Shown here: positions 1 to 64,000 of the stretch, in pieces
Position numbering within the stretch: position 1 is the stretch's first letter
Layout of the letters: each line of letters opens with the position of its first letter
DNA from: a virus
Reading direction: 5' to 3' (one strand)
DNA length: 64,000 bases
IMG/VR virus record: IMGVR_UViG_3300008114_000042
Location: 34,865-98,864 of that record
Notes under the pieces: model-generated
Told to the model about the DNA's origin: nothing
Database searches by the model: none
What the model saw: the letters and a program-made list of their open reading frames with translations, nothing else
Translations under genes and position numbers: made by a program

Positions 1-4
1 TAAC

Positions 5-448
5 ATGACATTCAAGGTAGTTGTGCGTAGGAATGAGTTGCCTCCTATCAATAATGCTACCGGAGGTTATAGGGTAAGGTTTCGCATCGTGTCTGCTGAC
101 CGCAACCGTACATCGGCATGGGTTGCCACCTCCTTGACTCCCTTGACTGCTCGTACCCGTAACCTAGGCTTGGGTATGGTTGCCAAGGTAGACAAGACAA
201 CCAACCCTTCATCCATCACCGCAACTTGGGACTATGACCCTGACACGAAGGATGAGTACGATGTCTATGTAGCATACGACACCGATCAGTGGGAATTCAA
301 GGGTAGGACAGCCATGCTTACCTATACTTGGCTGGCTCCCACCGGAAAATCTACAGCGAAGATAGAGATAAAGTCCCCCTCCTATCCCGTGGGAGAGTGG
401 TCAGAACTGCCCCCACCCCTTTACACGACCTCTGTCAGTCTGGTATAA
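5..448 (+). CDS. Virion structural protein, fibronectin III-like
   Basis: A 147-residue protein of beta-strand character. The stretch around residues 20-45 (GYRVRFRIVSADRNRTSAW) resembles the fibronectin type III-like repeats found in tail and baseplate proteins of actinophages. The ATG follows a TAA by one base, so the upstream gene probably ends just before it. The TAA stop is part of the TATAAT -10 box of the next gene. Exact virion role is unknown. Confidence 0.7.
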   Translation: MTFKVVVRRNELPPINNATGGYRVRFRIVSADRNRTSAWVATSLTPLTARTRNLGLGMVAKVDKTTNPSSITATWDYDPDTKDEYDVYVAYDTDQWEFKGRTAMLTYTWLAPTGKSTAKIEIKSPSYPVGEWSELPPPLYTTSVSLV

Positions 449-449
449 T
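444..449 (+). promoter_or_regulatory. Leaderless promoter for the 456 gene
   Basis: TATAAT preceded by TGG (extended -10), with a weak -35-like TTACAC at 421-426 and a 17-bp spacer. The ATG lies 6 nt after the hexamer, where transcription should start. The upstream stop codon is inside the hexamer. Confidence 0.65.
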
Positions 450-455
450 AGGGGT

Positions 456-899
456 ATGTCACGAGTACCCTTGCCAGATAGAGGCAACCCACTAGACGTT
501 ACTTACCTCTACTCCCTCGCACAGGCTATCAACGACATAGCAAGCGAGGTATCTTCTGCCACCTACAACTACACTACCGTCAAGACCCGTGAGATGGGTG
601 ACCAGAATATCAAGACATCCGAAGCACGCATCGTCGCAGGGTACCTAGATGTAGTCAATAACGAGAACGTCCTAGCAGGAACAACCAAGGCATTCTCCTT
701 CAACTATCCCTCTGACTTCAAGTATGCTCCTATCGTTACAGCAACACCAGTCAACGCAGGCAACACTCCCATCGGCAACGATGTCACCGTTGTCCTCAAC
801 TCCGTGACCACCAACCGAGTAGATGGAAACATCAAGTTTAACACTACTGGCACCCTGTCAGTCAGCATCAACTACATCGTCATCGGTATTCCCACTTGA
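456..899 (+). CDS. Virion structural protein, probable tail accessory
   Basis: A 147-residue protein directly after the first gene. The N-terminal part (DRGNPLDVTYLYSLAQAIND) looks like a short helical region, followed by a Thr/Asn/Val-rich beta domain ending in a hydrophobic strand. This composition is common in small tail or baseplate proteins. No catalytic motif is visible. No ribosome binding site is present because the mRNA should be leaderless. Confidence 0.6.
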   Translation: MSRVPLPDRGNPLDVTYLYSLAQAINDIASEVSSATYNYTTVKTREMGDQNIKTSEARIVAGYLDVVNNENVLAGTTKAFSFNYPSDFKYAPIVTATPVNAGNTPIGNDVTVVLNSVTTNRVDGNIKFNTTGTLSVSINYIVIGIPT

Positions 900-924
900 C
901 ATTTACCAACTAAAGTGGTATAAT
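896..924 (+). promoter_or_regulatory. Consensus leaderless promoter for the 931 gene
   Basis: TTGACA at 896-901 and TATAAT at 919-924 with a 17-bp spacer, a perfect match to the primary sigma consensus. The ATG begins 6 nt after the -10 box. The upstream TGA stop lies inside TTGACA. Confidence 0.85.
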
Positions 925-930
925 GTTACT

Positions 931-1431
931 ATGGACAGACCAAAGAACGCTCAGCGCAGAGCAAAGGTGTGGTTTCTCAACGGAGAAATAGTCTACGTTT
1001 ATCATATGAGTCGTGCGCAAGGGATAGTCACCCTCTACAACAAGACCAGATCGGTAAGGCAGCAGACAACCGTGCAGGAATGGACCCGCAAGCGTAGGAG
1101 AGCCTACACGGTGATGAAAACTAGCGAGTTACTCAACTACCACCGTAAGTCGTTAAGCCGCCTAGCACGCCTAGAAATCATTCCTATGCCCACCCCAGAG
1201 AGCGGCATCCGGGCAATGGGGCACTACGCCTACTATTCAGAAGACGATGTTATAGAAATTAGAAAGATACTGGCTGGCATCCACCACGGTAATGCGAGGA
1301 AGGATGGACTGGTCACCAACAACAAAATCCCCACAGAGCAAGAACTAAAACACAGGATGGGTGATGGTCAGATACTTTACCTTAAAAATGATGAGGGTAA
1401 GTTCGTCCCCGTCTTTAGCGAAACCATCTAG
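931..1431 (+). CDS. MerR-like winged-helix DNA-binding protein
   Basis: A 166-residue basic protein. I chose the ATG at 931, not the longer upstream reading frame, because it lies 6 nt after a consensus -10 box. Residues about 65-120 read as a MerR-like helix-turn-helix (ELLNYHRKSLSRLARLEIIP, then YYSEDDVIEIRKIL), a DNA-binding fold used in regulators and excisionases. The N-terminus is Lys/Arg-rich. It could be an early regulator that separates the structural and replication blocks. The operator is not identifiable. Confidence 0.6.
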   Translation: MDRPKNAQRRAKVWFLNGEIVYVYHMSRAQGIVTLYNKTRSVRQQTTVQEWTRKRRRAYTVMKTSELLNYHRKSLSRLARLEIIPMPTPESGIRAMGHYAYYSEDDVIEIRKILAGIHHGNARKDGLVTNNKIPTEQELKHRMGDGQILYLKNDEGKFVPVFSETI

Positions 1432-1435
1432 GGTC

Positions 1436-1464
1436 TTGACACCCTATCAAAAGAGTGCTACACT
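1436..1464 (+). promoter_or_regulatory. Promoter of the replication operon
   Basis: TTGACA at 1436-1441 and TACACT at 1459-1464, spacer 17 bp. The start at about 1471 leaves a short leader with an AAGGAG ribosome binding site before the ATG at 1488. Confidence 0.8.
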
Positions 1465-1487
1465 AGTAGCCTACGAAGGAGAAAAGT

Positions 1488-1685
1488 ATGGATGAAACAC
1501 GAATCAAGTGGGCCGCTGGCTACACTTTGAATGTTGGAAACTTCCAGTCCCTACGCCTTGACTGTGAAATCACAGATCATACGCGAGGTGACGAGACAGT
1601 TGTAGAGGCATCAAACCGTGTCTACAAACTGGTGGAAGAGCAACTAGGAAAGAAGTTGGAAGAGGCACGAGAGGCACTAGGGTGA
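1488..1685 (+). CDS. Conserved-type small phage protein, unknown
   Basis: A 65-residue soluble protein with an alpha-helical C-terminal third (VYKLVEEQLGKKLEEAREAL). A good AAGGAG site precedes the ATG. It is the first gene of the operon leading to the helicase and its stop overlaps the next start (GTGA). I do not recognise its function. Confidence 0.65.
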   Translation: MDETRIKWAAGYTLNVGNFQSLRLDCEITDHTRGDETVVEASNRVYKLVEEQLGKKLEEAREALG

Positions 1686-1906
1686 ACAGGAAGGCACACG
1701 CTTATAGAGCAATAAACGAACGCCCACTGGTCCTATGTGCATGGGGAAACACCCCATCGCAGGCAATGAGGAAACTTGCTACAATCATTAAGGATGTAAT
1801 GGAGGATTACCCCCACAGCCTCGTCCTTGGGTTGAGCACTCATTATGACGATGACTTTGTGTTCCATATTACAGCGACACTATCGCTGTCTGTCCTAGGA
1901 GAGTAA
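1682..1906 (+). CDS. Small phage protein, unknown
   Basis: A 74-residue protein starting at GTG 1682, translationally coupled to the preceding gene by a 4-base overlap. The sequence alternates hydrophobic strands and an amphipathic helix. No motif is recognised. Its stop overlaps the next ATG (TAATG). Confidence 0.6.
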   Translation: MNRKAHAYRAINERPLVLCAWGNTPSQAMRKLATIIKDVMEDYPHSLVLGLSTHYDDDFVFHITATLSLSVLGE

Positions 1907-2214
1907 TGGCTGACCGTAAGGATCGTTTCAAACTCATCAGAGAGTTTGTATCTCTATACCAGCAACGGTATGGGAAGGTTGCGATTATCAACCGCAACAC
2001 AGAGCAGTGGAATGCAGAGGGCATCATCGACACCTTTGGTATGGATGGCAGCATTGAACTACTGCACTACTATTTCAGTTATGCACAGAGCCCTAACTGG
2101 ACAACCTTCGCCCGAACCTATGACAAAATCTATCTGGCGAAGCAGGCAATGGAAACAGATTTGCGTGAACGCGCAGAGCGACGAGAGAAAGCAAAGGAGT
2201 GGCTGGCGAAGTGA
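1906..2214 (+). CDS. Small helical protein before helicase; loader candidate
   Basis: A 102-residue, largely helical, charged protein coupled to the genes on both sides (TAATG upstream, GTGA downstream). Its position directly before a DnaB-like helicase is where helicase loaders or helicase-interacting proteins often lie. That is inferred from position only; no AAA+ motif is present. Confidence 0.6.
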   Translation: MADRKDRFKLIREFVSLYQQRYGKVAIINRNTEQWNAEGIIDTFGMDGSIELLHYYFSYAQSPNWTTFARTYDKIYLAKQAMETDLRERAERREKAKEWLAK

Positions 2215-3431
2215 TTAATCTAGAAGACAAGGTACTATCTGCTGTCCTTACAGACAGGCAGGTTCATATTCTCCTACAGGCGAACGTGGATGAGGTTCTC
2301 CGTACCCACAAGGACGTATGGGGCTTTATCAAGACCTACTACGAGAATAACCAGTCTACCCCACCCGTTGCTCTTGTTGAGTCAAAGTTTCCAGACTTCG
2401 AATACACTTCGGAGGTAGGTGCCACCAAGTATCACCTTGATGAGTTGCGACAGGACTATCTTGAGGACAACTTCAAGATCGCTCTCCGCTCTGCTGCTAC
2501 TTCTATCCAAGAGGGTAGGACAGCAGAGGCACTTGACCTTCTCATCAAGGATACTAGCGCACTCAAGAAGATCACGGCAGACGTTCGTGACCTTGACATC
2601 GCAGACGTTGATGACGCCGTTGCCTATTTTGAGAAGGTTCGTGAGTTGATGGAGAGTGGCTTCCACGGCATTCGCACAGGACTCGCAGGCTTCGACAACT
2701 ACATCACTTCTGGCATTACCCCCGGACAGTTGGGTGTGCTCCTTGCCTACCCTGCTATTGGTAAGTCGTGGATGTCTCAATACTTCGCAGTTCAAGCATG
2801 GAAGCATGGGCGTACCCCGCTCATCATCAGTCTGGAAATGACGGAGGAAGAGGTACGAAACCGACTCTTCACCATTATCGGTGAGGGCTTCTGGTCCCAC
2901 AAGAACCTTTCCTCTGGTAAGGTAGAACTGGATATGTTCAAGAAGTGGGCACAGAAGACATTTGAGGGAAAGCCACCATTCCATATCATCAGCAGCGACG
3001 GTATGGGAGAGGTCACCCCATCAGTAGTCAGAGGTAAGATTGAGCAATATAAGCCTGATATCGTTTTTATCGACTATATCAATCTAATGCAGTCTAACCA
3101 GCGTTCTGATAGTGAGCCAGTCAAGATGAAGAATATCTCCCGTGAGTTGAAGTTGCTGGCGATTGGAACACACGTTCCTATTATGGCTATTTCGTCTGCT
3201 ACGCCAGATGAGACCAGCAATATGAATACTGTTCCTACCCTTGGACAGATTCGATGGGGAAAGGACCTTGCCTACGATGCTGACTTTTTGCTTGCTATGG
3301 GCCGTGATGCAAACTCCGATACAATTTCTTGTGTCTTTCGCAAGAACCGGAATGGCTTTCTTGGTGAATTCCTTGTTCAGGTGGACTTTGATAGCGGCAG
3401 GTTCAGGGATATCGATTTGTCTGGCGTATGA
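2211..3431 (+). CDS. dnaB: DnaB-like replicative helicase
   Basis: A 406-residue RecA-fold helicase that should unwind duplex DNA at the phage fork. The Walker A motif is AYPAIGKS at about residue 180 and Walker B is IVFIDYINLMQ. The downstream ISRELKLLAIGTHVPIMAIS region matches the DnaB C-terminal ATPase. The N-terminal domain is helical and short. I chose GTG 2211 over the in-frame GTG 2199, because an AAAGGAG site lies 11 bp upstream and the start overlaps the previous stop. It works with the primase at 4285 and polymerase at 6480. Confidence 0.9.
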   Translation: MINLEDKVLSAVLTDRQVHILLQANVDEVLRTHKDVWGFIKTYYENNQSTPPVALVESKFPDFEYTSEVGATKYHLDELRQDYLEDNFKIALRSAATSIQEGRTAEALDLLIKDTSALKKITADVRDLDIADVDDAVAYFEKVRELMESGFHGIRTGLAGFDNYITSGITPGQLGVLLAYPAIGKSWMSQYFAVQAWKHGRTPLIISLEMTEEEVRNRLFTIIGEGFWSHKNLSSGKVELDMFKKWAQKTFEGKPPFHIISSDGMGEVTPSVVRGKIEQYKPDIVFIDYINLMQSNQRSDSEPVKMKNISRELKLLAIGTHVPIMAISSATPDETSNMNTVPTLGQIRWGKDLAYDADFLLAMGRDANSDTISCVFRKNRNGFLGEFLVQVDFDSGRFRDIDLSGV

Positions 3432-3437
3432 TACAAT
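3432..3437 (+). promoter_or_regulatory. Extended -10 promoter
   Basis: TGATACAAT, an extended -10 that recurs at 21903 and 25304. It lies right after the helicase stop and leaves a short leader with a GGAG site before ATG 3456. Confidence 0.45.
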
Positions 3438-3455
3438 ATATTTGGAGAGATACAA

Positions 3456-3632
3456 ATGAAACACGATGAACTATGCCCTTCTGCCTACACCTTTGGTGTG
3501 TGTGAATGCGATCTTATTCGCAGGGTAATGCAGAGGGAAGAGTCAAAATACGAAATAGAACTTGACAGAAAAAGAATGGAATGGTACAATAATGGCTTCA
3601 GAGAAGGAGAGCGTCATGGAAGAAGATTTTAG
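3456..3632 (+). CDS. Small Cys-rich protein, DxxC...CxC family
   Basis: A 58-residue protein. Its N-terminus HDELCPSAYTFGVCECDLI has the spacing C-x9-C-x-C that recurs in other small proteins of this window (3616, 27376, 27510, 30288), suggesting a zinc-binding knuckle. A GGAGAG site precedes the ATG. Its end overlaps the next gene by 17 nt. Confidence 0.6.
   Translation: MKHDELCPSAYTFGVCECDLIRRVMQREESKYEIELDRKRMEWYNNGFREGERHGRRF
3562..3590 (+). promoter_or_regulatory. Promoter inside the 3456 gene
   Basis: TTGACA at 3562-3567 and TACAAT at 3585-3590, spacer 17 bp, within the upstream coding region. It is followed by GAAGGAGA and ATG 3616. Confidence 0.7.
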
Positions 3633-3918
3633 TAAGCCCCACGATTGGCAGTGCCCGACACAACAGGGACACGAGACTTGCCTATGTGATTTCATCGGGA
3701 GCATTAGGCAGCAGAATGCCGAGGTAGTAGATGGAATGATCCGAAGCGTCCTTCCCCCTATTGAGAATGCATTCCCTCCCCATAATGATGAGGACGAGGA
3801 ATGTCTTGGATGCTCCGTCATCCAGTACCTTCTACAGATGCCTTTCATTCTAAACCCCAATTACCAACCGCGAGAAGCAGGAGAAGATGATGAAGAGACT
3901 GGTGGACCTAACACCTGA
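3616..3918 (+). CDS. Small Cys-rich protein, DxxC...CxC family
   Basis: A 100-residue acidic protein. It carries CPTQQGHETCLCDFI near the N-terminus and a second CLGC pair around residue 63, so one or two zinc sites are plausible. The start is ATG 3616, set by the AGAAGGAGA site; an in-frame TTG upstream overlaps the promoter. It is related in motif to the 3456, 27510 and 30288 proteins. Function unknown. Confidence 0.65.
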   Translation: MEEDFSKPHDWQCPTQQGHETCLCDFIGSIRQQNAEVVDGMIRSVLPPIENAFPPHNDEDEECLGCSVIQYLLQMPFILNPNYQPREAGEDDEETGGPNT

Positions 3919-4030
3919 GCAGTACGACAAGGTGGTAGATGACGTGATGGTCTTCCTTTCTGCCTACCCGAATGCTGACAATTCAGCGGTAGAGGAATAT
4001 ATGTATTCCATTATCAGAATGTATGACTAG
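3890..4030 (+). CDS. Small acidic helical protein, unknown
   Basis: A 46-residue protein, MKRLVDLTPEQYDKVV at the N-terminus, overlapping the end of the previous gene by 29 nt. A GGAGAAG site precedes the ATG. No known domain is recognised. Confidence 0.5.
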   Translation: MKRLVDLTPEQYDKVVDDVMVFLSAYPNADNSAVEEYMYSIIRMYD

Positions 4031-4039
4031 TGGTATAAT
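4011..4039 (+). promoter_or_regulatory. Leaderless promoter for the 4046 gene
   Basis: TTATCA at 4011-4016 and extended -10 TGGTATAAT ending at 4039, spacer 17 bp. The ATG starts 6 nt later. Confidence 0.75.
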
Positions 4040-4045
4040 GTCTCT

Positions 4046-4399
4046 ATGGAAAACTTCGCTCATAAGAAAATAAAGAGGTTTGAACTGGAAGGCCAGATAG
4101 TGGACGACAGTGCTATCCCTCGTATGAGAGAAGAGTACGAGCGGCTGCTCGTCGCAGGTATGAGATGCGACGGGTATGTCCCAAGACTTGACATAGGACC
4201 AGAGTTTACGATACAATATAACCGAACACATTACACTTTTACATTATCCGTATATGGCGTGTACCTAGGAAAGAGGCAAGCAGAATGCATCGAAGGACTG
4301 GACGGCCCCCGGCCCGTCTATTCACAGAGGAACAGATCAGAAGGGTCATCCTCGTTTCGGGAGCAACCATCGAAGGCGAAGTCGGAACAGACTTCCTAG
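4046..4399 (+). CDS. Unknown protein overlapping the primase start
   Basis: A 117-residue protein read from a leaderless start. The first 80 residues look like a normal domain with beta strands (FTIQYNRTHYTFTLSVYGVY); the last 38 overlap the primase gene in another frame and are Ser/Arg-rich. The 115-nt overlap is long for a phage. Either the C-terminus is a recent extension or the primase start lies further in. Function unknown. Confidence 0.6.
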   Translation: MENFAHKKIKRFELEGQIVDDSAIPRMREEYERLLVAGMRCDGYVPRLDIGPEFTIQYNRTHYTFTLSVYGVYLGKRQAECIEGLDGPRPVYSQRNRSEGSSSFREQPSKAKSEQTS

Positions 4400-5223
4400 T
4401 CTTTTGCCCATTTCACGGCAACTTCCGCACCCCCGCAGGCGAGGTAGACAAGGAGAAAGGAACGTTCTTCTGCTTCTCGTGTAGGCATGTATGCGACCTC
4501 AACGACTACATCACCAAGGTATCCGGCAAGACCTACTTCCAAGCAGAGCGCCTCATCAAGCAGATGGAGCAGGAAATGGACATCACGGATATCCTTGATA
4601 AGGAACTGGAAGAGAAGCCAGAGTTTGTTCCCTTCGATGAACTGCTCATCAAGCGCCTTCACAACGACCTTGACCTACGGGCACGCACCTACCTCAACCT
4701 TCGACTCATCAACGATGAGAGCATCGACCGCTTCATGCTGGGGTACTCCCGCAAGCAGGATATGATTACCGTCCCGGTGTCTGCTCCTGACGGGATGTGG
4801 GTTGGCTTTGTCGGCAGGAGTCTTGAAGGCAAGCAGTTCAAGAATACGACCGGGCATTGGAGAAGTAAGACTCTCTTTAATCTACATAAGACGCGCAAGT
4901 ACGATCAAGTCTATGTAGTTGAGTCTTCGTTTGATGCGATTAGGCTCTCCCAGAATGGCATTCCCGCAGTAGCCACTCTGGGTGCAAGCGTTTCCAACAT
5001 TCAGTTGGGGCTCTTGGAAAAGTATTTCAGCACTGTTGTCGTCATCGGTGACAACGACGATGCTGGAAAACTGATGAAGGAAAGAGTATTGACACGGCTG
5101 GGAAACCGTGCTATACTAATAACATTGCCAGACAGGTTCAAGGATGTCGGAGACTTGACTGACAGTGACATAGCACAACTAAACACAAAAATATCCGATC
5201 CACTACTATCACTAAGTATTTAA
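4285..5223 (+). CDS. dnaG: DnaG-type primase
   Basis: A 312-residue primase that makes RNA primers for lagging-strand synthesis. The N-terminus has a CHC2-type zinc finger (CPFHGN around residue 42, then CFSCRHVC around residue 63). The Toprim domain is visible as YVVESSFDAIRLSQNG around residue 210 and VIGDNDDAGK around residue 253. It is shorter than bacterial DnaG because the helicase-binding C-terminal domain is missing. AGGAAAGAGG precedes the ATG. It sits between helicase and SSB. Confidence 0.88.
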   Translation: MHRRTGRPPARLFTEEQIRRVILVSGATIEGEVGTDFLVFCPFHGNFRTPAGEVDKEKGTFFCFSCRHVCDLNDYITKVSGKTYFQAERLIKQMEQEMDITDILDKELEEKPEFVPFDELLIKRLHNDLDLRARTYLNLRLINDESIDRFMLGYSRKQDMITVPVSAPDGMWVGFVGRSLEGKQFKNTTGHWRSKTLFNLHKTRKYDQVYVVESSFDAIRLSQNGIPAVATLGASVSNIQLGLLEKYFSTVVVIGDNDDAGKLMKERVLTRLGNRAILITLPDRFKDVGDLTDSDIAQLNTKISDPLLSLSI

Positions 5224-5234
5224 GGAGAAACTAT

Positions 5235-5894
5235 ATGTCGATTATTACAGGTCTCAAGGCAATGGAAGCCGCTATGACCACTAAGGAATACACCAACGAC
5301 GGCCCGAAGGTCCGTTGGGTGAAGTTGGAGGATAGGCAGGTTGTCAAGGCTCGTCCCATCAATGAACTTGATGAAGATTCCAGCAACTATGACCCCTCAC
5401 GAGGTCTTACAATCGTAGTCGTGGAGCACACTAACCCCAAGGACTACAAGAAGAAGGCTGTCTGCACGATGGACACCGAAGGTCGCTGCTACGGCTGCGA
5501 GATGAACCAGAAGGACCCCAAGGCTGGCTGGTATGGTCGCAAGCGCTTCTACATCAACCTGCTCGTAGACGACTCACTTGAGCCTCCCTACGTCGCAGTC
5601 TGGTCACAGGGGCTTGGAAAGCAGTCCTCTGTTCCTACCCTCGTGGAATACTACCACGATACTCAGGCTATCTCCAACCTCTCTTGGAAGTTGAAGCGTC
5701 AGGGCTCTGGCACGGACACCACCTACGTCCTTTTGCCTACCGTTCCCGACACCGAGCCTTTCGACTGGAAGGGTATTGAGCCCTTCCCGCTGGACAAGGT
5801 TGTCCGACAGATTCCTTATGCGGATCAGGAGTCGTTCTACCTTGGGTTCGATAGTGCTCTCTCTTCTGCCACCTCTACTTCCGTAGACTGGTAG
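5235..5894 (+). CDS. Phage single-stranded DNA-binding protein, gp32-like
   Basis: A 219-residue protein with a central zinc motif, C-TMDTEGR-C-YG-C, followed by GWYGRKRFYINLLV, as in phage zinc-containing ssDNA-binding proteins of the gp32 type. The C-terminus is Ser/Thr-rich with acidic residues and ends in Trp, which may serve as the interaction tail. A AAGGAG site precedes the ATG. The strong hairpin right after it suggests it closes the first replication transcript. Confidence 0.75.
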   Translation: MSIITGLKAMEAAMTTKEYTNDGPKVRWVKLEDRQVVKARPINELDEDSSNYDPSRGLTIVVVEHTNPKDYKKKAVCTMDTEGRCYGCEMNQKDPKAGWYGRKRFYINLLVDDSLEPPYVAVWSQGLGKQSSVPTLVEYYHDTQAISNLSWKLKRQGSGTDTTYVLLPTVPDTEPFDWKGIEPFPLDKVVRQIPYADQESFYLGFDSALSSATSTSVDW

Positions 5895-5901
5895 AACCCC
5901 C

Positions 5902-5940
5902 GACTGGGGATAGGCTTACTCACTCCACCTATCCCCAGTC
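5902..5940 (+). terminator. Strong inverted repeat after the SSB gene
   Basis: Perfect 13-bp arms (5902-5914 and 5928-5940, GACTGGGGATAGG) around a 13-nt loop. The arms are followed by AAACCC rather than a T-run, so this is a terminator of the U-less type or a processing hairpin. Confidence 0.65.
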
Positions 5941-5967
5941 AAACCCATCATTCTCACACCGATATGG

Positions 5968-5973
5968 TATAAT
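5968..5973 (+). promoter_or_regulatory. Leaderless promoter of an HNH gene
   Basis: Extended -10 TGGTATAAT. An ATG touches the box at 5974 but the one at 5980 has the usual 6-nt gap, so I take 5980 as the start. Confidence 0.7.
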
Positions 5974-5979
5974 ATGACT

Positions 5980-6552
5980 ATGAGAATGACGACAAATGTT
6001 GGCGAAACAAATGAATACGGAGTCAAAGTAGTTGGCGGTCCCTACTATGGGATAGCAAGAGGAAACTCTACACGATGGGACTATCTGTGCCCCTTCTGTG
6101 AAGAAACTTTCAGAGCGCCGACCACAAACTTTAAAAAGGCAAAGTCTTGCTACAACTGCCGGGGCTGGGCACTTCGGAAGTCATCAGCAGAAATAACTTG
6201 GCGAAACCATTATGGGATGGTCAAAAGCCGCAAGGCAGCAAAAGAAAAAGGTTTTGATATCACACTAGAGCAGTTTGTAGAGATATCTTCTATGGACTGC
6301 CACTACTGCGGGATAGAGCCGTCCCCCACAAAAGGACACCGGCAATGGTCTGAGACTATTCTCACGAATGGTCTTGACAGGGTGGACCCAAGTGTGGGAT
6401 ACTTATATTCCAACGTAGTCCCCTGTTGCAAAGACTGCAACATAGCGAAGTTAGACAAGACAACTAAGGAGTTTACCTCGTGGCTAACGAGAATAGCACA
6501 GCACCAAGCAATAACTATGTCCCTCTCCACCTCCACTCGCATTTCAGTTTGA
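5980..6552 (+). CDS. Free-standing HNH homing endonuclease
   Basis: A 190-residue endonuclease. It has an N-terminal zinc ribbon (CPFC...CYNC), the HNH core with CHYCG at about residue 108, LDRVDPSVGYLYSNVVPCC, and the second CKDC pair. This is the actinophage HNH type that also occurs at 10254 and 14252. It lies between SSB and polymerase and its last 73 nt overlap the polymerase start. It has its own leaderless promoter. Target site not visible. Confidence 0.85.
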   Translation: MRMTTNVGETNEYGVKVVGGPYYGIARGNSTRWDYLCPFCEETFRAPTTNFKKAKSCYNCRGWALRKSSAEITWRNHYGMVKSRKAAKEKGFDITLEQFVEISSMDCHYCGIEPSPTKGHRQWSETILTNGLDRVDPSVGYLYSNVVPCCKDCNIAKLDKTTKEFTSWLTRIAQHQAITMSLSTSTRISV

Positions 6553-9500
6553 TGGATGGAGTTTCTACAACAGAAGAGTATGTATCCCGCGCTATCGATA
6601 ACGGTATGCGCGGCATTGCTATTACTGACCACGGAACACTCTCCGGTCATCGTGCTATGTATCGTGCTGCGACCAGCGCAGGCATCAAGCCGGTACTGGG
6701 AATCGAAGCCTACTTTACCCCTGACAGAAAGGACCGCAGGGACTACGACGAGCGCACCACTCCACTAGACAAGGTGTATAACCATCTTATCATCCTTGCG
6801 AAGAACAACAAGGGTCTTGCTAACCTTAACAAGATGAGCGAGATTTCTTGGAATGATGGCTTCTTTAAGAAGCCTCGTATTGACTTTGAGTTGCTAGAGA
6901 AGTACGGTGATGGACTCATCATTTCCTCTGCATGTATGGGTGGCCTTATCAACCAAGCGATTGAGCAGGACGAACTTGCCGTAGCCAAGGGGCACCTTAA
7001 GTGGTTCGGTGACCGCTTCGGTGACGACTTCTATGTAGAGGTCATGCCACACAACCCTGCTTACATCAACCAGACACTCATCGAACTTGCAGACCACGGC
7101 GGTCACAAGATCATCGTTACTCCTGACTGTCATCACGCGACGGTAGACCAGAAGATCATTCAGGAAGTCATGCTCATCAACAATACTCATCCTAAGCAGG
7201 TTAAGGATACTACCTATGCCAAGGCAGCCAAGATCGACAACCTCATGGATCGCCTTGACTACCTTTACGACAAGGATCGCAAACTAACTTTCAACAAGTT
7301 CGACATTCACTTGCTCTCCGCAGACGAGATGCGTGAGGCCATGGAGAACAGTGGTGGTTTTAGGGAGGATATGTTCTCCAACACAGAGGAAATCCTTGAC
7401 AAGGTAGAGGACTACAAGATGCCTCGTAACCTCAACCTCCTTCCCACAGAGTACCAGAAGCCAGCAGACGAACTTCGCCGTCTGGCCTATGAGGGTCTGG
7501 CAGAGCGTGGGTTCGCAGACAACCCAGAGTATGTCGCACGACTGGATGAGGAACTGTCCATCATCCACGACAAGGGCTTTGAGCCTTACTTTCTCGTGGT
7601 GCGCAACATGCTCAACTGGGCACGCAAGCAGGGCATCATGGTAGGACCGGGTAGAGGATCGGCAGCAGGATCACTACTGTCTTTCTGTCTCTACATCACA
7701 GACATTGATCCTATCCCCCACGGACTACTGTTCTTCCGCTTCATCGATCCTAGCCGTGATGATTTCCCTGACATCGATTCTGACATTCAGGATAGTCGTC
7801 GTGATGAGGTCAAGGCTTATCTGGAAGCACAGTACCGGCATGTGGCATCCATTGCTACCTACCAAGAGTTCAAGGATAAGGGAGTCGTGCGTGACGTTGC
7901 TCGCGTGTTCAACGTCCCTCTGTCCGATGTGAACCGTGCTCTTAAGTCTGTCGATGTGTGGGAGGCATTTGCCTTTAGCCGCAGCACCGCATGGTTCCGA
8001 GAGAAGTACCCTGAGGTGGTCACCGTAGCAGAGCAGTTGCGTGGTCGCATCAGAGGCACAGGCATCCACGCCGCAGGCATGGTCACTGCCAAGTCTCCTA
8101 TCTCCAAGGTGGCTCCTATGGAGACACGAGTGGACCCCGCCAGCAAGGAGCGCATCCCTGTCGTGGCGGTCGATATGGAAGAGGCAGCAGACATTGGCCT
8201 TATCAAGATTGACATTCTTGGTCTTAAGACTCTCTCCGTTATTGACGACACTCTTAAGACTATCAAGGAGCGATGGGGAAAGACCATCGACCTTCACTCC
8301 ATCCCGATGGATGATAAGAAGGTTTACGAAATGATTTCGGCTGGTCACACGAAGGGCATCTTCCAGTGTGAGGCTGCCCCCTACACCAACCTCATTCTCA
8401 AGATGGGCATTCGCAACTTCGATGAACTTGTAGCCTCCAACGCACTCGTGCGCCCCGGTGCTATGAACACCATTGGTAAGTCCTACGTTGCTCGCAAGCA
8501 TGGCAAGCAGGACATCTCCTATGCCTCTCCACTGATGAAGGCATTCACAGAGGAAACGTATGGTACTATTCTCTATCAGGAGCAGGTTATGCTCGCCTGT
8601 ACGGAACTAGGCGGCATGACCATGGAGCAGGCCAATAAGGTTCGTAAGATTATTGGAAAGAAGAAGGACGCTAAGGAGTTTGATGAGTTCAAGGAGTTAT
8701 TCATTCGGAATGCGAGTGGGCCACTTGGCGGGGCGGCTGCTGAAAAGATGTGGCATGATTTCGAAGCCCACGCCGGGTATTCGTTTAACAAGTCTCATGC
8801 TGTCGCTTACTCAACCCTATCGTACTGGACCGCATGGCTCAAGCACTACTACCCGCTAGAGTTCATGTTCTGCGTTCTTAAGAATGAGAAGCAGGCAAAG
8901 GATAGAACACCCTATCTTATTGAAGCAAAGCGCATGGGAATCCCCCTGCGACTACCACACATCAACGAGTCAGACCTTGACTTTAAGATTGAAGGGAAGG
9001 CGATCCGCTTTGGGTTGACTAGCATTAAGTTCCTTAGTGATAAGGTCGGTGGCAGATATATCGATAACCGTCCTTTCCATTCCTACGAACAAGTTAAAGA
9101 GTTTACTCTCACAAAGGGCAACGGAGTAAACACTCGTGCTCTTTCGGCTCTTGATGCAGTAGGCGCTGTGGCGTTCCCTGACAATCCTAGGGATGAGAAC
9201 AGGGTTCGAAGCAACCTCTATGAGTACCTAGAACTGCCAGAGTTTGCAACTGATATCCCATCTCATATCCATGCCTTCATGGACAACTGTGATGACTTCG
9301 ATGAGAAGGGCGTGTTTATCTTCATGGGTGTCGTGCGTGATATCAAGCGGGGTATGGGATGGGCACGGGTAGAAATCCTTGATGCCACCGGCAGCGTAGG
9401 AGTCTTTGATGATCCACAAACAACCATTGAGAAGGGCAAGCAGTACCTCTTTCTCGTTGGGTCTAACCGGGTAGTTGAGGCGATCCCTGTGGATGAGATT

Positions 9501-9788
9501 GCCACAAGCAAGTCAGCCTTCGTAAGGTTCCTCAATTACAAGCAACTACCTTACAGTGAAGGAGAATACTATGTTCTGGCTTTTAAGCGGAGGGTGACCA
9601 AAGCGGGAGCGAACATGGCTACTCTAATTGTATCCAATTCCAACAGAGAGTTGCGGAGCGTTGTTGTATTCAGCCGAGAGTTCCCAGACGCATACACGCA
9701 CCTTGATGAGGGAAAGGCATTCTCCATTGACTTTGGAAAGACCAAGGATGGGGACCTAACCTACAAGGGAGTTCTTACTAATGCTTGA
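6480..9788 (+). CDS. dnaE: DNA polymerase III alpha subunit (DnaE type)
   Basis: A 1102-residue replicative polymerase. The PHP domain is at the N-terminus (VPLHLHSHFSLMDG, ITDHGTLSGH, SSACMGG, TPDCHH), with metal-binding residues largely intact, so it may proofread. The palm has GPGRGSAAGS at about 387, the catalytic PDIDSD at about 422, and IDILGLKTL at about 576. An OB-fold region (FIFMGVVRDIKRGMGWARVE) is near 945. The start is GTG 6480 behind AAGGAG; it overlaps the HNH gene. Confidence 0.93.
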   Translation: MANENSTAPSNNYVPLHLHSHFSLMDGVSTTEEYVSRAIDNGMRGIAITDHGTLSGHRAMYRAATSAGIKPVLGIEAYFTPDRKDRRDYDERTTPLDKVYNHLIILAKNNKGLANLNKMSEISWNDGFFKKPRIDFELLEKYGDGLIISSACMGGLINQAIEQDELAVAKGHLKWFGDRFGDDFYVEVMPHNPAYINQTLIELADHGGHKIIVTPDCHHATVDQKIIQEVMLINNTHPKQVKDTTYAKAAKIDNLMDRLDYLYDKDRKLTFNKFDIHLLSADEMREAMENSGGFREDMFSNTEEILDKVEDYKMPRNLNLLPTEYQKPADELRRLAYEGLAERGFADNPEYVARLDEELSIIHDKGFEPYFLVVRNMLNWARKQGIMVGPGRGSAAGSLLSFCLYITDIDPIPHGLLFFRFIDPSRDDFPDIDSDIQDSRRDEVKAYLEAQYRHVASIATYQEFKDKGVVRDVARVFNVPLSDVNRALKSVDVWEAFAFSRSTAWFREKYPEVVTVAEQLRGRIRGTGIHAAGMVTAKSPISKVAPMETRVDPASKERIPVVAVDMEEAADIGLIKIDILGLKTLSVIDDTLKTIKERWGKTIDLHSIPMDDKKVYEMISAGHTKGIFQCEAAPYTNLILKMGIRNFDELVASNALVRPGAMNTIGKSYVARKHGKQDISYASPLMKAFTEETYGTILYQEQVMLACTELGGMTMEQANKVRKIIGKKKDAKEFDEFKELFIRNASGPLGGAAAEKMWHDFEAHAGYSFNKSHAVAYSTLSYWTAWLKHYYPLEFMFCVLKNEKQAKDRTPYLIEAKRMGIPLRLPHINESDLDFKIEGKAIRFGLTSIKFLSDKVGGRYIDNRPFHSYEQVKEFTLTKGNGVNTRALSALDAVGAVAFPDNPRDENRVRSNLYEYLELPEFATDIPSHIHAFMDNCDDFDEKGVFIFMGVVRDIKRGMGWARVEILDATGSVGVFDDPQTTIEKGKQYLFLVGSNRVVEAIPVDEIATSKSAFVRFLNYKQLPYSEGEYYVLAFKRRVTKAGANMATLIVSNSNRELRSVVVFSREFPDAYTHLDEGKAFSIDFGKTKDGDLTYKGVLTNA

Positions 9789-9867
9789 TTGCGTTTCAGC
9801 GTTGGTTATGACTTCCGAAGCGTTCTTAACACACATAGAAAAAACTACAACTACCAAGAGGGACTAA
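9781..9867 (+). CDS. 28-residue peptide coupled to polymerase
   Basis: A short frame overlapping the polymerase stop by 8 nt, with an AAGGGAG site at the right distance and its stop one base before the next ATG. It may be a real microprotein or a translational coupler that passes ribosomes to the MazG-like gene. Confidence 0.4.
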   Translation: MLDCVSALVMTSEAFLTHIEKTTTTKRD

Positions 9868-9868
9868 A

Positions 9869-10213
9869 ATGAACATCAACCTAGAAGAGTACGCCTTTGC
9901 TATTCATTCTAACGCAGTAGAAAAGGGTTTCTGGTCACCACTAGACAGGATGGAGCCACAGGATCATGTAGTGTTCTATATCAAGCAGTTGGCTATGATC
10001 GACAGCGAGGTAGCAGAAACATTAGAGGCTGTTCGCAAGGACAAGGGAGAGCGTGAGGTAGTGTTCGAAATGGCAGACATCCTCATTCGCCTCCTTGACC
10101 TATGGGCGGGTATGCAGCGTAATGGAGAGGTCCGTACCCTGCTCACCGATGCCCTCGTAGAGAAAATGGCAGCCAATATGGGTCGGCCACAACTTCATGG
10201 AGTAAGAGCATGA
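9869..10213 (+). CDS. MazG-like nucleotide pyrophosphohydrolase
   Basis: A 114-residue all-alpha protein. The segment SEVAETLEAVRKDKGEREVV followed by FEMADILIRLLDLW has the E-x2-E ... E-x2-D pattern of MazG/all-alpha NTP pyrophosphatases, which bind Mg2+ and cleave NTPs. In phages such enzymes tune the nucleotide pool or lower alarmone levels. It sits between polymerase and RecA. Confidence 0.7.
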   Translation: MNINLEEYAFAIHSNAVEKGFWSPLDRMEPQDHVVFYIKQLAMIDSEVAETLEAVRKDKGEREVVFEMADILIRLLDLWAGMQRNGEVRTLLTDALVEKMAANMGRPQLHGVRA

Positions 10214-10240
10214 GACTCCGTGTTTCGCTTTGGACTATGC

Positions 10241-10246
10241 TATAAT
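10241..10246 (+). promoter_or_regulatory. Leaderless promoter of an HNH gene
   Basis: Extended -10 TGCTATAAT with no clear -35. ATG 10254 begins 7 nt after the box. Confidence 0.65.
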
Positions 10247-10253
10247 GGTGGTT

Positions 10254-10790
10254 ATGAGAAATCAGCCATTTGCTATTGGGCAAAGACACACACGAAACCT
10301 TATCCTTGATAAGCGCAGGAAAACTTCTTCCACATTTTATTTTGTTAGATGTGATTGTGGAAACGAAAGGTGGATTCGCTCAGACATCCTAAGAAAGAAT
10401 AAGCACGGGTGCAGCAAGTGTTATGCACTAAGCATGAGGAAAAGCGGAGAGGGGCATAGCATTAATTCAGCATGGAAGTCCCTTACTAATAACGCCAGAA
10501 CACGGGGCATCCCAGTTGAAATTTCCAAAGAAGAGTTTGTCATCGTGGCAAAGCAAGAGTGTTTCTATTGTGGAGAACCACCAAAAGAGAAGTCTTACTA
10601 CGATCAGCCAGAATGGGCTACCCCGGCAAAACTAAACGGAATAGATAGAGTAGACAACGCCCGTGGCTATTCCATAGACAACATCGTTTCTGCGTGCGGA
10701 ACTTGCAATCGTGGGAAAATGGATTTGTCGTTAGAAGATTTTAAGAGTTGGATAATAAAACTATCGAAGAGAGAGTGGATAAATGAGTGA
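10254..10790 (+). CDS. Free-standing HNH homing endonuclease
   Basis: A 178-residue protein with an N-terminal zinc ribbon (CDCG...CSKC), CFYCG near residue 103, GIDRVDNARGYSIDNIVSAC and a closing CGTC pair, i.e. the same architecture as the 5980 and 14252 proteins. The ATG at 10254 is preferred to an upstream in-frame start because of the leaderless promoter. Its end overlaps the RecA start by 8 nt, so it is wedged between MazG and RecA. Confidence 0.85.
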   Translation: MRNQPFAIGQRHTRNLILDKRRKTSSTFYFVRCDCGNERWIRSDILRKNKHGCSKCYALSMRKSGEGHSINSAWKSLTNNARTRGIPVEISKEEFVIVAKQECFYCGEPPKEKSYYDQPEWATPAKLNGIDRVDNARGYSIDNIVSACGTCNRGKMDLSLEDFKSWIIKLSKREWINE

Positions 10791-11796
10791 TCTGCTGGAA
10801 GGAGTCCTTGCTGGACTTAATCCAAAACTAAGAAAAAGAATAACGCTCGGAAGTGAAGTCCCAAGAGTAGAGTTTGCTCCTACTCCCAGTGTTGGATTGA
10901 ATCATGCCCTCAACGGAGGCTTCCCCTATGGACGACAGATACTCGTATGGGGAAACAAGTCAAGCGGCAAGTCATCGTTCTCGCTACAAACCATCGCCGC
11001 CGCACAGAAAGAGGGTAAGGTATGTGCTTGGATAGACGCAGAAATGGCATTCGATCCAGCGTGGGCTACAGCGTTAGGTGTAGACGTAGAGACCTTGATC
11101 GTTTCCACCGCACGCACGGTCAACGATATGGTAGATGTCTGTACGGAACTCCTTAAGTCCGGGGTAGACATTGTAGTCGTTGACTCTATTTCTGCTCTCA
11201 CTCCTGCCATTTACTTTGAGAAAGATAGTGGAGAACTCAAGCAGTTGGAGAATACCATGCAGATCGGTGCAGAGGCAAAGGATATGGCGCACGCAGTCAA
11301 GATGATTAACTATGCCAATAACCAAGTCAAGCAGTCAATGATTATACTTATCAGTCAGGCACGCAACAACATCGGTCAGATGTATACAAAGCAGGAGCCT
11401 ACTGGTGGCCTTGCCGTGAAGTTCTACTCATCTACTATCGTTAAACTGTTCAGCAGCGAGAGCGACAACCAAGCGATCAAGGGAAAGATTTATGTCGGAG
11501 ACAAGATCATTGAAGAAAAGATTGGACGTAAGGTACGGTGGGATGTCCAGTTCAGCAAGACTTCGCCAGCCTTCCAGACAGGAGAGTACGATTTCTATTT
11601 CAGGGGGCAAAGCGTTGGTGTTGACTCCGTTGCAGATTTGGTTGATACATCAGAACTACTTGGCTTTATCGAACGAGCCGGGGCATGGTATACAGTTGAC
11701 TCTCAACGTTACCAAGGTCGTGAGCGACTTGTTCTCGCTGTAAAGGAAGACCTAGGACTACAGGAAACCCTACTAGAGAAGATCAAGAATGCGTAA
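10783..11796 (+). CDS. recA: RecA-like recombinase
   Basis: A 337-residue recombinase that should pair homologous DNA during replication-linked recombination. Walker A is GNKSSGKSS at about residue 57, Walker B is VDIVVVDSISAL at about 126, and the loop region ILISQARNNIGQMY at about 187 matches RecA motif L2 neighbours. It is close to bacterial RecA in length. The start overlaps the HNH gene. Confidence 0.9.
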   Translation: MSDLLEGVLAGLNPKLRKRITLGSEVPRVEFAPTPSVGLNHALNGGFPYGRQILVWGNKSSGKSSFSLQTIAAAQKEGKVCAWIDAEMAFDPAWATALGVDVETLIVSTARTVNDMVDVCTELLKSGVDIVVVDSISALTPAIYFEKDSGELKQLENTMQIGAEAKDMAHAVKMINYANNQVKQSMIILISQARNNIGQMYTKQEPTGGLAVKFYSSTIVKLFSSESDNQAIKGKIYVGDKIIEEKIGRKVRWDVQFSKTSPAFQTGEYDFYFRGQSVGVDSVADLVDTSELLGFIERAGAWYTVDSQRYQGRERLVLAVKEDLGLQETLLEKIKNA

Positions 11797-11944
11797 ATAC
11801 TCTCTCTACAAGGGGCTGTTCGTATGCTATGACTGCAAGGGCTCTGTCTCCACCGCCCGGTACTGGACAAGTATTTCAGAACTTACTTGGAAGTGCAACT
11901 GCGGTTACATTAGCAAGGTAAATCTAAACATCAAGGGGTATTAA
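11789..11944 (+). CDS. Small zinc-ribbon protein
   Basis: A 51-residue protein with CYDC near the N-terminus and CNCG near the C-terminus, a likely single zinc site. It overlaps the RecA end by 8 nt and the following start (TAATG). No function is assigned. Confidence 0.6.
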   Translation: MRKYSLYKGLFVCYDCKGSVSTARYWTSISELTWKCNCGYISKVNLNIKGY

Positions 11945-12102
11945 TGGAATTCTTATTCATCATAGCAAGCAATGACTTCAAGGCGGCAGCCCGTAGGGCA
12001 GCAGAGATGGACCTCCATATCACTGAATGGGAATGGTGTCCTATCCGCACCGTGCAGAATGCTGTTGTCGTCTTCCTCAGGACAGACGATGACAAACTAT
12101 AA
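11944..12102 (+). CDS. Small protein, unknown
   Basis: A 52-residue protein (MEFLFIIASNDFKAAARRAA) coupled by TAATG to the preceding gene. It has a beta-alpha-beta look. I do not recognise it. Confidence 0.55.
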   Translation: MEFLFIIASNDFKAAARRAAEMDLHITEWEWCPIRTVQNAVVVFLRTDDDKL

Positions 12103-12427
12103 CAAGCATGAACAAGCAGAGACAAGGCGCTTGGGTGGAAAGACACACAAGAACAGCGGCAGGGGCCAAGTCAAGGGCGATGCATCGTGGAGAGATTTCA
12201 TTGTTGACTACAAGTTTTCAAACAGGTCGGTAACCGTAAACCAAGAGATGTGGGCGAAGATAGTAACCGATGCTATGAAGACTGATAGGTCGAAGTCTCC
12301 GCTCCTTGTCCTCGTTATAGGCGAGGGTAGTCACAAGATACGCCTTGGCGTACTAGAACTCTCTGTCCTTGAAGAGTTGACTTCCGAGAACCAAGATGGT
12401 ATAATAGTGCAAACAAAGGAAGAGTAA
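12089..12427 (+). CDS. PD-(D/E)XK endonuclease, Holliday-resolvase-like
   Basis: A 112-residue protein. GRGQVKGDASWRDF followed by IVDYKFSNRSVTVN fits the D...(D/E)-x-K core of small restriction-fold nucleases such as archaeal-type Holliday junction resolvases. A GGxxHxxSGR motif near the N-terminus is typical of the phage versions. ATG 12089 is the first ATG in frame overlapping the upstream gene end. It lies with RecA, the Cas4-like exonuclease and RuvC. Confidence 0.6.
   Translation: MTNYNKHEQAETRRLGGKTHKNSGRGQVKGDASWRDFIVDYKFSNRSVTVNQEMWAKIVTDAMKTDRSKSPLLVLVIGEGSHKIRLGVLELSVLEELTSENQDGIIVQTKEE
12377..12405 (+). promoter_or_regulatory. Promoter for the 12427 operon
   Basis: TTGACT at 12377-12382 and TATAAT at 12400-12405 (TGGTATAAT), spacer 17 bp, inside the endonuclease gene. 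A AAAGGAAG site follows before ATG 12427. Confidence 0.75.
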
Positions 12428-12723
12428 TGCTAACAACACTAGAGAAAACAAGCAACCTGTACGACATAGCCGAATACATGCAGGACGAAGACCTGATGAA
12501 TGCACTAGAGTTTGTCGCCAAGGTTATCTCCAAGCCAGATGTGCCGCCGTCCGTCGCCTCCGCAGAGATAGTGCGGCTACAGGCAATAGCAATGACGTAT
12601 GCCCTCAAGGCGAGTTGGTATACTAATGTTGATAAGACAGACAGGGCACGCAAGAACCTGTGCTACACCCTATCCGAGCAACTCACTACCTTCGTGGCTG
12701 CTCTGAAATATGTGATGAGATGA
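12427..12723 (+). CDS. Helical phage protein, unknown
   Basis: A 98-residue all-alpha protein, coupled by TAATG to the nuclease gene. The segment VPPSVASAEIVRLQAIAMTY is the most distinctive part. Comparable small helical proteins are common before recombination exonucleases in actinophages, but the function is unknown. Confidence 0.6.
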   Translation: MLTTLEKTSNLYDIAEYMQDEDLMNALEFVAKVISKPDVPPSVASAEIVRLQAIAMTYALKASWYTNVDKTDRARKNLCYTLSEQLTTFVAALKYVMR

Positions 12724-12767
12724 AACTTTCCGTAGGCCCCATCATAAAGAAAATGGATATGAGATAA
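12720..12767 (+). CDS. 15-residue coupling peptide (tentative)
   Basis: A minimal frame that overlaps the stop before it (ATGA) and the start after it (TAATG). It may only carry ribosomes across the gap to the exonuclease gene. Confidence 0.25.
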   Translation: MKLSVGPIIKKMDMR

Positions 12768-13546
12768 TGAGTGATTTGATGAAGCAACTAATGAAGAAGC
12801 CCGAGAAGTCTTGGCTAAATGCTCCGAAGTTTATTGAGCGTTTTGAGGCAGGGTACATGGATGGGACAGGACCCAAGTTCACAAAGAAGAAGTCCTTCTC
12901 CCCCTCTACTCTTGCCTACGGAAACGGTGCCTGCCCCCGCTACTGGAACATCGCCTTTGCAGGAGCAGAGTTTGCCGACGACAGGAACCCCTACTCCGTA
13001 GCGAATATGTCGTCAGGCACGATGAGCCACGAGCGCATTCAGAATGCCATGCTTTCCTCCGGTCTCGCCAAGGAAGTAGAGCGCAAGATCGTATGCGAGG
13101 ACCCGCCTATCTTTGGCTACGGTGACGTTATCCTTGACCTTGATGAGGTTGAGGATGAGGAAGTCGTAGGAGAAATCAAGACGATGCGTGAAGAGTCATT
13201 CGCTCATCGCAAGGCAACAGGCAAGGCTCCTACCTATCATCTAGTTCAACTGCTCATCTACATGAAGGTGCTCAAACTCCGTCGTGGCGTTCTCATCTAT
13301 GAGAACAAGAACTCTCACGAGATAGTCCTTATCCCTGTTGAGATAAACGGTGACTACATCCAGTGGGCAGACCAGTTGTTTGAGTGGCTGCGTGAAGTGA
13401 AGAAGGCATCTGACGATGAGCAACTTCCCACCAAGCCCTACCGCTCCAACTCAAAGATATGCAAGAACTGTCCAGTCAAGGCTGCCTGTGACGAAGCAGG
13501 CAAGGGTGTCATTACTATTCCTGTGATGCCGGTGCTTCCAGAATGA
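12767..13546 (+). CDS. Cas4/RecB-like exonuclease
   Basis: A 259-residue PD-(D/E)XK exonuclease. An N-terminal Cys (NGACPRYW, residue about 53) and a C-terminal cluster (CKNCPVKAAC, about 229-238) form the four-Cys set that binds an iron-sulfur cluster in Cas4-like nucleases. The nuclease core reads GYGDVILDL then VVGEIKTM and QLLIYM. It should resect DNA ends for RecA-dependent recombination. Confidence 0.82.
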   Translation: MSDLMKQLMKKPEKSWLNAPKFIERFEAGYMDGTGPKFTKKKSFSPSTLAYGNGACPRYWNIAFAGAEFADDRNPYSVANMSSGTMSHERIQNAMLSSGLAKEVERKIVCEDPPIFGYGDVILDLDEVEDEEVVGEIKTMREESFAHRKATGKAPTYHLVQLLIYMKVLKLRRGVLIYENKNSHEIVLIPVEINGDYIQWADQLFEWLREVKKASDDEQLPTKPYRSNSKICKNCPVKAACDEAGKGVITIPVMPVLPE

Positions 13547-13812
13547 AGACGTGCGTGTGGTGTATGAATGAGTTTCAGCCCAAGGTGTCCTATCAGGTTT
13601 ACTGTGATGCTGAATGCCGTACACTCGCCACTCGCCACAACGCACGAAATAAGCGTATCAGCGCACGCATAGAGCGCAACAGGCGCAACCCTCGTAGGTG
13701 TGCAGGAGGATGCGGAACCATCATCAGCATCTACAACGATCAGACCTTCTGCCTATCCTGCGGGGTAGACGAAAAGAAAGTAGCCGCTGCTATTGAAAGA
13801 TTGGGTAGATGA
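13543..13812 (+). CDS. Double zinc-finger protein
   Basis: An 89-residue basic protein with two Cys-pair sets: CVWC...CDAEC at the N-terminus and CAGGC...CLSC near the C-terminus, separated by an Arg/Asn-rich helix. A nucleic-acid-binding role is likely. It overlaps both neighbours by 4 nt. Confidence 0.65.
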   Translation: MKTCVWCMNEFQPKVSYQVYCDAECRTLATRHNARNKRISARIERNRRNPRRCAGGCGTIISIYNDQTFCLSCGVDEKKVAAAIERLGR

Positions 13813-14153
13813 GACTCATCACTATCGACGCATCAACGAAGTCAGTTGCCTTCGGCATTTTCATCGACGGTAGACTAGAGAAATACGGCAAGATAAACAT
13901 TCAGGGTAAAGACATATATGAGAAGTGTGCCAACACAGCACACACCTTGACTTCCTTTGCCCGACTGTACCAGATAGAGAAGGCCATTATTGAGAAGCCC
14001 GTCTATGTGAATAGCCCACAGGTAATGATGATGCTCTCCATCGCACAAGGCGCTCTCATCGGGGCTCTCGCGGTCGGTGGCGTGCGGAAATTTGAGGGGG
14101 TAGTACCTTGCTCGCACGATGAGAAAGCAAAGAGTTATAGACTATGTAAATGA
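13809..14153 (+). CDS. RuvC-like resolvase, N-terminal part in frame 1
   Basis: A 114-residue frame with the RNase H-fold start LITIDASTKSVAFGIFIDG (first catalytic Asp) and IEKAIIEKPVYVNSPQ (catalytic Glu). It stops early after VVPCSHDEKAKSYRLCK. The missing C-terminal catalytic Asp pair is encoded at 14119-14244 in the +1 frame. It should cleave Holliday junctions if the two parts are joined. Confidence 0.7.
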   Translation: MRLITIDASTKSVAFGIFIDGRLEKYGKINIQGKDIYEKCANTAHTLTSFARLYQIEKAIIEKPVYVNSPQVMMMLSIAQGALIGALAVGGVRKFEGVVPCSHDEKAKSYRLCK

Positions 14154-14244
14154 CTACTTCTCCTTGTCAATAACAGATGATGACGTAGCAGATGCGTTAG
14201 GAATCGGAATCTACTATTTACGCCGCTCATCTGGTGTGCTATAA
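14119..14244 (+). CDS. RuvC-like resolvase, C-terminal part in +1 frame
   Basis: Reads MRKQRVIDYVNDYFSLSIT then DDDVADALGIGIYYL, which is the last helix of RuvC-like resolvases with its catalytic Asp residues. It is out of frame with 13809 and overlaps its end by 35 nt. A +1 slip between about 14104 and 14118 would join them. A separate ATG at 14119 exists. Its stop is inside the -10 box of the next HNH gene. Confidence 0.6.
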   Translation: MRKQRVIDYVNDYFSLSITDDDVADALGIGIYYLRRSSGVL

Positions 14245-14245
14245 T
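14240..14245 (+). promoter_or_regulatory. Leaderless promoter of an HNH gene
   Basis: Extended -10 TGCTATAAT, ATG 6 nt downstream at 14252. The TAA stop of the RuvC fragment is inside the hexamer. Confidence 0.65.
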
Positions 14246-14251
14246 AGACCT

Positions 14252-14854
14252 ATGACGCAATTAGCAAAGGGCGAACGCCCCAAAGTAGGAGATAAGTTTG
14301 GATGGGTTGAGGTAATAGAAGTAGTCAAGGCGAAGGACTACGGATGGAAGGGCGCTTCTGCCTACAAGGTCCGGTGTGACTGCGGGGCGGTTTGGGTAGT
14401 GAGGACAAATGCTTTTCGTCCTCGCCCAGAGAGAGGCCAGAAGAATGGCATAACTGCCTGTAAGGACTGCTCCCCACAAAAACGCGGGGCAGAGATAAGA
14501 AAAACAGATGACTCCCCAGCGGGGAGAGATGTTATGAATGCTTACAGAAGAAGAGCAAAGGAGCGTGGTTATGCCTTTACTCTGACTGCCGAAGAATTTT
14601 TCTCTATCATCAAATTGCCCTGCACCTATTGTGGAGACTCTCTATCTTGTAAAAGAAGCGCACTAGCAGAATGGAGTCAGGACTTCCGCTACACGGGAAT
14701 AGACCGAATAAATTCCAGTCTTGGTTATGAAACTGGAAACGTCCAGCCTTGCTGTCAGTGGTGCAATCGTGCCAAGAGTGATAAGACAGAAGACGAATTC
14801 ATCAACTGGGTAAAATCTATTGCTGCTTACCTCTTGACAACCGAAGGAAGATGA
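14252..14854 (+). CDS. Free-standing HNH homing endonuclease
   Basis: A 200-residue protein with an N-terminal zinc ribbon (CDCG...CKDC), CTYCG at about 122, GIDRINSSLGYETGNVQPCC at about 150 and CQWC. Same architecture as the genes at 5980 and 10254. It lies right after the frame-broken RuvC gene. Started at 14252 rather than an upstream in-frame TTG because of the leaderless promoter. Confidence 0.85.
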   Translation: MTQLAKGERPKVGDKFGWVEVIEVVKAKDYGWKGASAYKVRCDCGAVWVVRTNAFRPRPERGQKNGITACKDCSPQKRGAEIRKTDDSPAGRDVMNAYRRRAKERGYAFTLTAEEFFSIIKLPCTYCGDSLSCKRSALAEWSQDFRYTGIDRINSSLGYETGNVQPCCQWCNRAKSDKTEDEFINWVKSIAAYLLTTEGR

Positions 14855-14862
14855 GGTATAAT
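14834..14862 (+). promoter_or_regulatory. Consensus leaderless promoter
   Basis: TTGACA at 14834-14839 and TATAAT at 14857-14862, spacer 17 bp. ATG 14869 starts 6 nt later. Confidence 0.8.
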
Positions 14863-14868
14863 AATTTC

Positions 14869-14940
14869 ATGCCTAGATCATCACTATCCCTTCACTCAAG
14901 CGAAGCCTATCTCAAGAAGCGTGTCTACCACGACAAGTGA
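14869..14940 (+). CDS. 23-residue leaderless peptide
   Basis: A basic mini-protein (MPRSSLSLHSSEAYLKKR at its start) behind a consensus promoter with the standard 6-nt gap. The promoter strength argues that the transcript is real; the peptide may be a leader for the next gene, which overlaps it. Confidence 0.45.
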   Translation: MPRSSLSLHSSEAYLKKRVYHDK

Positions 14941-15103
14941 TTTATCGTCAGATGAAGAAGTTTGGAATAAAAGGTGTAAAGTGAGGTTTCATCGCCATAG
15001 ATGGATGCCTTGGGGCAACCCCTTCATAATAGGTGGAGGGTACTACTATCAGATAATGGAGTGTCAAGCGTGCAAGAGAATGCAAGTAAAGCCAGCAAGA
15101 TAA
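14921..15103 (+). CDS. Small Cys/aromatic-rich protein
   Basis: Up to 60 residues. The core CKVRFHRHRWMPWGNPF and the closing CQACKR suggest a small zinc-binding domain. The frame opens with GTG 14921; GTG 14981 behind AAAAGG is an alternative start giving 40 residues. TAATG coupling to the next gene. Confidence 0.55.
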   Translation: MSTTTSDLSSDEEVWNKRCKVRFHRHRWMPWGNPFIIGGGYYYQIMECQACKRMQVKPAR

Positions 15104-15273
15104 TGCATATAGTTACTGTAGCGTGTCTAGAGTATCAGTGGATACGAGCGTTCGGTCCTTTCGACAGTACCGACGATGCGTGGGACTGGCTCAACACCAC
15201 AGAGTACGTCAAGGGGGATGGTTTCAGAAACCTTATCATGGAGGTAGAGGGCCCAGCAGATGCCCTACTCTGA
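15103..15273 (+). CDS. Small protein, unknown
   Basis: A 56-residue protein (MHIVTVACLEYQWIRAFGPF) with a beta-alpha pattern like dsRNA-binding or ribbon folds, but too short to assign. Started at the ATG that overlaps the previous stop. Confidence 0.55.
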   Translation: MHIVTVACLEYQWIRAFGPFDSTDDAWDWLNTTEYVKGDGFRNLIMEVEGPADALL

Positions 15274-15535
15274 GGCCCCAGCAGGGGTAGAGATTGCCAA
15301 GGTGTGTGATGACCTGAAAGAATTGCTGATTGCGAAAAATATTGCCTATGGGAATTCGTTTGCCGATCCTATCAATATATTTTCAAAAACTACTCCTGTA
15401 GAGCAGTTGTGTGTAAGAATTGACGACAAACTAAACAGAATTCTCAAAGGTAGAGAATACCCCGGCGACGACACAATCACAGACCTCATAGGGTATTTAG
15501 TCCTATATAAGATATTAGTCAAGAATATCGAATAA
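15260..15535 (+). CDS. MazG-like/DUF1599-type all-alpha protein
   Basis: A 91-residue helical protein with KNIAYGNSFADPINIFSK, CVRIDDKLNRILKG and DTITDLIGYLVL. This set of motifs is seen in small phage proteins related to all-alpha nucleotide pyrophosphatases. Family placement is from motif memory only. Confidence 0.55.
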   Translation: MPYSEAPAGVEIAKVCDDLKELLIAKNIAYGNSFADPINIFSKTTPVEQLCVRIDDKLNRILKGREYPGDDTITDLIGYLVLYKILVKNIE

Positions 15536-15584
15536 CTTTTGCGGTTGGGGCCTTCTCTGATATTCCGGGGGTATAAAATTGCTC

Positions 15585-15613
15585 TTGACAATCCCGGTAG
15601 AAACTGGTAGAAT
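15585..15613 (+). promoter_or_regulatory. Consensus promoter for the 15641 gene
   Basis: TTGACA at 15585-15590 and TAGAAT at 15608-15613, spacer 17 bp, then a leader with AAGGAG. Confidence 0.8.
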
Positions 15614-15640
15614 AGGACTACCTACTAGCAAGGAGTGAAT

Positions 15641-15985
15641 GTGGCACCCAAAAAGCCGAAGAATACTAAGACTAAGCGTGCTGTCTACACAGGACCACGG
15701 CAGTCATCAGAGGTATTCCTTTTCCTAGACAAGTTTATCTATTCGGATAGTTTCACTATGCCGAACGGGAAGACAGTCACCAAGGGAGACATTATCAAGA
15801 TCACCGGGGTATGGGGGACGCAGTTCAAGTTCGTCCAGCATACCATCAATAAGCACACCGGAGCAGAGTGGTTCGACTGTGTTGAGTTGCATCGAAACCA
15901 AGTAGCGCAGACACGCAGTTTCAGGACTGACCGTATCAAGTTGATGCCGAAGAAGCGTGGCCCTCGCAAGAAGAAGGTTGCGTGA
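15641..15985 (+). CDS. Small basic protein, unknown
   Basis: A 114-residue protein with Lys/Arg-rich ends and a central beta domain (GDIIKITGVWGTQFKFVQH), possibly SH3-like and nucleic-acid-binding. GTG 15641 is preferred over GTG 15635 because of its spacing from AAGGAG. It overlaps the next gene by GTGA. Confidence 0.55.
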   Translation: MAPKKPKNTKTKRAVYTGPRQSSEVFLFLDKFIYSDSFTMPNGKTVTKGDIIKITGVWGTQFKFVQHTINKHTGAEWFDCVELHRNQVAQTRSFRTDRIKLMPKKRGPRKKKVA

Positions 15986-16410
15986 CAAAACTAAGTCTGG
16001 AATACGCTGCTGGGTTTTTCGACGGAGAGGGGTGTATCTCTATTTCAAAAACAAAAGGCTCAAAGTCTCGTGGAGAATACAAGAGAGATGCTTTTGTTTT
16101 GAGTGTGAGGGTCACCCAAACATCGTTCCCGGTCATTTATTCTTTTCAGGAAACATTCGGCGGGAGTGTGTATGAGAGGGACTACTCTCGTGGCGCTCCG
16201 TATGCTGAATGGGTTGCTACTCACCAAAAGGCCGTGCCGTTTTTAGAGCAGATGCTTCCTTTGCTCGTAGTAAAAAAAGAGCAGGCTTCGCTTGCCCTTG
16301 ACTTCCAGAATAATAAGCAGAGAAACAAGACAGACGAGATGTGGGAGAAAGAGCACCAAGCATATTTGTCTATGAAAATACTTAATACCAGAGGAAGAAG
16401 TCTGGTATAA
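15982..16410 (+). CDS. LAGLIDADG homing endonuclease
   Basis: A 142-residue protein with a single LAGLIDADG motif (YAAGFFDGEGCISI at residue 7), so it should act as a homodimer. The rest follows the usual alpha-beta pattern of the fold (VLSVRVTQTS, YAEWVATHQKAVPFL). Its TAA stop is part of the -10 box of the next gene. It is the only LAGLIDADG member here; the others are HNH or Endo VII. Confidence 0.8.
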   Translation: MTKLSLEYAAGFFDGEGCISISKTKGSKSRGEYKRDAFVLSVRVTQTSFPVIYSFQETFGGSVYERDYSRGAPYAEWVATHQKAVPFLEQMLPLLVVKKEQASLALDFQNNKQRNKTDEMWEKEHQAYLSMKILNTRGRSLV

Positions 16411-16411
16411 T
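16406..16411 (+). promoter_or_regulatory. Promoter of the Rpf-like gene
   Basis: Extended -10 TGGTATAAT. It contains the upstream TAA stop and is followed by a short leader with an AAGGAG site. Confidence 0.65.
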
Positions 16412-16438
16412 AGAGTGTTGTCGCTACAAGGAGACAAG

Positions 16439-16972
16439 ATGACAAACCGAAACCTTGTAGGCATAACACTGGCGGTAGCCCTAGCGACTACCGCTCTTGT
16501 TTTTCCTACATCGGCTTATGCTAAGTCGAATGAAACTGAAATAGCGAAAATGGGCATACCGCCTGAAACGGCGGCAGCCGTAAATAACTCAATAGTAGAT
16601 AGAGAGTGGGCTATCCAACGCCCATCTCGTGGTGGAGTCGGATACTATGATGACTCCAACGTTCCCGCCGTATGGGCAGGAGTACCGGACAGAGTGAGAA
16701 GCATATGGAGATGTATTCGCTTTCACGAGAGCCGTCACTCCGGTCATTATACGGCAGAAAATCCCGTTTCGACAGCCAGCGGCGCAGGCCAATGGTTGAA
16801 CGGAACTTGGGATGGTCTAAAGAAATGGGTGAAGGTAGACGGAGAATTCGTCGCTCGCCAATACGATGAGGCCAAGGACGCACCAGCATGGGTCCAAGAC
16901 GCTGCATTCGTCCATGTATACAATCATGGTGGATTGCGCATGTGGAGAGGAACGTGGTGCCCCGGCACCTAA
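16439..16972 (+). CDS. Secreted Rpf/transglycosylase-like muralytic protein
   Basis: A 177-residue protein. Residues 1-28 form a signal peptide (LVGITLAVALATTALVFPTS, then AYA). The C-terminal half has the c-type lysozyme/resuscitation-promoting-factor pattern IWRCIRFHESRHSGHYTAEN with a catalytic Glu, ASGAGQWLNGTW, and a closing Cys in GTWCPG. Rpf domains cut peptidoglycan glycan strands. The start at ATG 16439 follows AAGGAG. It lies just before the terminase genes, away from the lysis region. Confidence 0.78.
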   Translation: MTNRNLVGITLAVALATTALVFPTSAYAKSNETEIAKMGIPPETAAAVNNSIVDREWAIQRPSRGGVGYYDDSNVPAVWAGVPDRVRSIWRCIRFHESRHSGHYTAENPVSTASGAGQWLNGTWDGLKKWVKVDGEFVARQYDEAKDAPAWVQDAAFVHVYNHGGLRMWRGTWCPGT

Positions 16973-16981
16973 TACATTAAA

Positions 16982-17048
16982 ATACCACGGCAGGGTAGAG
17001 AGACCCAAATTCAATTGCGACAACACCTCTCTACCCTGTTCGTGGTAT
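16982..17048 (+). terminator. Long inverted repeat fused to a promoter
   Basis: Arms 16982-17002 and 17027-17048 pair almost completely (ATACCACG / CGTGGTAT and CAGGGTAGAGAG / CTCTCTACCCTG), loop 24 nt. It should terminate the Rpf-like transcript. The distal arm runs into the TGGTATAAT of the terminase promoter. Confidence 0.65.
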
Positions 17049-17051
17049 AAT
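17046..17051 (+). promoter_or_regulatory. Promoter of the terminase genes
   Basis: Extended -10 TGGTATAAT sharing bases with the right arm of the inverted repeat. A leader with AAAGGAG leads to ATG 17076. Confidence 0.65.
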
Positions 17052-17075
17052 TGTATCCTCAACAAAGGAGTAGAT

Positions 17076-17603
17076 ATGCCGGTAGACCTAGTAGCGCACC
17101 TTGATGAAGTGAACAAGGTTGCGGAAGAATACATCAAGGGAAATGATGAGACTGCCATTTCCAAGAACCTTGCTATCCCTCGCCAGCGTGTAGTCAACAT
17201 GCTCAACGAGTGGCGGGATATGGTGTCCAGCAACGAGGCCATTCGCATCAGAGCGAAGGAGGCACTCGCAGGAGCAGACAAGCACTTCTCCGTGCTCATC
17301 CAAAAGGCATACGAAGTCATCGATGAGGCCACGATGAACGGGAACCTAGGCGCAAAAACTAATGCTATTAAACTTGTGATGGATATAGAGAAGACCCGCA
17401 TCGAACAACTACAGAAGGCCGGTCTGCTAGAGAACAAGGAACTCGCAGACGAACTCATTGAGACAGAGCGCAAGCAGGAAGTGCTGGTAGGCATCCTCCG
17501 AGATGTCTCTGGTGAATGCCCCAAGTGCAGAAGCGAGGTTGCACGCCGACTGGCAAATGTCGCAGGACCGACAGAGGTGATTACAGTTGACATCATCACT
17601 TGA
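17076..17603 (+). CDS. terS: Terminase small subunit (probable)
   Basis: A 175-residue helical protein directly before the large terminase. Residues about 15-45 (NDETAISKNLAIPRQRVVNM) look like a helix-turn-helix for pac/cos recognition, followed by long helices for oligomerization and a C-terminal CPKCRSEVARR pair. Position and fold support the call. The promoter and SD set the start at ATG 17076. Confidence 0.7.
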   Translation: MPVDLVAHLDEVNKVAEEYIKGNDETAISKNLAIPRQRVVNMLNEWRDMVSSNEAIRIRAKEALAGADKHFSVLIQKAYEVIDEATMNGNLGAKTNAIKLVMDIEKTRIEQLQKAGLLENKELADELIETERKQEVLVGILRDVSGECPKCRSEVARRLANVAGPTEVITVDIIT

Positions 17604-19386
17604 TCTATCATCATTCCTCTCTATTCTTGATGACGACCCCTTCGATGAGTACCCGGTAGACCTAGACACCTTCGTTCATGGTGAGCACTTCCTCAACCAG
17701 CCGGGGCTGTCAGACATTCAGCGAGACATCGTAGAGGCCATGAGCCAGATATTCAAGGAGGAAGACCTTCGCAGGTTTATGACTTATGAAGAGGCGGCAC
17801 GGCATCACAAGAAGTATACGAAGAATGAGGTCATCCTCCAACTAGGCAAGGGTAGTGGCAAGGACTACACATCGACCGTAGGCGTGGCCTACACCGTCTA
17901 CAAGTTGCTCTGCCTCAAAGACCCCGCACGCTATTTCGGCAAGCCCTCTGGTGATGCTATCGACCTCATCAACATCGCAGTCAACGCTGTGCAGGCGAAG
18001 AACGTATTCTTCAAGGGGCTCAAGTCCAAGATCGAACGCTCTCCGTGGTTCGAAGGGAAGTATGAAGCGAAGATGGACAGCATCGAATTCGACAAGTCGA
18101 TCACCGTATACTCCGGTCACTCCGAGAGAGAATCCCACGAGGGACTCAACCTTATCCTCGCTGTCCTTGACGAGATTTCTGGCTTTGCCATGGAGTCAGC
18201 ATCAGGCAACGAGAATGCTAAGACGGGTGATGCTATCTACAAGGCATTCCGTGGTTCGGTAGATTCACGATTCCCTGACTATGGAAAGGTTCTACTCCTA
18301 TCTTTCCCTAGATTCAAGGGAGACTTTATTTCGAAACGGTATGAGGAAGTCATCCTTGAGAAAGAGACACTAGTAAGGAAGCACACCTTCATCCTCAACC
18401 CTGATCTACCGGAAGACAGCGAGGGTAATAAGTTTACTATTGAATGGGACGAGGATCATATCGTCCACTATGTCATCCCCGGCATCTTCGCACTCAAGCG
18501 ACCAACGTGGGAGGTCAACCCTACTCGTGGGATAGAGGACTTTAAACTTGCCTTCTACACAGACCCCGGTGATGCCCTGATGCGTTTCGCCTGTATGCCT
18601 AACTTCTCTACCGATGCCTTCTTTAAGAACAGGGATATGCTCTGGAAGGCAGCGTCCATTCGCAACCCCATCGACACCTACAAGAGACTGGAAGAGAACT
18701 TCGTACCGAAGGAGGGAGTACGCTACTACCTCCATGCCGACCTCGCACAGGTCCACGACAAGTGTGCTATTGCTATCTCTCACGTAGAGAAGTTCGTTGA
18801 GATAAAGTCATTCAACGACTACCATCAGATCGTTCCCGTCGTTGTGTGTGATGCTGTCGTGTGGTGGGAGCCACGCAAGGAAGGGCCGGTAGACCTAAGT
18901 GAGGTCAAGAACTGGATAGTAAGTTTCAAGAGAGCAGGCTTTGACATAGGCATGGTGACCTTTGACCGCTGGCAGTCAGTAGACATTCAGAAGGAACTAC
19001 AGTCGGTAGGGATCAAGACAGGGGTACTCTCTGTGGCAAAGAAGCACTACGAGGACCTTGCCATGCTCTTCTATGAAGAGCGTATTGTCATGCCCTACAT
19101 CGAACTGCTCTTGGAGGAACTGGCTGAGTTGCGCATCGTCAGCGACAAGAAGGTAGACCATCCTCGCAAGAAGAGCAAGGACCTTGCCGACGCACTCACC
19201 GGCTCTGTCTACAACGCAGTAGCCTACACCCCTCGTCACAACGATCAGTTGGTAGAGGCTCACACCTTTAGCAGCGCTGCACGAGCACGGGCACGGGAGG
19301 AAAGAGAGAATACAGAAGGCATCATCATGCCACCCAAGCGTGACCCCGAAATAGAATACTACTTGGCAAAGGTGGGAGTATTGTGA
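17587..19386 (+). CDS. terL: Terminase large subunit
   Basis: A 599-residue packaging motor and nuclease. Walker A is LGKGSGKD at about 92, Walker B LNLILAVLDE at about 188. The RNase H-like nuclease shows HADLAQVHDK at about 382, a central FDRWQSVD at about 458 and KDLADALTGSVYN at about 535. The frame starts with TTG 17587, which overlaps terS by 17 nt and has AGAGGTG upstream. Confidence 0.9.
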   Translation: MTSSLDLSSFLSILDDDPFDEYPVDLDTFVHGEHFLNQPGLSDIQRDIVEAMSQIFKEEDLRRFMTYEEAARHHKKYTKNEVILQLGKGSGKDYTSTVGVAYTVYKLLCLKDPARYFGKPSGDAIDLINIAVNAVQAKNVFFKGLKSKIERSPWFEGKYEAKMDSIEFDKSITVYSGHSERESHEGLNLILAVLDEISGFAMESASGNENAKTGDAIYKAFRGSVDSRFPDYGKVLLLSFPRFKGDFISKRYEEVILEKETLVRKHTFILNPDLPEDSEGNKFTIEWDEDHIVHYVIPGIFALKRPTWEVNPTRGIEDFKLAFYTDPGDALMRFACMPNFSTDAFFKNRDMLWKAASIRNPIDTYKRLEENFVPKEGVRYYLHADLAQVHDKCAIAISHVEKFVEIKSFNDYHQIVPVVVCDAVVWWEPRKEGPVDLSEVKNWIVSFKRAGFDIGMVTFDRWQSVDIQKELQSVGIKTGVLSVAKKHYEDLAMLFYEERIVMPYIELLLEELAELRIVSDKKVDHPRKKSKDLADALTGSVYNAVAYTPRHNDQLVEAHTFSSAARARAREERENTEGIIMPPKRDPEIEYYLAKVGVL

Positions 19387-19607
19387 ACCCAGATGCGCAC
19401 CTCAACATCCCCGCCGAAGGCGTGGTCATTACCGTAGAGCGGGATGCCTCAGGGAACTATATTGGCAAACTTTGGATAGACGGAGAGCGCAAGGCGTTTG
19501 CCACAGAGCGACGACCGGGATGCGCTGCCCGTACCATGATGCTAGCAATGCAGGGTACATGGGGACCTCCAAGCGATACCATGTACCTTACTGTTGACGG
19601 GTGGTAG
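19383..19607 (+). CDS. Small beta protein, unknown
   Basis: A 74-residue protein starting at GTG 19383 and overlapping terL by 4 nt. It reads like a small beta barrel (VVITVERDASGNYIGKLWID). Unknown role. Confidence 0.55.
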   Translation: MNPDAHLNIPAEGVVITVERDASGNYIGKLWIDGERKAFATERRPGCAARTMMLAMQGTWGPPSDTMYLTVDGW

Positions 19608-19608
19608 T

Positions 19609-19935
19609 ATGGACTCCGAATACGTTGAGTACCTTGAGTCTATCGGTGCTATTGAAAAAACCGGGGTAGACGAAAACGGAGAGCCAGTATGGAGAGTGAC
19701 GAAGGAAGCAAAGGAACTTGTTCCTGACCTTTACAACGCTCACCTCAAAGAGTTCAACAACAACGTATTCTCCCTGTGGATGAAGGACTTTATCGACATA
19801 GAGTTTGATAAGGAAGGCTCACCCCTCATCGCCCTGAATGAAATATCATTAGTCTTAGAGGCACACGCCATGCTTGAGCCCTCAGAAGAGCAGGTATTGA
19901 TGGAGATAATTGAGAATGTTTCCAAACCGGATTGA
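19609..19935 (+). CDS. Acidic protein, unknown
   Basis: A 108-residue acidic protein. The N-terminus (YVEYLESIGAIEKTGVDENG then EPVWRVT) looks like a winged-helix-type module. ATG 19609 is used; an in-frame TTG is 15 nt upstream. Confidence 0.55.
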   Translation: MDSEYVEYLESIGAIEKTGVDENGEPVWRVTKEAKELVPDLYNAHLKEFNNNVFSLWMKDFIDIEFDKEGSPLIALNEISLVLEAHAMLEPSEEQVLMEIIENVSKPD

Positions 19936-19961
19936 CAATTGCCCACTAACAATGGTATAAT
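19932..19961 (+). promoter_or_regulatory. Leaderless promoter for a GTG start
   Basis: TTGACA at 19932-19937 and TATAAT at 19956-19961 (TGGTATAAT), spacer 18 bp. GTG 19968 starts 6 nt later. Confidence 0.75.
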
Positions 19962-19967
19962 AACTTT

Positions 19968-20351
19968 GTGTTATCCATACTATGGGTAGTCTTGCTGGTT
20001 TCGGCATCTCTAGCAGTCTGCATCAAGATCATCAAACATCTTGATAGGACCGCTACCGCCACCGAAGCAATAGCCGTGTGCGCCATAGAGGTTTCACAGG
20101 AGTTGCTGGAAGTCATAGCGGAGGCAGAGGATGAAGAAATGGAAGAGCAGCCAAAAAAGTTCGTCGTAGCCTTTGTGGATGGAAAGGCATACTGGGTAGA
20201 AGACAACGAGTTTCTGGAAGCAGAGATAGACGAGGACGGAGACCCAGTACGAAGCACAGCACATCCGGTAGACGCAATAAACATGCCATTCAAGGACGTG
20301 ACGAAACTACTCTACGTCCTTGATAACTTAAAAGATAAGGAAAAGCAATGA
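19968..20351 (+). CDS. Membrane-anchored acidic protein
   Basis: A 127-residue protein with one N-terminal membrane segment (LSILWVVLLVSASLAVCI) and a charged soluble tail including EDEEMEEQPKKFVVAF and a small beta domain. A leaderless GTG start is inferred from the promoter. Function unknown; it might act at the host membrane. Confidence 0.6.
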   Translation: MLSILWVVLLVSASLAVCIKIIKHLDRTATATEAIAVCAIEVSQELLEVIAEAEDEEMEEQPKKFVVAFVDGKAYWVEDNEFLEAEIDEDGDPVRSTAHPVDAINMPFKDVTKLLYVLDNLKDKEKQ

Positions 20352-20695
20352 AGGTATTGGTATTCGGGAGTAAGTCCTTCGATGACTACCCCGTCTTCAC
20401 ACGCGCTATGAGCGTTGCCCTGTCGTCCTGTGACGATGGGCGCTTCTTTGTGCATACGGCTGGCCCTGCACGCATCAACTCTTACACAGCAGAGTTTATG
20501 AATGTAACGGAAAATGGACTGCGAGGGAGAGGCATCAAGCCGTTCTTCCAGAAGGTTCCCTACCCCAAGGACCCGCTCACCCTTGCCGACTATGACTTTG
20601 TAGCCTACCTGTCTAAGCCAGTAGAGCGGAAGTTGCCCTCTGTCCTAGAAGCGGCTGAAAGAAAAGACATAGACTTTGCTGTCTTTCGTTATTAA
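20348..20695 (+). CDS. SLOG/DUF2493-like nucleotide-binding protein
   Basis: A 115-residue Rossmann-like protein starting MKVLVFGSKSFDDYPVF, the pattern seen in DUF2493/YspA proteins of the SLOG superfamily. It lacks the GGARGAD motif that the 28037 paralogue has, so its binding site may have changed. Confidence 0.55.
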   Translation: MKVLVFGSKSFDDYPVFTRAMSVALSSCDDGRFFVHTAGPARINSYTAEFMNVTENGLRGRGIKPFFQKVPYPKDPLTLADYDFVAYLSKPVERKLPSVLEAAERKDIDFAVFRY

Positions 20696-20699
20696 CCCC

Positions 20700-20728
20700 T
20701 TGACAAACCCCATCGTTTAGGGTAGAAT
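20700..20728 (+). promoter_or_regulatory. Consensus leaderless promoter
   Basis: TTGACA at 20700-20705 and TAGAAT at 20723-20728, spacer 17 bp. ATG 20735 is 6 nt downstream. Confidence 0.8.
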
Positions 20729-20734
20729 AGCACT

Positions 20735-21118
20735 ATGAAACTTTCCAACCAGTCCCGTGCCCATTTGGCGACTGCCCGTTTCCTCGCATCAAAGTCAGAA
20801 GCGAAGAAGACTCACGGAGCAGTAGTAGTCAAGGGAGGCAGGGTGGTCGGAGTTGGATGGAATAAGAATAGAAATGATCCTCAGGCAATGAGCGAAGAGC
20901 ATATCAAGACTGATGCTTCGTATCATGCCGAGGAAGTAGCACTACGCGAAGCAGGCGACAATGCCCGTGGAGCCATACTCTATGTTGCCCGTGTGAATAA
21001 GCAGGGGGAAGATAGAGACAGTAAGCCTTGTTTCCTTTGCAGCACTCTAATGGTGAGTGCGGGGATAAAGAAGGTTATCTACACCACAGAAGGAGTAGTA
21101 GAAGATGTTTATTACTAG
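20735..21118 (+). CDS. Cytidine/dCMP deaminase-like enzyme
   Basis: A 127-residue zinc deaminase. YHAEEVAL (His ligand plus catalytic Glu) and SKPCFLCSTLM (two Cys ligands) are the deaminase signature. dCMP deaminase would feed dUMP to thymidylate synthesis; a nucleoside or tRNA substrate cannot be excluded. The start is leaderless. Confidence 0.78.
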   Translation: MKLSNQSRAHLATARFLASKSEAKKTHGAVVVKGGRVVGVGWNKNRNDPQAMSEEHIKTDASYHAEEVALREAGDNARGAILYVARVNKQGEDRDSKPCFLCSTLMVSAGIKKVIYTTEGVVEDVYY

Positions 21119-21314
21119 TCTAGAAGAGATGGAGAGCATCGTTGCCAACTCCAAGCGCCTCGCTTGGGATGGATGGGATGTTATCCACGCTACGCCTAAG
21201 GCAAACGCCATGCTCACGCCTACGGGAAGGTTTATTCGTGGCGCGTGGAACGCAGTCACCACTTTCCCTCTGACTGAGCAAGGATGGAAGATTCCTAAGT
21301 CGCTGATGAGGTAA
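21105..21314 (+). CDS. Small protein, DUF2829-like
   Basis: A 69-residue protein. KRLAWDGWDVIHATPKANAM resembles the small phage domain built around an xRxGWxG core, but the match is partial. It overlaps the deaminase gene by 14 nt. Confidence 0.45.
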   Translation: MFITSLEEMESIVANSKRLAWDGWDVIHATPKANAMLTPTGRFIRGAWNAVTTFPLTEQGWKIPKSLMR

Positions 21315-21319
21315 TCCTT

Positions 21320-21619
21320 ATGAGCAACTCATGGAAGTTAGATGGAAAGTGTCTAAACTTTGACACAAACCTGTTCTTCGAAACCTACGAGGAAGACAAA
21401 CTCATAGCAAAGCAGATAGATAAACTCTGTGTCGGATGCCCGGTTGTGAAAACCTGCTACAAGCATGGTGTTTCCAACAAAGAGTACGGCGTCTGGGGCG
21501 GGGTATATTTAGATGGTGACGGAGACTGGGACAGAGAGTTTAATAGCCACAAATCAGAGAGAGACTGGACAGAAATCCGCTTCTCTCTATCAATGGATTG
21601 GGAAGAGGAAGTGAAGTAA
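21320..21619 (+). CDS. whiB: WhiB-family iron-sulfur transcription regulator
   Basis: A 99-residue WhiB-like protein. Cys at about residue 11 (GKCLNFDTNLFF) plus CVGCPVVKTC give the four ligands of the [4Fe-4S] cluster, and GVWGGVYL is the family's turn motif. WhiB proteins occur in actinobacteria and their phages and bind the primary sigma factor. The C-terminal tail is charged, not the usual basic AT-hook, so it may act by sigma binding alone. Confidence 0.88.
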   Translation: MSNSWKLDGKCLNFDTNLFFETYEEDKLIAKQIDKLCVGCPVVKTCYKHGVSNKEYGVWGGVYLDGDGDWDREFNSHKSERDWTEIRFSLSMDWEEEVK

Positions 21620-21620
21620 G

Positions 21621-21902
21621 ATGAGCAAAATGCCTGTGCAAGAGCGTATCGCCATAATGCGAAATGCCTATCGAAACATCCATAAGCCTGTGCGCTTCAC
21701 TATGGATGTAGTCTATTTCGATGAGATTGATCCAGCCGTTATCCTGCTCCGCTTCTACCACGCAGAGTGGGTCAACCTCACAGAAGATGAGAAGATCGAA
21801 GCAGCGCTGTATATGGGCAGAGTAAAGGATGTAGTGGAGCAACACGGCTTCCCCTGCTCCCTTGATCCTGTCATTGATGATATGTCAAGTCAAATCGTAT
21901 GA
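21621..21902 (+). CDS. Helical protein, unknown
   Basis: A 93-residue protein one base after the WhiB stop, so very likely co-transcribed with it. It contains HAEWVNLTEDEKIEAALYMG. Unknown function. Confidence 0.55.
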   Translation: MSKMPVQERIAIMRNAYRNIHKPVRFTMDVVYFDEIDPAVILLRFYHAEWVNLTEDEKIEAALYMGRVKDVVEQHGFPCSLDPVIDDMSSQIV

Positions 21903-21908
21903 TACAAT
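21903..21908 (+). promoter_or_regulatory. Extended -10 promoter
   Basis: TGATACAAT, as at 3432 and 25304. The leader carries CAAGGAGAAG before ATG 21968. Confidence 0.45.
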
Positions 21909-21967
21909 AGATAAGTTGGCGATCCCAACAAATCCAATAAAACAATCCCACAAGGAGAAGATTAGTA

Positions 21968-22126
21968 ATGAAGAGTTTTGCAAAGTTGCTTAGTTCACTG
22001 TTTGATGATAGTAATACCCACAACACCATCAGCGCCTTTGAGCGTGATTGGCACAAGTATCGGAGTGAGGCTTTGACCCCTTCACACCGGGCAGAGATAG
22101 ACGAGATTTTCGCTCGTCACTCTTGA
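21968..22126 (+). CDS. 52-residue helical protein, unknown
   Basis: Too short for usual gene callers. It reads MKSFAKLLSSLFDDSNTHNT and continues as an amphipathic helix. It has its own promoter and SD. Its TGA stop lies in the TTGACA of the next promoter. Confidence 0.55.
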   Translation: MKSFAKLLSSLFDDSNTHNTISAFERDWHKYRSEALTPSHRAEIDEIFARHS

Positions 22127-22151
22127 CATCCGGGCGGGGGTAGTGTAGAAT
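22123..22151 (+). promoter_or_regulatory. Consensus promoter
   Basis: TTGACA at 22123-22128 and TAGAAT at 22146-22151, spacer 17 bp; overlaps the upstream stop codon. Confidence 0.75.
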
Positions 22152-22181
22152 AGACTCATACCTACTAAAGAAAGAGCACTT

Positions 22182-22385
22182 ATGCTACCCCCGCCAATCG
22201 ACACCAGAGATTTCCCCAGCGCCGCCTGTCTTAACTGCGGAGGCGACCTTTTCATTGCTAAGGTCATCTTTGATGATGACTACAATATCGGTATGTATAT
22301 GACTGAGGGCGAGTGCGCCTATTGCCATTCGCTCGTCAGGCTCCCTACCCCACTAGACCACCCCGACTACGAAGAGAGTTACTGA
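22182..22385 (+). CDS. Zinc-ribbon protein
   Basis: A 67-residue protein with CLNCGG at residue 14 and CAYCHSL at residue 46, a classic two-pair zinc ribbon, with an acidic insert between the pairs. Likely a nucleic-acid or protein-binding accessory. Confidence 0.65.
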   Translation: MLPPPIDTRDFPSAACLNCGGDLFIAKVIFDDDYNIGMYMTEGECAYCHSLVRLPTPLDHPDYEESY

Positions 22386-22438
22386 TGATTAGCGGAGTCC
22401 AGCGATGGGAAGCCGATGAAAGAGGAAACACGCCGTGA
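22385..22438 (+). CDS. 17-residue remnant of the SIQRW family
   Basis: The peptide MISGVQRWEADERGNTP matches the start of the proteins at 27761 and 30288 (MSIQRW...). It is coupled to both neighbours by overlapping stop/start codons. It is probably a truncated copy kept as a coupler. Confidence 0.4.
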   Translation: MISGVQRWEADERGNTP

Positions 22439-22671
22439 AGCACTACGCGAGGTTTAGGTATTGCAACAAGGGAATGTTCACTCTGCGAGTGACCATCTAC
22501 TCCATCACCGACAACGATGGTTTTACTACTGACAAGATAGTCGCTGACCGCATGTTCTTCACCTACACGGGCGGGTACAGATGGGCACGACGCAAGTTGA
22601 TCCATTATTCCCTAGACAATAATACATCGCTCTTCCTGCGTGATGGGGACATTCTCTCCCTGCACCCTTGA
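22435..22671 (+). CDS. Small protein, unknown
   Basis: A 78-residue basic/aromatic protein started at GTG 22435 with a 4-base overlap. It is beta-rich (FRYCNKGMFTLRVTIYSITD). Unknown. Confidence 0.5.
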   Translation: MKHYARFRYCNKGMFTLRVTIYSITDNDGFTTDKIVADRMFFTYTGGYRWARRKLIHYSLDNNTSLFLRDGDILSLHP

Positions 22672-22696
22672 CTTCTTTCAGGAAATGTAGTATACT
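22668..22696 (+). promoter_or_regulatory. Consensus promoter
   Basis: TTGACT at 22668-22673 and TATACT at 22691-22696, spacer 17 bp, then AAAAGGAG and ATG 22720. Confidence 0.78.
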
Positions 22697-22719
22697 AGAG
22701 ACATAGAAAAGGAGAACGA

Positions 22720-22890
22720 ATGAATAACGAGCAAGAGCGTGCGCTATCCGAACTTCGCGCAGCAGCATCAGTAATCCACAAGAACATCGGCGGCAAGGCC
22801 GGTACAAGTGGAGAGAAGATTTACGGGCAGGCATACAATCGTTGCGTTGCTCTTGGAATCAAGCCCAAACTAAGGAAGAAGTACACCTAA
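22720..22890 (+). CDS. 56-residue basic protein, unknown
   Basis: A helical, Lys/Arg-rich protein (ELRAAASVIHKNIGGKAG in the middle). A strong SD and consensus promoter support it. TAATG overlap with the next gene. Confidence 0.55.
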   Translation: MNNEQERALSELRAAASVIHKNIGGKAGTSGEKIYGQAYNRCVALGIKPKLRKKYT

Positions 22891-23123
22891 TGACCACCAC
22901 GCTTGACTGGACATTCGATATCGTCACCCCCGAAAAGGGAGGCAAGTACCACCTTCGTGGAGACTTCCAAGAGACTTGGTGCGGGAAGTATTACGACCTC
23001 ACTTGGAATGGTGAATGGAGGCTCATCGGAGCATACTCCATTGACTCCATCAAGCGCATGGTAGAGCGCCCTGCGGCTAACAGCATGTGCGTCAAGTGTG
23101 CTAAGGTATGGAAGACAACATAG
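22890..23123 (+). CDS. Small Trp/Cys-containing protein
   Basis: A 77-residue protein begun at the ATG overlapping the previous stop. It contains ETWCGKYYDLTWNGEWRLIG and ends with a CVKCAKVW pair. Unknown, possibly zinc-binding. Confidence 0.55.
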   Translation: MTTTLDWTFDIVTPEKGGKYHLRGDFQETWCGKYYDLTWNGEWRLIGAYSIDSIKRMVERPAANSMCVKCAKVWKTT

Positions 23124-23169
23124 ACTTACCTAATATCAGGTAATATCCACAACTACACAAAGGAGTAAT

Positions 23170-23580
23170 ATGAGTAAGGCAGCAAAGATTCTTGCTATCA
23201 TCCTCATCACTTTTGGTGGCGTGTTCACACTCGTAGGAGTTTCTTCCTACCTTACCGTGGGCAACGTCCTCACAGCGCAGGCAATCACGGTTGCCGACGA
23301 TGCTTCCTGTCTCGCAGGAGCAACGGTGAACAACCCACTAGCAGCATGGTGCCAGCAGGATATCATCAACGATCACGCCCTCCATGCCACGAATGGGCTG
23401 TCATACGCACAGATGGACCGTGAGGACCCGCTACGCGAGGTTGCTATGAATGGGTCGGTGCTTCGTGCATCGCTCTTCACTAGCGTTATTGCCTTCGCTC
23501 TCAGCGCCCTCGTGGCTGTGCTTGGAGTGCTCTTCGCCCTCGTTGGCGTGACATTCCTCGTCTACAAGCCGAAGGCGTAG
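23170..23580 (+). CDS. Membrane protein with two TM regions
   Basis: A 136-residue protein. Membrane segments are at about 7-30 (ILAIILITFGGVFTLVGV) and 100-130 (FTSVIAFALSALVAVLGVLF). Between them is an extracytoplasmic loop with two Cys residues. SD AAAGGAG. Host-envelope role is likely; it is distant from lysis genes, so I do not call it a holin. Confidence 0.6.
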   Translation: MSKAAKILAIILITFGGVFTLVGVSSYLTVGNVLTAQAITVADDASCLAGATVNNPLAAWCQQDIINDHALHATNGLSYAQMDREDPLREVAMNGSVLRASLFTSVIAFALSALVAVLGVLFALVGVTFLVYKPKA

Positions 23581-23616
23581 GCAAACTACCTGAGCATGTA
23601 GTCAAACTGCTCCCGC

Positions 23617-23700
23617 AGGGGAATATCGGCGCTGTCTTATAAACAGTGGATAATAATGCCGTAGCGGTCCAGTTGGGTTCAATTCCCATTTCCCCTACCA
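23617..23700 (+). tRNA. Aberrant tRNA-like gene, anticodon UAU if read as Ile
   Basis: A perfect 7-bp acceptor stem (AGGGGAA / TTCCCCT), encoded ACCA tail, T-arm with TTCAATT loop, and a 5-bp anticodon-like stem around CTTATAA. Only 7 nt lie between acceptor and anticodon stem, so there is no D-arm, and the variable region is 25 nt. Either a degenerate tRNA or a tRNA-mimic. Confidence 0.45.
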
Positions 23701-23701
23701 A

Positions 23702-23774
23702 GCCCCCGTAGTTCAGCAGATAGAACAGCGGATTTCTACTCCGTAGGTCGTGGGTGCAATTCCTACCGGGGGTA
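23702..23774 (+). tRNA. tRNA-Arg (UCU)
   Basis: Canonical cloverleaf: acceptor GCCCCCG / CGGGGGT, D-arm, anticodon loop TTTCTAC giving TCT, T-loop TGCAATT. It starts one base after the preceding tRNA-like gene. Confidence 0.85.
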
Positions 23775-23788
23775 CAAAAATATTGTGG

Positions 23789-23825
23789 TATAATACTTGA
23801 CTACAACGACCAAACCTGTTATACT
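23789..23825 (+). promoter_or_regulatory. Tandem promoters inside the tRNA cluster
   Basis: TGGTATAAT with the hexamer at 23789-23794, and a full promoter TTGACT (23797-23802) / TATACT (23820-23825) with a 17-bp spacer. They drive the 23832-24015 transcript containing tRNA-Trp. Confidence 0.7.
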
Positions 23826-23831
23826 TTACAC

Positions 23832-23943
23832 ATAACACAATAGCGAGTTCGATGGGACATAGGGACTTGTGAGGATATGTGCCTCAATAAAAACCATCCC
23901 TCCCCATCCCCTGTTGATAGTCAGGGAAAACAAAACTATCCGG
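23832..23943 (+). other. Transcribed non-coding stretch before tRNA-Trp
   Basis: About 110 nt from the predicted start to tRNA-Trp with no coding frame of note. It holds GATGGG...CCATC pairing and a GATAGT / ACTATC hairpin near 23914-23938. It may be a tRNA leader or a small RNA. Confidence 0.35.
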
Positions 23944-24015
23944 TAGGGAGAGCCAATGGATAGGCACTTTGTCTCCAAAACAAAGCAAAACAGGGTTCGA
24001 CTCCCTGCTCCCTTG
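23944..24015 (+). tRNA. tRNA-Trp (CCA)
   Basis: Acceptor TAGGGAG / CTCCCTT (end pair T-T), short D-stem GCC / GGC, anticodon stem TTTGT / ACAAA with loop CTCCAAA, T-arm CAGGG-TTCGACT-CCCTG. Confidence 0.78.
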
Positions 24016-24042
24016 CAAAAGATTCCAAAGTGTGGTATAAGC

Positions 24043-24113
24043 GCTCCCTTAAGTTAATAGTAAACTGGTAGTTTTACACACTACTCACGGCGGGGCGGTA
24101 CCGTCAGGGAGTA
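24043..24113 (+). tRNA. tRNA-Val (UAC) with atypical T-loop
   Basis: Acceptor GCTCCCT / AGGGAGT, D-arm AGTT-AATAGTA-AACT and anticodon stem GTAGT / ACTAC with loop TTTACAC are good. The T-loop position reads GGCGGTA rather than the usual TTCRANN, so function is uncertain. Confidence 0.55.
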
Positions 24114-24119
24114 CGCACA

Positions 24120-24186
24120 ATGCTCTAGTTGGTACGGCGGGGTCCTCATAAGTCCCCTAGCCTTAGGTTCGAATCCTGATAGAGCA
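24120..24186 (+). tRNA. tRNA-Met (CAU) with reduced D-arm
   Basis: Perfect acceptor TGCTCTA / TAGAGCA, T-arm with TTCGAAT loop, anticodon loop CTCATAA on a stem with one T-T mismatch. Only 11 nt separate acceptor and anticodon stems, too few for a normal D-arm. CAU could also be an Ile2 type. Confidence 0.55.
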
Positions 24187-24221
24187 ACGGTTTCCAAGTA
24201 GCGAGCGCTTTGGAAGTGTGG

Positions 24222-24227
24222 TATAAT
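24222..24227 (+). promoter_or_regulatory. Leaderless promoter of an HNH gene in the tRNA cluster
   Basis: Extended -10 TGGTATAAT; ATG 24233 is 5 nt downstream. Confidence 0.65.
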
Positions 24228-24232
24228 GGAGT

Positions 24233-24655
24233 ATGAAAATTTGTGGAACCTGTAAAGAAGAAAAGCCAATTAGCGAGTTCTCCCTCAAAAAGGGAAAGCC
24301 CCAGTACAACTGTAAAGAATGTCATTCAAAGTATAGAAAAGCACACTACGAAAACAATAAGCAAAAATACATAGACAAGGCTGCTAAGAACAAGAAAGCA
24401 TATGCCAGAGAGTATTACGACTGGCTAAGTGGCAAATGTTGCGCTGACTGCGGGACGACAGACATAAGAGTCTTGGAACAGGACCATCTCAAAGATAAAA
24501 AGTTTAATATCTCTTTGCTAATAGGGAGGGTGAGACTCTCTACGATGATGGAAGAATTGAATAAGTGTGAAATCGTGTGCGCCAACTGCCATATCATCCG
24601 TACCGGAGAAAGGGCGGGGTGGCTGAAACAAGAATACTACGCGAATATAGTTTAG
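24233..24655 (+). CDS. HNH endonuclease within the tRNA cluster
   Basis: A 140-residue protein with an N-terminal zinc ribbon (CGTCKEEKPISEF, CKECHSKYRK), a CCADCG pair and the HNH helix region EQDHLKDKKFNIS plus CANCHIIRTG. It resembles small phage HNH proteins of the Endo VII-like group. Its last 15 nt are also the 5' end of tRNA-Gly, so gene and tRNA cannot be separated without changing one of them. Confidence 0.82.
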   Translation: MKICGTCKEEKPISEFSLKKGKPQYNCKECHSKYRKAHYENNKQKYIDKAAKNKKAYAREYYDWLSGKCCADCGTTDIRVLEQDHLKDKKFNISLLIGRVRLSTMMEELNKCEIVCANCHIIRTGERAGWLKQEYYANIV

Positions 24656-24711
24656 AGGTAGAACCAGTGATTTCCAATCATTCAGCCGGGGTTCGATTCC
24701 CCGTATTCGCT
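24641..24711 (+). tRNA. tRNA-Gly (UCC)
   Basis: Acceptor GCGAATA / TATTCGC, anticodon stem AGTGA / TCATT with loop TTTCCAA, T-arm CGGGG-TTCGATT-CCCCG. It overlaps the HNH stop region by 15 nt. Confidence 0.85.
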
Positions 24712-24746
24712 CGCAAGGTATGGCTCAGTAATGTGAGGTGACGATG

Positions 24747-24778
24747 TTGATGCCTATGTCGCACATAGAGACATCGAA
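24747..24778 (+). ncRNA. Nested hairpin after tRNA-Gly
   Basis: CGATGT...ACATCG encloses CTATGT-CGC-ACATAG, giving two stacked 6-bp stems. The surrounding 24712-24840 has no gene. It may be a processing or stability element of the tRNA transcript. Confidence 0.4.
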
Positions 24779-24840
24779 ACAATATCATTATTCATCCCCA
24801 GCCACGCACCTACCAAGGGTTGCCGCCCGAGGGTAGAGAG

Positions 24841-24867
24841 GGGGAGAGGTCGGCAAAGCCTCTCCCC
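24841..24867 (+). terminator. Intrinsic terminator of the tRNA-Gly transcript
   Basis: Perfect 9-bp arms GGGGAGAGG / CCTCTCCCC around a 9-nt loop, followed by TTCATAAT. Confidence 0.7.
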
Positions 24868-24880
24868 TTCATAATAATGG

Positions 24881-24886
24881 TATAAT
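24881..24886 (+). promoter_or_regulatory. Leaderless promoter
   Basis: Extended -10 TGGTATAAT right after the terminator; ATG 24893 is 6 nt downstream. Confidence 0.65.
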
Positions 24887-24892
24887 AACTCT

Positions 24893-24979
24893 ATGTGGTG
24901 TGACGTACATCGACAGAAATTTGATTTAGATGAGAATGGATGGCCTACATGCGAGGACAAGGAGAAAGAGAAGGACTAA
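24893..24979 (+). CDS. 28-residue leaderless acidic peptide
   Basis: MWCDVHRQKFDLDENGWPTC followed by a Lys/Glu tail. Two Cys and one His could bind a metal. The promoter gap fits the leaderless pattern. It overlaps the next frame, which reads the same DNA for a membrane peptide. Confidence 0.45.
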   Translation: MWCDVHRQKFDLDENGWPTCEDKEKEKD

Positions 24980-25148
24980 GAAAGTCCTTGCCCTATCTCT
25001 TGTTCTGGTTGCTGTGTGGGGGATGATACATTACCGTGTCGTCCCAGTTATGTACTACAATATTCTATGTTTCTTTGATACGGAATACAACGCAATGAGG
25101 ACCGATGCAGGACACCAAGAATGTTTGGAGTCCTATCACGAGCGATAA
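24930..25148 (+). CDS. Small membrane protein
   Basis: A 72-residue protein with a very basic N-terminus (ARTRRKRRTKK), one membrane helix (VLALSLVLVAVWGMIHY) and a soluble C-terminus. It overlaps the leaderless peptide out of frame. Its stop enters the terminator stem. Confidence 0.5.
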   Translation: MRMDGLHARTRRKRRTKKVLALSLVLVAVWGMIHYRVVPVMYYNILCFFDTEYNAMRTDAGHQECLESYHER

Positions 25149-25179
25149 GGGGCGGGACGGATCAGACCTCCTGCCCTTT
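25147..25179 (+). terminator. Intrinsic terminator
   Basis: Arms 25147-25157 and 25169-25179 (AAGGGGCGGGA / TCCTGCCCTTT) pair over 11 bp with two G-U pairs, followed by a T-containing tail. Confidence 0.6.
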
Positions 25180-25200
25180 GTCTATACCTCAATATTCAAG

Positions 25201-25284
25201 GGAAGATTGGCAGAGTGGCTAATGCAGCGGCTTGCTAAGCCGTAGGTCCGTAAGGGTCCGTAGGTTCGAATCCTACATCTTCCT
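25201..25284 (+). tRNA. tRNA-Ser (GCU)
   Basis: Acceptor GGAAGAT / ATCTTCC, anticodon loop TTGCTAA, long class II variable arm, T-loop TTCGAAT. Confidence 0.88.
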
Positions 25285-25303
25285 CTGTGGTTTAAAAGTG
25301 TGA

Positions 25304-25309
25304 TACAAT
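25304..25309 (+). promoter_or_regulatory. Extended -10 promoter before tRNA-Glu
   Basis: TGATACAAT motif, third copy in the window. It precedes a GCAGGG / CCCTGC hairpin (25335-25359) and the Glu/Leu tRNA pair. Confidence 0.4.
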
Positions 25310-25362
25310 TGAACTGGCCTGAAACCAGTCAACGCAGGGGACCGCAATGGTTGCCCTGCCAA

Positions 25363-25435
25363 GGTCCGTTAGAGTAGCGGTAATCTCGCTTCCCTCTCAA
25401 GGAAGAGAACAGGGGTTCAAATCCCCTACGGACTA
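25363..25435 (+). tRNA. tRNA-Glu (CUC)
   Basis: Acceptor GGTCCGT / ACGGACT, D-stem GAG / CTC, anticodon stem CTTCC / GGAAG with loop CTCTCAA, T-loop TTCAAAT. Confidence 0.85.
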
Positions 25436-25440
25436 CGCAA

Positions 25441-25521
25441 GGCCTAATGGTGGAACGGTATACACGCACGACTCAAAATCGTGTGCTTTGCGGCATGTGG
25501 GTTCGAATCCCACTTGGGCTA
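25441..25521 (+). tRNA. tRNA-Leu (CAA)
   Basis: Acceptor GGCCTAA / TTGGGCT with wobble pairs, anticodon stem CACGA / TCGTG with loop CTCAAAA, long variable arm, T-loop TTCGAAT. Only 5 nt after tRNA-Glu. Confidence 0.85.
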
Positions 25522-25574
25522 CAAATGAGAGCATCTTGTGATGCGAATAAAAGCATTCCGTAAGGTCGGAGTGC

Positions 25575-25580
25575 TATACT
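25575..25580 (+). promoter_or_regulatory. Promoter of the surface-protein gene
   Basis: Extended -10 TGCTATACT without a clear -35; the leader carries CCAAGGAGAAA. Confidence 0.5.
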
Positions 25581-25613
25581 TAGAAGAATGCGCAACCAAT
25601 CCAAGGAGAAATA

Positions 25614-26177
25614 ATGAAGAAGACTCTATCAGCACTAGGACTAAGTTCAATCGGATTAATCGCTGTTACGGCTACCGCACCAGCCTTCGCTACCCCGTCA
25701 GAGATGGTAACCGTCTGCCACGTTACTCCCGGCAATTCGGTAACGCTGACTATCCCAGAGGATCAGGCCAATGGTCACCTAACAGGCAAGGCAGCAGGAC
25801 ACGACCTGAACGGCCCTGTAGAGGACTATCTTGGTGAGTGCAAGCCTACCCCTACGCCTACACCAACACCTACCCCAACACCTACTCCAACCCCAACGGA
25901 GACATCTACACCAACACCAGAACCAACGCCAGAGGCTACTTCGGTGAACCCGGAGGCGGCTCTACCGCTGGAAGTTCTTCCTGCCACTATTGCTGATCCC
26001 ATCATGGTCAATATACCTCAGAAGGCAACCTTACCAGTAGAGGTTAATGCTGGTGGCGGGGGTAGTCAGGATGAAGGCCCATCACCATTAACACTAGTAG
26101 GACTACTACTAATGTCTGCTGGTGTGGTAACCGCAACATTCTCCGGTATCCAGATGCTTGCTAAGCGTGGAATCTAA
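25614..26177 (+). CDS. Secreted, membrane-anchored Pro-Thr-rich surface protein
   Basis: A 187-residue protein. Signal peptide about 1-26 (LGLSSIGLIAVTATAPAFA). Residues 32-76 form a small domain bounded by Cys (VCHVTPGNSVTLTIPED ... GEC), like extracellular CH-type domains. Then a PT-repeat linker (about 79-110) and a C-terminal membrane helix LTLVGLLLMSAGVVTA with a basic tail. It should sit outside the host membrane, as a superinfection-exclusion or adhesion protein might. Confidence 0.72.
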   Translation: MKKTLSALGLSSIGLIAVTATAPAFATPSEMVTVCHVTPGNSVTLTIPEDQANGHLTGKAAGHDLNGPVEDYLGECKPTPTPTPTPTPTPTPTPTETSTPTPEPTPEATSVNPEAALPLEVLPATIADPIMVNIPQKATLPVEVNAGGGGSQDEGPSPLTLVGLLLMSAGVVTATFSGIQMLAKRGI

Positions 26178-26195
26178 ATAAACCAAAGGATAGGA

Positions 26196-26221
26196 GGGGC
26201 AGGGACTTGACAACCTGCCCC
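26196..26221 (+). terminator. Terminator hairpin with a -35 box in its loop
   Basis: 8-bp arms GGGGCAGG / CCTGCCCC, followed by TTCTTCCT. The 10-nt loop carries the TTGACA of the next promoter. Confidence 0.6.
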
Positions 26222-26236
26222 TTCTTCCTGTATAAT
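26207..26236 (+). promoter_or_regulatory. Consensus promoter for the small-gene operon
   Basis: TTGACA at 26207-26212 and TATAAT at 26231-26236, spacer 18 bp. AAAGGAG and ATG 26266 follow. Confidence 0.78.
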
Positions 26237-26265
26237 AGAGACACGTTGAACAAAGGAGAAGCACT

Positions 26266-26397
26266 ATGCGGGACTTTTCTCTCACAGAGGAATGGCTAAG
26301 CAAGTTCATTAAGGACACTAATCAAGAAATCATTCTTCTTTATGGAAAGATTACAGACCTAGAAAAGAAGGTAGAGCATTTTGCCTCCAAGAAGTAA
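26266..26397 (+). CDS. 43-residue coiled-coil-like protein
   Basis: Helical throughout (WLSKFIKDTNQEIILLYGKI, then TDLEKKVEHF). Strong promoter and SD. Unknown role. Confidence 0.55.
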   Translation: MRDFSLTEEWLSKFIKDTNQEIILLYGKITDLEKKVEHFASKK

Positions 26398-26575
26398 GCG
26401 AGCCCCGGTAGTCAAGGATGGTGGGATGTTCGTCCCCACTCCCGATGTTCAACTAACCAGAAAGTCTGGTTGGTGTATGGAGTTCCCAGCGGCGCATGAT
26501 AGATGTCCTTATCAACTTCTTTCGGGCAAGTGTGGGTGTGACTGCGGTCATCCCCATTACAAAGGAAATAAGTAA
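26381..26575 (+). CDS. Small Cys/His-rich protein
   Basis: Up to 64 residues with HDRCPYQLLSGKCGCDCGH near the C-terminus, a variant of the C...CxC knuckle family seen elsewhere in the window. Start uncertain: TTG 26381 overlaps the previous gene; ATG 26426 is the alternative. Confidence 0.5.
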   Translation: MPPRSKRAPVVKDGGMFVPTPDVQLTRKSGWCMEFPAAHDRCPYQLLSGKCGCDCGHPHYKGNK

Positions 26576-26676
26576 TGTCTGTTTCAACTCTAAAAATGTG
26601 CTCTTGTAAGTGTAACAAATCCAAATCAGATAATCTAATGATAGAATTCCTACGAAAGAGAAAAACTAATGCCTAA
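26575..26676 (+). CDS. 33-residue Cys/Lys-rich peptide
   Basis: MSVSTLKMCSCKCNKSKSDN then a basic tail. CSCKC could bind metal. TAATG coupling at its start and overlap with the next gene at its end. Confidence 0.4.
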   Translation: MSVSTLKMCSCKCNKSKSDNLMIEFLRKRKTNA

Positions 26677-26875
26677 TGCCGAAACATCAAAGCGCACCTT
26701 CTACACTACACCCGCTCGCTTCTGCGAGGATGCTCTTGCCATTATGGGCGAGGTATACGGAATCGGAGAAGACAGCGAGCAGCACCCTGAGGACGTTTTT
26801 GTCAACCTTAGTGTTGTTATGCAGATAATGAGTCTCAATACTACCAAAATTATGAATGCCTATTGGAGGCGTTGA
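26669..26875 (+). CDS. Small protein, unknown
   Basis: A 68-residue protein (KRTFYTTPARFCEDALAIMG) that looks helical. TGATG coupling to the following zinc-ribbon gene. Confidence 0.5.
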   Translation: MPNAETSKRTFYTTPARFCEDALAIMGEVYGIGEDSEQHPEDVFVNLSVVMQIMSLNTTKIMNAYWRR

Positions 26876-27054
26876 TGCCCAACTACAGTTATGTGTGTGC
26901 CTATTGTGGGCCAGCAAACATCTTTCAGCAGATAACGGAGAAGCCCTTGACTTCCTGCCCGGAATGCGGCAAACTAGGGTTTAGGAAGTTGTTCACCGCC
27001 CCCGCTATTTCCTTTAAGGGAAGCGGTTTCGCAAGTAACGATAAGGGGAAGTAG
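26875..27054 (+). CDS. FmdB-type zinc ribbon protein
   Basis: A 59-residue protein starting MPNYSYVCAYCG, with SCPECGKLGFRKLF and ending FKGSGF, which is the layout of FmdB-family putative regulatory zinc ribbons. Start chosen at the ATG overlapping the previous stop. Confidence 0.7.
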   Translation: MPNYSYVCAYCGPANIFQQITEKPLTSCPECGKLGFRKLFTAPAISFKGSGFASNDKGK

Positions 27055-27383
27055 TGAGATATTTTATGGCTGATCCCGACAATAAGGAAAGATTGCTTAA
27101 GGTTCCTCACCGGGTAGTTATTGAAATCCAGAAAGACTACGCCGTTCAGACGTTTGAGGAAATGAAAAGAGTAGAGTCTTTTGCCTACATCAATGCCTGC
27201 ATCTCAGCAGGAGAGCGGATCATGGACTATGCTGATGAGTCTGAAATGGCTAAGGACTATTCTAACTACAAAGTCATCGATGGTATGAGATACATCGAAG
27301 TCAGCACAGCGGTACAGTGTGCGCTTGTCCCAATTTCCACTATGCTTGGTGGGAAGGACGATGAGAGGACGGATGATGACTGA
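27054..27383 (+). CDS. Helical protein, unknown
   Basis: A 109-residue protein started at GTG 27054 overlapping the previous TAG. Central EEMKRVESFAYINACISAGE suggests a helical bundle. No motif recognised. Confidence 0.5.
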   Translation: MRYFMADPDNKERLLKVPHRVVIEIQKDYAVQTFEEMKRVESFAYINACISAGERIMDYADESEMAKDYSNYKVIDGMRYIEVSTAVQCALVPISTMLGGKDDERTDDD

Positions 27384-27513
27384 CCACGAACCGATGTGCC
27401 CGTGCAACAATGCCGACGAGCGCGGCTGCTTCCTCATCAGCGCCAACACTGGCAAGTGCGTGTCCTGCGTGTGTGGAGACAAGATGGACACGGCTCTAGG
27501 CGGTGAGCGATGA
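27376..27513 (+). CDS. Small Cys-rich protein, first of a GC-rich trio
   Basis: A 45-residue protein with HEPMCPCNNADERGC and CVSCVCG, six or more Cys. From here to 28033 base composition is clearly more GC-rich than around it. ATG 27373 is an equally good start. GTGA-like overlap with the next gene. Confidence 0.55.
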   Translation: MTDHEPMCPCNNADERGCFLISANTGKCVSCVCGDKMDTALGGER

Positions 27514-27764
27514 CTCACGACCCGCTGTGCACCACGGTACTGAATACCGAGATGAGCGAAGCGTTCTGTGACTGCGCCCTGATCGCCCGTGTCCGCGAGG
27601 ACGAGCGGAAGCATGAGATTCCCACCACGCTCTCCTACGCCGCTGGCCTGTCCGCTGCGCGGGAAGCAGTGGTTGAAGTCCATCGCAAGTGGGGATACCC
27701 GCAGCAACTCATCGACAGCAACGTAATCATCGCCGCTATCGACGCATTAAAGGAGGAGTCATGA
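27510..27764 (+). CDS. Small protein with HDPLC...CxC and VREDER motifs
   Basis: An 84-residue protein. Its N-terminal HDPLCTTVLNTEMSEAFCDC and VREDERK are shared with the C-terminal half of the 30288 protein. The C-terminus is a helical domain (GLSAAREAVVEVHRKWG). High GC third positions suggest transfer from a higher-GC phage. Confidence 0.6.
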   Translation: MTHDPLCTTVLNTEMSEAFCDCALIARVREDERKHEIPTTLSYAAGLSAAREAVVEVHRKWGYPQQLIDSNVIIAAIDALKEES

Positions 27765-28033
27765 GCATCCAGCGGTGGCGCATCGACACAAGCGGGAGCG
27801 AGTACGTCACTTACGCCGATTACGTCGCTGCCCTAGCCGACGCTGAACAGCGAATGGAACGAATCACCCGTGAGGACGACAACCGGGCGCTGTGGGACAA
27901 CCGCCAGTGGAACGCCGCGCTGGACGCTGTGCGGAAAGCGGTTGTCGCTACGGATGCTCCATGCAGCGGCCTGTGTGAGTGCATACCGCACGCCCTCGCC
28001 GCTATTGACGAACTCGCCCGAGAAGGAGAATAA
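27761..28033 (+). CDS. SIQRW-family small protein
   Basis: A 90-residue protein beginning MSIQRWRIDTSGSEYVTYAD, then a helical part with CSGLCEC near the end. The N-terminal module recurs at 30288 and as a stub at 22385. A perfect AAGGAGG site precedes the ATG and it overlaps the previous gene by ATGA. Confidence 0.6.
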   Translation: MSIQRWRIDTSGSEYVTYADYVAALADAEQRMERITREDDNRALWDNRQWNAALDAVRKAVVATDAPCSGLCECIPHALAAIDELAREGE

Positions 28034-28036
28034 CTA

Positions 28037-28393
28037 ATGAAGCGACTACTCATCACGGGTTCACGAACGTGGACAGACTACGCAGTGATCTATACTGCCC
28101 TACTTGAATACCAGAAGAAGGTAAATGAGTCCATCACTGTTGTCCACGGTGGTGCTCGTGGTGCTGACTACCTTGCTCACACGGCAGCAAAGCGACTACT
28201 TCTCTTTACTGAGCCGCACGGGGCAAAGTGGGAAGACTTTGGTAGCGCCGCAGGACCCATCAGAAACAGGGAAATGGTGGAGTCAGACATAGATGTCTGC
28301 TTCGCTTTCATTCGCAAGAACAGCAAGGGAGCAACTGGCTGCGCACGCATGGCTGAGCAGGCAGGGATTCCCACAACCTATTGGAGAGAATAA
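28037..28393 (+). CDS. SLOG/DUF2493 (YspA-like) nucleotide-binding protein
   Basis: A 118-residue Rossmann-like protein: KRLLITGSRTWTDY at the start, VVHGGARGADYLAHTAAK as the nucleotide-binding loop, and AGPIRNREMVESDIDVCFAF. These are the signature elements of DUF2493/SLOG proteins, proposed to bind nucleotide-derived ligands. Ligand unknown. Confidence 0.8.
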   Translation: MKRLLITGSRTWTDYAVIYTALLEYQKKVNESITVVHGGARGADYLAHTAAKRLLLFTEPHGAKWEDFGSAAGPIRNREMVESDIDVCFAFIRKNSKGATGCARMAEQAGIPTTYWRE

Positions 28394-28626
28394 TGAGAAG
28401 CGATATTGACTATGATTTTGACGAGGCACTCGGTGCCCTGCGCGATGCGGAGGCTGCTGTTGAGCGTGCTCGCTACACCTATAAGGATAGCGCACCAGAG
28501 CCCATCGACCCCAAGGACATAGAGCAGGCTATTGACAGATGTGTAGAGAACTACACAAAGATGCGTGATCGTCAGCCCACTACCGCTGAACTTGCTGATG
28601 CTATTCTGAGTGCTGTGGCCTTCTAA
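28393..28626 (+). CDS. Acidic helical protein, unknown
   Basis: A 77-residue protein, helical and acidic (FDEALGALRDAEAAVERARY), begun at the ATG of a TAATG overlap. Unknown. Confidence 0.5.
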   Translation: MRSDIDYDFDEALGALRDAEAAVERARYTYKDSAPEPIDPKDIEQAIDRCVENYTKMRDRQPTTAELADAILSAVAF

Positions 28627-28655
28627 AATATAATTCCTTTTTAAACTGTTCGTGC

Positions 28656-28661
28656 TATAAT
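28656..28661 (+). promoter_or_regulatory. Promoter of the 28695 gene
   Basis: Extended -10 TGCTATAAT. A T-run upstream and a GGGAG site downstream of it. Confidence 0.6.
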
Positions 28662-28694
28662 GCAAACGAAAATTAGTTTTTGGGAGTGAGCAGC

Positions 28695-28916
28695 ATGTAC
28701 GGGCGAGGACGAGTAATAGAAGCAGATGCCATTGTTTTTCTCATCAACGAGCAGAGAAGTGCTATTGCTGAATACAGTACAGACTATGAAGTAGGGTATG
28801 AACGTGGTCTAAAAAAGGCAATGGAAATCATTTGCCGTTACGTCGCAAAAATCTATGGGGGCGAGATAGCCACGATCCCTCCCATCGTCATTAAGACTGC
28901 CCCGAAAAGGAGATAA
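28695..28916 (+). CDS. Small protein with YEVGYxRGLKKA motif
   Basis: A 73-residue protein; YEVGYERGLKKAMEIICRY is nearly identical to a motif in the 58069 gene 29 kb away. ATG 28695 is set by the GGGAG site. Unknown function. Confidence 0.55.
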   Translation: MYGRGRVIEADAIVFLINEQRSAIAEYSTDYEVGYERGLKKAMEIICRYVAKIYGGEIATIPPIVIKTAPKRR

Positions 28917-28917
28917 G

Positions 28918-29661
28918 ATGGAAGAACGCAGAGTAGCGCATAGGCGTAAGTGGTCATCCCCCGAACGCCGGGTAAGGTTAGGAAGTCGTCAGCATCCAGT
29001 AATAGCAACCATTATTACGACTGCTGTTGCTTCTGCCGTTGTCGTGGGTATTGCCTATGCTGGGGCCAACATCGACAGCATCCTCAAAGGAACGCCCTAC
29101 GAGGCCGCTGGCTGGTGTTCAAATAACCCCGTATCATTTACCCTAGACCTAGGTGCTCTCCCGCCAGAGAGCCATTCTAGGGCCATTAAGGACGTAAAGT
29201 GGGCCTTCGACCAGTGGAATAGCGCCACTGGCTACACTTTCGCCTATTCAGGGGAGGTTTCCACTGACTTCAATGTAGCAGAACAGACGATAACTCCATC
29301 ACAAACACTAGACAATAACATCTACATGGACTTCGCTCCTGTTCTTGATGAGAACCCCAAAATCGCAGGGCTTGCTGGTCCTATCGAACTCTTGCCCGGT
29401 AGAAATGAAATAACATCTGGCTTTGCTGTATTCAAGTCAGACTATTTCCAGTCTGCCCCCACCTATATGCGTCGTCACCTCATCCTTCACGAGTTAGGGC
29501 ACGCACTAGGACTAGGACATAGCACAGACGCGAATGATGTCATGTATCCCATACTCAATAAGTCACAGGTGCTTTCCACGGATACGACCATGACGCTTGA
29601 GTCCTTCAAGAAGATGTGCGAAGTCCAGCCAACCATTACCACAGATAGCATCGGAGAGTAA
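28918..29661 (+). CDS. Matrixin-like zinc metalloprotease, membrane-anchored
   Basis: A 247-residue protein. A basic N-terminus and a membrane helix at about 27-52 (VIATIITTAVASAVVVGIAY) should place the rest outside the cell. The zinc site is LILHELGHALGLGHSTD with three His and the catalytic Glu, followed by the Met-turn DVMYPIL, as in M10 matrixins. A Cys pair may form a disulfide. It could act on host surface proteins. Confidence 0.8.
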   Translation: MEERRVAHRRKWSSPERRVRLGSRQHPVIATIITTAVASAVVVGIAYAGANIDSILKGTPYEAAGWCSNNPVSFTLDLGALPPESHSRAIKDVKWAFDQWNSATGYTFAYSGEVSTDFNVAEQTITPSQTLDNNIYMDFAPVLDENPKIAGLAGPIELLPGRNEITSGFAVFKSDYFQSAPTYMRRHLILHELGHALGLGHSTDANDVMYPILNKSQVLSTDTTMTLESFKKMCEVQPTITTDSIGE

Positions 29662-29662
29662 G

Positions 29663-29944
29663 ATGATTGACACAGATAAACTCTTTGCTGCCTACAACAC
29701 AAAGAGGCAGAGAGAGAATGAGGACCCAGAGGCATACCCATCATTCGTCTACAACGCAAAGGGAGACTATTTCAAGTGCGACCACACGGGGGTGTTCTTC
29801 CGTGGGGGAGTCCTTGATGATGATTCCCCAGATGAGGTAGCATCCTTCCTGTCGATGGTGTGCCGGGTAAAGGTGACGGACGCTACAGTATCCCACTTGA
29901 AAAAAGTCCGTGAGGCTGTTGACTTTTCCACAAAAATTCTGTAG
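29663..29944 (+). CDS. Small protein, unknown
   Basis: A 93-residue protein (YPSFVYNAKGDYFKCDHTG) that follows the protease by one base. Its TAG stop lies in the -10 box of the next promoter. Confidence 0.5.
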   Translation: MIDTDKLFAAYNTKRQRENEDPEAYPSFVYNAKGDYFKCDHTGVFFRGGVLDDDSPDEVASFLSMVCRVKVTDATVSHLKKVREAVDFSTKIL

Positions 29945-29947
29945 AAT
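29919..29947 (+). promoter_or_regulatory. Leaderless promoter
   Basis: TTGACT at 29919-29924 and TAGAAT at 29942-29947, spacer 17 bp. ATG 29954 is 6 nt downstream. Confidence 0.75.
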
Positions 29948-29953
29948 AGTCCT

Positions 29954-30028
29954 ATGAACAGAAAAGACTACTCACAGAACGAGCAAACACTTTCAAGAGT
30001 TATGGGACTGATGAGATGCTACGAGTAA
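29954..30028 (+). CDS. 24-residue leaderless peptide
   Basis: MNRKDYSQNEQTLSRVMG and a short tail, from a clear promoter with the 6-nt gap. It overlaps the next gene, so it may act as a leader peptide. Confidence 0.4.
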   Translation: MNRKDYSQNEQTLSRVMGLMRCYE

Positions 30029-30291
30029 CGATAGAACTGGTGCCCTTCGGTATAGAGGAAGAGGCACGGGAGATAGGCAAGATGGTTATTGCCAACGACG
30101 GTAGCAGAGGCTATGGCGTAGGAGACTATGCCTATGCTTTCACCTACACAGACAGACCCGCCAATGTTTCTACCGGCACCATCAAGAACTTCACTCGTTC
30201 ACTTGGAGCATGGTCGCTGGTAAAGCGCATCCTCAACAAGCGCACAGAAGAAAAAACCCCACTTACAGAAAGATTGGAAGAAAGACTGTGA
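30016..30291 (+). CDS. Small protein, unknown
   Basis: A 91-residue alpha/beta protein (LRVTIELVPFGIEEEAREIG) with a basic C-terminus. It overlaps both neighbours. Confidence 0.5.
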   Translation: MLRVTIELVPFGIEEEAREIGKMVIANDGSRGYGVGDYAYAFTYTDRPANVSTGTIKNFTRSLGAWSLVKRILNKRTEEKTPLTERLEERL

Positions 30292-30653
30292 GCATCCAGC
30301 GGTGGCACCCCGTAACCGACTACAATACCGCGTGGGCCGAACCCGATCCAGAGGGCAAGTGGGTCACCTATGACGACCATCTCGCCGCCCTCGCCGCCTT
30401 GAAAGCAGAATACAGTGATGGGGCATCGACGACTGCTATTGGAGCAATGGTGGCTGGCTTGGACCATGCACCTGTAAGAAAGGGGCAGGCAATGATGAAC
30501 GAGCAGCATGACCCCTTCTGCCCTAAGAACACAGAGCGATGGACACCATGCCAATGCTCCTTCATTACCCTCGTTCGTGAAGACGAAAGAAACAGGAAAC
30601 CATCCAAGCAGATGGGAATAGCAGACGGACACCTCAAAGGAGAAACATGCTAG
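30288..30653 (+). CDS. Fusion of SIQRW module and HDPFC...CxC module
   Basis: A 121-residue protein. The N-terminus SIQRWHPVTDYNTAW matches the 27761 protein and the C-terminal HDPFCPKNTERWTPCQC plus VREDER matches the 27510 protein. So two genes at 27.5-28.0 kb appear here as one frame. An internal ATG at 30494 could also start the second part alone. Confidence 0.58.
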   Translation: MSIQRWHPVTDYNTAWAEPDPEGKWVTYDDHLAALAALKAEYSDGASTTAIGAMVAGLDHAPVRKGQAMMNEQHDPFCPKNTERWTPCQCSFITLVREDERNRKPSKQMGIADGHLKGETC

Positions 30654-30823
30654 TCTGGGTACAAGCACGCGACAAGGAGACAAAGGAAGAGTTCAACGCT
30701 ATTCAGTCATTCGACAACACCGCTATTGTAGTCGGGTACTTGGCAGGAATGACCGCACACAGCGAGTTGATAAGTATTAGTCTAGAGTACAGTGATGAAG
30801 ATGAAGACCTTGCAGGGGCATGA
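30647..30823 (+). CDS. 58-residue acidic protein, unknown
   Basis: MLVWVQARDKETKEEFNAIQ, then a helical acidic tail. A AAAGGAG site precedes the ATG. Unknown. Confidence 0.5.
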   Translation: MLVWVQARDKETKEEFNAIQSFDNTAIVVGYLAGMTAHSELISISLEYSDEDEDLAGA

Positions 30824-30905
30824 CTATGACAACGGTATGTGCGTGCGCTGCAAGCGCAGTTATTTCCAGACGATAGGCACAGTGTGCGACAAGGAGAAGA
30901 AATGA
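30795..30905 (+). CDS. 36-residue zinc-ribbon peptide
   Basis: Contains CVRCKRSYFQTIGTVC, three Cys in a small ribbon pattern. It overlaps both neighbours out of frame. Confidence 0.45.
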   Translation: MKMKTLQGHDYDNGMCVRCKRSYFQTIGTVCDKEKK

Positions 30906-31102
30906 ATACGCTTGTATGCAGATGTAGAGGATGCACCGTGGCCTACAACGCCGGTAGACAGGATGCTGCTGATGCTGTGGATAACCTTCCCCTACTCCCT
31001 TACCAAGGTGAATGGGCAGTCAAGTACAAGGATGCTATTGAGGCAGCCTTGGGCACACCCGTCAAGCACATCACCGGAGCAGACTTAATGAGGGATAAAT
31101 GA
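30902..31102 (+). CDS. Small Cys-rich protein
   Basis: A 66-residue protein with CRCRGC near the N-terminus and a helical rest. ATGA overlap with the previous gene; AAGGAGAAG precedes the ATG. Confidence 0.5.
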   Translation: MNTLVCRCRGCTVAYNAGRQDAADAVDNLPLLPYQGEWAVKYKDAIEAALGTPVKHITGADLMRDK

Positions 31103-31332
31103 TTATTTTCATTGAGGTAGAAAAAGGGCATTCCATACGGCAGGGTGATCCCAAGCCGGGAGGCAGAGGGTTTGAGATTTGGTGGAGGAAAGATAGGGAT
31201 AACTGGTCTGACTTCCTTGGCTGGATTCCCCCAGAAAAATTTGAGGCAGAATACAACTACCACTTATCCACAGGCGATCAGGTGTTTGTGAAGTACCTTG
31301 TTGACGATGGAGTAACCGGGCATCCTGTATAA
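31099..31332 (+). CDS. Small beta protein, unknown
   Basis: A 77-residue protein (FEIWWRKDRDNWSDFLGWIP). Its TAA stop lies in the -10 box of the next gene. A perfect DnaA-type TTATCCACA occurs inside at 31264. Confidence 0.5.
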   Translation: MIIFIEVEKGHSIRQGDPKPGGRGFEIWWRKDRDNWSDFLGWIPPEKFEAEYNYHLSTGDQVFVKYLVDDGVTGHPV

Positions 31333-31333
31333 T
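31328..31333 (+). promoter_or_regulatory. Leaderless promoter
   Basis: TATAAT containing the upstream TAA stop; ATG 31340 is 6 nt downstream. No clear -35. Confidence 0.55.
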
Positions 31334-31339
31334 GGGGGT

Positions 31340-31534
31340 ATGAAGATAAGCACCCGCTATCAGAAGTCAATTGACTCCTATGTCTTCCGTGAAGGAAACA
31401 TTCCCCGCAAGGACATAGCGAATCTCACCGACAAAAACCTCATCACCATCATCAAGACTTGGACACATCACACGCTCACGGCTGCTGAAATAAAGGAATG
31501 GCGTAACCACGCCAAGCATGGCTACAAATGGTAG
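31340..31534 (+). CDS. Small basic helical protein
   Basis: A 64-residue protein (DIANLTDKNLITIIKTWTHH) read from a leaderless start. Basic and helical, so possibly nucleic-acid-binding. Unknown. Confidence 0.5.
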   Translation: MKISTRYQKSIDSYVFREGNIPRKDIANLTDKNLITIIKTWTHHTLTAAEIKEWRNHAKHGYKW

Positions 31535-31656
31535 AAAAATTCCCACAAAAATTTTCAACTTTGGAGCCAGATGATTTCCAAAGATAATTTCAATAAAGAT
31601 TTTCCAAGAAAAATTTCCAGCAAAAATTTGGGAAAAAATTTTCCAAAGAAAGTTCA
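31535..31656 (+). repeat. A-tract-rich non-coding stretch
   Basis: About 120 bp of closely spaced AAAAATTT, AAATTTCC and TTTTCC runs. A similar stretch lies at 35806-35916. Phased A-tracts would curve DNA. Confidence 0.45.
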
Positions 31657-31663
31657 GGGCAGT

Positions 31664-31750
31664 ATGCCCTACAAACGCTTCAAGAAGCCACACGAGGACA
31701 GGACAAGGAAGAGCAATGAAACCCCCACCGAACATAACAAGCAAGAGTAA
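31664..31750 (+). CDS. 28-residue basic peptide
   Basis: MPYKRFKKPHEDRTRKSNET with a Glu/Lys tail, overlapping the next frame. Weak SD. Tentative. Confidence 0.35.
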   Translation: MPYKRFKKPHEDRTRKSNETPTEHNKQE

Positions 31751-31925
31751 GGGTACTGTAGCAGTAGTCACCACCCCTCGCCGGGTAATCAAGGAAGGCC
31801 GTCAACCCATCATAGGCGACAGTGCCCACTTCATCACGGTACAGACACACAGGCAAGCAGGCTATTGGCCCCAAGCCAAGAAACAGACTAATGATGCGGC
31901 GCAGCCGCCCACCAAGGCCCGGTAG
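31716..31925 (+). CDS. Small basic protein at the end of the rightward block
   Basis: A 69-residue Pro/Lys-rich protein of low complexity (PPPNITSKSKGTVAVV). An AAGGAAGAG site precedes the ATG. Last rightward gene before the convergence point. Confidence 0.45.
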   Translation: MKPPPNITSKSKGTVAVVTTPRRVIKEGRQPIIGDSAHFITVQTHRQAGYWPQAKKQTNDAAQPPTKAR

Positions 31926-31993
31926 TCAGTATTAACCCCCCTATAAGAAACATACACATATATATATACCCTGATAGAAGGTGTTGATAGCCC

Positions 31994-32002
31994 TGTGGAT
32001 AA
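31994..32002 (-). promoter_or_regulatory. DnaA-type box
   Basis: Perfect TTATCCACA on the minus strand in the non-coding convergence region. Confidence 0.5.
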
Positions 32003-32144
32003 GGTGTTGACAAGGGATGGATGTTACTCTACTTACAACTAGATGGTTGTGTATGGTATTAGATTGGGTGGGGTGTGTGCGCGGCAATATACTTAATCTT
32101 CGTAATCTTTATCAAAAAACAGCCTATTTCCCCCTATTTACTGC

Positions 32145-32194
32145 CAAAAACACCCGATTCTTGCCATATTTCCTCCAAAACAGGGTGTTTTTTG
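32145..32194. terminator. Bidirectional terminator
   Basis: CAAAAACACCC at 32145-32155 pairs with GGGTGTTTTTTG at 32183-32194, giving a stem that ends in A/T runs on both sides, suited to stop transcripts from both directions. Confidence 0.7.
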
Positions 32195-32232
32195 CCATTT
32201 CCCACAATCCTTGACATTTGAGCGATTATGTG

Positions 32233-32745
32233 CTATGCCTTGACGATATCCACAGGCAGACAGCAATAGGAGTCATAGAGACAGGCTGCTTCCACTGCCT
32301 TATGTATTCTCTTATATGGGGATTTGACACTATCAGAGGTGAATAGGCTTCCTAACGCTACCCCGAAACCTGAGCCAGTAGCAGTCTCCTTCACCTCTAT
32401 CACTCCCCAATCATCCTGCTGCACTTCCCATAGCATCCCCTTAGCACCAATGAGAAGGCTTGCAGCCTCTCCCTTCTTGTTGCCAAAGGCTTCGATAGCA
32501 GCCTTGTACTGCTCTACGATACTCAGACGCAGTGTGCCATACATATCACCATCGTCAGGTGTGGGGATATCAAGGAAATCAAACAACTGCCCGTTCCCGA
32601 ATGAACCAGAGTAGCCGTAGGCCCATCCATTGTTCACTCCCACCTTAGGCCGGGTAGTCGGAACAATAACTCCCCCTCCTGATGCCCCTCTATCTCCCCC
32701 TATGTATGTACTACCATTATGGGTAAGACCTACGATAACCGTCAT
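32233..32745 (-). CDS. HslV/proteasome-beta-like Ntn hydrolase
   Basis: A 170-residue protein. The start MTVIVGLTHNGSTYIGGDRG matches the N-terminus of proteasome beta/HslV subunits, where Thr2 becomes the catalytic N-terminal nucleophile after Met removal. RPKVGVNNG (catalytic Lys position) and YGYSGSFGNG follow. No ATPase partner gene is seen in the window. It is the last gene of the leftward block. A GCAGGAG site precedes the ATG. Confidence 0.72.
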   Translation of the reverse strand: MTVIVGLTHNGSTYIGGDRGASGGGVIVPTTRPKVGVNNGWAYGYSGSFGNGQLFDFLDIPTPDDGDMYGTLRLSIVEQYKAAIEAFGNKKGEAASLLIGAKGMLWEVQQDDWGVIEVKETATGSGFGVALGSLFTSDSVKSPYKRIHKAVEAACLYDSYCCLPVDIVKA

Positions 32746-32781
32746 GTGCTCCTGCCTTCCATTAAGTGGTTCGTAATATCC

Positions 32782-32787
32782 ATTATA
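32782..32787 (-). promoter_or_regulatory. Promoter of the Ntn hydrolase gene
   Basis: TATAAT on the minus strand, weak -35 (TCGGGT), short leader with a good SD. Confidence 0.55.
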
Positions 32788-32951
32788 CAGGATACCCTGC
32801 CGATACCCGAAAATCTGTGCAATATTTCTGTGCGGTTCGTAATCTATTTTCCTGCAATTCTGGGGGTCCTTCGTAAATGGAGGGTGGTGTCCGATATGGT
32901 AGGGTTTGGGAGGATTTGTGCATGAAATTTTCTTGGGCTAAATGGGCGAAA

Positions 32952-32986
32952 TGTCCGATTTGTTAATGTGCGAAATGTCCGATTTG
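32952..32986 (-). repeat. Two copies of the CAAATCGGACA motif
   Basis: Identical 11-mers at 32952-32962 and 32976-32986, 24 bp apart, upstream of the Ntn hydrolase. Related to CAAAACGGACA copies elsewhere in the block. Confidence 0.6.
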
Positions 32987-33013
32987 GGTGATATTGTCCA
33001 CAGGTTATGCACA

Positions 33014-33028
33014 GGGGCCGCGCCCCGC
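33014..33028. repeat. GC-rich 15-mer element
   Basis: GGGGCCGCGCCCCGC, identical to 35885-35899 and related to elements next to the CRP-type boxes. It lies at the 3' end of the 33030 gene, so may act as a terminator stem. Confidence 0.55.
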
Positions 33029-33029
33029 C

Positions 33030-33179
33030 TCACTTTTCTAGACTATGCTCACTTAACGAACTCTCCCCATCCCCGAACACCAACAGTGTGCATCCCCCCA
33101 TGAGAAAGAACACGAAGATTAGTGCGATCACTCCCCCCACGAATGTAGTAATGAAGTCATCACCCCTCTGCTGATTCAT
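33030..33179 (-). CDS. 49-residue single-pass membrane protein
   Basis: One membrane helix in the middle (FVGGVIALIFVFFLMGGC) with a short N-terminus and acidic C-terminus. An extra ATG just upstream (33182) is possible. It overlaps the end of the next upstream gene. Unknown role. Confidence 0.5.
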   Translation of the reverse strand: MNQQRGDDFITTFVGGVIALIFVFFLMGGCTLLVFGDGESSLSEHSLEK

Positions 33180-33327
33180 CATTGTCTCCCATCTCTACCG
33201 CCGAATACACGATGGTGAACAGCCGACTAGTGAGTTCTGGTGACTCCCAGTAGGTCCGACGAACATCATGCTTGATCGTTTCTTCCTTTGTTGTCTGTAG
33301 GTAGCGCTCCAACTTATTCGTCGCCAT
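33160..33327 (-). CDS. 55-residue protein, unknown
   Basis: MATNKLERYLQTTKEETIKH, helical. Started at the ATG behind a GGAGG site; the longer frame upstream overlaps the neighbour. Confidence 0.5.
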   Translation of the reverse strand: MATNKLERYLQTTKEETIKHDVRRTYWESPELTSRLFTIVYSAVEMGDNDESAEG

Positions 33328-33598
33328 TGTTCCACGCCTCCGTAACGTCAGCAATAAGAATACCACGGTGGTCATAGAGATAGACTGAGGCATACTCGGG
33401 GTAGATAGAGTCAGACTCAATAGACTCTACCCAATAGACCTTATCGCCTTCCTGTACCCGGCTCCAAAACTCATCCTCATCGAATGGCCCCTGTGGGAAT
33501 GAGATGTGAGACTTGCCTTCATCATTCCACGCAAGCGAATAGCACTCGCCCATTTCTCCAAGATCGTGGACCTCGGGGTCCAGTACCCATACTGTCAT
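33314..33598 (-). CDS. Acidic protein, unknown
   Basis: A 94-residue protein (YSLAWNDEGKSHISFPQGPF) of beta character, with a GGAGTGAA site and a consensus promoter. Unknown. Confidence 0.55.
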   Translation of the reverse strand: MTVWVLDPEVHDLGEMGECYSLAWNDEGKSHISFPQGPFDEDEFWSRVQEGDKVYWVESIESDSIYPEYASVYLYDHRGILIADVTEAWNNGDE

Positions 33599-33619
33599 TT
33601 CACTCCTTTGCTTGGTTCT

Positions 33620-33648
33620 ATTCTACCAGAAACGGGGGCAGTTGTCAA
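33620..33648 (-). promoter_or_regulatory. Consensus promoter
   Basis: Minus strand TTGACA (33643-33648) and TAGAAT (33620-33625), spacer 17 bp containing CTGCCCCC. Confidence 0.8.
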
Positions 33649-33715
33649 TACTAACTACCCCCGCTCTGGGACACCGACCCATACAGGCCAGCGGCGGTTC
33701 CCATCCCAAGGAACA

Positions 33716-33928
33716 CTAATCAATCCGGCACTCAGGCCAGATTGTAGCCAGCACTTCCACCATCTGCCTACACTTTATATCTTGGTATGCTTCCGGTGTC
33801 CAAGACTCGGGATAAAACCATTCCTCAGCAGCAGTGTCCCAGACATTGCCGTCAAGATACTTGGTCTCATCCTCAACAGACCACTTGTGGGTATGGTCGT
33901 TGTATGACACGATGTAGTGATATTCCAT
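33716..33928 (-). CDS. Small aromatic-rich protein, unknown
   Basis: A 70-residue protein starting MEYHYIVSYNDHTHKW. GAAGG is suitably spaced for the ATG at 33928; an upstream ATG (33943) is in frame. Unknown. Confidence 0.5.
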   Translation of the reverse strand: MEYHYIVSYNDHTHKWSVEDETKYLDGNVWDTAAEEWFYPESWTPEAYQDIKCRQMVEVLATIWPECRID

Positions 33929-33929
33929 C

Positions 33930-34244
33930 TTAAATACCTTCAATCAGATTGACGGGAGTAGTGATACGTCCACGGAAGCGACCACATGGCCTATCAAGTT
34001 GGACAACAACCTTGGTCCTATTGATCTGGACGATAGTTCCCTGCTCACCAGCAAGGTACTTGGGCCGGGTATTGGAAGTGTAACGCACCCTATCCCCTAC
34101 ATTGTAGTCAGTAGCCTTGGGAGCAAGCGCATCCATCCTACTCTTGATAGTCTGCATCATACCATCAAGGTACTCATCAAACTCTCCATTCAGAATACCC
34201 GCTGCAATAATGTAGTAGTCATCGAACTTGATCTTGGTTTCCAT
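33930..34244 (-). CDS. Protein with C-terminal SH3/KOW-like domain
   Basis: A 104-residue protein. The N-terminal half is helical, the C-terminal half reads NVGDRVRYTSNTRPKYLAGE then GTIVQINRTKVVVQL, the pattern of a small SH3/KOW-like barrel. AAGGG favours ATG 34244; ATG 34259 overlaps the upstream stop. Confidence 0.5.
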   Translation of the reverse strand: METKIKFDDYYIIAAGILNGEFDEYLDGMMQTIKSRMDALAPKATDYNVGDRVRYTSNTRPKYLAGEQGTIVQINRTKVVVQLDRPCGRFRGRITTPVNLIEGI

Positions 34245-34258
34245 TTCATTTCCCTTCA

Positions 34259-34846
34259 TTAGATACCCCACGGTGGCTTCGCACCGTCACGCTTGGGGTC
34301 TGCCCCCATACGCATAAGTGCTGTTTCCAACTTAACAATAAGACGACCAGCGGGAGTCTGCCAGTAGTCGGCGGTCTCACAGGTCTGGTAGTCATAGCAA
34401 CGAACCAGATGGAGCGCTTGGTCCATACTCTCAGGGTCATAGTCGTCATAGTGACGCTGAGTAGAGGCAAACGGCTTCGACCAACGATAGGAGGGGGTCC
34501 GACCTCGCTCGCCATAGCGATAGTTGATAGACCTGTGATTCTCCTTCCAGAGCATCTTCCCCATGTTGGTCTTGTCTGCCTTGGATACCCCCAGCATATC
34601 AGCCCAATACACAAGAGCGTCAATGTGACGCTTGCTTACGATCCATGCACTCATGCCAGTTCCTCTCCATCCATCGGGACCAAGGAGGGTGTAGTTCCCC
34701 CAGCCAAACTCTTCCTCTGCCCATGACTCAATAAGTGAGATAACTTCTTCGTCAGTAGGATCAATGTCCATTTCCCGCAGGTAGGTGCGGGCATCCTCAA
34801 CGTTATAGGTAAACGTCTGCTGGGCCATGATATACTCTGGTAGCAT
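34259..34846 (-). CDS. 195-residue protein, unknown
   Basis: Contains VSLIESW-like helices at the N-terminus and Tyr/Arg/Trp-rich segments (NHRSINYRYGERGRTPSYRW) in the middle. TAATG coupling with the upstream gene sets the start. No family recognised. Confidence 0.5.
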   Translation of the reverse strand: MLPEYIMAQQTFTYNVEDARTYLREMDIDPTDEEVISLIESWAEEEFGWGNYTLLGPDGWRGTGMSAWIVSKRHIDALVYWADMLGVSKADKTNMGKMLWKENHRSINYRYGERGRTPSYRWSKPFASTQRHYDDYDPESMDQALHLVRCYDYQTCETADYWQTPAGRLIVKLETALMRMGADPKRDGAKPPWGI

Positions 34847-35004
34847 TATGCCTCCTGCCAGTTAAAGTAGACACGGGGAGCGTGAGTAAACTCAAGTGTG
34901 CCCTGCACACCGTCAGACTTACGATTCACAACAACAAACGGAGCAACGAAACCAAGAACCTCAAAGTCCTCTTGCAGTTCTTGGGTGTTCCACTCAGTCT
35001 TCAT
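34846..35004 (-). CDS. 52-residue protein, unknown
   Basis: MKTEWNTQELQEDFEVLGFV and a beta-rich end. ATG 35004 lies behind GAGG; ATG 35010 is in frame. Longer upstream frame rejected because it covers the 35018 gene. Confidence 0.45.
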   Translation of the reverse strand: MKTEWNTQELQEDFEVLGFVAPFVVVNRKSDGVQGTLEFTHAPRVYFNWQEA

Positions 35005-35017
35005 AGTCATCCTCATC

Positions 35018-35164
35018 CTACTCACGGGGAGCATCGTCCATAATTTGCAGGGTACCGGAGGAAAGCAGCCATTCCAACTGTCCCATACCGTCCAGAATCT
35101 CATCAGACTCAAACTCATAGTCTGCCTCGTGCCCACCGCACTCAATGTAACCGGAGTAAATCAT
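35018..35164 (-). CDS. 48-residue acidic protein, unknown
   Basis: MIYSGYIECGGHEADYEFES then helical. It overlaps the upstream gene by its start/stop. Unknown. Confidence 0.45.
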   Translation of the reverse strand: MIYSGYIECGGHEADYEFESDEILDGMGQLEWLLSSGTLQIMDDAPRE

Positions 35165-35367
35165 CACTCGTCCTCATCCTCAGGCTCCTCAACACTGTCA
35201 ATTTCGTAGTTGTCAAATGGCATAGTGTAGCCACCGTTGGCAGAGTAGGCCGACCAATTCTCGGAAAACTCAATAGAGGCAGTGTTAAGAGCCTCATCGT
35301 AGGAGTTAGCCTCTACCTCAAACGAGTCAGAGAAGTAGGCATTGACGTACACAACGTAGGTTCCCAT
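35164..35367 (-). CDS. 67-residue acidic protein, unknown
   Basis: MGTYVVYVNAYFSDSFEVEA with an alpha/beta pattern and an acidic tail. Started at the ATG of a TGATG overlap. Confidence 0.5.
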   Translation of the reverse strand: MGTYVVYVNAYFSDSFEVEANSYDEALNTASIEFSENWSAYSANGGYTMPFDNYEIDSVEEPEDEDE

Positions 35368-35729
35368 CACGCACCGCTCCAAGAGAAGTTGGAAACATCA
35401 TCGACATCAATGCTGATGTTGTCAATGTCGGAGGTATAGGAGGAGAAGTGGACCTCACCAGAGACCTCGGCCTCAATGTCATCGCAATCGAAGCCCACCA
35501 GCGGCACGGTAACGTAGCCAGAGAAGTGGAAGTCACCCTCAACGTAAATCTCCTGCGTGAGAGAGAAGCCAAAAATCTTAGCAATAGGCTCAGCATGATC
35601 CTCAAGGTCCTCAATGTTTTCCTTGAGATACTCTTCCAACTCAGCAATCATGCGGTTCTTGGTGTTCACGGTCTGTTCCAGCCGCTCAATGCGCTCAGAC
35701 ATTGCCAGCACCTCTTCGTACTCGGGCAT
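35367..35729 (-). CDS. Coiled-coil protein with acidic beta tail
   Basis: A 120-residue protein. The first 45 residues form a heptad-like coiled coil (MSERIERLEQTVNTKNRMIA, ELEEYLKENIEDLED) and the rest is a beta domain. AAGGAAC precedes the ATG. First gene of this operon. Unknown role. Confidence 0.55.
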   Translation of the reverse strand: MPEYEEVLAMSERIERLEQTVNTKNRMIAELEEYLKENIEDLEDHAEPIAKIFGFSLTQEIYVEGDFHFSGYVTVPLVGFDCDDIEAEVSGEVHFSSYTSDIDNISIDVDDVSNFSWSGA

Positions 35730-35773
35730 TTGTTCCTTTCACGGAGGGCGTTTCCCTCGCTTCTATAGGTCTA

Positions 35774-35802
35774 AGTATACCCTACTCTGACCCACAGCGC
35801 AA
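35774..35802 (-). promoter_or_regulatory. Promoter of the 35.7-34 kb operon
   Basis: Minus strand TTGCGC (35797-35802) and TATACT (35774-35779), spacer 17 bp. Confidence 0.65.
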
Positions 35803-35805
35803 GAG

Positions 35806-35916
35806 TTTCGCCAGAAAAATCTTAGAATTTTTTGCCCAAGAAGTTCGGGATAAAATTTGTGGAAAAAATTGTAGATAAATTTTCGGGGCCGCGCCCCGCA
35901 AAATTTTCCAGAAAGA
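35806..35916. repeat. A-tract-rich stretch with embedded GC element
   Basis: Multiple AAAAAT, AATTTT and ATAAATTTT runs with the 15-mer GGGGCCGCGCCCCGC at 35885-35899. Composition resembles 31535-31656. Confidence 0.45.
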
Positions 35917-35920
35917 TTCT

Positions 35921-36073
35921 GACGCACATACCGACCACGATCACAAGACAAATTTGGTGAGAGGAATCCTCTGCGCAAATTGTAATACTGCCTTGGGATT
36001 AATGAAGGACGACCCCGAGATTCTCAGGGCCGCCCTCCACTATTTAGAGATTACAGGCCAGCGACCTGCTTAA
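35921..36073 (+). pseudogene. 3' remnant of an endonuclease VII gene
   Basis: In frame on the plus strand it encodes HTDHDHKTNLVRGILCANCN, then TALGLMKDDPEILRAALHYL and a stop. This is the C-terminal half of a recombination endonuclease VII domain (compare 48521: CIDHDH...RGVLCTKCNAALG). No start or N-terminal half remains. Its end overlaps the 3' end of the DUF932 gene. Confidence 0.65.
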
Positions 36074-37055
36074 CAATCCCAAGGAGCCGGTTCTTCTCCG
36101 CATTCGTGGCGGCATCAAAACCAGAGGCAGCAGCCAGAACGGCGGTTGCGTCACCCTTGCGGGGGTTCCTGTACCAATCCAGTCGTTCGGTCAGGGCATT
36201 CAGGCATCCCCACGCAGTACCGGCGATCATGCCGTTAGTCTCACCAGTGTAGATAGAGTTGATCGTGTCAACCTTCTTCTCCCACTTGGAGAACGAGCCC
36301 TTAGCATCCTTGTCAGGAACCGGGTAGGCAGCGGTGATGATGTCGAAGAACTGCTTATCGCTAATCTCCTTGGCAATCATCTCAGCAGCCTGCTTGTCGA
36401 ACTCATCCATGTAGGCGTGAGCCAGACCAAGAGCCTCACGAGCAGCAGCAATACGGCCCTCAAGAGTCTGAGTGTGACGGATACGGTAGGACTGCTTTGC
36501 AGCCTTGCCACGAGCGCCAACAGCCATGTTGAGCGTGTTCTGGCAGACCACACGGACGGGGGTAACGCTGGCCTGAATAGCAAGCGAGCCGTCATGCGAG
36601 GTATGAACCAGCAGGTAAGACTTCACCTTATCACTGACACCCTTGGGGTCAAGGACAGTCTCACGCTCAAGAGCGAGGGAGCCGAACACGACGGTACCAT
36701 TCTTGATAGCGCCAGCAGTCTCCCAGCGAGCACCGTCAAGGATGTTATCACCGAAGGCAAACAGTTCCTCATTCTGGAGCACCTTGTAACGCTCGCCCAC
36801 GACACCAAGAACGTCCTTCTGAGAACGGTCAAACGGGTTGGTGCGAACGGTAGAGAACCAGTCCTTATGACTGTTGGTATTCTTAGGGAACTTGATCGGC
36901 TCAAGCCGAACGTTCCAATCGTTGAGGTGTGCTGCTGCCAGCATTTCCTCGGTAGTGACCTCATCCTCAAGGATGGTGCCCAGACCATGCCATGCAGGCT
37001 GACGCAGGGAGGCGAAGGTCGCCATATCCTCGTACTGCTCAAGCATATGTGCCAT
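36051..37055 (-). CDS. DUF932 phage/plasmid-like protein
   Basis: A 334-residue protein with MLEQYEDMATFASLRQPAWH, GERYKVLQNEELFAFGDNIL, and TPVRVVCQNTLNMAVG, the recognisable motifs of the DUF932 family found in many phages and plasmids; role unknown. ATG 37055 is set by GAAAGGAAG. Two consensus promoters upstream suggest strong expression. Codon use is uniform and GC-richer than the small neighbours. Confidence 0.85.
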   Translation of the reverse strand: MAHMLEQYEDMATFASLRQPAWHGLGTILEDEVTTEEMLAAAHLNDWNVRLEPIKFPKNTNSHKDWFSTVRTNPFDRSQKDVLGVVGERYKVLQNEELFAFGDNILDGARWETAGAIKNGTVVFGSLALERETVLDPKGVSDKVKSYLLVHTSHDGSLAIQASVTPVRVVCQNTLNMAVGARGKAAKQSYRIRHTQTLEGRIAAAREALGLAHAYMDEFDKQAAEMIAKEISDKQFFDIITAAYPVPDKDAKGSFSKWEKKVDTINSIYTGETNGMIAGTAWGCLNALTERLDWYRNPRKGDATAVLAAASGFDAATNAEKNRLLGIVKQVAGL

Positions 37056-37105
37056 TTTGTTACTTCCTTTCGTGAGGGACAATCCCTCGTTGTTGTTATA
37101 GTCTA

Positions 37106-37134
37106 AGTATACACGATCCGGCGCAGGTTGTCAA
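37106..37134 (-). promoter_or_regulatory. Proximal promoter of the DUF932 gene
   Basis: Minus strand TTGACA (37129-37134) and TATACT (37106-37111), spacer 17 bp. Confidence 0.85.
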
Positions 37135-37288
37135 GAGGAAAATTCATTTTTCCTGCGATATTTTTAGTTAGTCCGTAATCCGTTTCGGGCAGGGTGTCCG
37201 GTTTGACCCAGTTTGGGGGAGGATCGAATGTCCGTTTTGCCCGTTTTGGGTGTCCGAACTGTCCGATTCTCCCCTTTTTGCTACTCTA
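37135..37288 (-). repeat. Leader region with TGTCCG repeats
   Basis: Non-coding. Holds TGTCCGTTTTG at 37229-37239 and three more TGTCCG copies (37188, 37251, 37260) between the two DUF932 promoters. Confidence 0.5.
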
Positions 37289-37317
37289 AGTATACCGGAC
37301 TTGGAAACCATTGTCAA
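37289..37317 (-). promoter_or_regulatory. Distal promoter of the DUF932 gene
   Basis: Minus strand TTGACA (37312-37317) and TATACT (37289-37294), spacer 17 bp. A CRP-type box directly abuts the -35. Confidence 0.85.
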
Positions 37318-37333
37318 TGTGAGATAGATCACA
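37318..37333 (-). promoter_or_regulatory. CRP/GlxR-type box, 0 bp from -35
   Basis: TGTGA-N6-TCACA perfect palindrome ends; followed immediately by GGGGCGCGGG. Confidence 0.72.
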
Positions 37334-37360
37334 CGGGGCGCGGGTAGGGTTAGGGTACCC

Positions 37361-37567
37361 TTACTCCCTATTCAGTGCAGCCTCAGCATAGAAGTCCTCA
37401 TAGCCCATCATAGGCTCATCAAAGGATGCCTTCATCTCGGCATGGTCCTCGTCTGTGAGGTCTTCCCACATTGTCTCGGGGTACTCATAGGGATCACCGT
37501 AGTAGCCGTACTGCTCATCAGTACCCCAGCCACACGACTCCATCACGAAGTCAAAATCGTCATTCAT
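37361..37567 (-). CDS. Acidic Tyr-rich protein, unknown
   Basis: A 68-residue protein (CGWGTDEQYGYYGDPYEYPE). Strongly acidic; DNA mimicry is possible but unproven. It overlaps the upstream gene by 4 nt. Confidence 0.5.
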   Translation of the reverse strand: MNDDFDFVMESCGWGTDEQYGYYGDPYEYPETMWEDLTDEDHAEMKASFDEPMMGYEDFYAEAALNRE

Positions 37568-37812
37568 CGAACGTACCAGTCCTCATCAGAAATATTGCTA
37601 CGGGTAATGGGGGCCAGCATCTCAAAGCCCCACAGAGCGGTGGTGCGCTCGCCACACACCGGGCAAGGACCATAGGCAACGTTGGTCCAGTCCTCCCCAC
37701 GCTGGTGGATGCCAGCGAAAGGCATGGCGTTGTGGAGGCCACGACCCTCATAGGCGCACTCTACACAGTCGATAGTGGCGGGGCTGTGAACCGCTTCCTT
37801 GGTCTCATTCAT
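37564..37812 (-). CDS. Zinc-binding protein with leaderless start
   Basis: An 82-residue protein with CVECAYEGRG and CPVCGERT, two Cys pairs of a zinc ribbon, and WGFEMLAPITR between ends. ATG 37812 starts 6 nt after the TATAGT -10 box. Unknown function. Confidence 0.6.
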   Translation of the reverse strand: MNETKEAVHSPATIDCVECAYEGRGLHNAMPFAGIHQRGEDWTNVAYGPCPVCGERTTALWGFEMLAPITRSNISDEDWYVR

Positions 37813-37818
37813 AGTTCT

Positions 37819-37847
37819 ACTATAGCATCGATGGGGGCTGTAGTCAA
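37819..37847 (-). promoter_or_regulatory. Leaderless promoter
   Basis: Minus strand TTGACT (37842-37847) and TATAGT (37819-37824), spacer 17 bp containing CAGCCCCC. Confidence 0.8.
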
Positions 37848-37857
37848 GTCCTGAGAG

Positions 37858-37873
37858 TGTGATGTGTAACACA
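37858..37873 (-). promoter_or_regulatory. CRP/GlxR-type box (one mismatch), 10 bp from -35
   Basis: On the plus strand TGTGATGTGTAACACA, one half-site base off consensus; followed by GGGGGCGCGGGG. Confidence 0.5.
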
Positions 37874-37887
37874 CGGGGGCGCGGGGC

Positions 37888-38004
37888 CTACTCGTCCCCG
37901 AAGCCCCACGAGTCAAGGGAATCCTCATCGAAATGACCCCGCATCATCTGCTCAGTGTACCAGCCTTGAGCGTCGAAGCCGTCTGAAAACTCGAAAATAG
38001 CCAT
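37888..38004 (-). CDS. 38-residue acidic protein
   Basis: MAIFEFSDGFDAQGWYTEQM, acidic. GAAAGGGAAA site and promoter upstream. Its stop abuts the GC element and CRP-type box of the next gene. Confidence 0.5.
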   Translation of the reverse strand: MAIFEFSDGFDAQGWYTEQMMRGHFDEDSLDSWGFGDE

Positions 38005-38025
38005 TATTTTCCCTTTCTGTTGACA

Positions 38026-38223
38026 CTACAATACCACATAATTGCTCTGGGAGTCAACTTCTGGTGTTGTGATGTCGGTCACAGGGCGGGTCGCGCCCCG
38101 CAAAAAGTATTTGAGTAGTTTTACATCATACTCAGGATGTTGGTCGAAAGGAAAGAGGGAAAGGTACCTCACATCTTTCGTCCATTCCCCACTATGACCA
38201 GTAGTGAGGAAGTTGAAGGCCAC
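38026..38223 (-). CDS. Possible small protein reading through a regulatory cassette
   Basis: A 65-residue frame from GTG 38223 behind AAGGGG. The first 43 residues (LTTGHSGEWTKDVRYLSLFP) look protein-like; the rest is read from the GC element, CRP-type box and promoter of the next gene. The cassette may have truncated and extended the original gene. Confidence 0.35.
   Translation of the reverse strand: MAFNFLTTGHSGEWTKDVRYLSLFPFDQHPEYDVKLLKYFLRGATRPVTDITTPEVDSQSNYVVL
38028..38057 (-). promoter_or_regulatory. Promoter of the 38004 gene
   Basis: Minus strand TTGACT (38052-38057) and TATTGT (38028-38033), spacer 18 bp. Confidence 0.65.
38068..38083 (-). promoter_or_regulatory. CRP/GlxR-type box, 10 bp from -35
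   Basis: TGTGA-N6-TCACA exact; followed by a GC element (38084-38101). Confidence 0.72.
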
Positions 38224-38249
38224 CTTTATCCCCTTGCTTGGGTGGCATA

Positions 38250-38299
38250 TGGTAAGAGTCTTATCTCTATCTCATAGAGTGGGGTCTTACCGTTTTTTA
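38250..38299 (+). terminator. Plus-strand terminator-like hairpin
   Basis: GGTAAGA and TCTTACC arms enclose CTCTAT-CTC-ATAGAG and are followed by GTTTTTTAATT. The orientation suits a rightward transcript although surrounding genes run leftward, suggesting antisense transcription is stopped here. Confidence 0.4.
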
Positions 38300-38300
38300 A

Positions 38301-38483
38301 TTAGACAGTAACGTTGGCACGGATGCCCCGTGGGAGGGTAGAGAAGATAACGTCGTCATTGACGGTCATCTCCACGATCTTCCGACCGTTGTGCTTGTGG
38401 ATATCTAGAACGGTACCACGGAGGCCCGAACGGGAGGTACGGTAGGTGTCGCCAACCTTGACTGACTTGGGCTTGCTCGGCAT
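38301..38483 (-). CDS. 60-residue KOW/SH3-like basic protein
   Basis: MPSKPKSVKVGDTYRTSRSG, then LRGTVLDIHKHNGRKIVEM: a small beta-barrel pattern with basic residues, likely nucleic-acid-binding. Consensus promoter upstream. Confidence 0.55.
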   Translation of the reverse strand: MPSKPKSVKVGDTYRTSRSGLRGTVLDIHKHNGRKIVEMTVNDDVIFSTLPRGIRANVTV

Positions 38484-38524
38484 ATGTATTCCTTAGTGCT
38501 GTAGTGGGTCTTTCTGATGACTCA

Positions 38525-38553
38525 AGTATACCGGATACCGGCGCTATTGTCAA
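38525..38553 (-). promoter_or_regulatory. Consensus promoter
   Basis: Minus strand TTGACA (38548-38553) and TATACT (38525-38530), spacer 17 bp. No CRP-type box. Confidence 0.82.
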
Positions 38554-38570
38554 GTCACGTTTCGGTAACG

Positions 38571-38786
38571 CTACTCTTCGTAGTCGGGACTATCCAACAC
38601 AATACAGGGAAGCGTATCGGTATCAGATACCTCAATAGACTTAAACTCGGACCACTCATCTAACAGATGAATGATGTACCCGCTGCCGGTGGGAAACATG
38701 GAATTAATGACGTACTCACTGCCACGGATAATTACCCTGTCCCCTACTTCAAGCGAATAGACTTCTATTCTATCAATGACCTTCAT
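38571..38786 (-). CDS. Small beta protein, unknown
   Basis: A 71-residue protein (EVYSLEVGDRVIIRGSEYVI). Started at the ATG of an ATGA overlap. SH3-like in look. Confidence 0.5.
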   Translation of the reverse strand: MKVIDRIEVYSLEVGDRVIIRGSEYVINSMFPTGSGYIIHLLDEWSEFKSIEVSDTDTLPCIVLDSPDYEE

Positions 38787-38965
38787 GCGCACCCCCCAAA
38801 CAACGGGGTATAGAAATAGATGTGAATGTCTAGGGTTGACTTCCAGAGTGAAATCCAGTCCCCAAACTCATCCCCATCGACATAGCACAGGAAGTCGTTA
38901 TCAGTGTAGACGATCCATTTGTCCTCGTCATCATCATAGGGCATTTCATAGACGTGTGCGTTCAT
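38783..38965 (-). CDS. Acidic aromatic protein, unknown
   Basis: A 60-residue protein (MNAHVYEMPYDDDEDKWIVY). Its ATG overlaps the stop of the upstream membrane peptide. Acidic N-terminus. Confidence 0.5.
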   Translation of the reverse strand: MNAHVYEMPYDDDEDKWIVYTDNDFLCYVDGDEFGDWISLWKSTLDIHIYFYTPLFGGCA

Positions 38966-39042
38966 CCGAACCACAGCGCCAAAAAGCCGGTAGCCATGAG
39001 AACGATGTTTTCCAACAGGAAGGGGGGAATTTTAATCTTCAT
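38962..39042 (-). CDS. 26-residue membrane peptide
   Basis: MKIKIPPFLLENIVLMATGF plus ALWFG: one amphipathic/transmembrane segment. Coupled on both sides by overlapping stop/start codons. Confidence 0.45.
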   Translation of the reverse strand: MKIKIPPFLLENIVLMATGFLALWFG

Positions 39043-39287
39043 TACTTATCCCTACTAAAACCGTTGTCGGTCTCATCAATAGTATCTTGGGCAAACCCAA
39101 TGAGGCTTGCCTCAAACTTGCGTGCATGATGAGCACAGAATTGCAAGGGAAGACCCTTCTTGTTTGCCACCCGCACCCATGCTCGCTGAATACAACGGTC
39201 GCAACGGTCCATCAAGGAAAGGACAGGGGCAGGAGGGACAGGCTCATAATCGGCGTTGTCGATAAGAGTCTGAACAGGACTTCCCAT
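39042..39287 (-). CDS. DUF7455-type zinc protein
   Basis: An 81-residue protein with MDRCDRCIQRAWVRVANKKG and LPLQFCAHHARKFEASLIGF. The DRCDRC...VRV...FCxHHARK pattern is the actinobacterial DUF7455 domain. Supports an actinobacterial host. Function unknown. Confidence 0.7.
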   Translation of the reverse strand: MGSPVQTLIDNADYEPVPPAPVLSLMDRCDRCIQRAWVRVANKKGLPLQFCAHHARKFEASLIGFAQDTIDETDNGFSRDK

Positions 39288-39430
39288 TAGATTTCTCCTC
39301 TCAGAATAGCAGCCTTGATATAGTTAAGGTCAGAGGTATTGTCATAGGTATACTCAAGGATTTGATTGAGCACGCTTGCCTCATCAGGAGTAACCATGAG
39401 GGTGGCATAGACAAATTCAGTATTCGGCAT
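39287..39430 (-). CDS. 47-residue protein, unknown
   Basis: MPNTEFVYATLMVTPDEASV, then a helix ending AILRGEI. It overlaps the start of its upstream neighbour's 3' end by 14 nt. Confidence 0.45.
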   Translation of the reverse strand: MPNTEFVYATLMVTPDEASVLNQILEYTYDNTSDLNYIKAAILRGEI

Positions 39431-39551
39431 TACGGTGCTTGGCCTTCCTAGTATACTTGCTCTTATTACGATGGGGCTGGGCAGCATTGGACCGGCGAAG
39501 GTCCTGCCAATACTGCACTTCCTCACGGGTCTTCTTTCTTGTTTTCATCAT
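39417..39551 (-). CDS. 44-residue basic leaderless peptide
   Basis: MMKTRKKTREEVQYWQDLRR and a Lys/Arg-rich tail (HRNKSKYTRKAKHRNAEY). Very basic, so DNA or RNA binding is plausible. ATG 39551 starts 6 nt after the TAAAGT box. Confidence 0.5.
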   Translation of the reverse strand: MMKTRKKTREEVQYWQDLRRSNAAQPHRNKSKYTRKAKHRNAEY

Positions 39552-39557
39552 GGTAAT

Positions 39558-39586
39558 ACTTTACCACACTTTTCGTTGGATGGGAA
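39558..39586 (-). promoter_or_regulatory. Leaderless promoter, weak -35
   Basis: Minus strand TAAAGT (39558-39563) with extended TGG and TTCCCA (39581-39586) as -35, spacer 17 bp; would need activation. Confidence 0.55.
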
Positions 39587-39590
39587 GAGG

Positions 39591-39601
39591 CAAAACGGAC
39601 A
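39591..39601 (+). repeat. CAAAACGGACA motif
   Basis: 11-mer lying 6 bp from the CRP-type box, on its promoter side. Confidence 0.6.
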
Positions 39602-39607
39602 TTGGAG

Positions 39608-39623
39608 TGTGATGATTGTCACA
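39608..39623 (-). promoter_or_regulatory. CRP/GlxR-type box, 21 bp from -35
   Basis: TGTGATGATTGTCACA on the plus strand, exact palindrome ends; GC element at 39629-39639. Confidence 0.72.
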
Positions 39624-39648
39624 TTGGACCGCGCCCCGCCTCAGATTT

Positions 39649-39855
39649 TTACCCTACAGCACTCAACGCATCAGCAATATCATACTTGACATTCTTTAAT
39701 CCGATAGTCACAGTCTCTATGCGATCCTCTGCGTTCTCATTCACAAATGCAAGACTCTCAAGACTGTCAATGATCTTGTTGACCTCATTTGCCGCACGGT
39801 AGAGAGCGTGACGCATAGCAAACTGAGTCTCAGTAAGTTCCTTGTTAGACTTCAC
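39649..39855 (-). CDS. Helical protein, unknown
   Basis: A 68-residue protein, all helical (AANEVNKIIDSLESLAFVNE). Unknown. Confidence 0.5.
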   Translation of the reverse strand: MKSNKELTETQFAMRHALYRAANEVNKIIDSLESLAFVNENAEDRIETVTIGLKNVKYDIADALSAVG

Positions 39856-39864
39856 CGGAAATCA

Positions 39865-40257
39865 CTATTTCCTTTCATCGTTCCAGCGCTGGATGCAACT
39901 CTTGCACCTACGCCTACCATCTACATATTTTGTGTTCTCGTCATTGTATGGGTGCCCCCACTTGCAATGGGTCTTGGCTTGGTTGGCGTGTCGGCCCTTG
40001 GACACCATATCTCCAACGTTGTCAGCAGGAGAGCCTGCTCGCAAGTGCCGTGGATTCACACAGGAACGATTATCACACAGGTGCATAACAACATCGGGCC
40101 ACTCTCCATAAGTCAGGAAATATGAGAGTCTGTGTGCCTTCCAATAGTTGTATTGTCCATACCCGCCGGGATTGACATACCCTGACCACTCCCAACATTC
40201 ATCGGGAGCCCCCATGACTACCCTCGCCCAGAACCGGGCAGGAGCCTTAGAATACAT
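39865..40257 (-). CDS. HNH homing endonuclease
   Basis: A 130-residue protein: [20 protein letters not shown], the His-containing core [40 protein letters not shown] and a closing C-x-C-x-C zinc pair set (CKWGH ... CKSC). This is the HNH_3/NUMOD-type endonuclease also found at 43757. Started at ATG 40257, which overlaps the upstream gene's end by 11 nt. No own promoter is seen. Confidence 0.82.
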
Positions 40258-40387
40258 CTGAAACATCCAGAATCTCAAAGTCCTCAGGAGAAAACTCCTC
40301 ACGACTACGAATGTAGTCTAGGGCAGCATCCCTATTGGGGAAGGACCGCTGAAAGACGTTCAGGTAGTAAACTCTATACTGACTCAT
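40247..40387 (-). CDS. 46-residue protein, unknown
   Basis: [20 protein letters not shown] then helical, like small phage proteins with one helix and a strand. Overlaps both neighbours. Confidence 0.5.
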
Positions 40388-40520
40388 TGTTCTCACTTTC
40401 ATAGTTCATCTTAGAAGGCTTACGACAGTAGGAGCACACCCACTGTCCACTATTGGGGTCAAGTGTCCATCCATCCTTGGCACTATGACCCTTCGTACTA
40501 CCCTCACACCACGCTGTCAT
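40374..40520 (-). CDS. 48-residue zinc peptide
   Basis: Contains MTAWCEGSTKGHSAKDGWTL and CSYCRKP; one Cys/His site likely. ATGA overlap with the upstream stop. Confidence 0.5.
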   Translation of the reverse strand: MTAWCEGSTKGHSAKDGWTLDPNSGQWVCSYCRKPSKMNYESENNESV

Positions 40521-40858
40521 CGGCTTTGCAGCCTTGTAGTGATAGTATCAATGAGAGCGGAACAGCGCTGCTCAATTTCTTTGAGGTACTCCACCGCCTC
40601 CTCATCTTCACTGCACGTTCCCATGAGGTCCACAGCATTTTCCATACGGTCGTTCAGGGTGTCTGCAATGAAGTGCCAGACATCCTCCCGAAACTGAATA
40701 CTCACGGGCAAGGCGGGGGACCTTCCAATAATCTCGTAGTCATCAAATGTGGTGCCGTCGCCAGCCAACTCAACACGGCTGTTAATCTTCTCAACAGCAT
40801 CCTCCCATGAGCGGGTAGAGAATACAGGGCGACCTAGGAAGTGAACCTCATAACTCAT
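40517..40858 (-). CDS. 113-residue protein, unknown
   Basis: N-terminal strands (MSYEVHFLGRPVFSTRSWED) and a C-terminal helical half. ATGA coupling upstream. Unknown. Confidence 0.5.
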   Translation of the reverse strand: MSYEVHFLGRPVFSTRSWEDAVEKINSRVELAGDGTTFDDYEIIGRSPALPVSIQFREDVWHFIADTLNDRMENAVDLMGTCSEDEEAVEYLKEIEQRCSALIDTITTRLQSR

Positions 40859-41010
40859 GCGAGTGTCCCCACAAACTCTACGTCAACCAACTTGGTTGCA
40901 ATGGAAGGATGCACACCCTTGATAACGTCAGCCACGTCATGCAGGTCGTTCTCTTGGATAATGGTTCGATCCTGATTGTTAAATCGGTAAGTGATAACCC
41001 AGACGTTCAT
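40855..41010 (-). CDS. 51-residue protein, unknown
   Basis: MNVWVITYRFNNQDRTIIQE and an alpha/beta rest. First gene of this operon, behind CGAAAGG and the motif promoter at 41040. Confidence 0.5.
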   Translation of the reverse strand: MNVWVITYRFNNQDRTIIQENDLHDVADVIKGVHPSIATKLVDVEFVGTLA

Positions 41011-41039
41011 TGTGTAACCTTTCGTTGTTTCTTGGTTTT

Positions 41040-41063
41040 ATTCTAGCAGGGGGGTCTGACATT
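41040..41063 (-). promoter_or_regulatory. Motif promoter: TAGAAT with conserved spacer
   Basis: Minus strand ATGTCAGACCCCCCTGC directly before TAGAAT (41040-41045). The same spacer occurs at four other sites. No -35. Confidence 0.65.
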
Positions 41064-41082
41064 GGAGGCTTGGAAATGCTAT

Positions 41083-41093
41083 CAAATCGGACA
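41083..41093 (+). repeat. CAAATCGGACA motif
   Basis: 11-mer upstream of the 41040 promoter, without a CRP-type box nearby. Confidence 0.55.
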
Positions 41094-41119
41094 GGTTGTA
41101 TAACGAGATGGTAACAGAG

Positions 41120-41148
41120 TTATCCACAGATTTCCCAAGTTATCCACA
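41120..41148 (+). promoter_or_regulatory. Pair of perfect DnaA-type boxes
   Basis: TTATCCACA at 41120-41128 and 41140-41148, exactly 20 bp apart in the same orientation, in a non-coding gap. Confidence 0.6.
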
Positions 41149-41184
41149 GGTGAAAAGTTGTTTAGTACCAACAACTTTCGGCCC

Positions 41185-41475
41185 TCACCATGGACTACGC
41201 CCATAGCCAATAACCGTTATATCCCAACGCTTTTGGACTGCCCCATTCTCAGCCATGAATGCATCAATGAGTTCATCAGGCACATAGCCATAGACAGAAG
41301 TGCCACCAATGCTACCGTCGTGGTAGTCAGCGAACGGCTCAATGGGATCGCATACCCATTTGCCATTGAGGAAGAAAGCAATCTCACTAGAGATACCCTT
41401 GCGGCACATATGGTATTCGCTGTTCTGCACACTGATCTCATCAGCCTGCGGGTGAACGATAGTGTAAGTAGGCAT
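41185..41475 (-). CDS. 96-residue protein, unknown
   Basis: MPTYTIVHPQADEISVQNSE with mixed alpha/beta character and two Cys. One base after the upstream gene's stop. Unknown. Confidence 0.5.
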   Translation of the reverse strand: MPTYTIVHPQADEISVQNSEYHMCRKGISSEIAFFLNGKWVCDPIEPFADYHDGSIGGTSVYGYVPDELIDAFMAENGAVQKRWDITVIGYGRSPW

Positions 41476-41652
41476 TTATGCTCCAATCGCATTGTGAATG
41501 ACAGCGCCATTCTCTACGGAAATGGTCAGGGTATTGACGTAGGTATCGCCATTCCAAATCTCAATGTCGATAGTCTGGTCAGTATCGAATGACCACACCT
41601 TAGCGGTGATGGTATCGACTACTGCCTCTGCGAAATCATGCTTGGTAATCAT
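41476..41652 (-). CDS. 58-residue protein, unknown
   Basis: MITKHDFAEAVVDTITAKVW, then a beta hairpin end. GAAAC leader; shares the operon with 41185. Unknown. Confidence 0.5.
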   Translation of the reverse strand: MITKHDFAEAVVDTITAKVWSFDTDQTIDIEIWNGDTYVNTLTISVENGAVIHNAIGA

Positions 41653-41664
41653 TGTGTTTCCTTT

Positions 41665-41880
41665 CTACCAGCGTCCGAATGACTTGACAGGCTCACGATC
41701 CCCAAGAGCGGAGCGGAGTTCGATAGAGCCGCAATCCCGCATGGAGACTGGCGTACCGTCAATCTCAACCCAGAAACGACCCTGACGGTGCTTAGGCATC
41801 CAAGTGACGATGCCCTCCATTCCACCAGAAGTGAAAACGTGGTCGCCAACCATGAGGTCGGTAGTGCAAATGCGGATCAT
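41665..41880 (-). CDS. SH3-like small protein
   Basis: A 71-residue protein (MIRICTTDLMVGDHVFTSGG) with a barrel-like strand pattern. Motif promoter at 41914 and AAGAAAGG leader. Unknown. Confidence 0.5.
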   Translation of the reverse strand: MIRICTTDLMVGDHVFTSGGMEGIVTWMPKHRQGRFWVEIDGTPVSMRDCGSIELRSALGDREPVKSFGRW

Positions 41881-41913
41881 TTTCTTACCTTTCTTGTTTC
41901 TTTCTATACCCTC

Positions 41914-41937
41914 ATCCTAGCAGAGGGGTCTGACATT
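41914..41937 (-). promoter_or_regulatory. Motif promoter: TAGGAT with conserved spacer
   Basis: Minus strand TGTCAGACCCCTCTGC directly before TAGGAT (41914-41919). Confidence 0.6.
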
Positions 41938-41992
41938 TAGTTCGGGGGAATCGGGTGATATCGGACACCCAATCAGAACCGTTACCTAACCG

Positions 41993-42076
41993 TTACTTTC
42001 GGTTGAGGTAGCCCTTGTGAGGGCAATCACGACGGTCATGGCGACTGTCGCAACCAGAGCAGAGAATCTGAGTCAT
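41993..42076 (-). CDS. 27-residue zinc-finger peptide
   Basis: MTQILCSGCDSRHDRRDCPH and a basic tail: CxxC...H...CxxH, a compact zinc site. GAAAGGAAAG precedes the ATG. Confidence 0.5.
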   Translation of the reverse strand: MTQILCSGCDSRHDRRDCPHKGYLNRK

Positions 42077-42102
42077 TGTCTTTCCTTTCTTTCTATGCCA
42101 TC

Positions 42103-42126
42103 AGTCTAGCAGGGGGGTCTGACATT
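42103..42126 (-). promoter_or_regulatory. Motif promoter: TAGACT with conserved spacer
   Basis: Minus strand ATGTCAGACCCCCCTGC directly before TAGACT (42103-42108). Confidence 0.6.
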
Positions 42127-42145
42127 CTTGGCCTCAGAATGTGTG

Positions 42146-42156
42146 CAAAACGGACA
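42146..42156 (+). repeat. CAAAACGGACA motif
   Basis: 11-mer between the motif promoter and the CRP-type box at 42175. Confidence 0.6.
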
Positions 42157-42174
42157 CACGCAGAAAAAAGTTTA

Positions 42175-42190
42175 TGTGATGAATCTCACA
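42175..42190 (-). promoter_or_regulatory. CRP/GlxR-type box, 43 bp from the -35 slot
   Basis: TGTGATGAATCTCACA on the plus strand, exact; GC element follows at 42195-42207. Confidence 0.7.
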
Positions 42191-42235
42191 GGACGGGCCG
42201 CGCCCCGACCCTCAGGAGTTGTTTAATCCCAACAC

Positions 42236-42427
42236 TTATTCTCCCCAGAAGTCGTCAAGCAGTACCCGGCAGTCGTTGCACAGGTGTCGTTCGGTGCGAG
42301 TGTTGGCAACAATTCCAAGCGCAACAGTCTCTACCTGCATCCAGCCAACAGCATCGCAACTGTTGGGACTCACTGTTGTCTCGCACACGTTGCAAGTGAT
42401 CCAGTCTATACGCTCATGCCACCTCAC
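42236..42427 (-). CDS. Zinc-binding protein
   Basis: A 63-residue protein from GTG 42427 (GTGA overlap, AGAGGAAGAGG upstream). CNVCET near the start and HLCNDC near the end make a zinc ribbon. Unknown. Confidence 0.55.
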   Translation of the reverse strand: MRWHERIDWITCNVCETTVSPNSCDAVGWMQVETVALGIVANTRTERHLCNDCRVLLDDFWGE

Positions 42428-42579
42428 AAAATATCCTCTTCCTCTTCGCACTCACCTTCAATAGTCAGGTCGGGGTACTCATAGCCTTCACCGAGGTAGT
42501 AGCAGTAGTAGTCGAATGCTGATTCGCAGAATGCGGTCTCAACCAAAACCCCATCACGCTTGCTAACGATGCTATGCAT
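42424..42579 (-). CDS. 51-residue acidic protein
   Basis: MHSIVSKRDGVLVETAFCES, a Tyr-rich middle and an acidic tail (GECEEEEDIL). Unknown. Confidence 0.5.
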   Translation of the reverse strand: MHSIVSKRDGVLVETAFCESAFDYYCYYLGEGYEYPDLTIEGECEEEEDIL

Positions 42580-42581
42580 GA

Positions 42582-42842
42582 CTAGAACGGTGCCTTCCAG
42601 TATTCCTTGCCGTCTACGACAACGTAGTCAGCGTCCTCAATGGGCATGAGTGGCTTAGTCTTGGTCGGCTCATCAATGAGAGTAGTGAAGTGCTTGACGT
42701 TGGCGGTAGGGACATAGATGATGTCCATATCCTTATTGTCTACCTCCCAAGAGATGTAGGCAGCCTTGACGATCAGGCTATCCTCCACAACGTGAGCATA
42801 GACGCCTGCGGTACCGTCCTGAAAGAAAATCTGAATACGCAT
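42582..42842 (-). CDS. 86-residue protein, unknown
   Basis: MRIQIFFQDGTAGVYAHVVE, beta-rich. Started at ATG 42842; the longer frame lacks support. Unknown. Confidence 0.5.
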   Translation of the reverse strand: MRIQIFFQDGTAGVYAHVVEDSLIVKAAYISWEVDNKDMDIIYVPTANVKHFTTLIDEPTKTKPLMPIEDADYVVVDGKEYWKAPF

Positions 42843-42853
42843 TGTGTGAATCC

Positions 42854-43063
42854 TTACTTGTGAGAAGAGCAGTGAGCGTGCCCATGCGAGCACTCGAAAT
42901 AACCGAAGTCGATATCCTCATCCTCAAGCATGAGGGAGGCATAGACGTTTTCCTCTTCCTGACGGGCGAGGACGTATGAACATTCATTGTCCATATACTC
43001 CCATGAAGAGCCACAGCAGCAGCCGCCCTCATTGAAGTCAAAGTGATGAGAAATGTTAGACAT
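42854..43063 (-). CDS. Cys/His-rich acidic protein
   Basis: A 69-residue protein with GGCCCGSSWEYMDNEC and a C-terminal CSHGHAHCSSH, a probable metal site. Overlaps the upstream gene by 8 nt. Confidence 0.55.
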   Translation of the reverse strand: MSNISHHFDFNEGGCCCGSSWEYMDNECSYVLARQEEENVYASLMLEDEDIDFGYFECSHGHAHCSSHK

Positions 43064-43286
43064 TAGCGTCCATCCAATCCCACACGTCAGCGATGACGTG
43101 CGTGTTGCGAGTGAGTGAAGAGCAAGTACCCATGTAGGTTGCAGAGAAGCGGCGGGACTCCTCAACGTGATCGGCGTAAACCTCAACGTCATACTCCCCA
43201 TCAGAGTACGGGCCGAACACAAAAAGCGTGAACGGCAGCCGACCGAGAGCGGTGTCGTGATAGATATGGAAGGTTGGGAGGGTCAT
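43056..43286 (-). CDS. 76-residue protein, unknown
   Basis: MTLPTFHIYHDTALGRLPFT, alpha/beta. First gene behind the 43317 motif promoter, with CGAAAGG. Unknown. Confidence 0.5.
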   Translation of the reverse strand: MTLPTFHIYHDTALGRLPFTLFVFGPYSDGEYDVEVYADHVEESRRFSATYMGTCSSLTRNTHVIADVWDWMDANV

Positions 43287-43316
43287 TGTATAGCCTTTCG
43301 TTTGTTTCTTAGTTTC

Positions 43317-43340
43317 ATTGTAGCAGGGGGGTCTGACATT
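43317..43340 (-). promoter_or_regulatory. Motif promoter: TACAAT with conserved spacer
   Basis: Minus strand ATGTCAGACCCCCCTGC directly before TACAAT (43317-43322). Confidence 0.65.
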
Positions 43341-43358
43341 CAGACAGGCGAATGTCCG

Positions 43359-43550
43359 TTATGTCGCATTTCGCCTAGTGTGACAAGAATCACAATGGGG
43401 GTCTGACAGTCGGAACTTGTACGACCCATGGCGGGGACGGACAATGAAAGTAAAGGTAGTGCCATACATGGTGAATGACTCCACACGGTACTGAGTATGC
43501 TCACGCCCATGGCGGCTAGATGCCTTGAGGACACGGTAGTTCTTACGCAT
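43359..43550 (-). CDS. Basic 63-residue protein overlapping a CRP-type box
   Basis: MRKNYRVLKASSRHGREHTQ then beta strands. The last codons run through the CRP-type box at 43379, as with the 38026 frame. Unknown. Confidence 0.45.
   Translation of the reverse strand: MRKNYRVLKASSRHGREHTQYRVESFTMYGTTFTFIVRPRHGSYKFRLSDPHCDSCHTRRNAT
43379..43394 (-). promoter_or_regulatory. CRP/GlxR-type box, 33 bp from the -35 slot
   Basis: TGTGACAAGAATCACA on the plus strand, exact. Followed by GGGGGTCTGACAG, a partial copy of the spacer motif. Confidence 0.65.
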
Positions 43551-43710
43551 TACCGTCCATCCCCCACATCTGCTCCCAATAGTCCTCATCCTCGAAGTCA
43601 TCCCAAGCCTCACGGCTCTGAATGATGAGTTCGCACTCAGGCAGATCGAAGATATCAATGTCTGTGGTGATGCGACCACAGGCGCTCTTGACTGTGACGA
43701 AGGTTGACAT
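43543..43710 (-). CDS. 55-residue acidic protein
   Basis: MSTFVTVKSACGRITTDIDI, then an acidic tail. Overlaps the previous gene by 8 nt. AGGAATG leader. Unknown. Confidence 0.5.
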   Translation of the reverse strand: MSTFVTVKSACGRITTDIDIFDLPECELIIQSREAWDDFEDEDYWEQMWGMDGNA

Positions 43711-43733
43711 TCCTTGTCCTTTCTCTTGATCGA

Positions 43734-43757
43734 AGTCTAGCAGAGGGGTCTGACAGT
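43734..43757 (-). promoter_or_regulatory. Motif promoter: TAGACT with conserved spacer
   Basis: Minus strand CTGTCAGACCCCTCTGC directly before TAGACT (43734-43739). It overlaps the HNH 3' end. Confidence 0.6.
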
Positions 43758-44155
43758 CACCGTGACCGATGGGCACGATTGCGTTCATTCTTGCATAGGC
43801 GACAGGTCTTGTCCCCACGCTTGTTGTGATACCAGTTCTCAGGCATCCATTCATGGCCCCGCACACAATGGGTCTTGTTCTGCCATGCAGCACGGCCACG
43901 GGTGATCATGTCGGCGGTATTGCTCAGATTGGACCCCTCCTGCAAGTGACTAGGGCGAACGCATCCACGATTGTCGCAGGTATGACGAACAAGGGTAGGC
44001 ATCTCCCCATAGTAGAGAGCATAGACAAGCCTATGCGCTCTATAGGTTTCGCCATTCATCTTGATCCTTCCATATCCTGAAACAAACTTAGATCCAGTCC
44101 ACTCCCAGCAATCGCCAGAGGTGTCTACCTTGTCCAGAATGGTGCTAATGTCCAT
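43757..44155 (-). CDS. HNH homing endonuclease, leaderless
   Basis: A 132-residue protein: CWEWTGSKFVSGYGRIKMNG, LVRHTCDNRGCVRPSHLQEG, NLSNTADMITRGRAAWQNK and a zinc set (CVRGHEW ... CRLC). Same type as the 39865 gene. ATG 44155 begins 7 nt after its own TATAAT. Confidence 0.85.
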   Translation of the reverse strand: MDISTILDKVDTSGDCWEWTGSKFVSGYGRIKMNGETYRAHRLVYALYYGEMPTLVRHTCDNRGCVRPSHLQEGSNLSNTADMITRGRAAWQNKTHCVRGHEWMPENWYHNKRGDKTCRLCKNERNRAHRSR

Positions 44156-44162
44156 AGTGACC

Positions 44163-44168
44163 ATTATA
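44163..44168 (-). promoter_or_regulatory. Leaderless promoter of the HNH gene
   Basis: Minus strand TGGTATAAT; ATG 7 nt downstream. Confidence 0.65.
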
Positions 44169-44175
44169 CCATCCT

Positions 44176-44334
44176 TTAGACAAGTTCGGGCACAAGCGAA
44201 AGAAGACTGCCCTCCTCGCCCAATGTTTCTACGTTTGCAACCCTGCCATAGAAACACACATGGTCAGTAGGGTCACCAGCGGTAACCACACGAACAGACT
44301 TACCAGAGGTAAGATGGACCAAGTAAACGAACAT
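44176..44334 (-). CDS. 52-residue protein, unknown
   Basis: MFVYLVHLTSGKSVRVVTAG, beta-rich. Extended -10 TGGTACCCT at 44359-44364 and an AAAGAAAGG site lie upstream. Unknown. Confidence 0.5.
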   Translation of the reverse strand: MFVYLVHLTSGKSVRVVTAGDPTDHVCFYGRVANVETLGEEGSLLSLVPELV

Positions 44335-44403
44335 TGTCTAACCTTTCTTTCTACCCTTAGGGTACCACAGGTAGGTGCCAGCCCCTATTGAAGATTTGAT
44401 GAG

Positions 44404-44475
44404 CGGAACCAACGGGGATCGAACCCGTGTTACCACCGTGACAGGGTGGCGTGTTAACCTCTACACTATGATTCC
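44404..44475 (-). tRNA. tRNA-Asp (GUC)
   Basis: Canonical; anticodon stem CCACC / GGTGG with loop CTGTCAC, G discriminator, T-loop TTCGATC. Confidence 0.88.
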
Positions 44476-44479
44476 TTGG

Positions 44480-44551
44480 CTGGCATGGGAGGATTCGAAC
44501 CTCCAACCTTTCGATTAACAGTCGAACGCACTGCCGTTGTGCTACATGCCA
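44480..44551 (-). tRNA. tRNA-Asn (GUU)
   Basis: Acceptor TGGCATG / CATGCCA, anticodon stem TTCGA / TCGAA with loop CTGTTAA, T-loop TTCGAAT. Confidence 0.88.
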
Positions 44552-44557
44552 CAGAGT

Positions 44558-44627
44558 TGGGGTACATGGATTCGAACCATGAATGACAACGTATCAGATT
44601 GTAGTGATGACCTTTTCACTATACCCC
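44558..44627 (-). tRNA. tRNA-Ile (GAU)
   Basis: Acceptor GGGGTAT / GTACCCC, anticodon stem ACAAT / GTTGT with loop CTGATAC, T-loop TTCGAAT. D-arm short but present. Confidence 0.8.
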
Positions 44628-44633
44628 ATGGAG

Positions 44634-44705
44634 AGCCTAGAGAAGGAATCGAACCCTCAACCAACGCATTACAAGTGCGCCGTTCTACCATTGAACTACC
44701 TAGGC
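44634..44705 (-). tRNA. tRNA-Thr (UGU)
   Basis: Acceptor GCCTAGG / TCTAGGC, anticodon loop CTTGTAA, T-loop TTCGATT. Confidence 0.87.
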
Positions 44706-44710
44706 AAGAG

Positions 44711-44781
44711 TGGAGATACAGGGATTTGAACCCCGAACGATTGCTTGCAAAGCAACTGTGATACCTTTTCACCATATCCCC
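44711..44781 (-). tRNA. tRNA-Ala (UGC)
   Basis: Acceptor GGGGATA / TATCTCC, anticodon stem GTTGC / GCAAT with loop TTTGCAA, T-loop TTCAAAT. Confidence 0.85.
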
Positions 44782-44798
44782 GTCGTCTGGGCCGCTAG

Positions 44799-44869
44799 TG
44801 GGGGCACAGGGAATCGAACCCCGATCTGCTGATTAAGAGTCAGCGGTTTTACCGTTAGACTATACCCCC
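44799..44869 (-). tRNA. tRNA-Lys (CUU)
   Basis: Acceptor GGGGGTA / TGCCCCC, anticodon stem GCTGA / TCAGC with loop CTCTTAA, T-loop TTCGATT. First tRNA of the leftward cluster. Confidence 0.87.
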
Positions 44870-44879
44870 GAAGTGTGTG

Positions 44880-45300
44880 TGGTAGGAATATTCTCAGGCT
44901 TCCCTACCTTCCCGGTGACTGGCCTATCCCTTGCGGGTGCTACTGAGAGCCGGGGGTTCAAGGGGATTACTATAGGCATTGGTGGCGAGAACCTCATTTA
45001 ACATTGAACGTGTCACTATTTGTACCTACTACCCTTGTGTTTTGGGGTTTCGGGGACTAGGCTAACCCGGTCTAACCGGAGCGTTCGTTCCACCCTTCTG
45101 AGTACCATTGCCACTACGGCTTTCCTCAGTTTTCCCAAGTTTGTGAGCGGATTCTTACCGCTTTCAGATTTCGGTCTGTGCGTGCCTAGCGTTTCTAGTT
45201 TCGACTGGCGCATCCTGTGCTTTCCAATTCCCAACTAGTGCTTCGGGGCTTTCAGACTCCCAATCTGCGCTTCCTAGCGCTTCTGGATACTCTCTATTTT
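44880..45300 (-). ncRNA. Candidate structured RNA with repeated hairpins upstream of tRNAs
   Basis: About 420 nt without a convincing gene, placed between a promoter (45312) and the tRNA cluster. Read on the minus strand, 45110-45290 holds five or six degenerate units, each a short stem-loop followed by GAAAGC or GAAACGC (for example CAGATTGGGAGTCTG-AAAGC and CAGACCGAAATCTG-AAAGC). A 72-codon frame at 45016-45234 has no SD and starts at TTG, so I do not call it. Large structured RNAs next to phage tRNAs are known (GOLLD, ROOL); identity is not shown. Confidence 0.5.
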
Positions 45301-45311
45301 CTTATGTCTTA

Positions 45312-45340
45312 AGAGTACCACACTTTGGTCTGGTTTGCAA
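45312..45340 (-). promoter_or_regulatory. Promoter P1 of the RNA/tRNA transcript
   Basis: Minus strand TTGCAA (45335-45340) and TACTCT (45312-45317), spacer 17 bp, extended TGG. The start region ATAAGAAAATAGAGAG is identical to that of P2. Confidence 0.65.
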
Positions 45341-45360
45341 GTCCTGAGGCTTATTTGCTG

Positions 45361-45376
45361 TGTGAGGCTCATCACA
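45361..45376 (-). promoter_or_regulatory. CRP/GlxR-type box, 20 bp from P1 -35
   Basis: TGTGAGGCTCATCACA on the plus strand, exact palindrome ends. Confidence 0.65.
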
Positions 45377-45445
45377 TTTTCTGTGCTTACTTGCTCACGC
45401 AGGCTCATCCTTGACCTTGCTCACTCTCTATTTTCTTATACCTTA

Positions 45446-45474
45446 AGGTTACCACGGATGGGGGCAGAAAGCAA
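45446..45474 (-). promoter_or_regulatory. Promoter P2 of the RNA/tRNA transcript
   Basis: Minus strand TTGCTT (45469-45474) and TAACCT (45446-45451), spacer 17 bp with CTGCCCCC. P1 and P2 share about 20 bp around the start. Confidence 0.6.
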
Positions 45475-45488
45475 GTTGAAAATGCATA

Positions 45489-45499
45489 CAAAACGGACA
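45489..45499 (+). repeat. CAAAACGGACA motif
   Basis: 11-mer, 6 bp from the CRP-type box at 45506. Confidence 0.6.
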
Positions 45500-45505
45500 A
45501 CTTTA

Positions 45506-45521
45506 TGTGATGTGTGTCACA
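45506..45521 (-). promoter_or_regulatory. CRP/GlxR-type box, 31 bp from P2 -35
   Basis: TGTGATGTGTGTCACA on the plus strand, exact; followed by an AACGGG / CCCGTT hairpin at the 3' end of the 45539 gene. Confidence 0.72.
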
Positions 45522-45538
45522 ACGGGTCGCGGCCCCCG

Positions 45539-45691
45539 TTAATATTCCTGACTATACACCTGCTCAGCAATATCCTTGTATTCAGCCTTCATTAGATACC
45601 CCTGCTCAATAAGCATATCCAGAGCGCTCAGTACCATTTCCCATGATCCACGAGGCATCTCTACTCTAACCACAATATCTTCCTTCTCCAT
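45539..45691 (-). CDS. 50-residue helical protein
   Basis: MEKEDIVVRVEMPRGSWEMV then helices (ALDMLIEQGYLMKAEYKDIA). Overlaps the upstream gene by 26 nt. Unknown. Confidence 0.5.
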   Translation of the reverse strand: MEKEDIVVRVEMPRGSWEMVLSALDMLIEQGYLMKAEYKDIAEQVYSQEY

Positions 45692-45950
45692 ACCCTTGCG
45701 GAATCAGCGTAACGAAACCATCGTTGGCATCGTCATTAGTAAAAACAGCGTTGATAAAGCGTAGGCCGCATGACTCGTCATACCAGTCTACGATATCCTT
45801 GAGGTTGGGAGCATATGTCTCATAGTCCCATTCCTCCATTTGCCTAACCTGCTCATCATCCATAGACAGGTAGATTTTATGACAACCGTCAAAATGCATA
45901 CCCTTCGCATTACGGAGCATTTGCTCTACCAGCCACCAGCGGTCATCCAT
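45666..45950 (-). CDS. 94-residue protein, unknown
   Basis: MDDRWWLVEQMLRNAKGMHF, mixed alpha/beta, acidic. Starts within the end of the 45943 gene. Unknown. Confidence 0.5.
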   Translation of the reverse strand: MDDRWWLVEQMLRNAKGMHFDGCHKIYLSMDDEQVRQMEEWDYETYAPNLKDIVDWYDESCGLRFINAVFTNDDANDGFVTLIPQGYGEGRYCG

Positions 45951-46104
45951 TGTATTCCTCCATTGCCTGAGTGTATGAGAAGTCTATTACCTCATACTCT
46001 CTAATAGCCCCATCATTGCTATTGTATGTCTGAATGAATAGTGGGCGGCAGTCAAGGCATCCCGCTACTCCACACCCGCCGATTAGTGTGCGTTCGATAG
46101 TCAT
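45943..46104 (-). CDS. 53-residue Cys-containing protein
   Basis: MTIERTLIGGCGVAGCLDCR: three Cys near the N-terminus suggest a metal site. Coupled to the 46104 gene by overlapping stop/start. Unknown. Confidence 0.5.
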   Translation of the reverse strand: MTIERTLIGGCGVAGCLDCRPLFIQTYNSNDGAIREYEVIDFSYTQAMEEYNG

Positions 46105-46304
46105 TAGTAGTACCGTCCTTCATTCATCATTTCATCGGTAGGGTAGTGGTAAATAGGATGGGCGCAAAGCCATGCAGACATGCCATGCTCGCAGATATCC
46201 TCCTCAGGATCGGGAGGATATTCCATATTATCCATTTGATATGCCCCCAATAGTCCACGGTAGTCATTATCTACAGACTCACAAGGGAATTCGTCAGTAA
46301 TCAT
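46104..46304 (-). CDS. 66-residue acidic protein
   Basis: MITDEFPCESVDNDYRGLLG with Cys/His residues later (CEHGMSAWLCAH). ATG 46304 overlaps the previous TAA. Possibly metal-binding. Confidence 0.5.
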   Translation of the reverse strand: MITDEFPCESVDNDYRGLLGAYQMDNMEYPPDPEEDICEHGMSAWLCAHPIYHYPTDEMMNEGRYY

Positions 46305-46486
46305 TAGAATACACTCCCACACACGAGACAGATAGCCTTATACCTAGGTTCGATATCCTCGCAGCCGATACACGGCTCCCACGGTAGGTCGGGGAAATAC
46401 TTATAGACAAATTCTTCGACAGCCCTCTGGCCCTTATCTTGATAGATAGCGTAGCAAACGTCATCCAGACCGATAGTGTCATCCAT
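46304..46486 (-). CDS. 60-residue zinc protein
   Basis: MDDTIGLDDVCYAIYQDKGQ, then CIGCEDIEPRYKAICLVCG: two Cys pairs of a zinc ribbon. Unknown. Confidence 0.55.
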   Translation of the reverse strand: MDDTIGLDDVCYAIYQDKGQRAVEEFVYKYFPDLPWEPCIGCEDIEPRYKAICLVCGSVF

Positions 46487-46497
46487 GATTATTTTCC

Positions 46498-47244
46498 TTA
46501 TTTCTTTGATCGTGAGAATGAGATATTGGCCTTATTATCAACGCATAGACGGCAGACACTACAGGCGCTACCCTCGGTGCTAATAAGGGGAATTTGCTTA
46601 CGCTGCTCAGGACAGATAGCACCGGGCCTGCCGGTAATATCCTTGACAGCCGCCTGACTTTCTGCAAAAGTCTCAGCAACGAAAGCGACCTTAATTCCAT
46701 AAGTACGGTAGAGCATATCTGCTACCGGCTTATTATTGGGGTCGCCACTAAAGTAAAGCGACAGATTAGGCAGATTAGCCTTGTGCAGCCTGACGGCAGC
46801 ATTAGCATTACGGGTATAGACCCAGAATTGGATATGCGGGTACAGGATGATAATGTTAATCCATGCCTCAATATAGGTTTCAGAGAAAAAGTCCCCGTCC
46901 CAATGGATGCGATAAATACGCTCAGAGCCCTTTTTCTCAGACTTAGTATCGAATTCCCAGATAAGGGCGTTCAGCATATCGAAAGTGTCGATAAGGTTGG
47001 CATCCTTAAGGGCATTGTAATTGTGGAGCATGGCAGCCCCGACACCCTTAAAAAGGTTTTCCAATTTGCCAGCGTAGCAAATTAGTTCGCAATATTCGGT
47101 AGCACCGACGCAGGAATAGTCAATTCCATTGGCAAGGCCCATAGTATTTGAGAAAGCGGCCTGCTTTCCATTTTTAGTAACGCAGGAAGCCACTTTCCGG
47201 TCATTAGAAGCGGCTAGGACGGGGAGCATTGTTTTCGTAGTCAT
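46498..47244 (-). CDS. Gp88-like Cys-rich phage protein
   Basis: A 248-residue protein. An early TATEYCELICYAG-like motif (GATEYCELICYAGKL), HWDGDFFSETYIEAW, FWVYTRNANAAVRL and a C-terminal cluster CPEQRKQ...CSVCRLC match the GP88 family of actinophages. The Cys pattern could hold an iron-sulfur cluster. The ATG is 7 nt after the TATAGT box, so it is leaderless. Function unknown. Confidence 0.7.
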   Translation of the reverse strand: MTTKTMLPVLAASNDRKVASCVTKNGKQAAFSNTMGLANGIDYSCVGATEYCELICYAGKLENLFKGVGAAMLHNYNALKDANLIDTFDMLNALIWEFDTKSEKKGSERIYRIHWDGDFFSETYIEAWINIIILYPHIQFWVYTRNANAAVRLHKANLPNLSLYFSGDPNNKPVADMLYRTYGIKVAFVAETFAESQAAVKDITGRPGAICPEQRKQIPLISTEGSACSVCRLCVDNKANISFSRSKK

Positions 47245-47251
47245 AGGTGTA

Positions 47252-47280
47252 ACTATACAGGATAATATGGGTATGGTCAA
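47252..47280 (-). promoter_or_regulatory. Leaderless promoter of the Gp88-like gene
   Basis: Minus strand TTGACC (47275-47280) and TATAGT (47252-47257), spacer 17 bp. Confidence 0.75.
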
Positions 47281-47284
47281 GGGG

Positions 47285-47295
47285 CAAAACGGACA
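47285..47295 (+). repeat. CAAAACGGACA motif
   Basis: 11-mer, 6 bp from the CRP-type box at 47302. Confidence 0.6.
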
Positions 47296-47301
47296 TTGGC
47301 G

Positions 47302-47317
47302 TGTGAGTAATATCACA
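47302..47317 (-). promoter_or_regulatory. CRP/GlxR-type box, 21 bp from -35
   Basis: TGTGAGTAATATCACA on the plus strand, exact, including the central TA; GC element GGGGGCGCGGCCCCGG abuts it. Confidence 0.75.
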
Positions 47318-47341
47318 GGGGGCGCGGCCCCGGCAGGGTAG

Positions 47342-47590
47342 TCAGGAGGGTAGTGTAGCAAGGTAGCAGGTAACAAGGTCATAGGGTACAAGGGTGTAGA
47401 ACACAGAGTGTCCATGGTCCCTTACCACTACAGCCTCATGGTCAGCGAAGAAGGGCACAAGGGTAGCGCTAGCACGGTCATGCTTAAAGAACACAACGGT
47501 ACAGTTGCGAGGGTAGTTGTATACCTGAAACGACGTATGCTCATCCCCCTCTGGGAGGTAGTGCTGTACCCTACCTACCCTAGTAGTCAT
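47342..47590 (-). CDS. 82-residue protein, unknown
   Basis: MTTRVGRVQHYLPEGDEHTS with a beta-rich core. Started at ATG 47590, which overlaps the upstream gene by 11 nt. Unknown. Confidence 0.5.
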   Translation of the reverse strand: MTTRVGRVQHYLPEGDEHTSFQVYNYPRNCTVVFFKHDRASATLVPFFADHEAVVVRDHGHSVFYTLVPYDLVTCYLATLPS

Positions 47591-47855
47591 ATCCACCACA
47601 GCACCACATGCAGCCTTCCTTGTGGTCATCCTCATCCTGTACCTTCTCTTCTTCAATGTCAAGGTAGTCCATGATTCCATCAGTAATGGAGTAGTACCTA
47701 TCCTTGCGATGACGGATTTCGTTAGTCCATTCTCCATCACCCTTGTACCGTCGCCATGCTACGTCGGTATGCCAGTTAATGTGTGCCTCACCATGCTTGT
47801 CCTTGACGTATGCTATCTGCACACGGGCAGGGCGAGTCTTATCAGTCTTGCTCAT
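47580..47855 (-). CDS. 91-residue protein with C-terminal CxxCC
   Basis: MSKTDKTRPARVQIAYVKDK, beta domain, then acidic helix and GCMWCCGGYDY at the end. Unknown. Confidence 0.5.
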   Translation of the reverse strand: MSKTDKTRPARVQIAYVKDKHGEAHINWHTDVAWRRYKGDGEWTNEIRHRKDRYYSITDGIMDYLDIEEEKVQDEDDHKEGCMWCCGGYDY

Positions 47856-47856
47856 A

Positions 47857-48321
47857 CTAGTCCTCCCATGAGGGTACTACGGTAGTGGGGATACCATGCT
47901 CTGCCCAGAGGGCCAGCACAGCAGGGTTGTCATCAATGGCATGGATCACATCGTACTCCTGCTGTATGCGGTGGAGTATGTCACTCTTGACATCGTAGTC
48001 AGGGCGACCGTCCTTGTCCCCTCGCATGAGCATGAGGTCTGACGGTACACCATGAAGGGCGAGCCACCATGCTGTTGCATGACGGTACATAGCACGCCTA
48101 GCAGTAACGATGATGATGGTAGTACCTAGCATGTGTGCCCTATGCACCTGATCCACCACATGGGCATGAGCAGGCACGTTGACGCTCTCACTATGAAAGG
48201 CATGGAAGTCCTTGTGCCACCCCTTAGGCTTGGGGGTAGGGGGAAGGATGTAGTGCCTGATACCACTCACATCGGCAAGGGTACCGTCCATATCAACGAT
48301 CATAGCCTGTCTCTTACTCAT
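47857..48321 (-). CDS. HAD phosphatase, PNK 3'-phosphatase-like
   Basis: A 154-residue HAD hydrolase: MIVDMDGTLAD (nucleophile Asp), IIIVTARRAMYR (motif II), a Lys-containing region and IHAIDDNPAVLALW (motif IV). This matches the phosphatase half of T4 polynucleotide kinase; no kinase half is present. It may heal 3' ends of nicked RNA such as cleaved tRNA. Leaderless start. Confidence 0.8.
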   Translation of the reverse strand: MSKRQAMIVDMDGTLADVSGIRHYILPPTPKPKGWHKDFHAFHSESVNVPAHAHVVDQVHRAHMLGTTIIIVTARRAMYRHATAWWLALHGVPSDLMLMRGDKDGRPDYDVKSDILHRIQQEYDVIHAIDDNPAVLALWAEHGIPTTVVPSWED

Positions 48322-48327
48322 AGTCTA

Positions 48328-48356
48328 AGACTACAGCATGGAGAGGGATAAGTCAA
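48328..48356 (-). promoter_or_regulatory. Leaderless promoter of the phosphatase gene
   Basis: Minus strand TTGACT (48351-48356) and TAGTCT (48328-48333), spacer 17 bp; ATG 6 nt downstream. Confidence 0.75.
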
Positions 48357-48366
48357 GTTGTGATGG

Positions 48367-48382
48367 TGTGATGATTGTCACA
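48367..48382 (-). promoter_or_regulatory. CRP/GlxR-type box, 10 bp from -35
   Basis: TGTGATGATTGTCACA on the plus strand, identical to the box at 39608. Confidence 0.72.
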
Positions 48383-48508
48383 GACAATATAGGCGCACTA
48401 AACGCTGACGCATAAAGGACAAATAGGACGTATCGTACAAATAGTCTCAAAATTAAAGTTTGTCGATATTAATAAACAAAATAGTGAGAAGTAATAAAAA
48501 TAGTGTGA

Positions 48509-48514
48509 TATAAT
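48509..48514 (+). promoter_or_regulatory. Leaderless promoter of the Endo VII gene
   Basis: Extended -10 TGATATAAT; ATG 48521 is 6 nt downstream. Confidence 0.65.
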
Positions 48515-48520
48515 GGGTAT

Positions 48521-49048
48521 ATGATAACATGCACCCGATGCAAGAAGACAAAGGCACCGAACGATTTCTACAAGAATAGGAATAACAGCACCGGGTTTCA
48601 CTCTTGGTGTAGAGAATGTGTGTCCGACAACTACTATGAGCGTAAGGGGGCGGGGAGGGATAGGAAAAAGAGAAACTATCCTGTTGGCGGCGAGAAGAAG
48701 TGCCCATTGTGTGAGAAGAACAAGCCCCTGTCAGAATATCCTAAAAACAATAACTATTGCTCTTCGTGCAAGAAAGACTACGATAGGAAGATAAAGACTT
48801 CTCGTAGATGGAATATATCAATAGATACGATAAACGATATGTATTCTCATGGATGCGCTGTATGCGGGAAGACGGAGGGGAGAATGTGCATTGACCATGA
48901 CCATGCGTGCTGTCCGGGCCAAGGCTCGTGTGGCAAATGTGTGAGGGGAGTGCTATGCACAAAATGCAATGCAGCACTTGGAATGGTAGATGACAGCATT
49001 GAGAGACTGCAAGCGCTTATCGCTTACTTGGAAATACAAAAATTTTAA
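48521..49048 (+). CDS. Recombination endonuclease VII-like protein
   Basis: A 175-residue protein. N-terminal zinc ribbons (CTRCKKTKAPNDFYKN, CPLCEKNKPLSEYPKN) precede the Endo VII core CAVCGKTEGRMCIDHDHACC, CVRGVLCTKCNAALG. T4 gp49-type enzymes cleave branched DNA; free-standing copies act as homing elements. A remnant of a related gene is at 35921. Leaderless. Confidence 0.85.
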   Translation: MITCTRCKKTKAPNDFYKNRNNSTGFHSWCRECVSDNYYERKGAGRDRKKRNYPVGGEKKCPLCEKNKPLSEYPKNNNYCSSCKKDYDRKIKTSRRWNISIDTINDMYSHGCAVCGKTEGRMCIDHDHACCPGQGSCGKCVRGVLCTKCNAALGMVDDSIERLQALIAYLEIQKF

Positions 49049-49050
49049 AC

Positions 49051-49209
49051 TTTGCCACGGGCGGCCTGTACACGGGCAGTGCTCTGGGTATACGTGTTGA
49101 CAACCCTGACATCAGGGTGACGTGGTACCCCACCCGCTTCTACATCCTGAGGAACCCGACGGTCAACACCATCGTGACTGTCGTCGAATTTGAGTGCGAG
49201 GTCCGATGA
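49051..49209 (+). pseudogene. 3' remnant of a GC-rich structural gene
   Basis: Open frame with no start: FATGGLYTGSALGIRVDNPD, then IRVTWYPTRFYILRNPTVNT and a stop. It is GC-rich, starts directly after the Endo VII stop, and reads like the beta-rich C-terminus of a tail protein. The 5' part is gone. Confidence 0.5.
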
Positions 49210-49337
49210 AACTTCCCAGATGGAAGTGGAGTGCCCGTAGTCATGCACCGCAGTGCCACCAAGCGTGGACTGGCAGTAAGCATTCAGGCACCGTAAAGTC
49301 CAAGTTAAAAGTTATGCGCATGACCCCTTTTAGGTAG
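49206..49337 (+). CDS. 43-residue basic peptide (tentative)
   Basis: Starts with an ATGA overlap with the remnant's stop; MKLPRWKWSARSHAPQCHQA, basic. Its end runs into the terminator. Could be part of the same decayed locus. Confidence 0.25.
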   Translation: MKLPRWKWSARSHAPQCHQAWTGSKHSGTVKSKLKVMRMTPFR

Positions 49338-49358
49338 TTTCAACTACACTTTTAGGGG
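49324..49358 (+). terminator. Intrinsic terminator
   Basis: Outer CCCCT / AGGGG and inner GTAGT / ACTAC pairs around TTCA, followed by TTTTTG. Confidence 0.65.
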
Positions 49359-49367
49359 TTTTTGTGC

Positions 49368-49503
49368 TACACTATGCTTATGAGAAAACTACTTATGACG
49401 ATAGCCCATCCCCCAGCGCTACCCCTTCTCCAAGTGCTACATTGACGTACATGGGGCGAAGCGTGTTGCGATGCTTGCTCCCTACCAGATAGGCACACTT
49501 TAA
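49368..49503 (+). pseudogene. Decayed gene behind a leaderless promoter
   Basis: TGCTACACT (hexamer 49368-49373) with ATG 49380 6 nt later gives a 21-residue peptide. In another frame the DNA encodes QRYPFSKCYIDVHGAKRVAM and LAPYQIGTL to a stop at 49503, more protein-like. A frameshift likely split an old gene. Confidence 0.35.
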
Positions 49504-49599
49504 TAACAGAAGCATAACATTCAGTCATTTACAAAAGTTTGACCGGACAAAGTTTAGCCAATAAGCGCTTACATCTTGTGTTTTCCGTCACACAGGTGC

Positions 49600-49605
49600 T
49601 ATAAT
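49600..49605 (+). promoter_or_regulatory. Promoter of a short RNA or leader
   Basis: Extended -10 TGCTATAAT. Transcription should start at about 49612, inside the TGTTATATAACA palindrome (49612-49623). Confidence 0.6.
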
Positions 49606-49611
49606 GATGCT

Positions 49612-49623
49612 TGTTATATAACA
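49612..49623 (+). promoter_or_regulatory. Palindromic operator candidate at a start site
   Basis: Perfect 12-bp palindrome TGTTATATAACA lying on the predicted transcription start. Confidence 0.5.
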
Positions 49624-49624
49624 T

Positions 49625-49670
49625 GGTAGGGCTAAGGTAAGCAGGGAACATGAGTGCTCTTAGCCCTACC
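49625..49670 (+). terminator. Strong hairpin just downstream of the start
   Basis: Perfect 12-bp arms GGTAGGGCTAAG / CTTAGCCCTACC with a 22-nt loop. It may be an attenuator or the end of a ~60-nt RNA. Confidence 0.6.
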
Positions 49671-49775
49671 ACTACAAAGACTCTACCTAAATAAACGAAA
49701 CTACATCCCTCTCCTGATATTTATACAGTAAAGAGACTACCGAACGTAGTGAGGTAGTAAATGATACAGCCACAA

Positions 49776-49804
49776 TTGCTTGCCTTGCGAGCATAGTATA
49801 GAAT
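49776..49804 (+). promoter_or_regulatory. Leaderless promoter of the glycosidase gene
   Basis: TTGCTT (49776-49781) and TAGAAT (49799-49804), spacer 17 bp; ATG 49812 is 7 nt downstream. Confidence 0.65.
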
Positions 49805-49811
49805 GAAGCAT

Positions 49812-50693
49812 ATGAAACTTGGAATGAACATCACGCTAGACAATGCAAACCCCGATGTGGATGTTGTGCGCCTCTGGGATGTAGGCGTTCATTGGGGCGC
49901 TATTCACACTGCTCCCGGCGTATTCAACTGGGACAGGCTGGACAGGCTTGTCGCGTTCTATAGTGGGAAGAAAATAGTCTATGTCGTGTCTGGCACTCCT
50001 GCGTGGGCAGCACACAACCCCCATACCACCACCGCAGCACCGTGGCTCGGGCCGGGTAGTAACAGTATGCCTTCCAAACTTACCCACTTCACCGCCTTCA
50101 TGGACGCACTCGTCACACGCTACCATGGGCGCATCTGGTGCTATGAGATAGGAAACGAGCCACAACTCGCAGAGTTCATGGACCCTGCCGAATGGAAGGC
50201 ACACGGCCCCAACATTCTTGCGATAATGACCGTGCTCGCTGCCTCTTCCATCAAGGCTATCGACCCGTCGGCGCAGATCATCTCTGCGTCAGTCCTCCCC
50301 CGTGCATCAAGCGGCGGGATGCGCAAGGCGATGAAGTTGCTTGCGGCATTCAAGAACCATAAAGTAGATAACGTTGTTGATGGTTATGCTGTTCATCTCT
50401 ACCCAAGGAAGGCGATAAAGGAAACCTTCTCAATGCTCATCAGAGACACGCAGGCGGCATTTGTAAATAGTGGGCTCCATCACCACCCACTATGGGTTAC
50501 GGAGGCTCTGCCTGCCCTTCTAGAAGCAGGAGGGGCTATTGGTGACCTCACCGGGGTCTATAAGACGATAAATCAGACATCACATTCATCCTTCCCCATT
50601 CAGGAATGGATGTGGTACGCCTACAACAGACCAGACCTCAAGGGTATTACTGTCACCGATGAAGTCATCGGTATCCTTCGTGGTATAATGTAA
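49812..50693 (+). CDS. Clan GH-A glycoside hydrolase
   Basis: A 293-residue TIM-barrel-type protein, GH39-like. VHWGAIHTAPGVFNWDRLD is near the start; IWCYEIGNEPQLAEF carries the acid/base Glu (NEP motif) at about 110 and LWVTEALPALLEAGG the nucleophile Glu at about 228. It could degrade host surface glycans as a lysin or virion enzyme. ATG 49812 is preferred over ATG 49803, which overlaps the -10 box. Confidence 0.72.
   Translation: MKLGMNITLDNANPDVDVVRLWDVGVHWGAIHTAPGVFNWDRLDRLVAFYSGKKIVYVVSGTPAWAAHNPHTTTAAPWLGPGSNSMPSKLTHFTAFMDALVTRYHGRIWCYEIGNEPQLAEFMDPAEWKAHGPNILAIMTVLAASSIKAIDPSAQIISASVLPRASSGGMRKAMKLLAAFKNHKVDNVVDGYAVHLYPRKAIKETFSMLIRDTQAAFVNSGLHHHPLWVTEALPALLEAGGAIGDLTGVYKTINQTSHSSFPIQEWMWYAYNRPDLKGITVTDEVIGILRGIM
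50684..50689 (+). promoter_or_regulatory. Promoter of the holin-like gene
   Basis: Extended -10 TGGTATAAT within the end of the glycosidase gene; leader with AGGGAG. Confidence 0.6.
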
Positions 50694-50718
50694 CCATACT
50701 TATAGGGAGTGAAAATGC

Positions 50719-50934
50719 ATGAAACTACCAACGAGCGCACACGTATGGCTAGGAATGGCTCTATTGACAGGAATGCTGTTCTTGGGCGTCGGCGGGGCCA
50801 TTGCAGCGATAGAAGGAAATGGACCTACTGACGGGATGATTACTGCCGTCAGCACGCTTCTCTCTACCCTCGCTGGTGGTCTTATCGGTGGGGCAGCAGG
50901 GTATCAAGCAGGAAAGAACAACAAGGAGGAATAA
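50719..50934 (+). CDS. Holin-like small membrane protein
   Basis: A 71-residue protein. TM1 is about 10-30 (WLGMALLTGMLFLGVGGAIA) and a Gly-rich second segment (LLSTLAGGLIGGAAGY) precedes a charged tail QAGKNNKEE. Size, topology and place after a hydrolase suggest a holin. ATG 50719 is chosen by AGGGAG spacing. TAATG-like closeness to the next gene. Confidence 0.6.
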   Translation: MKLPTSAHVWLGMALLTGMLFLGVGGAIAAIEGNGPTDGMITAVSTLLSTLAGGLIGGAAGYQAGKNNKEE

Positions 50935-51302
50935 TGAGTTTTCCAGTAATCCACAACTTCGACCATTATTACAAGGACACACTAGAGTTTCTCCTTGTCC
51001 CCCGTAACCGGGACGGTAGTCTATTTGACCTTACGGACTTTGAGGCAACTGCCAATATTGCAAGTGATCGCAGAGGACCAGACAACCCAACTGCTGCACC
51101 GGACCTCACACCGCAGAAAGCGGAGATAAGAAATGGAAAGGTCGCTGTTGCTTTTGATACTATCAACCTAGATCAGCCTGAGGACTGGACTACTCCTTGG
51201 GTCTACGATGTCCAGATAAAGACAAAGGTAGGTGTGTCTCCACCAAGGACGCACACCCTCATCACAGGAAACCTCAGCGTGATGGGTGATGTGTCCCCAT
51301 GA
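50934..51302 (+). CDS. Tail/fibre accessory protein, Ig-like
   Basis: A 122-residue beta protein (YYKDTLEFLLVPRNRDGSLF, VYDVQIKTKV, THTLITGNLSVMGDV). This pattern recurs in phage baseplate or fibre-adaptor proteins. Overlaps the previous stop and the next start. Confidence 0.6.
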   Translation: MSFPVIHNFDHYYKDTLEFLLVPRNRDGSLFDLTDFEATANIASDRRGPDNPTAAPDLTPQKAEIRNGKVAVAFDTINLDQPEDWTTPWVYDVQIKTKVGVSPPRTHTLITGNLSVMGDVSP

Positions 51303-51712
51303 TGACCATTGACGTTATCGTGGAAGATTCTCAACTCCTTGTACTCGCAGGGCCACAGGTCATTGAACTACAAACCGATGTTGGACCTACTGGCAGACGA
51401 GGAAGCCTTATCTTCATGGGAGCGGGGACTCCTTCTAACGCTACTCTGCCTCCCAACCAAACCATCCAAGAGTACGACGCATACATCGACACTTCTACCA
51501 AGAAGATGTTTCAGTTTGAAGTCAAAGCAGGCGGCGGTACATGGGTAGAAAAGATGGACCTTACAACTACCGTCGTAGGTGGTGGATCAGGAGGGTCATC
51601 GCTACATCCTTCTCCATCACCGTCTGTCGGTGTGGGGCCGGAAGGCACTGTTCTTGCTACTATCGGAGGCGTAGCCAAATGGGTGCCTCTGTCGCAGGTA
51701 GGTACTTCTTGA
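51299..51712 (+). CDS. Tail fibre adaptor-like protein
   Basis: A 137-residue protein: N-terminal beta domain (IDVIVEDSQLLVLAGPQVIE), GPTGRRG collagen-like step, YDAYIDTSTKKMFQFE and a Ser/Gly-rich end (GVGPEGTVLATIGGVAKWV). The motifs link it to the fibre genes that follow. Confidence 0.58.
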   Translation: MMTIDVIVEDSQLLVLAGPQVIELQTDVGPTGRRGSLIFMGAGTPSNATLPPNQTIQEYDAYIDTSTKKMFQFEVKAGGGTWVEKMDLTTTVVGGGSGGSSLHPSPSPSVGVGPEGTVLATIGGVAKWVPLSQVGTS

Positions 51713-51717
51713 CGTGG

Positions 51718-51723
51718 TATAAT
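51718..51723 (+). promoter_or_regulatory. Promoter of the giant fibre gene
   Basis: Extended -10 TGGTATAAT after the previous stop; leader with TTGGAGGAAA. Confidence 0.6.
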
Positions 51724-51752
51724 AACACTATCACACTTGGAGGAAACCCGCT

Positions 51753-54700
51753 ATGACTACACCACTACCCGACGCACCATGGGAAGATACTTACTACTGG
51801 GATGGGGTTACTTGGTGGAAGGCGTCGTGGGGACAGCGACCAACCCCCTATGCTGTTGTTGGTCCCACCGGACCCAAGGGTGATAAAGGCGATACAGGTT
51901 TACAAGGCCCACCCGGTAGTGCTCTTCATGCTAGTGGAGTTGTGCCTACATCTTCCTACCTTCATCAGACTCGTCCACTGGATACTCTCATCACCCAGAA
52001 TGATGGTCATGTATGGGTGTATCAACCGAATAGCCGTAGTGCCTACCAGAACACTCACATAAAAGGCCAGCATTTCCTCCCCGATATTGCCAACCCCAAC
52101 TTCGATGGTTCTCAGCCAGTAGACCCAACAAACAACCCCAAGACTATCCCTGATCCCCGCATCGGATGGGTAGACCTAGGTGCCATGACTGGCCCACAGG
52201 GTCTCACTGGTCCTCCCGGCAGGACAGTCTCCATCGCCTTCGAATACGATGGAGCGAGCGTCGTTGACTACGTTGACGCCAAGGCAGACCCCGGACGCTA
52301 TCAGCCCCTCAGGGACTGGTCACTTCCCACTCCCAAGGACCCCAACGGAGTTCCCTATGATGAGGTGTGGATTCTTCCCATGGTCGCCGGTCCAGAAGGG
52401 CCAGAAGGACCTGTAGGACCCGAAGGACCTCAGGGTAGAGATGTAGACATCCCCAACCCGCAGAAGGGCTACATTATCACCAACAGGGACGGAAGCCTAT
52501 CCGCAGAGTGGGTAGACCCAGCAGACATTCAGTGGGTAAGGAACGATGCCACCCATCCTCTCAAGGACGGAGATGTCCCAGTTTACGATGTCGCTGCTGG
52601 ATTCTCACAGAACTACTGGGTAGGCAAGACTCCTACACTCGCAGGAGACTTGTCCGGTGACGCTTTCCTCAGGGACGTTATTCCTAATTCCAGCCTAAAA
52701 AATGGAGACATCGTAAAGTACGACACTCTCTCATCCTTATTCATTATCGATTCTCAGAGCCTAGTTGAGCACAGCGACGTGGTTCTTGGAAAGCCCCTCA
52801 ACAAGGGGGAGACACTTACTTGGGCTGTTGACCCAGATGGGACACACGGACGTTGGGAGAACCAAATGTCTGGTGTCTCCACAAAGTACGTCGATGACGC
52901 AGTAAGCGCAGCCGTTCTTGGTCTATCTCATGGTGTTTCAGTAAAGTCCTATCGCTCCACTCCACCTACTTCCCCCGCAGAGGGTGATGTCTACATCATC
53001 AAGCCGGGAGATACTACCAATCCTGTTACAGGTGACTGGGTAGGGCATGAGAATGCTCTTGCTGTGTGGCATGTTGTAGGAGCAAAGGGGTCGTGGACAT
53101 TTGACCCTGCTACCTCCGCAACCAAGCCAAAGGAAGGTCAGTCCCATCTAGTAGAAGACACCTACATGCTTATGGCATGGAGCGACAACTCAGATGGTAA
53201 GGGCACTGGTGCGTGGGTAAAGGCAGCACTCGCATCCACAAGTGGCGGCGGCAGTTATGGTGTAGGCGAAATCGCCATGTTCCCCAAATCAGCAGGACTA
53301 CCATCCTCCTACCTTGTATGCGACGGCTCTACCTTTGATATCACAACTTACAAAGAACTCTATGAGTTTCTGGGGAACAGTAATGTCCTACCAGACCTTC
53401 GGGGTAAGTTTGTAAGAGGTTGGACTTCCACCCGTCTACCCTTGACAGCAGAAGCACAGGCAACTGCCAAGCCTACTACTGGTCTTGCGAGGGGTAGTGT
53501 GATTGCAGAAGAGGATGCTGCTCGCAACCCTTCTGTTACTATTGCTGGCGAAGCAGGACACACTCACGGGTTCCACACAAATGATGATGGAAACCACAAC
53601 CATAGCATAACCATAGACCAGCAGGGCTCCCACGTCCATGTTCAACTTCTGGGTGCGCACGACGGCAACACAAACTTCACCTCTTGGGGGAGGGCGTCGG
53701 CAGCCCCCAACCCAATCAAGTGGTACGCCCCCGGTGGCAACATGGAAGCAGCCGGTGATCATAGTCATACCGCCACCGCTGGACACCCCGGTCACCACTC
53801 ACACGCAGGCACTACAAATGCTGGTGCTTCTCACACTCACACAGCAACGGTAGGCAACCACTGGCATAATGTTGACTTCCGTGCTGACTGGGATGATGAA
53901 ACTCGTCCTGCTAACATAGCAGTTGTCTACGCCATTAGAGCGTTCCCCATTGCCTCAGGCGCAGTAGGAAGGCAAGGTGTTCAGGGGCCCAAGGGTGACA
54001 AGGGCGACAAGGGAGATACAGGACCAATAGGAAAGGGACTGCAAATAAACACCACCGTGAAGGACAAGACCGTCCTACCATCTCCTCCACAGGCAAACCC
54101 AATGGATATGATCCTTACCCTTGACACAAAGCATCTATGGATTTATGACCCAACCAATCCCAAGGCAGAAACCACAACTGGTCCCGGTAAGGCAACTATT
54201 GGATGGGCCGACCTCGGAGCACTTGGTAGTGAGGTCATAAGTGGTGGAACGATGGTCGGCGCTATTGCCTACTTCCCCGCTACTGCTATGCCCAAGGGAT
54301 GGTTGATGTGTAATGGACAGCAGTTTAGTGCTGCTGACTACCCAGAACTCGCCAAGTATTTCAAGGATGCAGGCATTCACCCAGTCGATCGCACACCAGA
54401 CCTACGAGGTCAGTTTGTCAGGGTACTGAGTGCAGGACATATTCCATTAGAGATGGTGCAGTTCTCCACCGCCATTCCCAAGACACTCTTTACCTTTACT
54501 AACACTCTTGCTGCGACAGCAGAAGCGGCAGGCAACCACAATCACAGCACGAATACCTCTGCTGGTGGTGACCATACTCATAATACTGATAGGCCGGGAA
54601 ACCACTCCCACGCAGCGACGGTAGATAGTCAAGGAGCACATACTCACGGCTACAACCATGTCAACCTACACGACCATAACTGGAAGGGTGGAGGTGGATG

Positions 54701-57380
54701 GTCTGCTGATGCTACGGCAATAGGGCCATACGCAAACACTACCACTTCGGCAGGAGGACATACCCACAACATTACTGTCCCTGATAATGGAAACCATACT
54801 CACACAGCACTATCAAGTGGAAACCATTCCCATACTATTACCGCAGAAGCAGCACATACTCATACCATTACTGGTACGGTTACGACAGTTATGGGTGGTG
54901 GAGATACTGAAACTGCTCCCCAGCACATCTACCTTGTAGCAGCCATTTGTGGCAAGGATAGCGGCCTTATGGGTGAGGCAGGGCCACCCGGACCAGCAGG
55001 CCCACCCGGTCAGACGCTTGTAGCAAAGGGCGTAGTAGCGACAGTAGCAGACTTGAAGAAGATCGCCTCTCCTGTTGCCATGGACGCTCACCTTGTCCAA
55101 GACACCGGAGACCTATGGGTCTACGAGCCAAACGTTACTCCCGCAAGCACCGTAGCACCGGGATGGGTCAATATGGGGCACATCCAAGGGCCAAAGGGCG
55201 ATCAGGGCGTCGGACTTCCTACAGGCGGTCTACCCGGTCAGATAGTCTCCAAGACAGCAACATCAACGGCGTGGATTGACAACGACCCACTACCCAAGGG
55301 CACAACACAGGGAGATTCACTTGTGTGGAACGCCACCACCAATAAGTGGGAAGTGGGCGCACCAGCAGGCAAGTGGCAGGAAGAGCAGACAGAGTACAGA
55401 GGTGTAGGTGCCTTTGCTCCTGCCAATATCAACAACAAGGCAAACAACTATGGAATGCCTGCCGGTACTCTTCCTGATCCGAAGGTAGAGAAGCCAAAGG
55501 CAGGAGACCTTTACATTAATACCGGCGCTCCCGCAGAGATAGTCTACTTCTCAGAGACCAACACCGGCCTTTCCTACTACACAGAGACTCGTGAGATAGG
55601 TGCCACCGCCAAACTTCCGCAGGTATTGGGAACAAAGGACGGTAAGAAGTGGGAAGCAATAGACTCCCCACAGGTCCTCACTATTGCTGATGTCAAGGCA
55701 GAGATAGACAAGAGCGTGTCTGGTTTGACTCACGGCCTTGCTGTCATCGACATTACCAATAACCCACCAGCAACACAGACACTTGAAGACCTCTACATCG
55801 TAGGCTCATCCCCCATCGGTGCGTGGTTAGGACAGGCAAACCAACTCGCACACTGGGACGGTGCGAAGTGGGTCTTCACAGCACCAGTCAAGGGAGAAAC
55901 CCATCTCAACGACAACGGTAATGAGAACTGGACTTGGAATGGTACTGCTTGGGTCAAGGTTTCCAACGGTATCGTAGCAAAGGTAGGCGCTGGCTCTATG
56001 ATAGGAGCAGTAGCATTCTTCCCTGTTACTTCCCTGCCTAATGGATGGTTGGAGTGCAACGGACAGACATTCAGCGCTACTACCTACCCCGAACTCGCAA
56101 AACTCTTTTCCTCGCTTACTGTTCCTGACTTGCGAGGCCAGTTCATCCGGGCAAAAAATGTAAGTCAGACTGCCCTTACCAAGGTTGCAGGGTCTACGGC
56201 AAAGCCTACTGTGGGTCTTTCTACTGGGTCGGTGTTCGCTTCGGCTGGTGTTCATTCGCAGCACGGTCACACGGCTGCGGTGACAGACTCGCAGGGCGGG
56301 CATCGGCACATTGAAGGTGGCACGCACTGGCACCTGAGTGACATGCCTTGGGGCGGTGTCAATGCAACCGACGGTGTATCTGGGCCACTCCCACATGAGT
56401 CAGGCTGGCGGCATCCGTATACCGGCAGCGCTGGCGAGCACACTCACTCCATCACCGTGACGGCTGGCGGTGACCATTGGCACGACGTAGAGTTCCGTGC
56501 TGCTTGGGACAGCGAAACTGCACCACAGCACATCCTTATGGTTGCTGCTATCTGTGCCATGGATATGGGAACAGAAGGTCAGAGAGGACAGACAGGGCCC
56601 CAAGGGACACCCGGACTTAACGGTCAGAAGGGTGATAAGGGTGATAAGGGTGATGCTGGCGAGACACTTAAGGTTTCTGGTGCTGTAATAAACAAAGCAG
56701 GACTCCCTGCTACTCCATCACCACTTACCGTGCTTATCACGCAGGACGACTCGCATCTGTGGATTTACGATCCCACATCAAGCGCAGCAAGTGCAGTAGT
56801 ACCTATTGGATGGGTAGATATGGGAAAGGTCCAAGGACCCGCTGGACCGCAGGGTATAGCAGGAGCGACCGGAACCATCACTATCTCCAAGGTAAAGCAT
56901 CTTGCCTCTGGTGCTACTCCTACCGTCGTCAACACAGGAACGCCAGATGCGGCAGTTTTGGAAATAGGCATCCCCGAAGGCCAAACTGGGCCACCCGGTC
57001 CTGCCGGTCCAGCAGGCACAGCAGCAACCATCACTATCGGAACAGTCGCCACTCTTGCTCTACCCAGCGATCCTGCGACGGTAAGGAATAGTGGGACTGC
57101 CTCAGCAGCAATCCTTGACTTCGAACTCCCCAAGGGAGATAAGGGCGACACAGGAGCAGCAGGCAGGGATGGTGACGACGGATATACTGTTTGGAAGAAG
57201 GCACAACTTGCTCTCACTCCACCAGCAACCAATGTAGCACTATCAGACTACATGGATGCTATCAGGGGACCAAAGGGAGATGATGGCACTTCCATTACAA
57301 TATGGAGGGGAACTCAGGCAGCGTTTGATGCGCTTGGTACTCAAAGCGCAACAACTCTCTACCTGATTGAAAAGCCATGA
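51753..57380 (+). CDS. Giant collagen-like tail fibre with three collar domains
   Basis: An 1875-residue fibre. The N-terminal 35 residues (YYWDGVTWWKASWGQRP) recur in the 58893 fibre and may attach to the tail. Collagen-like Gly-X-Y runs lie near residues 39-56, 211-225, 745-760, 1080-1092, 1610-1635, 1690, 1745 and 1800. Three tail-collar modules start near 504, 833 and 1413, each ending PDLRG-(K/Q)-F and followed by His-rich HxH repeats that may bind metal, as in T4 gp12-like fibres. Around 56.2-56.5 kb the GC content jumps. Confidence 0.85.
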   Translation: MTTPLPDAPWEDTYYWDGVTWWKASWGQRPTPYAVVGPTGPKGDKGDTGLQGPPGSALHASGVVPTSSYLHQTRPLDTLITQNDGHVWVYQPNSRSAYQNTHIKGQHFLPDIANPNFDGSQPVDPTNNPKTIPDPRIGWVDLGAMTGPQGLTGPPGRTVSIAFEYDGASVVDYVDAKADPGRYQPLRDWSLPTPKDPNGVPYDEVWILPMVAGPEGPEGPVGPEGPQGRDVDIPNPQKGYIITNRDGSLSAEWVDPADIQWVRNDATHPLKDGDVPVYDVAAGFSQNYWVGKTPTLAGDLSGDAFLRDVIPNSSLKNGDIVKYDTLSSLFIIDSQSLVEHSDVVLGKPLNKGETLTWAVDPDGTHGRWENQMSGVSTKYVDDAVSAAVLGLSHGVSVKSYRSTPPTSPAEGDVYIIKPGDTTNPVTGDWVGHENALAVWHVVGAKGSWTFDPATSATKPKEGQSHLVEDTYMLMAWSDNSDGKGTGAWVKAALASTSGGGSYGVGEIAMFPKSAGLPSSYLVCDGSTFDITTYKELYEFLGNSNVLPDLRGKFVRGWTSTRLPLTAEAQATAKPTTGLARGSVIAEEDAARNPSVTIAGEAGHTHGFHTNDDGNHNHSITIDQQGSHVHVQLLGAHDGNTNFTSWGRASAAPNPIKWYAPGGNMEAAGDHSHTATAGHPGHHSHAGTTNAGASHTHTATVGNHWHNVDFRADWDDETRPANIAVVYAIRAFPIASGAVGRQGVQGPKGDKGDKGDTGPIGKGLQINTTVKDKTVLPSPPQANPMDMILTLDTKHLWIYDPTNPKAETTTGPGKATIGWADLGALGSEVISGGTMVGAIAYFPATAMPKGWLMCNGQQFSAADYPELAKYFKDAGIHPVDRTPDLRGQFVRVLSAGHIPLEMVQFSTAIPKTLFTFTNTLAATAEAAGNHNHSTNTSAGGDHTHNTDRPGNHSHAATVDSQGAHTHGYNHVNLHDHNWKGGGGWSADATAIGPYANTTTSAGGHTHNITVPDNGNHTHTALSSGNHSHTITAEAAHTHTITGTVTTVMGGGDTETAPQHIYLVAAICGKDSGLMGEAGPPGPAGPPGQTLVAKGVVATVADLKKIASPVAMDAHLVQDTGDLWVYEPNVTPASTVAPGWVNMGHIQGPKGDQGVGLPTGGLPGQIVSKTATSTAWIDNDPLPKGTTQGDSLVWNATTNKWEVGAPAGKWQEEQTEYRGVGAFAPANINNKANNYGMPAGTLPDPKVEKPKAGDLYINTGAPAEIVYFSETNTGLSYYTETREIGATAKLPQVLGTKDGKKWEAIDSPQVLTIADVKAEIDKSVSGLTHGLAVIDITNNPPATQTLEDLYIVGSSPIGAWLGQANQLAHWDGAKWVFTAPVKGETHLNDNGNENWTWNGTAWVKVSNGIVAKVGAGSMIGAVAFFPVTSLPNGWLECNGQTFSATTYPELAKLFSSLTVPDLRGQFIRAKNVSQTALTKVAGSTAKPTVGLSTGSVFASAGVHSQHGHTAAVTDSQGGHRHIEGGTHWHLSDMPWGGVNATDGVSGPLPHESGWRHPYTGSAGEHTHSITVTAGGDHWHDVEFRAAWDSETAPQHILMVAAICAMDMGTEGQRGQTGPQGTPGLNGQKGDKGDKGDAGETLKVSGAVINKAGLPATPSPLTVLITQDDSHLWIYDPTSSAASAVVPIGWVDMGKVQGPAGPQGIAGATGTITISKVKHLASGATPTVVNTGTPDAAVLEIGIPEGQTGPPGPAGPAGTAATITIGTVATLALPSDPATVRNSGTASAAILDFELPKGDKGDTGAAGRDGDDGYTVWKKAQLALTPPATNVALSDYMDAIRGPKGDDGTSITIWRGTQAAFDALGTQSATTLYLIEKP

Positions 57381-58072
57381 GCGTACTGAATGCTCCCAAG
57401 ACTTTGCGTGCCTTCTATAACAGCAAGGAGTTGAGCCGTATCTATCTTGGTTCTGACCAGATATGGCCTGTTGTTGTTGTGACCAAAAAGGTAGCGACAC
57501 CGTTCCTTGTGCCGTCGAACGAGTTGCAGGACTACCTCGAAGATGGCAGCGAGATGGTTCCGCTGATGGCTGGTGGACCGCCTGCGCTGGTCACGGACGG
57601 TACGGCGATCTTCGCGGTGGGCTTGCAGGGCAACGTTCCCGCGTTCGGCGCGAACGATGCTCGGGTGCACCTGAGGGCAGCGTCGGACGCTGGCACCTAC
57701 TACCGGATGATGTGCTACAGCGACGATGACACGTGGGACAAGGTTATGAGTCCCGACGGCACGGTCAAGTCGTGGGGCCTAGACCGGGTGAAGAGCACGA
57801 TCATCAAGGACATCGATCCCAATTCACCAGAAGCCCACTACGGCACGTACTTCGCGCTGACCCCGATCCACCCGTTCAAGTACGGGACGAACGCTGACGA
57901 CAACTGGACCGACGGTAGTGGTCACGCACCGGAGTTCGGTGGCATCGTCCCCCCGAGGAAATACTGGGCGCAAGATCAGATCGACATTCAGGCTGTGACT
58001 AGTGACTCTGCCCCCACCGAAGCCGTTCACTTCATCGTCGTCATCTTTACCCTGACAGAGGCAAGTCCGTGA
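57377..58072 (+). CDS. Fibre-tip or structural protein, GC-rich
   Basis: A 231-residue protein overlapping the fibre by 4 nt. The first 40 residues have local codon use; from about 57490 the DNA becomes clearly GC-rich. The N-terminal LRAFYNSKELSRIYLGSDQI resembles fibre-end modules. Likely mosaic: local N-terminus, imported C-terminal domain. Confidence 0.6.
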   Translation: MSVLNAPKTLRAFYNSKELSRIYLGSDQIWPVVVVTKKVATPFLVPSNELQDYLEDGSEMVPLMAGGPPALVTDGTAIFAVGLQGNVPAFGANDARVHLRAASDAGTYYRMMCYSDDDTWDKVMSPDGTVKSWGLDRVKSTIIKDIDPNSPEAHYGTYFALTPIHPFKYGTNADDNWTDGSGHAPEFGGIVPPRKYWAQDQIDIQAVTSDSAPTEAVHFIVVIFTLTEASP

Positions 58073-58209
58073 TAGAGAACATCGTGGCAAGGATAAGAGC
58101 ACAGATAAGCAACTACCTTATAGGCAAGTCCGACTATGAAGTAGGGTATGATAGAGGCTTGAAGAAGGCAATACAAATCATAGAAGAAGAAGAAGAAGAT
58201 GTAACATGA
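58069..58209 (+). CDS. 46-residue protein with YEVGYxRGLKKA motif
   Basis: Starts at GTG 58069 by GTGA overlap. SDYEVGYDRGLKKAIQII is nearly identical to the 28695 protein; the end is EEEEED. Unknown. Confidence 0.5.
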   Translation: MIENIVARIRAQISNYLIGKSDYEVGYDRGLKKAIQIIEEEEEDVT

Positions 58210-58268
58210 GAGCACTTTATTTAGATGTAGTGAAGGAACGAGACACAATCTTCTTCGTTACCCCATGA
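58206..58268 (+). CDS. 20-residue peptide (tentative)
   Basis: ATGA overlap with the previous gene; MRALYLDVVKERDTIFFVTP. May be only a coupler. Confidence 0.3.
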   Translation: MRALYLDVVKERDTIFFVTP

Positions 58269-58290
58269 GGCAACTCAAATAGTCATCTGG

Positions 58291-58296
58291 TATAAT
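58291..58296 (+). promoter_or_regulatory. Promoter of the lysin operon
   Basis: Extended -10 TGGTATAAT; leader with AGGAGG before ATG 58332. Confidence 0.65.
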
Positions 58297-58331
58297 GATA
58301 GTTGCACAACCTATTAACAGGAGGCATTACT

Positions 58332-58436
58332 ATGAGCGAGCAGCCAGTTCTTCACGTCGATGAGGATGGAAACGAATACGAGCCACTGCCCTTCGAAGAC
58401 GGGCACGAGGAAGATAAGGATGAAGACAATGCGTGA
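58332..58436 (+). CDS. 34-residue acidic peptide
   Basis: MSEQPVLHVDEDGNEYEPLP and an acidic tail, behind a perfect SD. It overlaps the peptidase start. Confidence 0.5.
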   Translation: MSEQPVLHVDEDGNEYEPLPFEDGHEEDKDEDNA

Positions 58437-58830
58437 TGTAAAGTCAGCACTTGCGTGGATGCACGATCAGTCCCTACATGGAGGCCCAAAGTGGCAGCAC
58501 AAATGCCAGTCCAGTGTGCGCAGCGCACTCGGTCTTCCTGCGTGGGCAACATCGGCTCGCAAGGCATATGAGATGACCCCGAAGTCAGAACTACACTACA
58601 CCCCAGTATCCGAAGTACCAACAGGCGCAATATGTTATGGTCTTTTGAATACCACCTATGGTCATGCTTGGCTTGCGGCGGGTAATGGAATGGGATACTC
58701 CGTAGACTACAAGCGTAGAGGATATATTGACCTTTGCCCACTGTCTCTTCCAGCATGGACGAAGGACAATAAGGTCCACTGGTCTACATGGACTCCTATG
58801 GGTCATGTGAAGGTCGTAAAACCACGGTAG
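58429..58830 (+). CDS. CHAP/NlpC-P60-like cysteine peptidase
   Basis: A 133-residue protein. KWQHKCQSSVRSALGLPAWA holds the likely catalytic Cys and TTYGHAWLAAGNGMGYSVDY the catalytic His, spaced as in small Cys-His amidase/endopeptidase domains used by phages as lysins. No signal peptide or wall-binding domain is present. ATG 58420 is an alternative start. Its place between fibre genes also allows a virion-associated role. Confidence 0.62.
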   Translation: MRDVKSALAWMHDQSLHGGPKWQHKCQSSVRSALGLPAWATSARKAYEMTPKSELHYTPVSEVPTGAICYGLLNTTYGHAWLAAGNGMGYSVDYKRRGYIDLCPLSLPAWTKDNKVHWSTWTPMGHVKVVKPR

Positions 58831-58846
58831 TCAATAACTCCTATGG

Positions 58847-58852
58847 TATAAT
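58847..58852 (+). promoter_or_regulatory. Promoter of the second fibre gene
   Basis: CCTATGGTATAAT, the same 13-mer as upstream of 61023. Leader with AGGAG. Confidence 0.65.
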
Positions 58853-58892
58853 AGGCAGTGACGTAAGTCAATAACTTATAGGAGTCATCACT

Positions 58893-60974
58893 ATGGCACA
58901 GGCACCCATGAATGGGAACGTTGGTACCATTCCCTTCTCACAAAGAGGAAGCAATTTGTTTGAGAAGGAATATTACTGGGACGGCTATCGTTGGGTGCGT
59001 TATGGCATGACAATGCCTGCCCCCGGTAAGACCAGTGGTTCGGGGCTGTCTATCGTTCCCAGTTATGCTCGTGGAGATGCGCAGAAGGCAGCATCCCAAC
59101 TGGCAGCATCGGTAGACGAAGGCTCCTTCCTTCTTGATGAAACAACAGGCGCTATATACCAGTCCAAGAACGGGGTAGCCATTCCTATTGGCTACATGGC
59201 CCCAGACGCATCAAGCACTCCTTCTGTTTCCGCACCAGCGCAAACGCTCTATGCTAAGTTAGACACAACAGGCAAGGTAGTAGGTGTTGAGTGGAAGCCA
59301 GCGACCGGCGCTGAGGGGAAGCGTGGACAGCCGGGGCCTAAGGGAGATAAAGGTGACAAGGGAGACAGGGGCTCAACTGGCGCTCAAGGAAAAATTGGAA
59401 GGACCGGACCACAGGGACCAAGAGGAACTGCTCTTTCTGTAAAGGCTAGCGTCAAAGAAGAGAAGGACTTGCCAACAAACGCACCAATCGATGAAATGCA
59501 CTTGGTTACGTCCAATGGAACTTTCTGGGTCTTTGTTGGACTCAACGAGGTAGGAGAGAAAGACGTAAATGCAAATGGCTGGCTGAAACTTGGAGTAATC
59601 CAAGGGCCAGAAGGAGCAATGGGCGAGCCCGGTCAGGACGGACGTGACGGCAGGGACGGATACGACGGCAGGGACGGGGTAGATGGACCAAAGGGAGACA
59701 CAGGCGACCGAGGCCAGTCTCCATATGAGGAATGGCGAGACAACCAAGCAGCGATGTCGCTTCCTGCTGGTTTCGGTGACTGGCTTGAGGCAATTCAGGG
59801 CGATCCGGGTCCAGTACCAGAGATGCTCATTGGAAATGTCAAGACCATTGACTATGCTGACTATGAAGATGGGACACGCTCACCAGAAGTTGTTATCGCA
59901 TCTGGCGACGGTAGTCAGGCATTTCCATTCGAACTTGGCTTCACACTCGTCACAGGACCAGAAGGTCCAGTAGGTCCAGAAGGACCCCAAGGCGACAAGG
60001 GCGACTACTCAAACATAACAATAGACCCAGTAGTGGACACGCTACCACCACAAACGGATGCCACCGTTACTGTGACTGCTGCTGGCCCCGGAAATTCAGA
60101 CGTAATTGTCAAGTTTGCTATTCCCCAAGGAGAGAAGGGCGATCAAGGAGACAGAGGTCCACAGGGTGATGCTGGTGTAAACGGTCTGGACGGTCGTGAC
60201 GGCGCTCCCGGCCTTGATGGATTGGAAGGAGCAGACGGAGCAGACGGAACAGACGGTGTGGATGGAGTAGATGGAAAAGATGGTGTGTCACTCTACATTA
60301 CAACAATAACAGGGAACATTCCTAATCCACTACCTGTCGCTGCCCCAAATCCATTAGGAGAGGTGCGTGTCTATGACAACGGCTCTATTGTGTGGGATGG
60401 TGCAAAGTGGGTAACCGGCCCAAACCTACGAGGACCCCAAGGCGTCAAGGGAGACACTGGACTCTTCACCATCAAGAGTGGTAAGGGAAAGCCAGTAGCA
60501 GCAACAACCACAGCAGTTCCCAACACTCTCTATGTAGACACCGACACGGGAGAGGTGTGGGAGGTAAAAAGCACAAATATTGGGGCAGGAACATCAAACT
60601 TGTGGGTAAGCACAAGCGTCAACCTCAAAGACCTTATTGGTCTTGCCCCCACAGCAGAAAATTCCATATACTACTCCGTAAAGGATGGGACTGGAACACC
60701 ACAAAAATACAAGTTGGCAGAACTAACAGCGGGTACTGCTGGTCAAGTGCTTCGTGCTGATGCCAATAGAAAGCCAGAGTGGGCTAACCCAGATACCCTT
60801 CCTACACCAACAGCAGAAGGGCAGTTGCTTATAGCAAAAACCTCTGGCAGTAATATAGTGTGGGAGCCACTCGCCCCTGCACCAGCAATAGCATCAGGAG
60901 GAACAGAGGAATACGTCCTCACCTTTACAAGCACAGGGTACGGATGGAAGAGAATTAGCATGGGCGGCATCTAG
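58893..60974 (+). CDS. Collagen-like tail fibre
   Basis: A 693-residue fibre. N-terminal YYWDGYRWVRYG is shared with the giant fibre. Collagen runs lie near residues 147-178 (GQPGPKGDKGDKGDRG), 245-275 with GRDGRDGYDGRDG, 355-372 and 415-462. Between them are small beta modules. The C-terminal 120 residues (AGTAGQVLRADANRKPEWAN) resemble the repeats in the 61023 gene. Confidence 0.82.
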   Translation: MAQAPMNGNVGTIPFSQRGSNLFEKEYYWDGYRWVRYGMTMPAPGKTSGSGLSIVPSYARGDAQKAASQLAASVDEGSFLLDETTGAIYQSKNGVAIPIGYMAPDASSTPSVSAPAQTLYAKLDTTGKVVGVEWKPATGAEGKRGQPGPKGDKGDKGDRGSTGAQGKIGRTGPQGPRGTALSVKASVKEEKDLPTNAPIDEMHLVTSNGTFWVFVGLNEVGEKDVNANGWLKLGVIQGPEGAMGEPGQDGRDGRDGYDGRDGVDGPKGDTGDRGQSPYEEWRDNQAAMSLPAGFGDWLEAIQGDPGPVPEMLIGNVKTIDYADYEDGTRSPEVVIASGDGSQAFPFELGFTLVTGPEGPVGPEGPQGDKGDYSNITIDPVVDTLPPQTDATVTVTAAGPGNSDVIVKFAIPQGEKGDQGDRGPQGDAGVNGLDGRDGAPGLDGLEGADGADGTDGVDGVDGKDGVSLYITTITGNIPNPLPVAAPNPLGEVRVYDNGSIVWDGAKWVTGPNLRGPQGVKGDTGLFTIKSGKGKPVAATTTAVPNTLYVDTDTGEVWEVKSTNIGAGTSNLWVSTSVNLKDLIGLAPTAENSIYYSVKDGTGTPQKYKLAELTAGTAGQVLRADANRKPEWANPDTLPTPTAEGQLLIAKTSGSNIVWEPLAPAPAIASGGTEEYVLTFTSTGYGWKRISMGGI

Positions 60975-60986
60975 TGCTTCCTATGG

Positions 60987-60992
60987 TATAAT
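60987..60992 (+). promoter_or_regulatory. Promoter of the third fibre gene
   Basis: CCTATGGTATAAT; leader with AAGGGGCAGG before ATG 61023. Confidence 0.6.
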
Positions 60993-61022
60993 GAAGACAA
61001 ATAAAACTCAAGGGGCAGGACA

Positions 61023-61856
61023 ATGGCAGCGACATCAACAGCAGTAGCGGCAGGGAAGAAGAACGCAGGGAAGTCATTTATGATCCCCGCAGTAACAGAT
61101 GACCTCAGCGTAGTACGGGCTCTCACAGACTTTGCAGCCGACCTTCCTGATCTTGTTCCTACCCCCGTAATGGCAACAGACAAGAACAGGGTTCTCAAGG
61201 TGAATGCCGCAGGCACTGCCTTTGGATGGGAAGCGGAATCCAAGGAACTTCCAGCACCCACAGCAGGCACGGTAGACGCAAATAAGGTGCTTGCTCTTGG
61301 AACAGACGGGCAGACAGCAGAATGGAAGGCAATTACAGACATCACTGAACTCAAGCCTGCCGTCGCAAACGCTGCCGCACTTCCCGCAACAAGCAACAAC
61401 TACGGAGACATTCGCGTCACACTTGACTCTGGGAGAATGCACATCTGGGTAAAGGGAGTTCCTGACAGTTGGGATGATATCGGTCCAGCCGCCGCAGGCG
61501 GTGCAACAGTAGCAACAACAGAGGTTCCTCTCGCCCCTGCTGCTGTCGCCAAGGTAGGCTCAGCCAGCGGTGTCGCTGCTCGTGCAGACCACGTTCACCC
61601 AGCAGAACTTCCTGCTCACGCAGTAGGACAGAGTGGTCAGGTGCTCACAGTAGACGCTACCGGAACAGGTGTTGAGTGGGCAGCAGTAGACGCTCTACCT
61701 AGTGGAGTAGAAGGAAACATTCTCGTCCATAATGGAACGGGATGGGTAGTCATGGCTCCTCCATCTGTCACAGGAAACCCCAAGGTAGTCTTGTCATTCG
61801 TAGGAACTCAGCCAGTCTGGATGAAGATGACACAAGCAGGAATAACCACACTATAA
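61023..61856 (+). CDS. Tail fibre protein with repeat modules
   Basis: A 277-residue protein. It contains NRVLKVNAAGTAFGWEAE, a DIRVTLDSGRMHIWV module and AARADHVHPAELPAHAV, repeats that recur in the 61870 gene. These repeats are typical of trimeric fibre shafts. Confidence 0.7.
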   Translation: MAATSTAVAAGKKNAGKSFMIPAVTDDLSVVRALTDFAADLPDLVPTPVMATDKNRVLKVNAAGTAFGWEAESKELPAPTAGTVDANKVLALGTDGQTAEWKAITDITELKPAVANAAALPATSNNYGDIRVTLDSGRMHIWVKGVPDSWDDIGPAAAGGATVATTEVPLAPAAVAKVGSASGVAARADHVHPAELPAHAVGQSGQVLTVDATGTGVEWAAVDALPSGVEGNILVHNGTGWVVMAPPSVTGNPKVVLSFVGTQPVWMKMTQAGITTL

Positions 61857-61869
61857 GGAGAATGAATAA

Positions 61870-64000
61870 ATGACTACCGGAGAGAATTACACGATTCCAA
61901 CAGGGAAGCCATTAGCAGGGAGTACAGTCGTTGTCCCCAAGACAGTAGACCCATTGGACGTAAGGCAAGCAATAGTCGATCTTGCTGACTCTCTACCCGC
62001 TGCCCCTGCTGGTGTTGCCCTTGCTACTACTGCTCCCGCCGATCCAGCCGCATCAGCGGCGGTAGGCAGCGGAACAACTGCTGCAAAGGCAGACCACGTA
62101 CATAAGAAGGAACTCCCTGCTCACGCGGCGGCTAACGCAAATCATGTTCTGCATGTTGATGCGACTGGGCTGGTCACGGAGTGGAGAGCACTCACTGACC
62201 TCACAGAGTTGAAGTCGGCGGTGGCGAACGAGGCCGCTCTCCCTGCTACGGGGAACACGGTTGGCGACATTCGTGTGACGCTGGACGACGGCAACATGCA
62301 CGTATGGATCGCTGCGACGGCGACGCCTGCTGTCGCGGCGCATTGGGACAAGATCGGTCCTGCTGCTGCTGGCGGTGCTACGGTGACAAGCACGGTTGCT
62401 GGAAAAGACCCTGCGCCTGCTGCGGCGGTGGGTGCGAGTACAGATGCGGCGCGAGCGGATCACGTCCACAAGGCTGAACTACCTGCCCACGTCCTCGCTG
62501 ACGCGGCAAAGCACCTCGCGGTGACTGCTGCGGGAACGGCGGTGGAGTGGGTGGCGCCGCTCGCACTCGCTACGACTGCTCCTGCTGACCCCGCTGCTGC
62601 TGCTGCGGTCGGGACGGGCACCACGGTCGCTCGCGCCGACCACCAGCACAAGGCTGAACTACCCGCTCACACAGCGACGGACAAGCATCAGTCGCTGTGG
62701 CTTGGGCTGAACGGTACTCCTGAGTGGAGGGCTCCAAGCCCGACCACCGCGCCACTAGGCGTACATTTCATAGACACTCCTACATACGGGTTCTTCACCG
62801 TGAACGCGGTGTCTACGACTGCCAAGGTGAGCATCACCAACCTCGCCGCCCTCCCCGTTGAGCACCGCCAGTACTTCGTGGCTGGTGGGCTTTTCCGGTT
62901 GCCAAGAACATACATGGGAACGCCACGGACCTACCGCATCGTCAAGGACTTCCCTGCTGCTGTCTGGACTGCGACTGATCCGATCCCGGAGGCTACTTGG
63001 GGCCCGCATGGACCGGACGAGTATTTCGCTTGGGAAGACGTTGCGGCTGCTGTCGCTGAGGGCGGCACGCAGGGCAAGTACGATTACGCCGTCCCGGAAA
63101 TCCCCCCGCATGTCGCTGCGGACGCAGGCAAGACCCTTGTCGTGAACCCGACGGGTACTGCGATTGAGTGGGGGACGCCGAAGGCTCCAAGCCCGAGCAT
63201 CTCTCCACTAGGCGTACAGTTCAAGGTACCTTTGGCGTCCTTGTTCACCCTGAACGAGACCCAGTTGACCTTCACCAACCTCGCTTCCATCCCCGTTGAG
63301 CACCGCCAGTTCTTCGTGGCTGGTGCGCTTATCCGGACAAGGCTTCCGTTGATCTCGGGGAAGATACGGACCTACCGCATCGTCAAGGATTGGCCTGCTG
63401 CTGTCTGGACAGCGGCCCCTCTGACAGATGCTACTTGGGGTCCGCATGGAGCGAAAGAGTATTTCGCTTGGGAGGACATTAGGGATGCTCTCGCTGAGGG
63501 CAACACGTTCGCAGGGTGGGAGTATTCCGTCCCGGAAGTCCCCCCGCATACACAGGTCAAGAACTTCAACGACATTCTACGGGTCAACAATAATAACAGT
63601 GTTGAGTGGAGGAGTCCCACTCCGTTTACTGAGCCCACGTTCACCGGGGATCGCATTCCCCATGTAGGGGATATCCACTTTGGGCCGTTCGGCTCGGACT
63701 TGCAAGCAGAGTTCGCCAACGTGTACCACTCCACTCACAGGGCGTTGTTCAAAGCCGGTAACGTCATGAAGGTAACGGCGGATGATGGGACTGGTGACTA
63801 CTACCTTCGCATCATCAAGGACTTCCCCGACACCGTTTTCGACACCCTTCCGGGAGCCAACGGATTTGTTGATGAAACCGCAATTGGTGAAGCGACTGAC
63901 TACATCGCTTGGGAGGATATGGCCTCCATTGCCGCTCACCGCTATAAGGCGAACCCTGCGGGTTCGGGCTGGCTACAAGGCCCGTTCAGTATTCGGGCGA
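61870..64000 (+). CDS. Large tail fibre, truncated by the window end
   Basis: Open from ATG 61870 (AAGGAGAATGAAT upstream) to the window edge, at least 710 residues. Three copies of an AAKADHVHKKELPAH-type shaft repeat lie in the first 270 residues. Then a module of about 145 residues (LPVEHRQYFVAGG, RTYRIVKDFPAAVW, EYFAWEDVAAAVAEG) is present twice, at about 62750-63110 and 63190-63545, and in a diverged third copy at about 63650-63935. GC-rich from about 62130 to 63550. Confidence 0.75.
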   Translation, partial: MTTGENYTIPTGKPLAGSTVVVPKTVDPLDVRQAIVDLADSLPAAPAGVALATTAPADPAASAAVGSGTTAAKADHVHKKELPAHAAANANHVLHVDATGLVTEWRALTDLTELKSAVANEAALPATGNTVGDIRVTLDDGNMHVWIAATATPAVAAHWDKIGPAAAGGATVTSTVAGKDPAPAAAVGASTDAARADHVHKAELPAHVLADAAKHLAVTAAGTAVEWVAPLALATTAPADPAAAAAVGTGTTVARADHQHKAELPAHTATDKHQSLWLGLNGTPEWRAPSPTTAPLGVHFIDTPTYGFFTVNAVSTTAKVSITNLAALPVEHRQYFVAGGLFRLPRTYMGTPRTYRIVKDFPAAVWTATDPIPEATWGPHGPDEYFAWEDVAAAVAEGGTQGKYDYAVPEIPPHVAADAGKTLVVNPTGTAIEWGTPKAPSPSISPLGVQFKVPLASLFTLNETQLTFTNLASIPVEHRQFFVAGALIRTRLPLISGKIRTYRIVKDWPAAVWTAAPLTDATWGPHGAKEYFAWEDIRDALAEGNTFAGWEYSVPEVPPHTQVKNFNDILRVNNNNSVEWRSPTPFTEPTFTGDRIPHVGDIHFGPFGSDLQAEFANVYHSTHRALFKAGNVMKVTADDGTGDYYLRIIKDFPDTVFDTLPGANGFVDETAIGEATDYIAWEDMASIAAHRYKANPAGSGWLQGPFSIRA

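Follow-up and report, generated by a model that had tools for sequence, protein, structure and literature searches.

Helically phased predicted operators for a host Crp/GlxR-type regulator in a leftward gene block of a virus lineage

The window analysed here, a 64-kb stretch of DNA corresponding to positions 34865–98864 of the 98,864-bp (98.9 kb) record of an uncultured, probably actinobacterial virus, contains a leftward gene block in which ten boxes are probably operators for a host Crp/GlxR-type cAMP receptor protein that is predicted to help the RNA polymerase at the leftward operons. Nine boxes show the 16-bp palindrome of Crp/GlxR operators, TGTGA-N6-TCACA, without mismatch, and the one at 37858 was confirmed with a single mismatch; all were found where the earlier note, made from the letters of the window, had placed them. 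The count against shuffled sequence that the note had proposed as a check gives nine exact matches versus 0.15 expected from dinucleotide shuffles, and nine or more were reached in none of 100 shuffles of the window. Two additional one-mismatch matches, at 42016 and 49577, are left uncounted because chance predicts that many (3.07 expected with at most one mismatch). All ten boxes stand before a leftward (minus-strand) promoter, and the confinement to the leftward block holds for the whole 98,864-bp record, the rest of which has no exact box.

The features of the block are given below by position in the window; the boxed genes not named there encode many small proteins without known function or family. 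Two HNH genes are also located within the block.

36051–37061, minus strand: DUF932 protein gene (PF06067, phrog_1221), at the end of the block, query for relatives
37134–37106: promoter TTGACA-17-TATACT without a box, the second promoter before the DUF932 gene
37318–37333, minus strand: box upstream of the DUF932 gene; TTGACA abuts the box, -10 TATACT 37294–37289, gap 23
37858–37873, minus strand: box with one mismatch; -10 TATAGT 37824–37819, gap 33; ATG 6 nt past the -10, leaderless type
38068–38083, minus strand: box; -10 TATTGT 38033–38028, gap 34
39608–39623, minus strand: box; -10 TAAAGT 39563–39558, gap 44; ATG 6 nt past the -10; no TTG-type -35
41040–41061, minus strand: PafBC-type promoter TGTCRG-N10-TANNNT without an exact box
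41914–41935, minus strand: PafBC-type promoter TGTCRG-N10-TANNNT without an exact box
42175–42190, minus strand: box with a PafBC-type promoter TGTCRG-N10-TANNNT (42124–42103) behind it; gap 66 to the -10
43379–43394, minus strand: box with a PafBC-type promoter TGTCRG-N10-TANNNT (43338–43317) behind it; gap 56 to the -10
43734–43755, minus strand: PafBC-type promoter TGTCRG-N10-TANNNT without an exact box
44403–44869, minus strand: six tRNA genes in an array behind the tandem boxed promoters 45506 and 45361
45361–45376, minus strand: box; -10 TACTCT 45317–45312, gap 43; second in the tandem pair of boxed promoters that precede the tRNA array
45506–45521, minus strand: box; -10 TAACCT 45451–45446, gap 54; first in this tandem pair
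46498–47415, minus strand: ORF with the gene for GP88 (PF17338); this longest-ORF call includes the ATG located 7 nt past the -10
47302–47317, minus strand: box upstream of the GP88 gene; TTGACC-17-TATAGT, -10 47257–47252, gap 44; ATG 7 nt past the -10
47857–48321, minus strand: PNKP-type HAD phosphatase gene (PF25109, phrog_415)
48367–48382, minus strand: box upstream of the phosphatase gene; -10 TAGTCT 48333–48328, gap 33; ATG 6 nt past the -10

Relatives were collected as viral contigs fetched with the DUF932 protein, the box not being used in the search. One of them, L056, belongs to a near-identical phage, and most of the others, with 64–67% identity, carry 2–8 boxes per fetched stretch; the total per whole record is 3–9, clustered within about 4–11 kb. 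The boxes thus recur in relatives, in the same block, independently of any box-based search. A composite pattern, a box followed by TGTCCGWTTTG, identified at least 118 stretches of viral contigs. Counted over the viral loci from L056 on, matches number 550 with the N6 spacer, 0–6 with other spacers and 0–7 with permuted half sites; the loci in this set that came from the composite pattern hold at least one box by construction, whereas those fetched with DUF932 do not. Among genome contigs the composite pattern has nine scattered matches, of which L202 alone resembles these phages; this 110-kb contig, placed in the bin of an uncultured cyanobacterium, is most likely an actinophage assigned to the wrong bin.

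Most boxes of the window have a G+C-rich inverted repeat directly upstream, which would suit palindromes acting as RNA hairpins, i.e. processing or termination signals at the ends of operons. This role is very improbable and was rejected, since changes in one arm that break the pairing number 399 versus 56 paired changes in both arms, the pattern of a protein operator, and the spacing between box and -10 follows the helical turn. Generic scans were uninformative, σ70 promoters numbering 13 against 15.1 in shuffles and terminators 9 against 9.0.

The gaps from box to -10 are, by coordinate, 23, 33, 34, 44, 66, 56, 43, 54, 44 and 33 bp, giving R = 0.91 at a period of 10.5 bp (Rayleigh p ~2.5e-4, a value that, like the one given below, takes promoters as independent beyond family clustering). 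The gaps of 0, 10, 10, 10, 20, 21, 21, 31, 33 and 43 bp in the earlier note, counted to a -35 hexamer or slot and described as close to multiples of 10.5, are these same gaps minus 23 (hexamer plus 17-bp spacer), so that both the numbers and the periodicity are reproduced. As a reference point the -10 is better than the -35 slot, since the promoters at 42175 and 43379 have no TTGACA-like -35 and are of the form TGTCAG-N10-TANNNT. In the viral loci, promoters of the type TTGAC-N16-18-TANNNT (41 non-redundant) have gap peaks at 33, 44, 54 and 64 with R 0.72, and those of the type TGTCRG-N10-TANNNT (178 non-redundant) share the peaks from 44 on with R 0.68, the period fitting best being about 10.5 bp for both. 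A phase to the -10 that is common to two promoter types points to a contact with the polymerase. Among boxes with a strict promoter, 365 of 409 are in phase (chance fraction 0.38), and a minority class with gap 49, half a turn out of phase, accounts for 14 of the 178 TGTCRG promoters. Spacing differences inside a gene family are commonly 10–11 bp and also 1 bp, with fewer of 5–6 bp, which come mostly from the 49-bp class. An ATG 6–7 nt past the -10, the leaderless pattern, is present at 37858, 39608, 47302 and 48367, and this spacing sets the start site independently; the gaps from box to ATG are phased too (R 0.71 for 22 promoters). Computed from the gaps, the distances of the box centres from the start are about -43.5, -53.5, -64, -75 and -85; the placement upstream of the promoter and in phase with the polymerase that characterizes Crp/GlxR operators is found.

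Single linkage on k-mers did not control for redundancy, since the shared promoter motifs drew 402 of 411 rows into one family; the promoters were grouped instead by the protein encoded downstream. Sixty such protein families, each represented by a single promoter, still give R = 0.56 (p ~5e-9). The boxes at 39608 and 48367 are identical over all 16 bp, as expected if chance, duplicated cassettes or base composition had produced the pattern, but the probability of this is negligible, as it is already refuted by the shuffles, by the lack of enrichment when the spacer is changed or the half sites are permuted, and by phasing that holds at the level of families.

The regulator that binds the boxes should be the host Crp/GlxR, since no Crp-type protein was found in the phages: neither the cNMP-binding domain PF00027 nor, above cut-off, the Crp-type HTH PF13545 was found in 19 phage records, with positive controls detected; these records may be incomplete. 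Adenylate cyclase (PF00211) was likewise not found in the phage records. WhiB, treated in PMC10202952 as a marker of actinophages, is present in 23 of 32 records, 21 of them above cut-off and this record included, and together with the kinship to Streptomyces phages it points to actinobacterial hosts. GlxR, which acts mostly as an activator, has the consensus TGTGANNTANNTCACA (PMC4254451), and the box centre (NNTANN) is about 86% A/T in non-redundant boxes, an AT preference as in that consensus. A phage-encoded protein unrelated to Crp might bind the palindrome in the manner of mycobacteriophage L5-type repressors. Many genes of the block have no known family, and L5-like phages have repeated operators scattered over the genome; this is nevertheless quite improbable, as the site fits the actinobacterial Crp consensus including its AT-rich centre, is phased to the polymerase and is missing from the late and structural regions.

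Binding by the host Crp could also repress or delay the block, for instance until cAMP drops in infection. For the CRP of M. tuberculosis, upstream sites are associated with activation and sites at the start with repression (PMC4117774); Crp bound close to the start site can thus repress, and box 37318 abuts a -35 element. This alternative is nevertheless unlikely, as almost every box stands in front of the core promoter at a phased distance, reaching about 85 bp from the start; a box so placed would not be expected to act by simple occlusion, for which phase would make no difference. The earlier note left open whether the regulator activates or represses; phased upstream positions favour activation rather than repression, in line with the upstream sites of M. 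tuberculosis CRP. We therefore prefer host Crp as a putative activator, which would bind always on the same side of the helix at a distance of whole turns from the polymerase, upstream, and by aiding the polymerase would make the small-gene block and the tRNA array track the cAMP state of the host. The proposal that the block is tied to the host's cAMP-sensing regulator through phased sites is supported by all tests made on the sequences, because the chance, spacer and half-site controls, the relatives, the phasing at family level, the absence of a phage Crp and the operator-like variation are all in its favour; the identity of the binder, the activating effect and the timing in infection are what we infer from them.

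Crp-dependent promoters are textbook knowledge. In E. coli lac the gap from the CRP site to the -10 is 41, and a gap of 33 (centre -53.5) suits E. coli CRP poorly. Class I promoters of the lac type likewise have the site whole turns upstream with a period of about 10.5 bp, but the absolute phase of lac is not matched here: with peaks at 44, 54 and 64, the boxes are displaced upstream by about 3 bp (gap 44 vs 41), and centres near -53.5 occur. This shift counts against a plain transfer of the E. coli model and may reflect a different geometry of Crp and polymerase in actinobacteria. The regulons of GlxR in Corynebacterium and Crp in Mycobacterium share the 16-bp palindrome and an upstream placement associated with activation (PMC4254451, PMC4117774); unlike in these regulons, the sites here belong to a phage, are packed into one block with strict phasing and in many cases are joined to TGTCRG promoters.

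These promoters constitute a second layer, and both the PafBC-type class and its spread across the phage lineage were absent from the earlier note. In the fetched viral loci TGTCRG and TANNNT occur at a spacing of 10 in 941 places versus 12–177 at other spacings, which is the published PafBC-type spacing, TGTCRG-N10-TANNNT being equal to the consensus tTGTCRgtg-8nt-TannnT of LexA-independent DNA-damage promoters (PMC5656591). The 'tg' directly 3' of TGTCRG is only partly kept (T 58%, G 37%), and unlike the known PafBC (RecA-independent) promoters of actinobacteria those described here are on phages, often behind a Crp box, and their dependence on PafBC is putative. The window has five such promoters, two of them boxed, where 1.02 are expected and none of 100 shuffles reaches five. 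Most genomes of the lineage have 5–19, often behind a Crp box, and 10–19 are found also in three genomes without Crp boxes (G003, G014, G015) and two with one box (G016, G017), so that the PafBC layer extends further than the boxes. Three actinobacterial genomes also show enrichment of the motif (19 vs 4, 22 vs 0 and 38 vs 6), and among 395 genomes sampled from the class none has a box joined to a TGTCRG promoter. Activated by ssDNA, PafBC binds a -26 motif and places itself between domain 4 of SigA and the promoter DNA (PMC11804915); no WYL protein was found in the 19 phage records, and PafBC would thus be the host's. The PafBC-type -26 element, present at boxed promoters in much of the lineage, suggests that a second, ssDNA-responsive host activator probably acts with Crp. 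That a widespread lineage of uncultured actinophages runs the whole block in this way, by phased cAMP-Crp and by ssDNA-sensing PafBC at the core promoter, is a tentative proposal, somewhat short of probable.

The closest isolated kin by DnaE, DUF932 and the annotated ribonucleotide reductase are the Stanwilliamsviridae, with the Streptomyces phages Karimac, BillNye and Coruscant. They likewise have DUF932 within a block of small genes, but unlike the phage of the window they have 0–1 boxes, and their TGTCRG-N10 promoters are not above control. In the DUF932 tree the boxed phages form two deep groups, forcing at least two changes; the boxless L057 and L058, which with 75% identity in DUF932 are the closest non-identical relatives, are sister to the window's phage, and the boxless Streptomyces phages are located elsewhere. 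Such phages can thus do without boxes, and on this tree the box trait is old and was gained or lost at least twice.

Phage promoters that read a stress regulator of the host are known from GIL01, where the host LexA is a repressor, whereas an activator and a block of many promoters are proposed here (PMC4551915). The open-access papers searched contained no earlier account of a Crp regulon conserved across phages. The results suggest that these viruses, the phage of the window and dozens of its relatives, use the host's own cAMP sensor to switch on a gene block, and if so host nutrition, by way of cAMP, would gate this block in actinobacterial viruses, and several hundred natural spacings between Crp and polymerase could be used to work out the geometry of activation by Crp in the actinobacterial phylum. 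If the reading with two activators is also true, expression would follow both the carbon/cAMP state and the ssDNA made by infection, without any activator made by the phage, and with the joint Crp/PafBC promoter signal integration could be tested directly.

The motif TGTCCGWTTTG is found in eight copies in the window against 0.04 expected, and at three of the boxes (TGTGA-N6-TCACA palindromes, predicted operators of the host Crp/GlxR) it lies downstream of the box at a spacing of exactly 6 bp. The motif is widespread in the relatives, and is an additional putative operator beside the Crp/GlxR box.

Copies of TGTCCGWTTTG and PafBC-type promoters without a Crp box, by pattern match (the latter to TGTCRG-N10-TANNNT)
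32952–32962 (+), TGTCCGWTTTG
32976–32986 (+), TGTCCGWTTTG
37229–37239 (+), TGTCCGWTTTG
39591–39601 (-), TGTCCGWTTTG
41083–41093 (-), TGTCCGWTTTG
42146–42156 (-), TGTCCGWTTTG
45489–45499 (-), TGTCCGWTTTG
47285–47295 (-), TGTCCGWTTTG
41040–41061 (-), putative promoter
41914–41935 (-), putative promoter
43734–43755 (-), putative promoter

In the relatives, the interval from box to promoter also contains other repeated motifs, namely GCGACACGCC, TTGAGCGTCTCA and GTGAGCCTAGCGAATAAATG. On the minus strand, a G+C-rich inverted repeat of the GGGGCGCG..CCC type is found immediately upstream of each of six boxes (37858, 38068, 39608, 42175, 45506 and 47302), where it ends the preceding operon directly ahead of the box; these repeats have no T-run and are therefore not standard terminators.

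Box-free PafBC-type promoters are also present in phages G003, G014–G017 and G029. In G016, about 18 PafBC-type promoters follow in series, roughly 200 bp apart. The nearest non-identical DUF932 relatives of the phage, loci L057 and L058 (75%), have no boxes, yet L058 has 12 TGTCRG promoters.

A minority spacing of 49 bp from box end to -10, half a turn out of phase, is seen in loci L065, L081, L089, L090, L093, L098 and L099, with most such promoters in two protein families.

The 110-kb contig L202 (CAINGU010000031.1), binned with an uncultured cyanobacterium, contains 14 TGTCRG promoters and four boxes and is most likely an actinophage placed in the wrong bin.

The long region at 44870–45450 (-), which lies between the tRNA array and its two tandem boxed promoters, shows no clear genes; GAAAGC/CGCTAGG-like words recur in it, and it is possibly an RNA leader.
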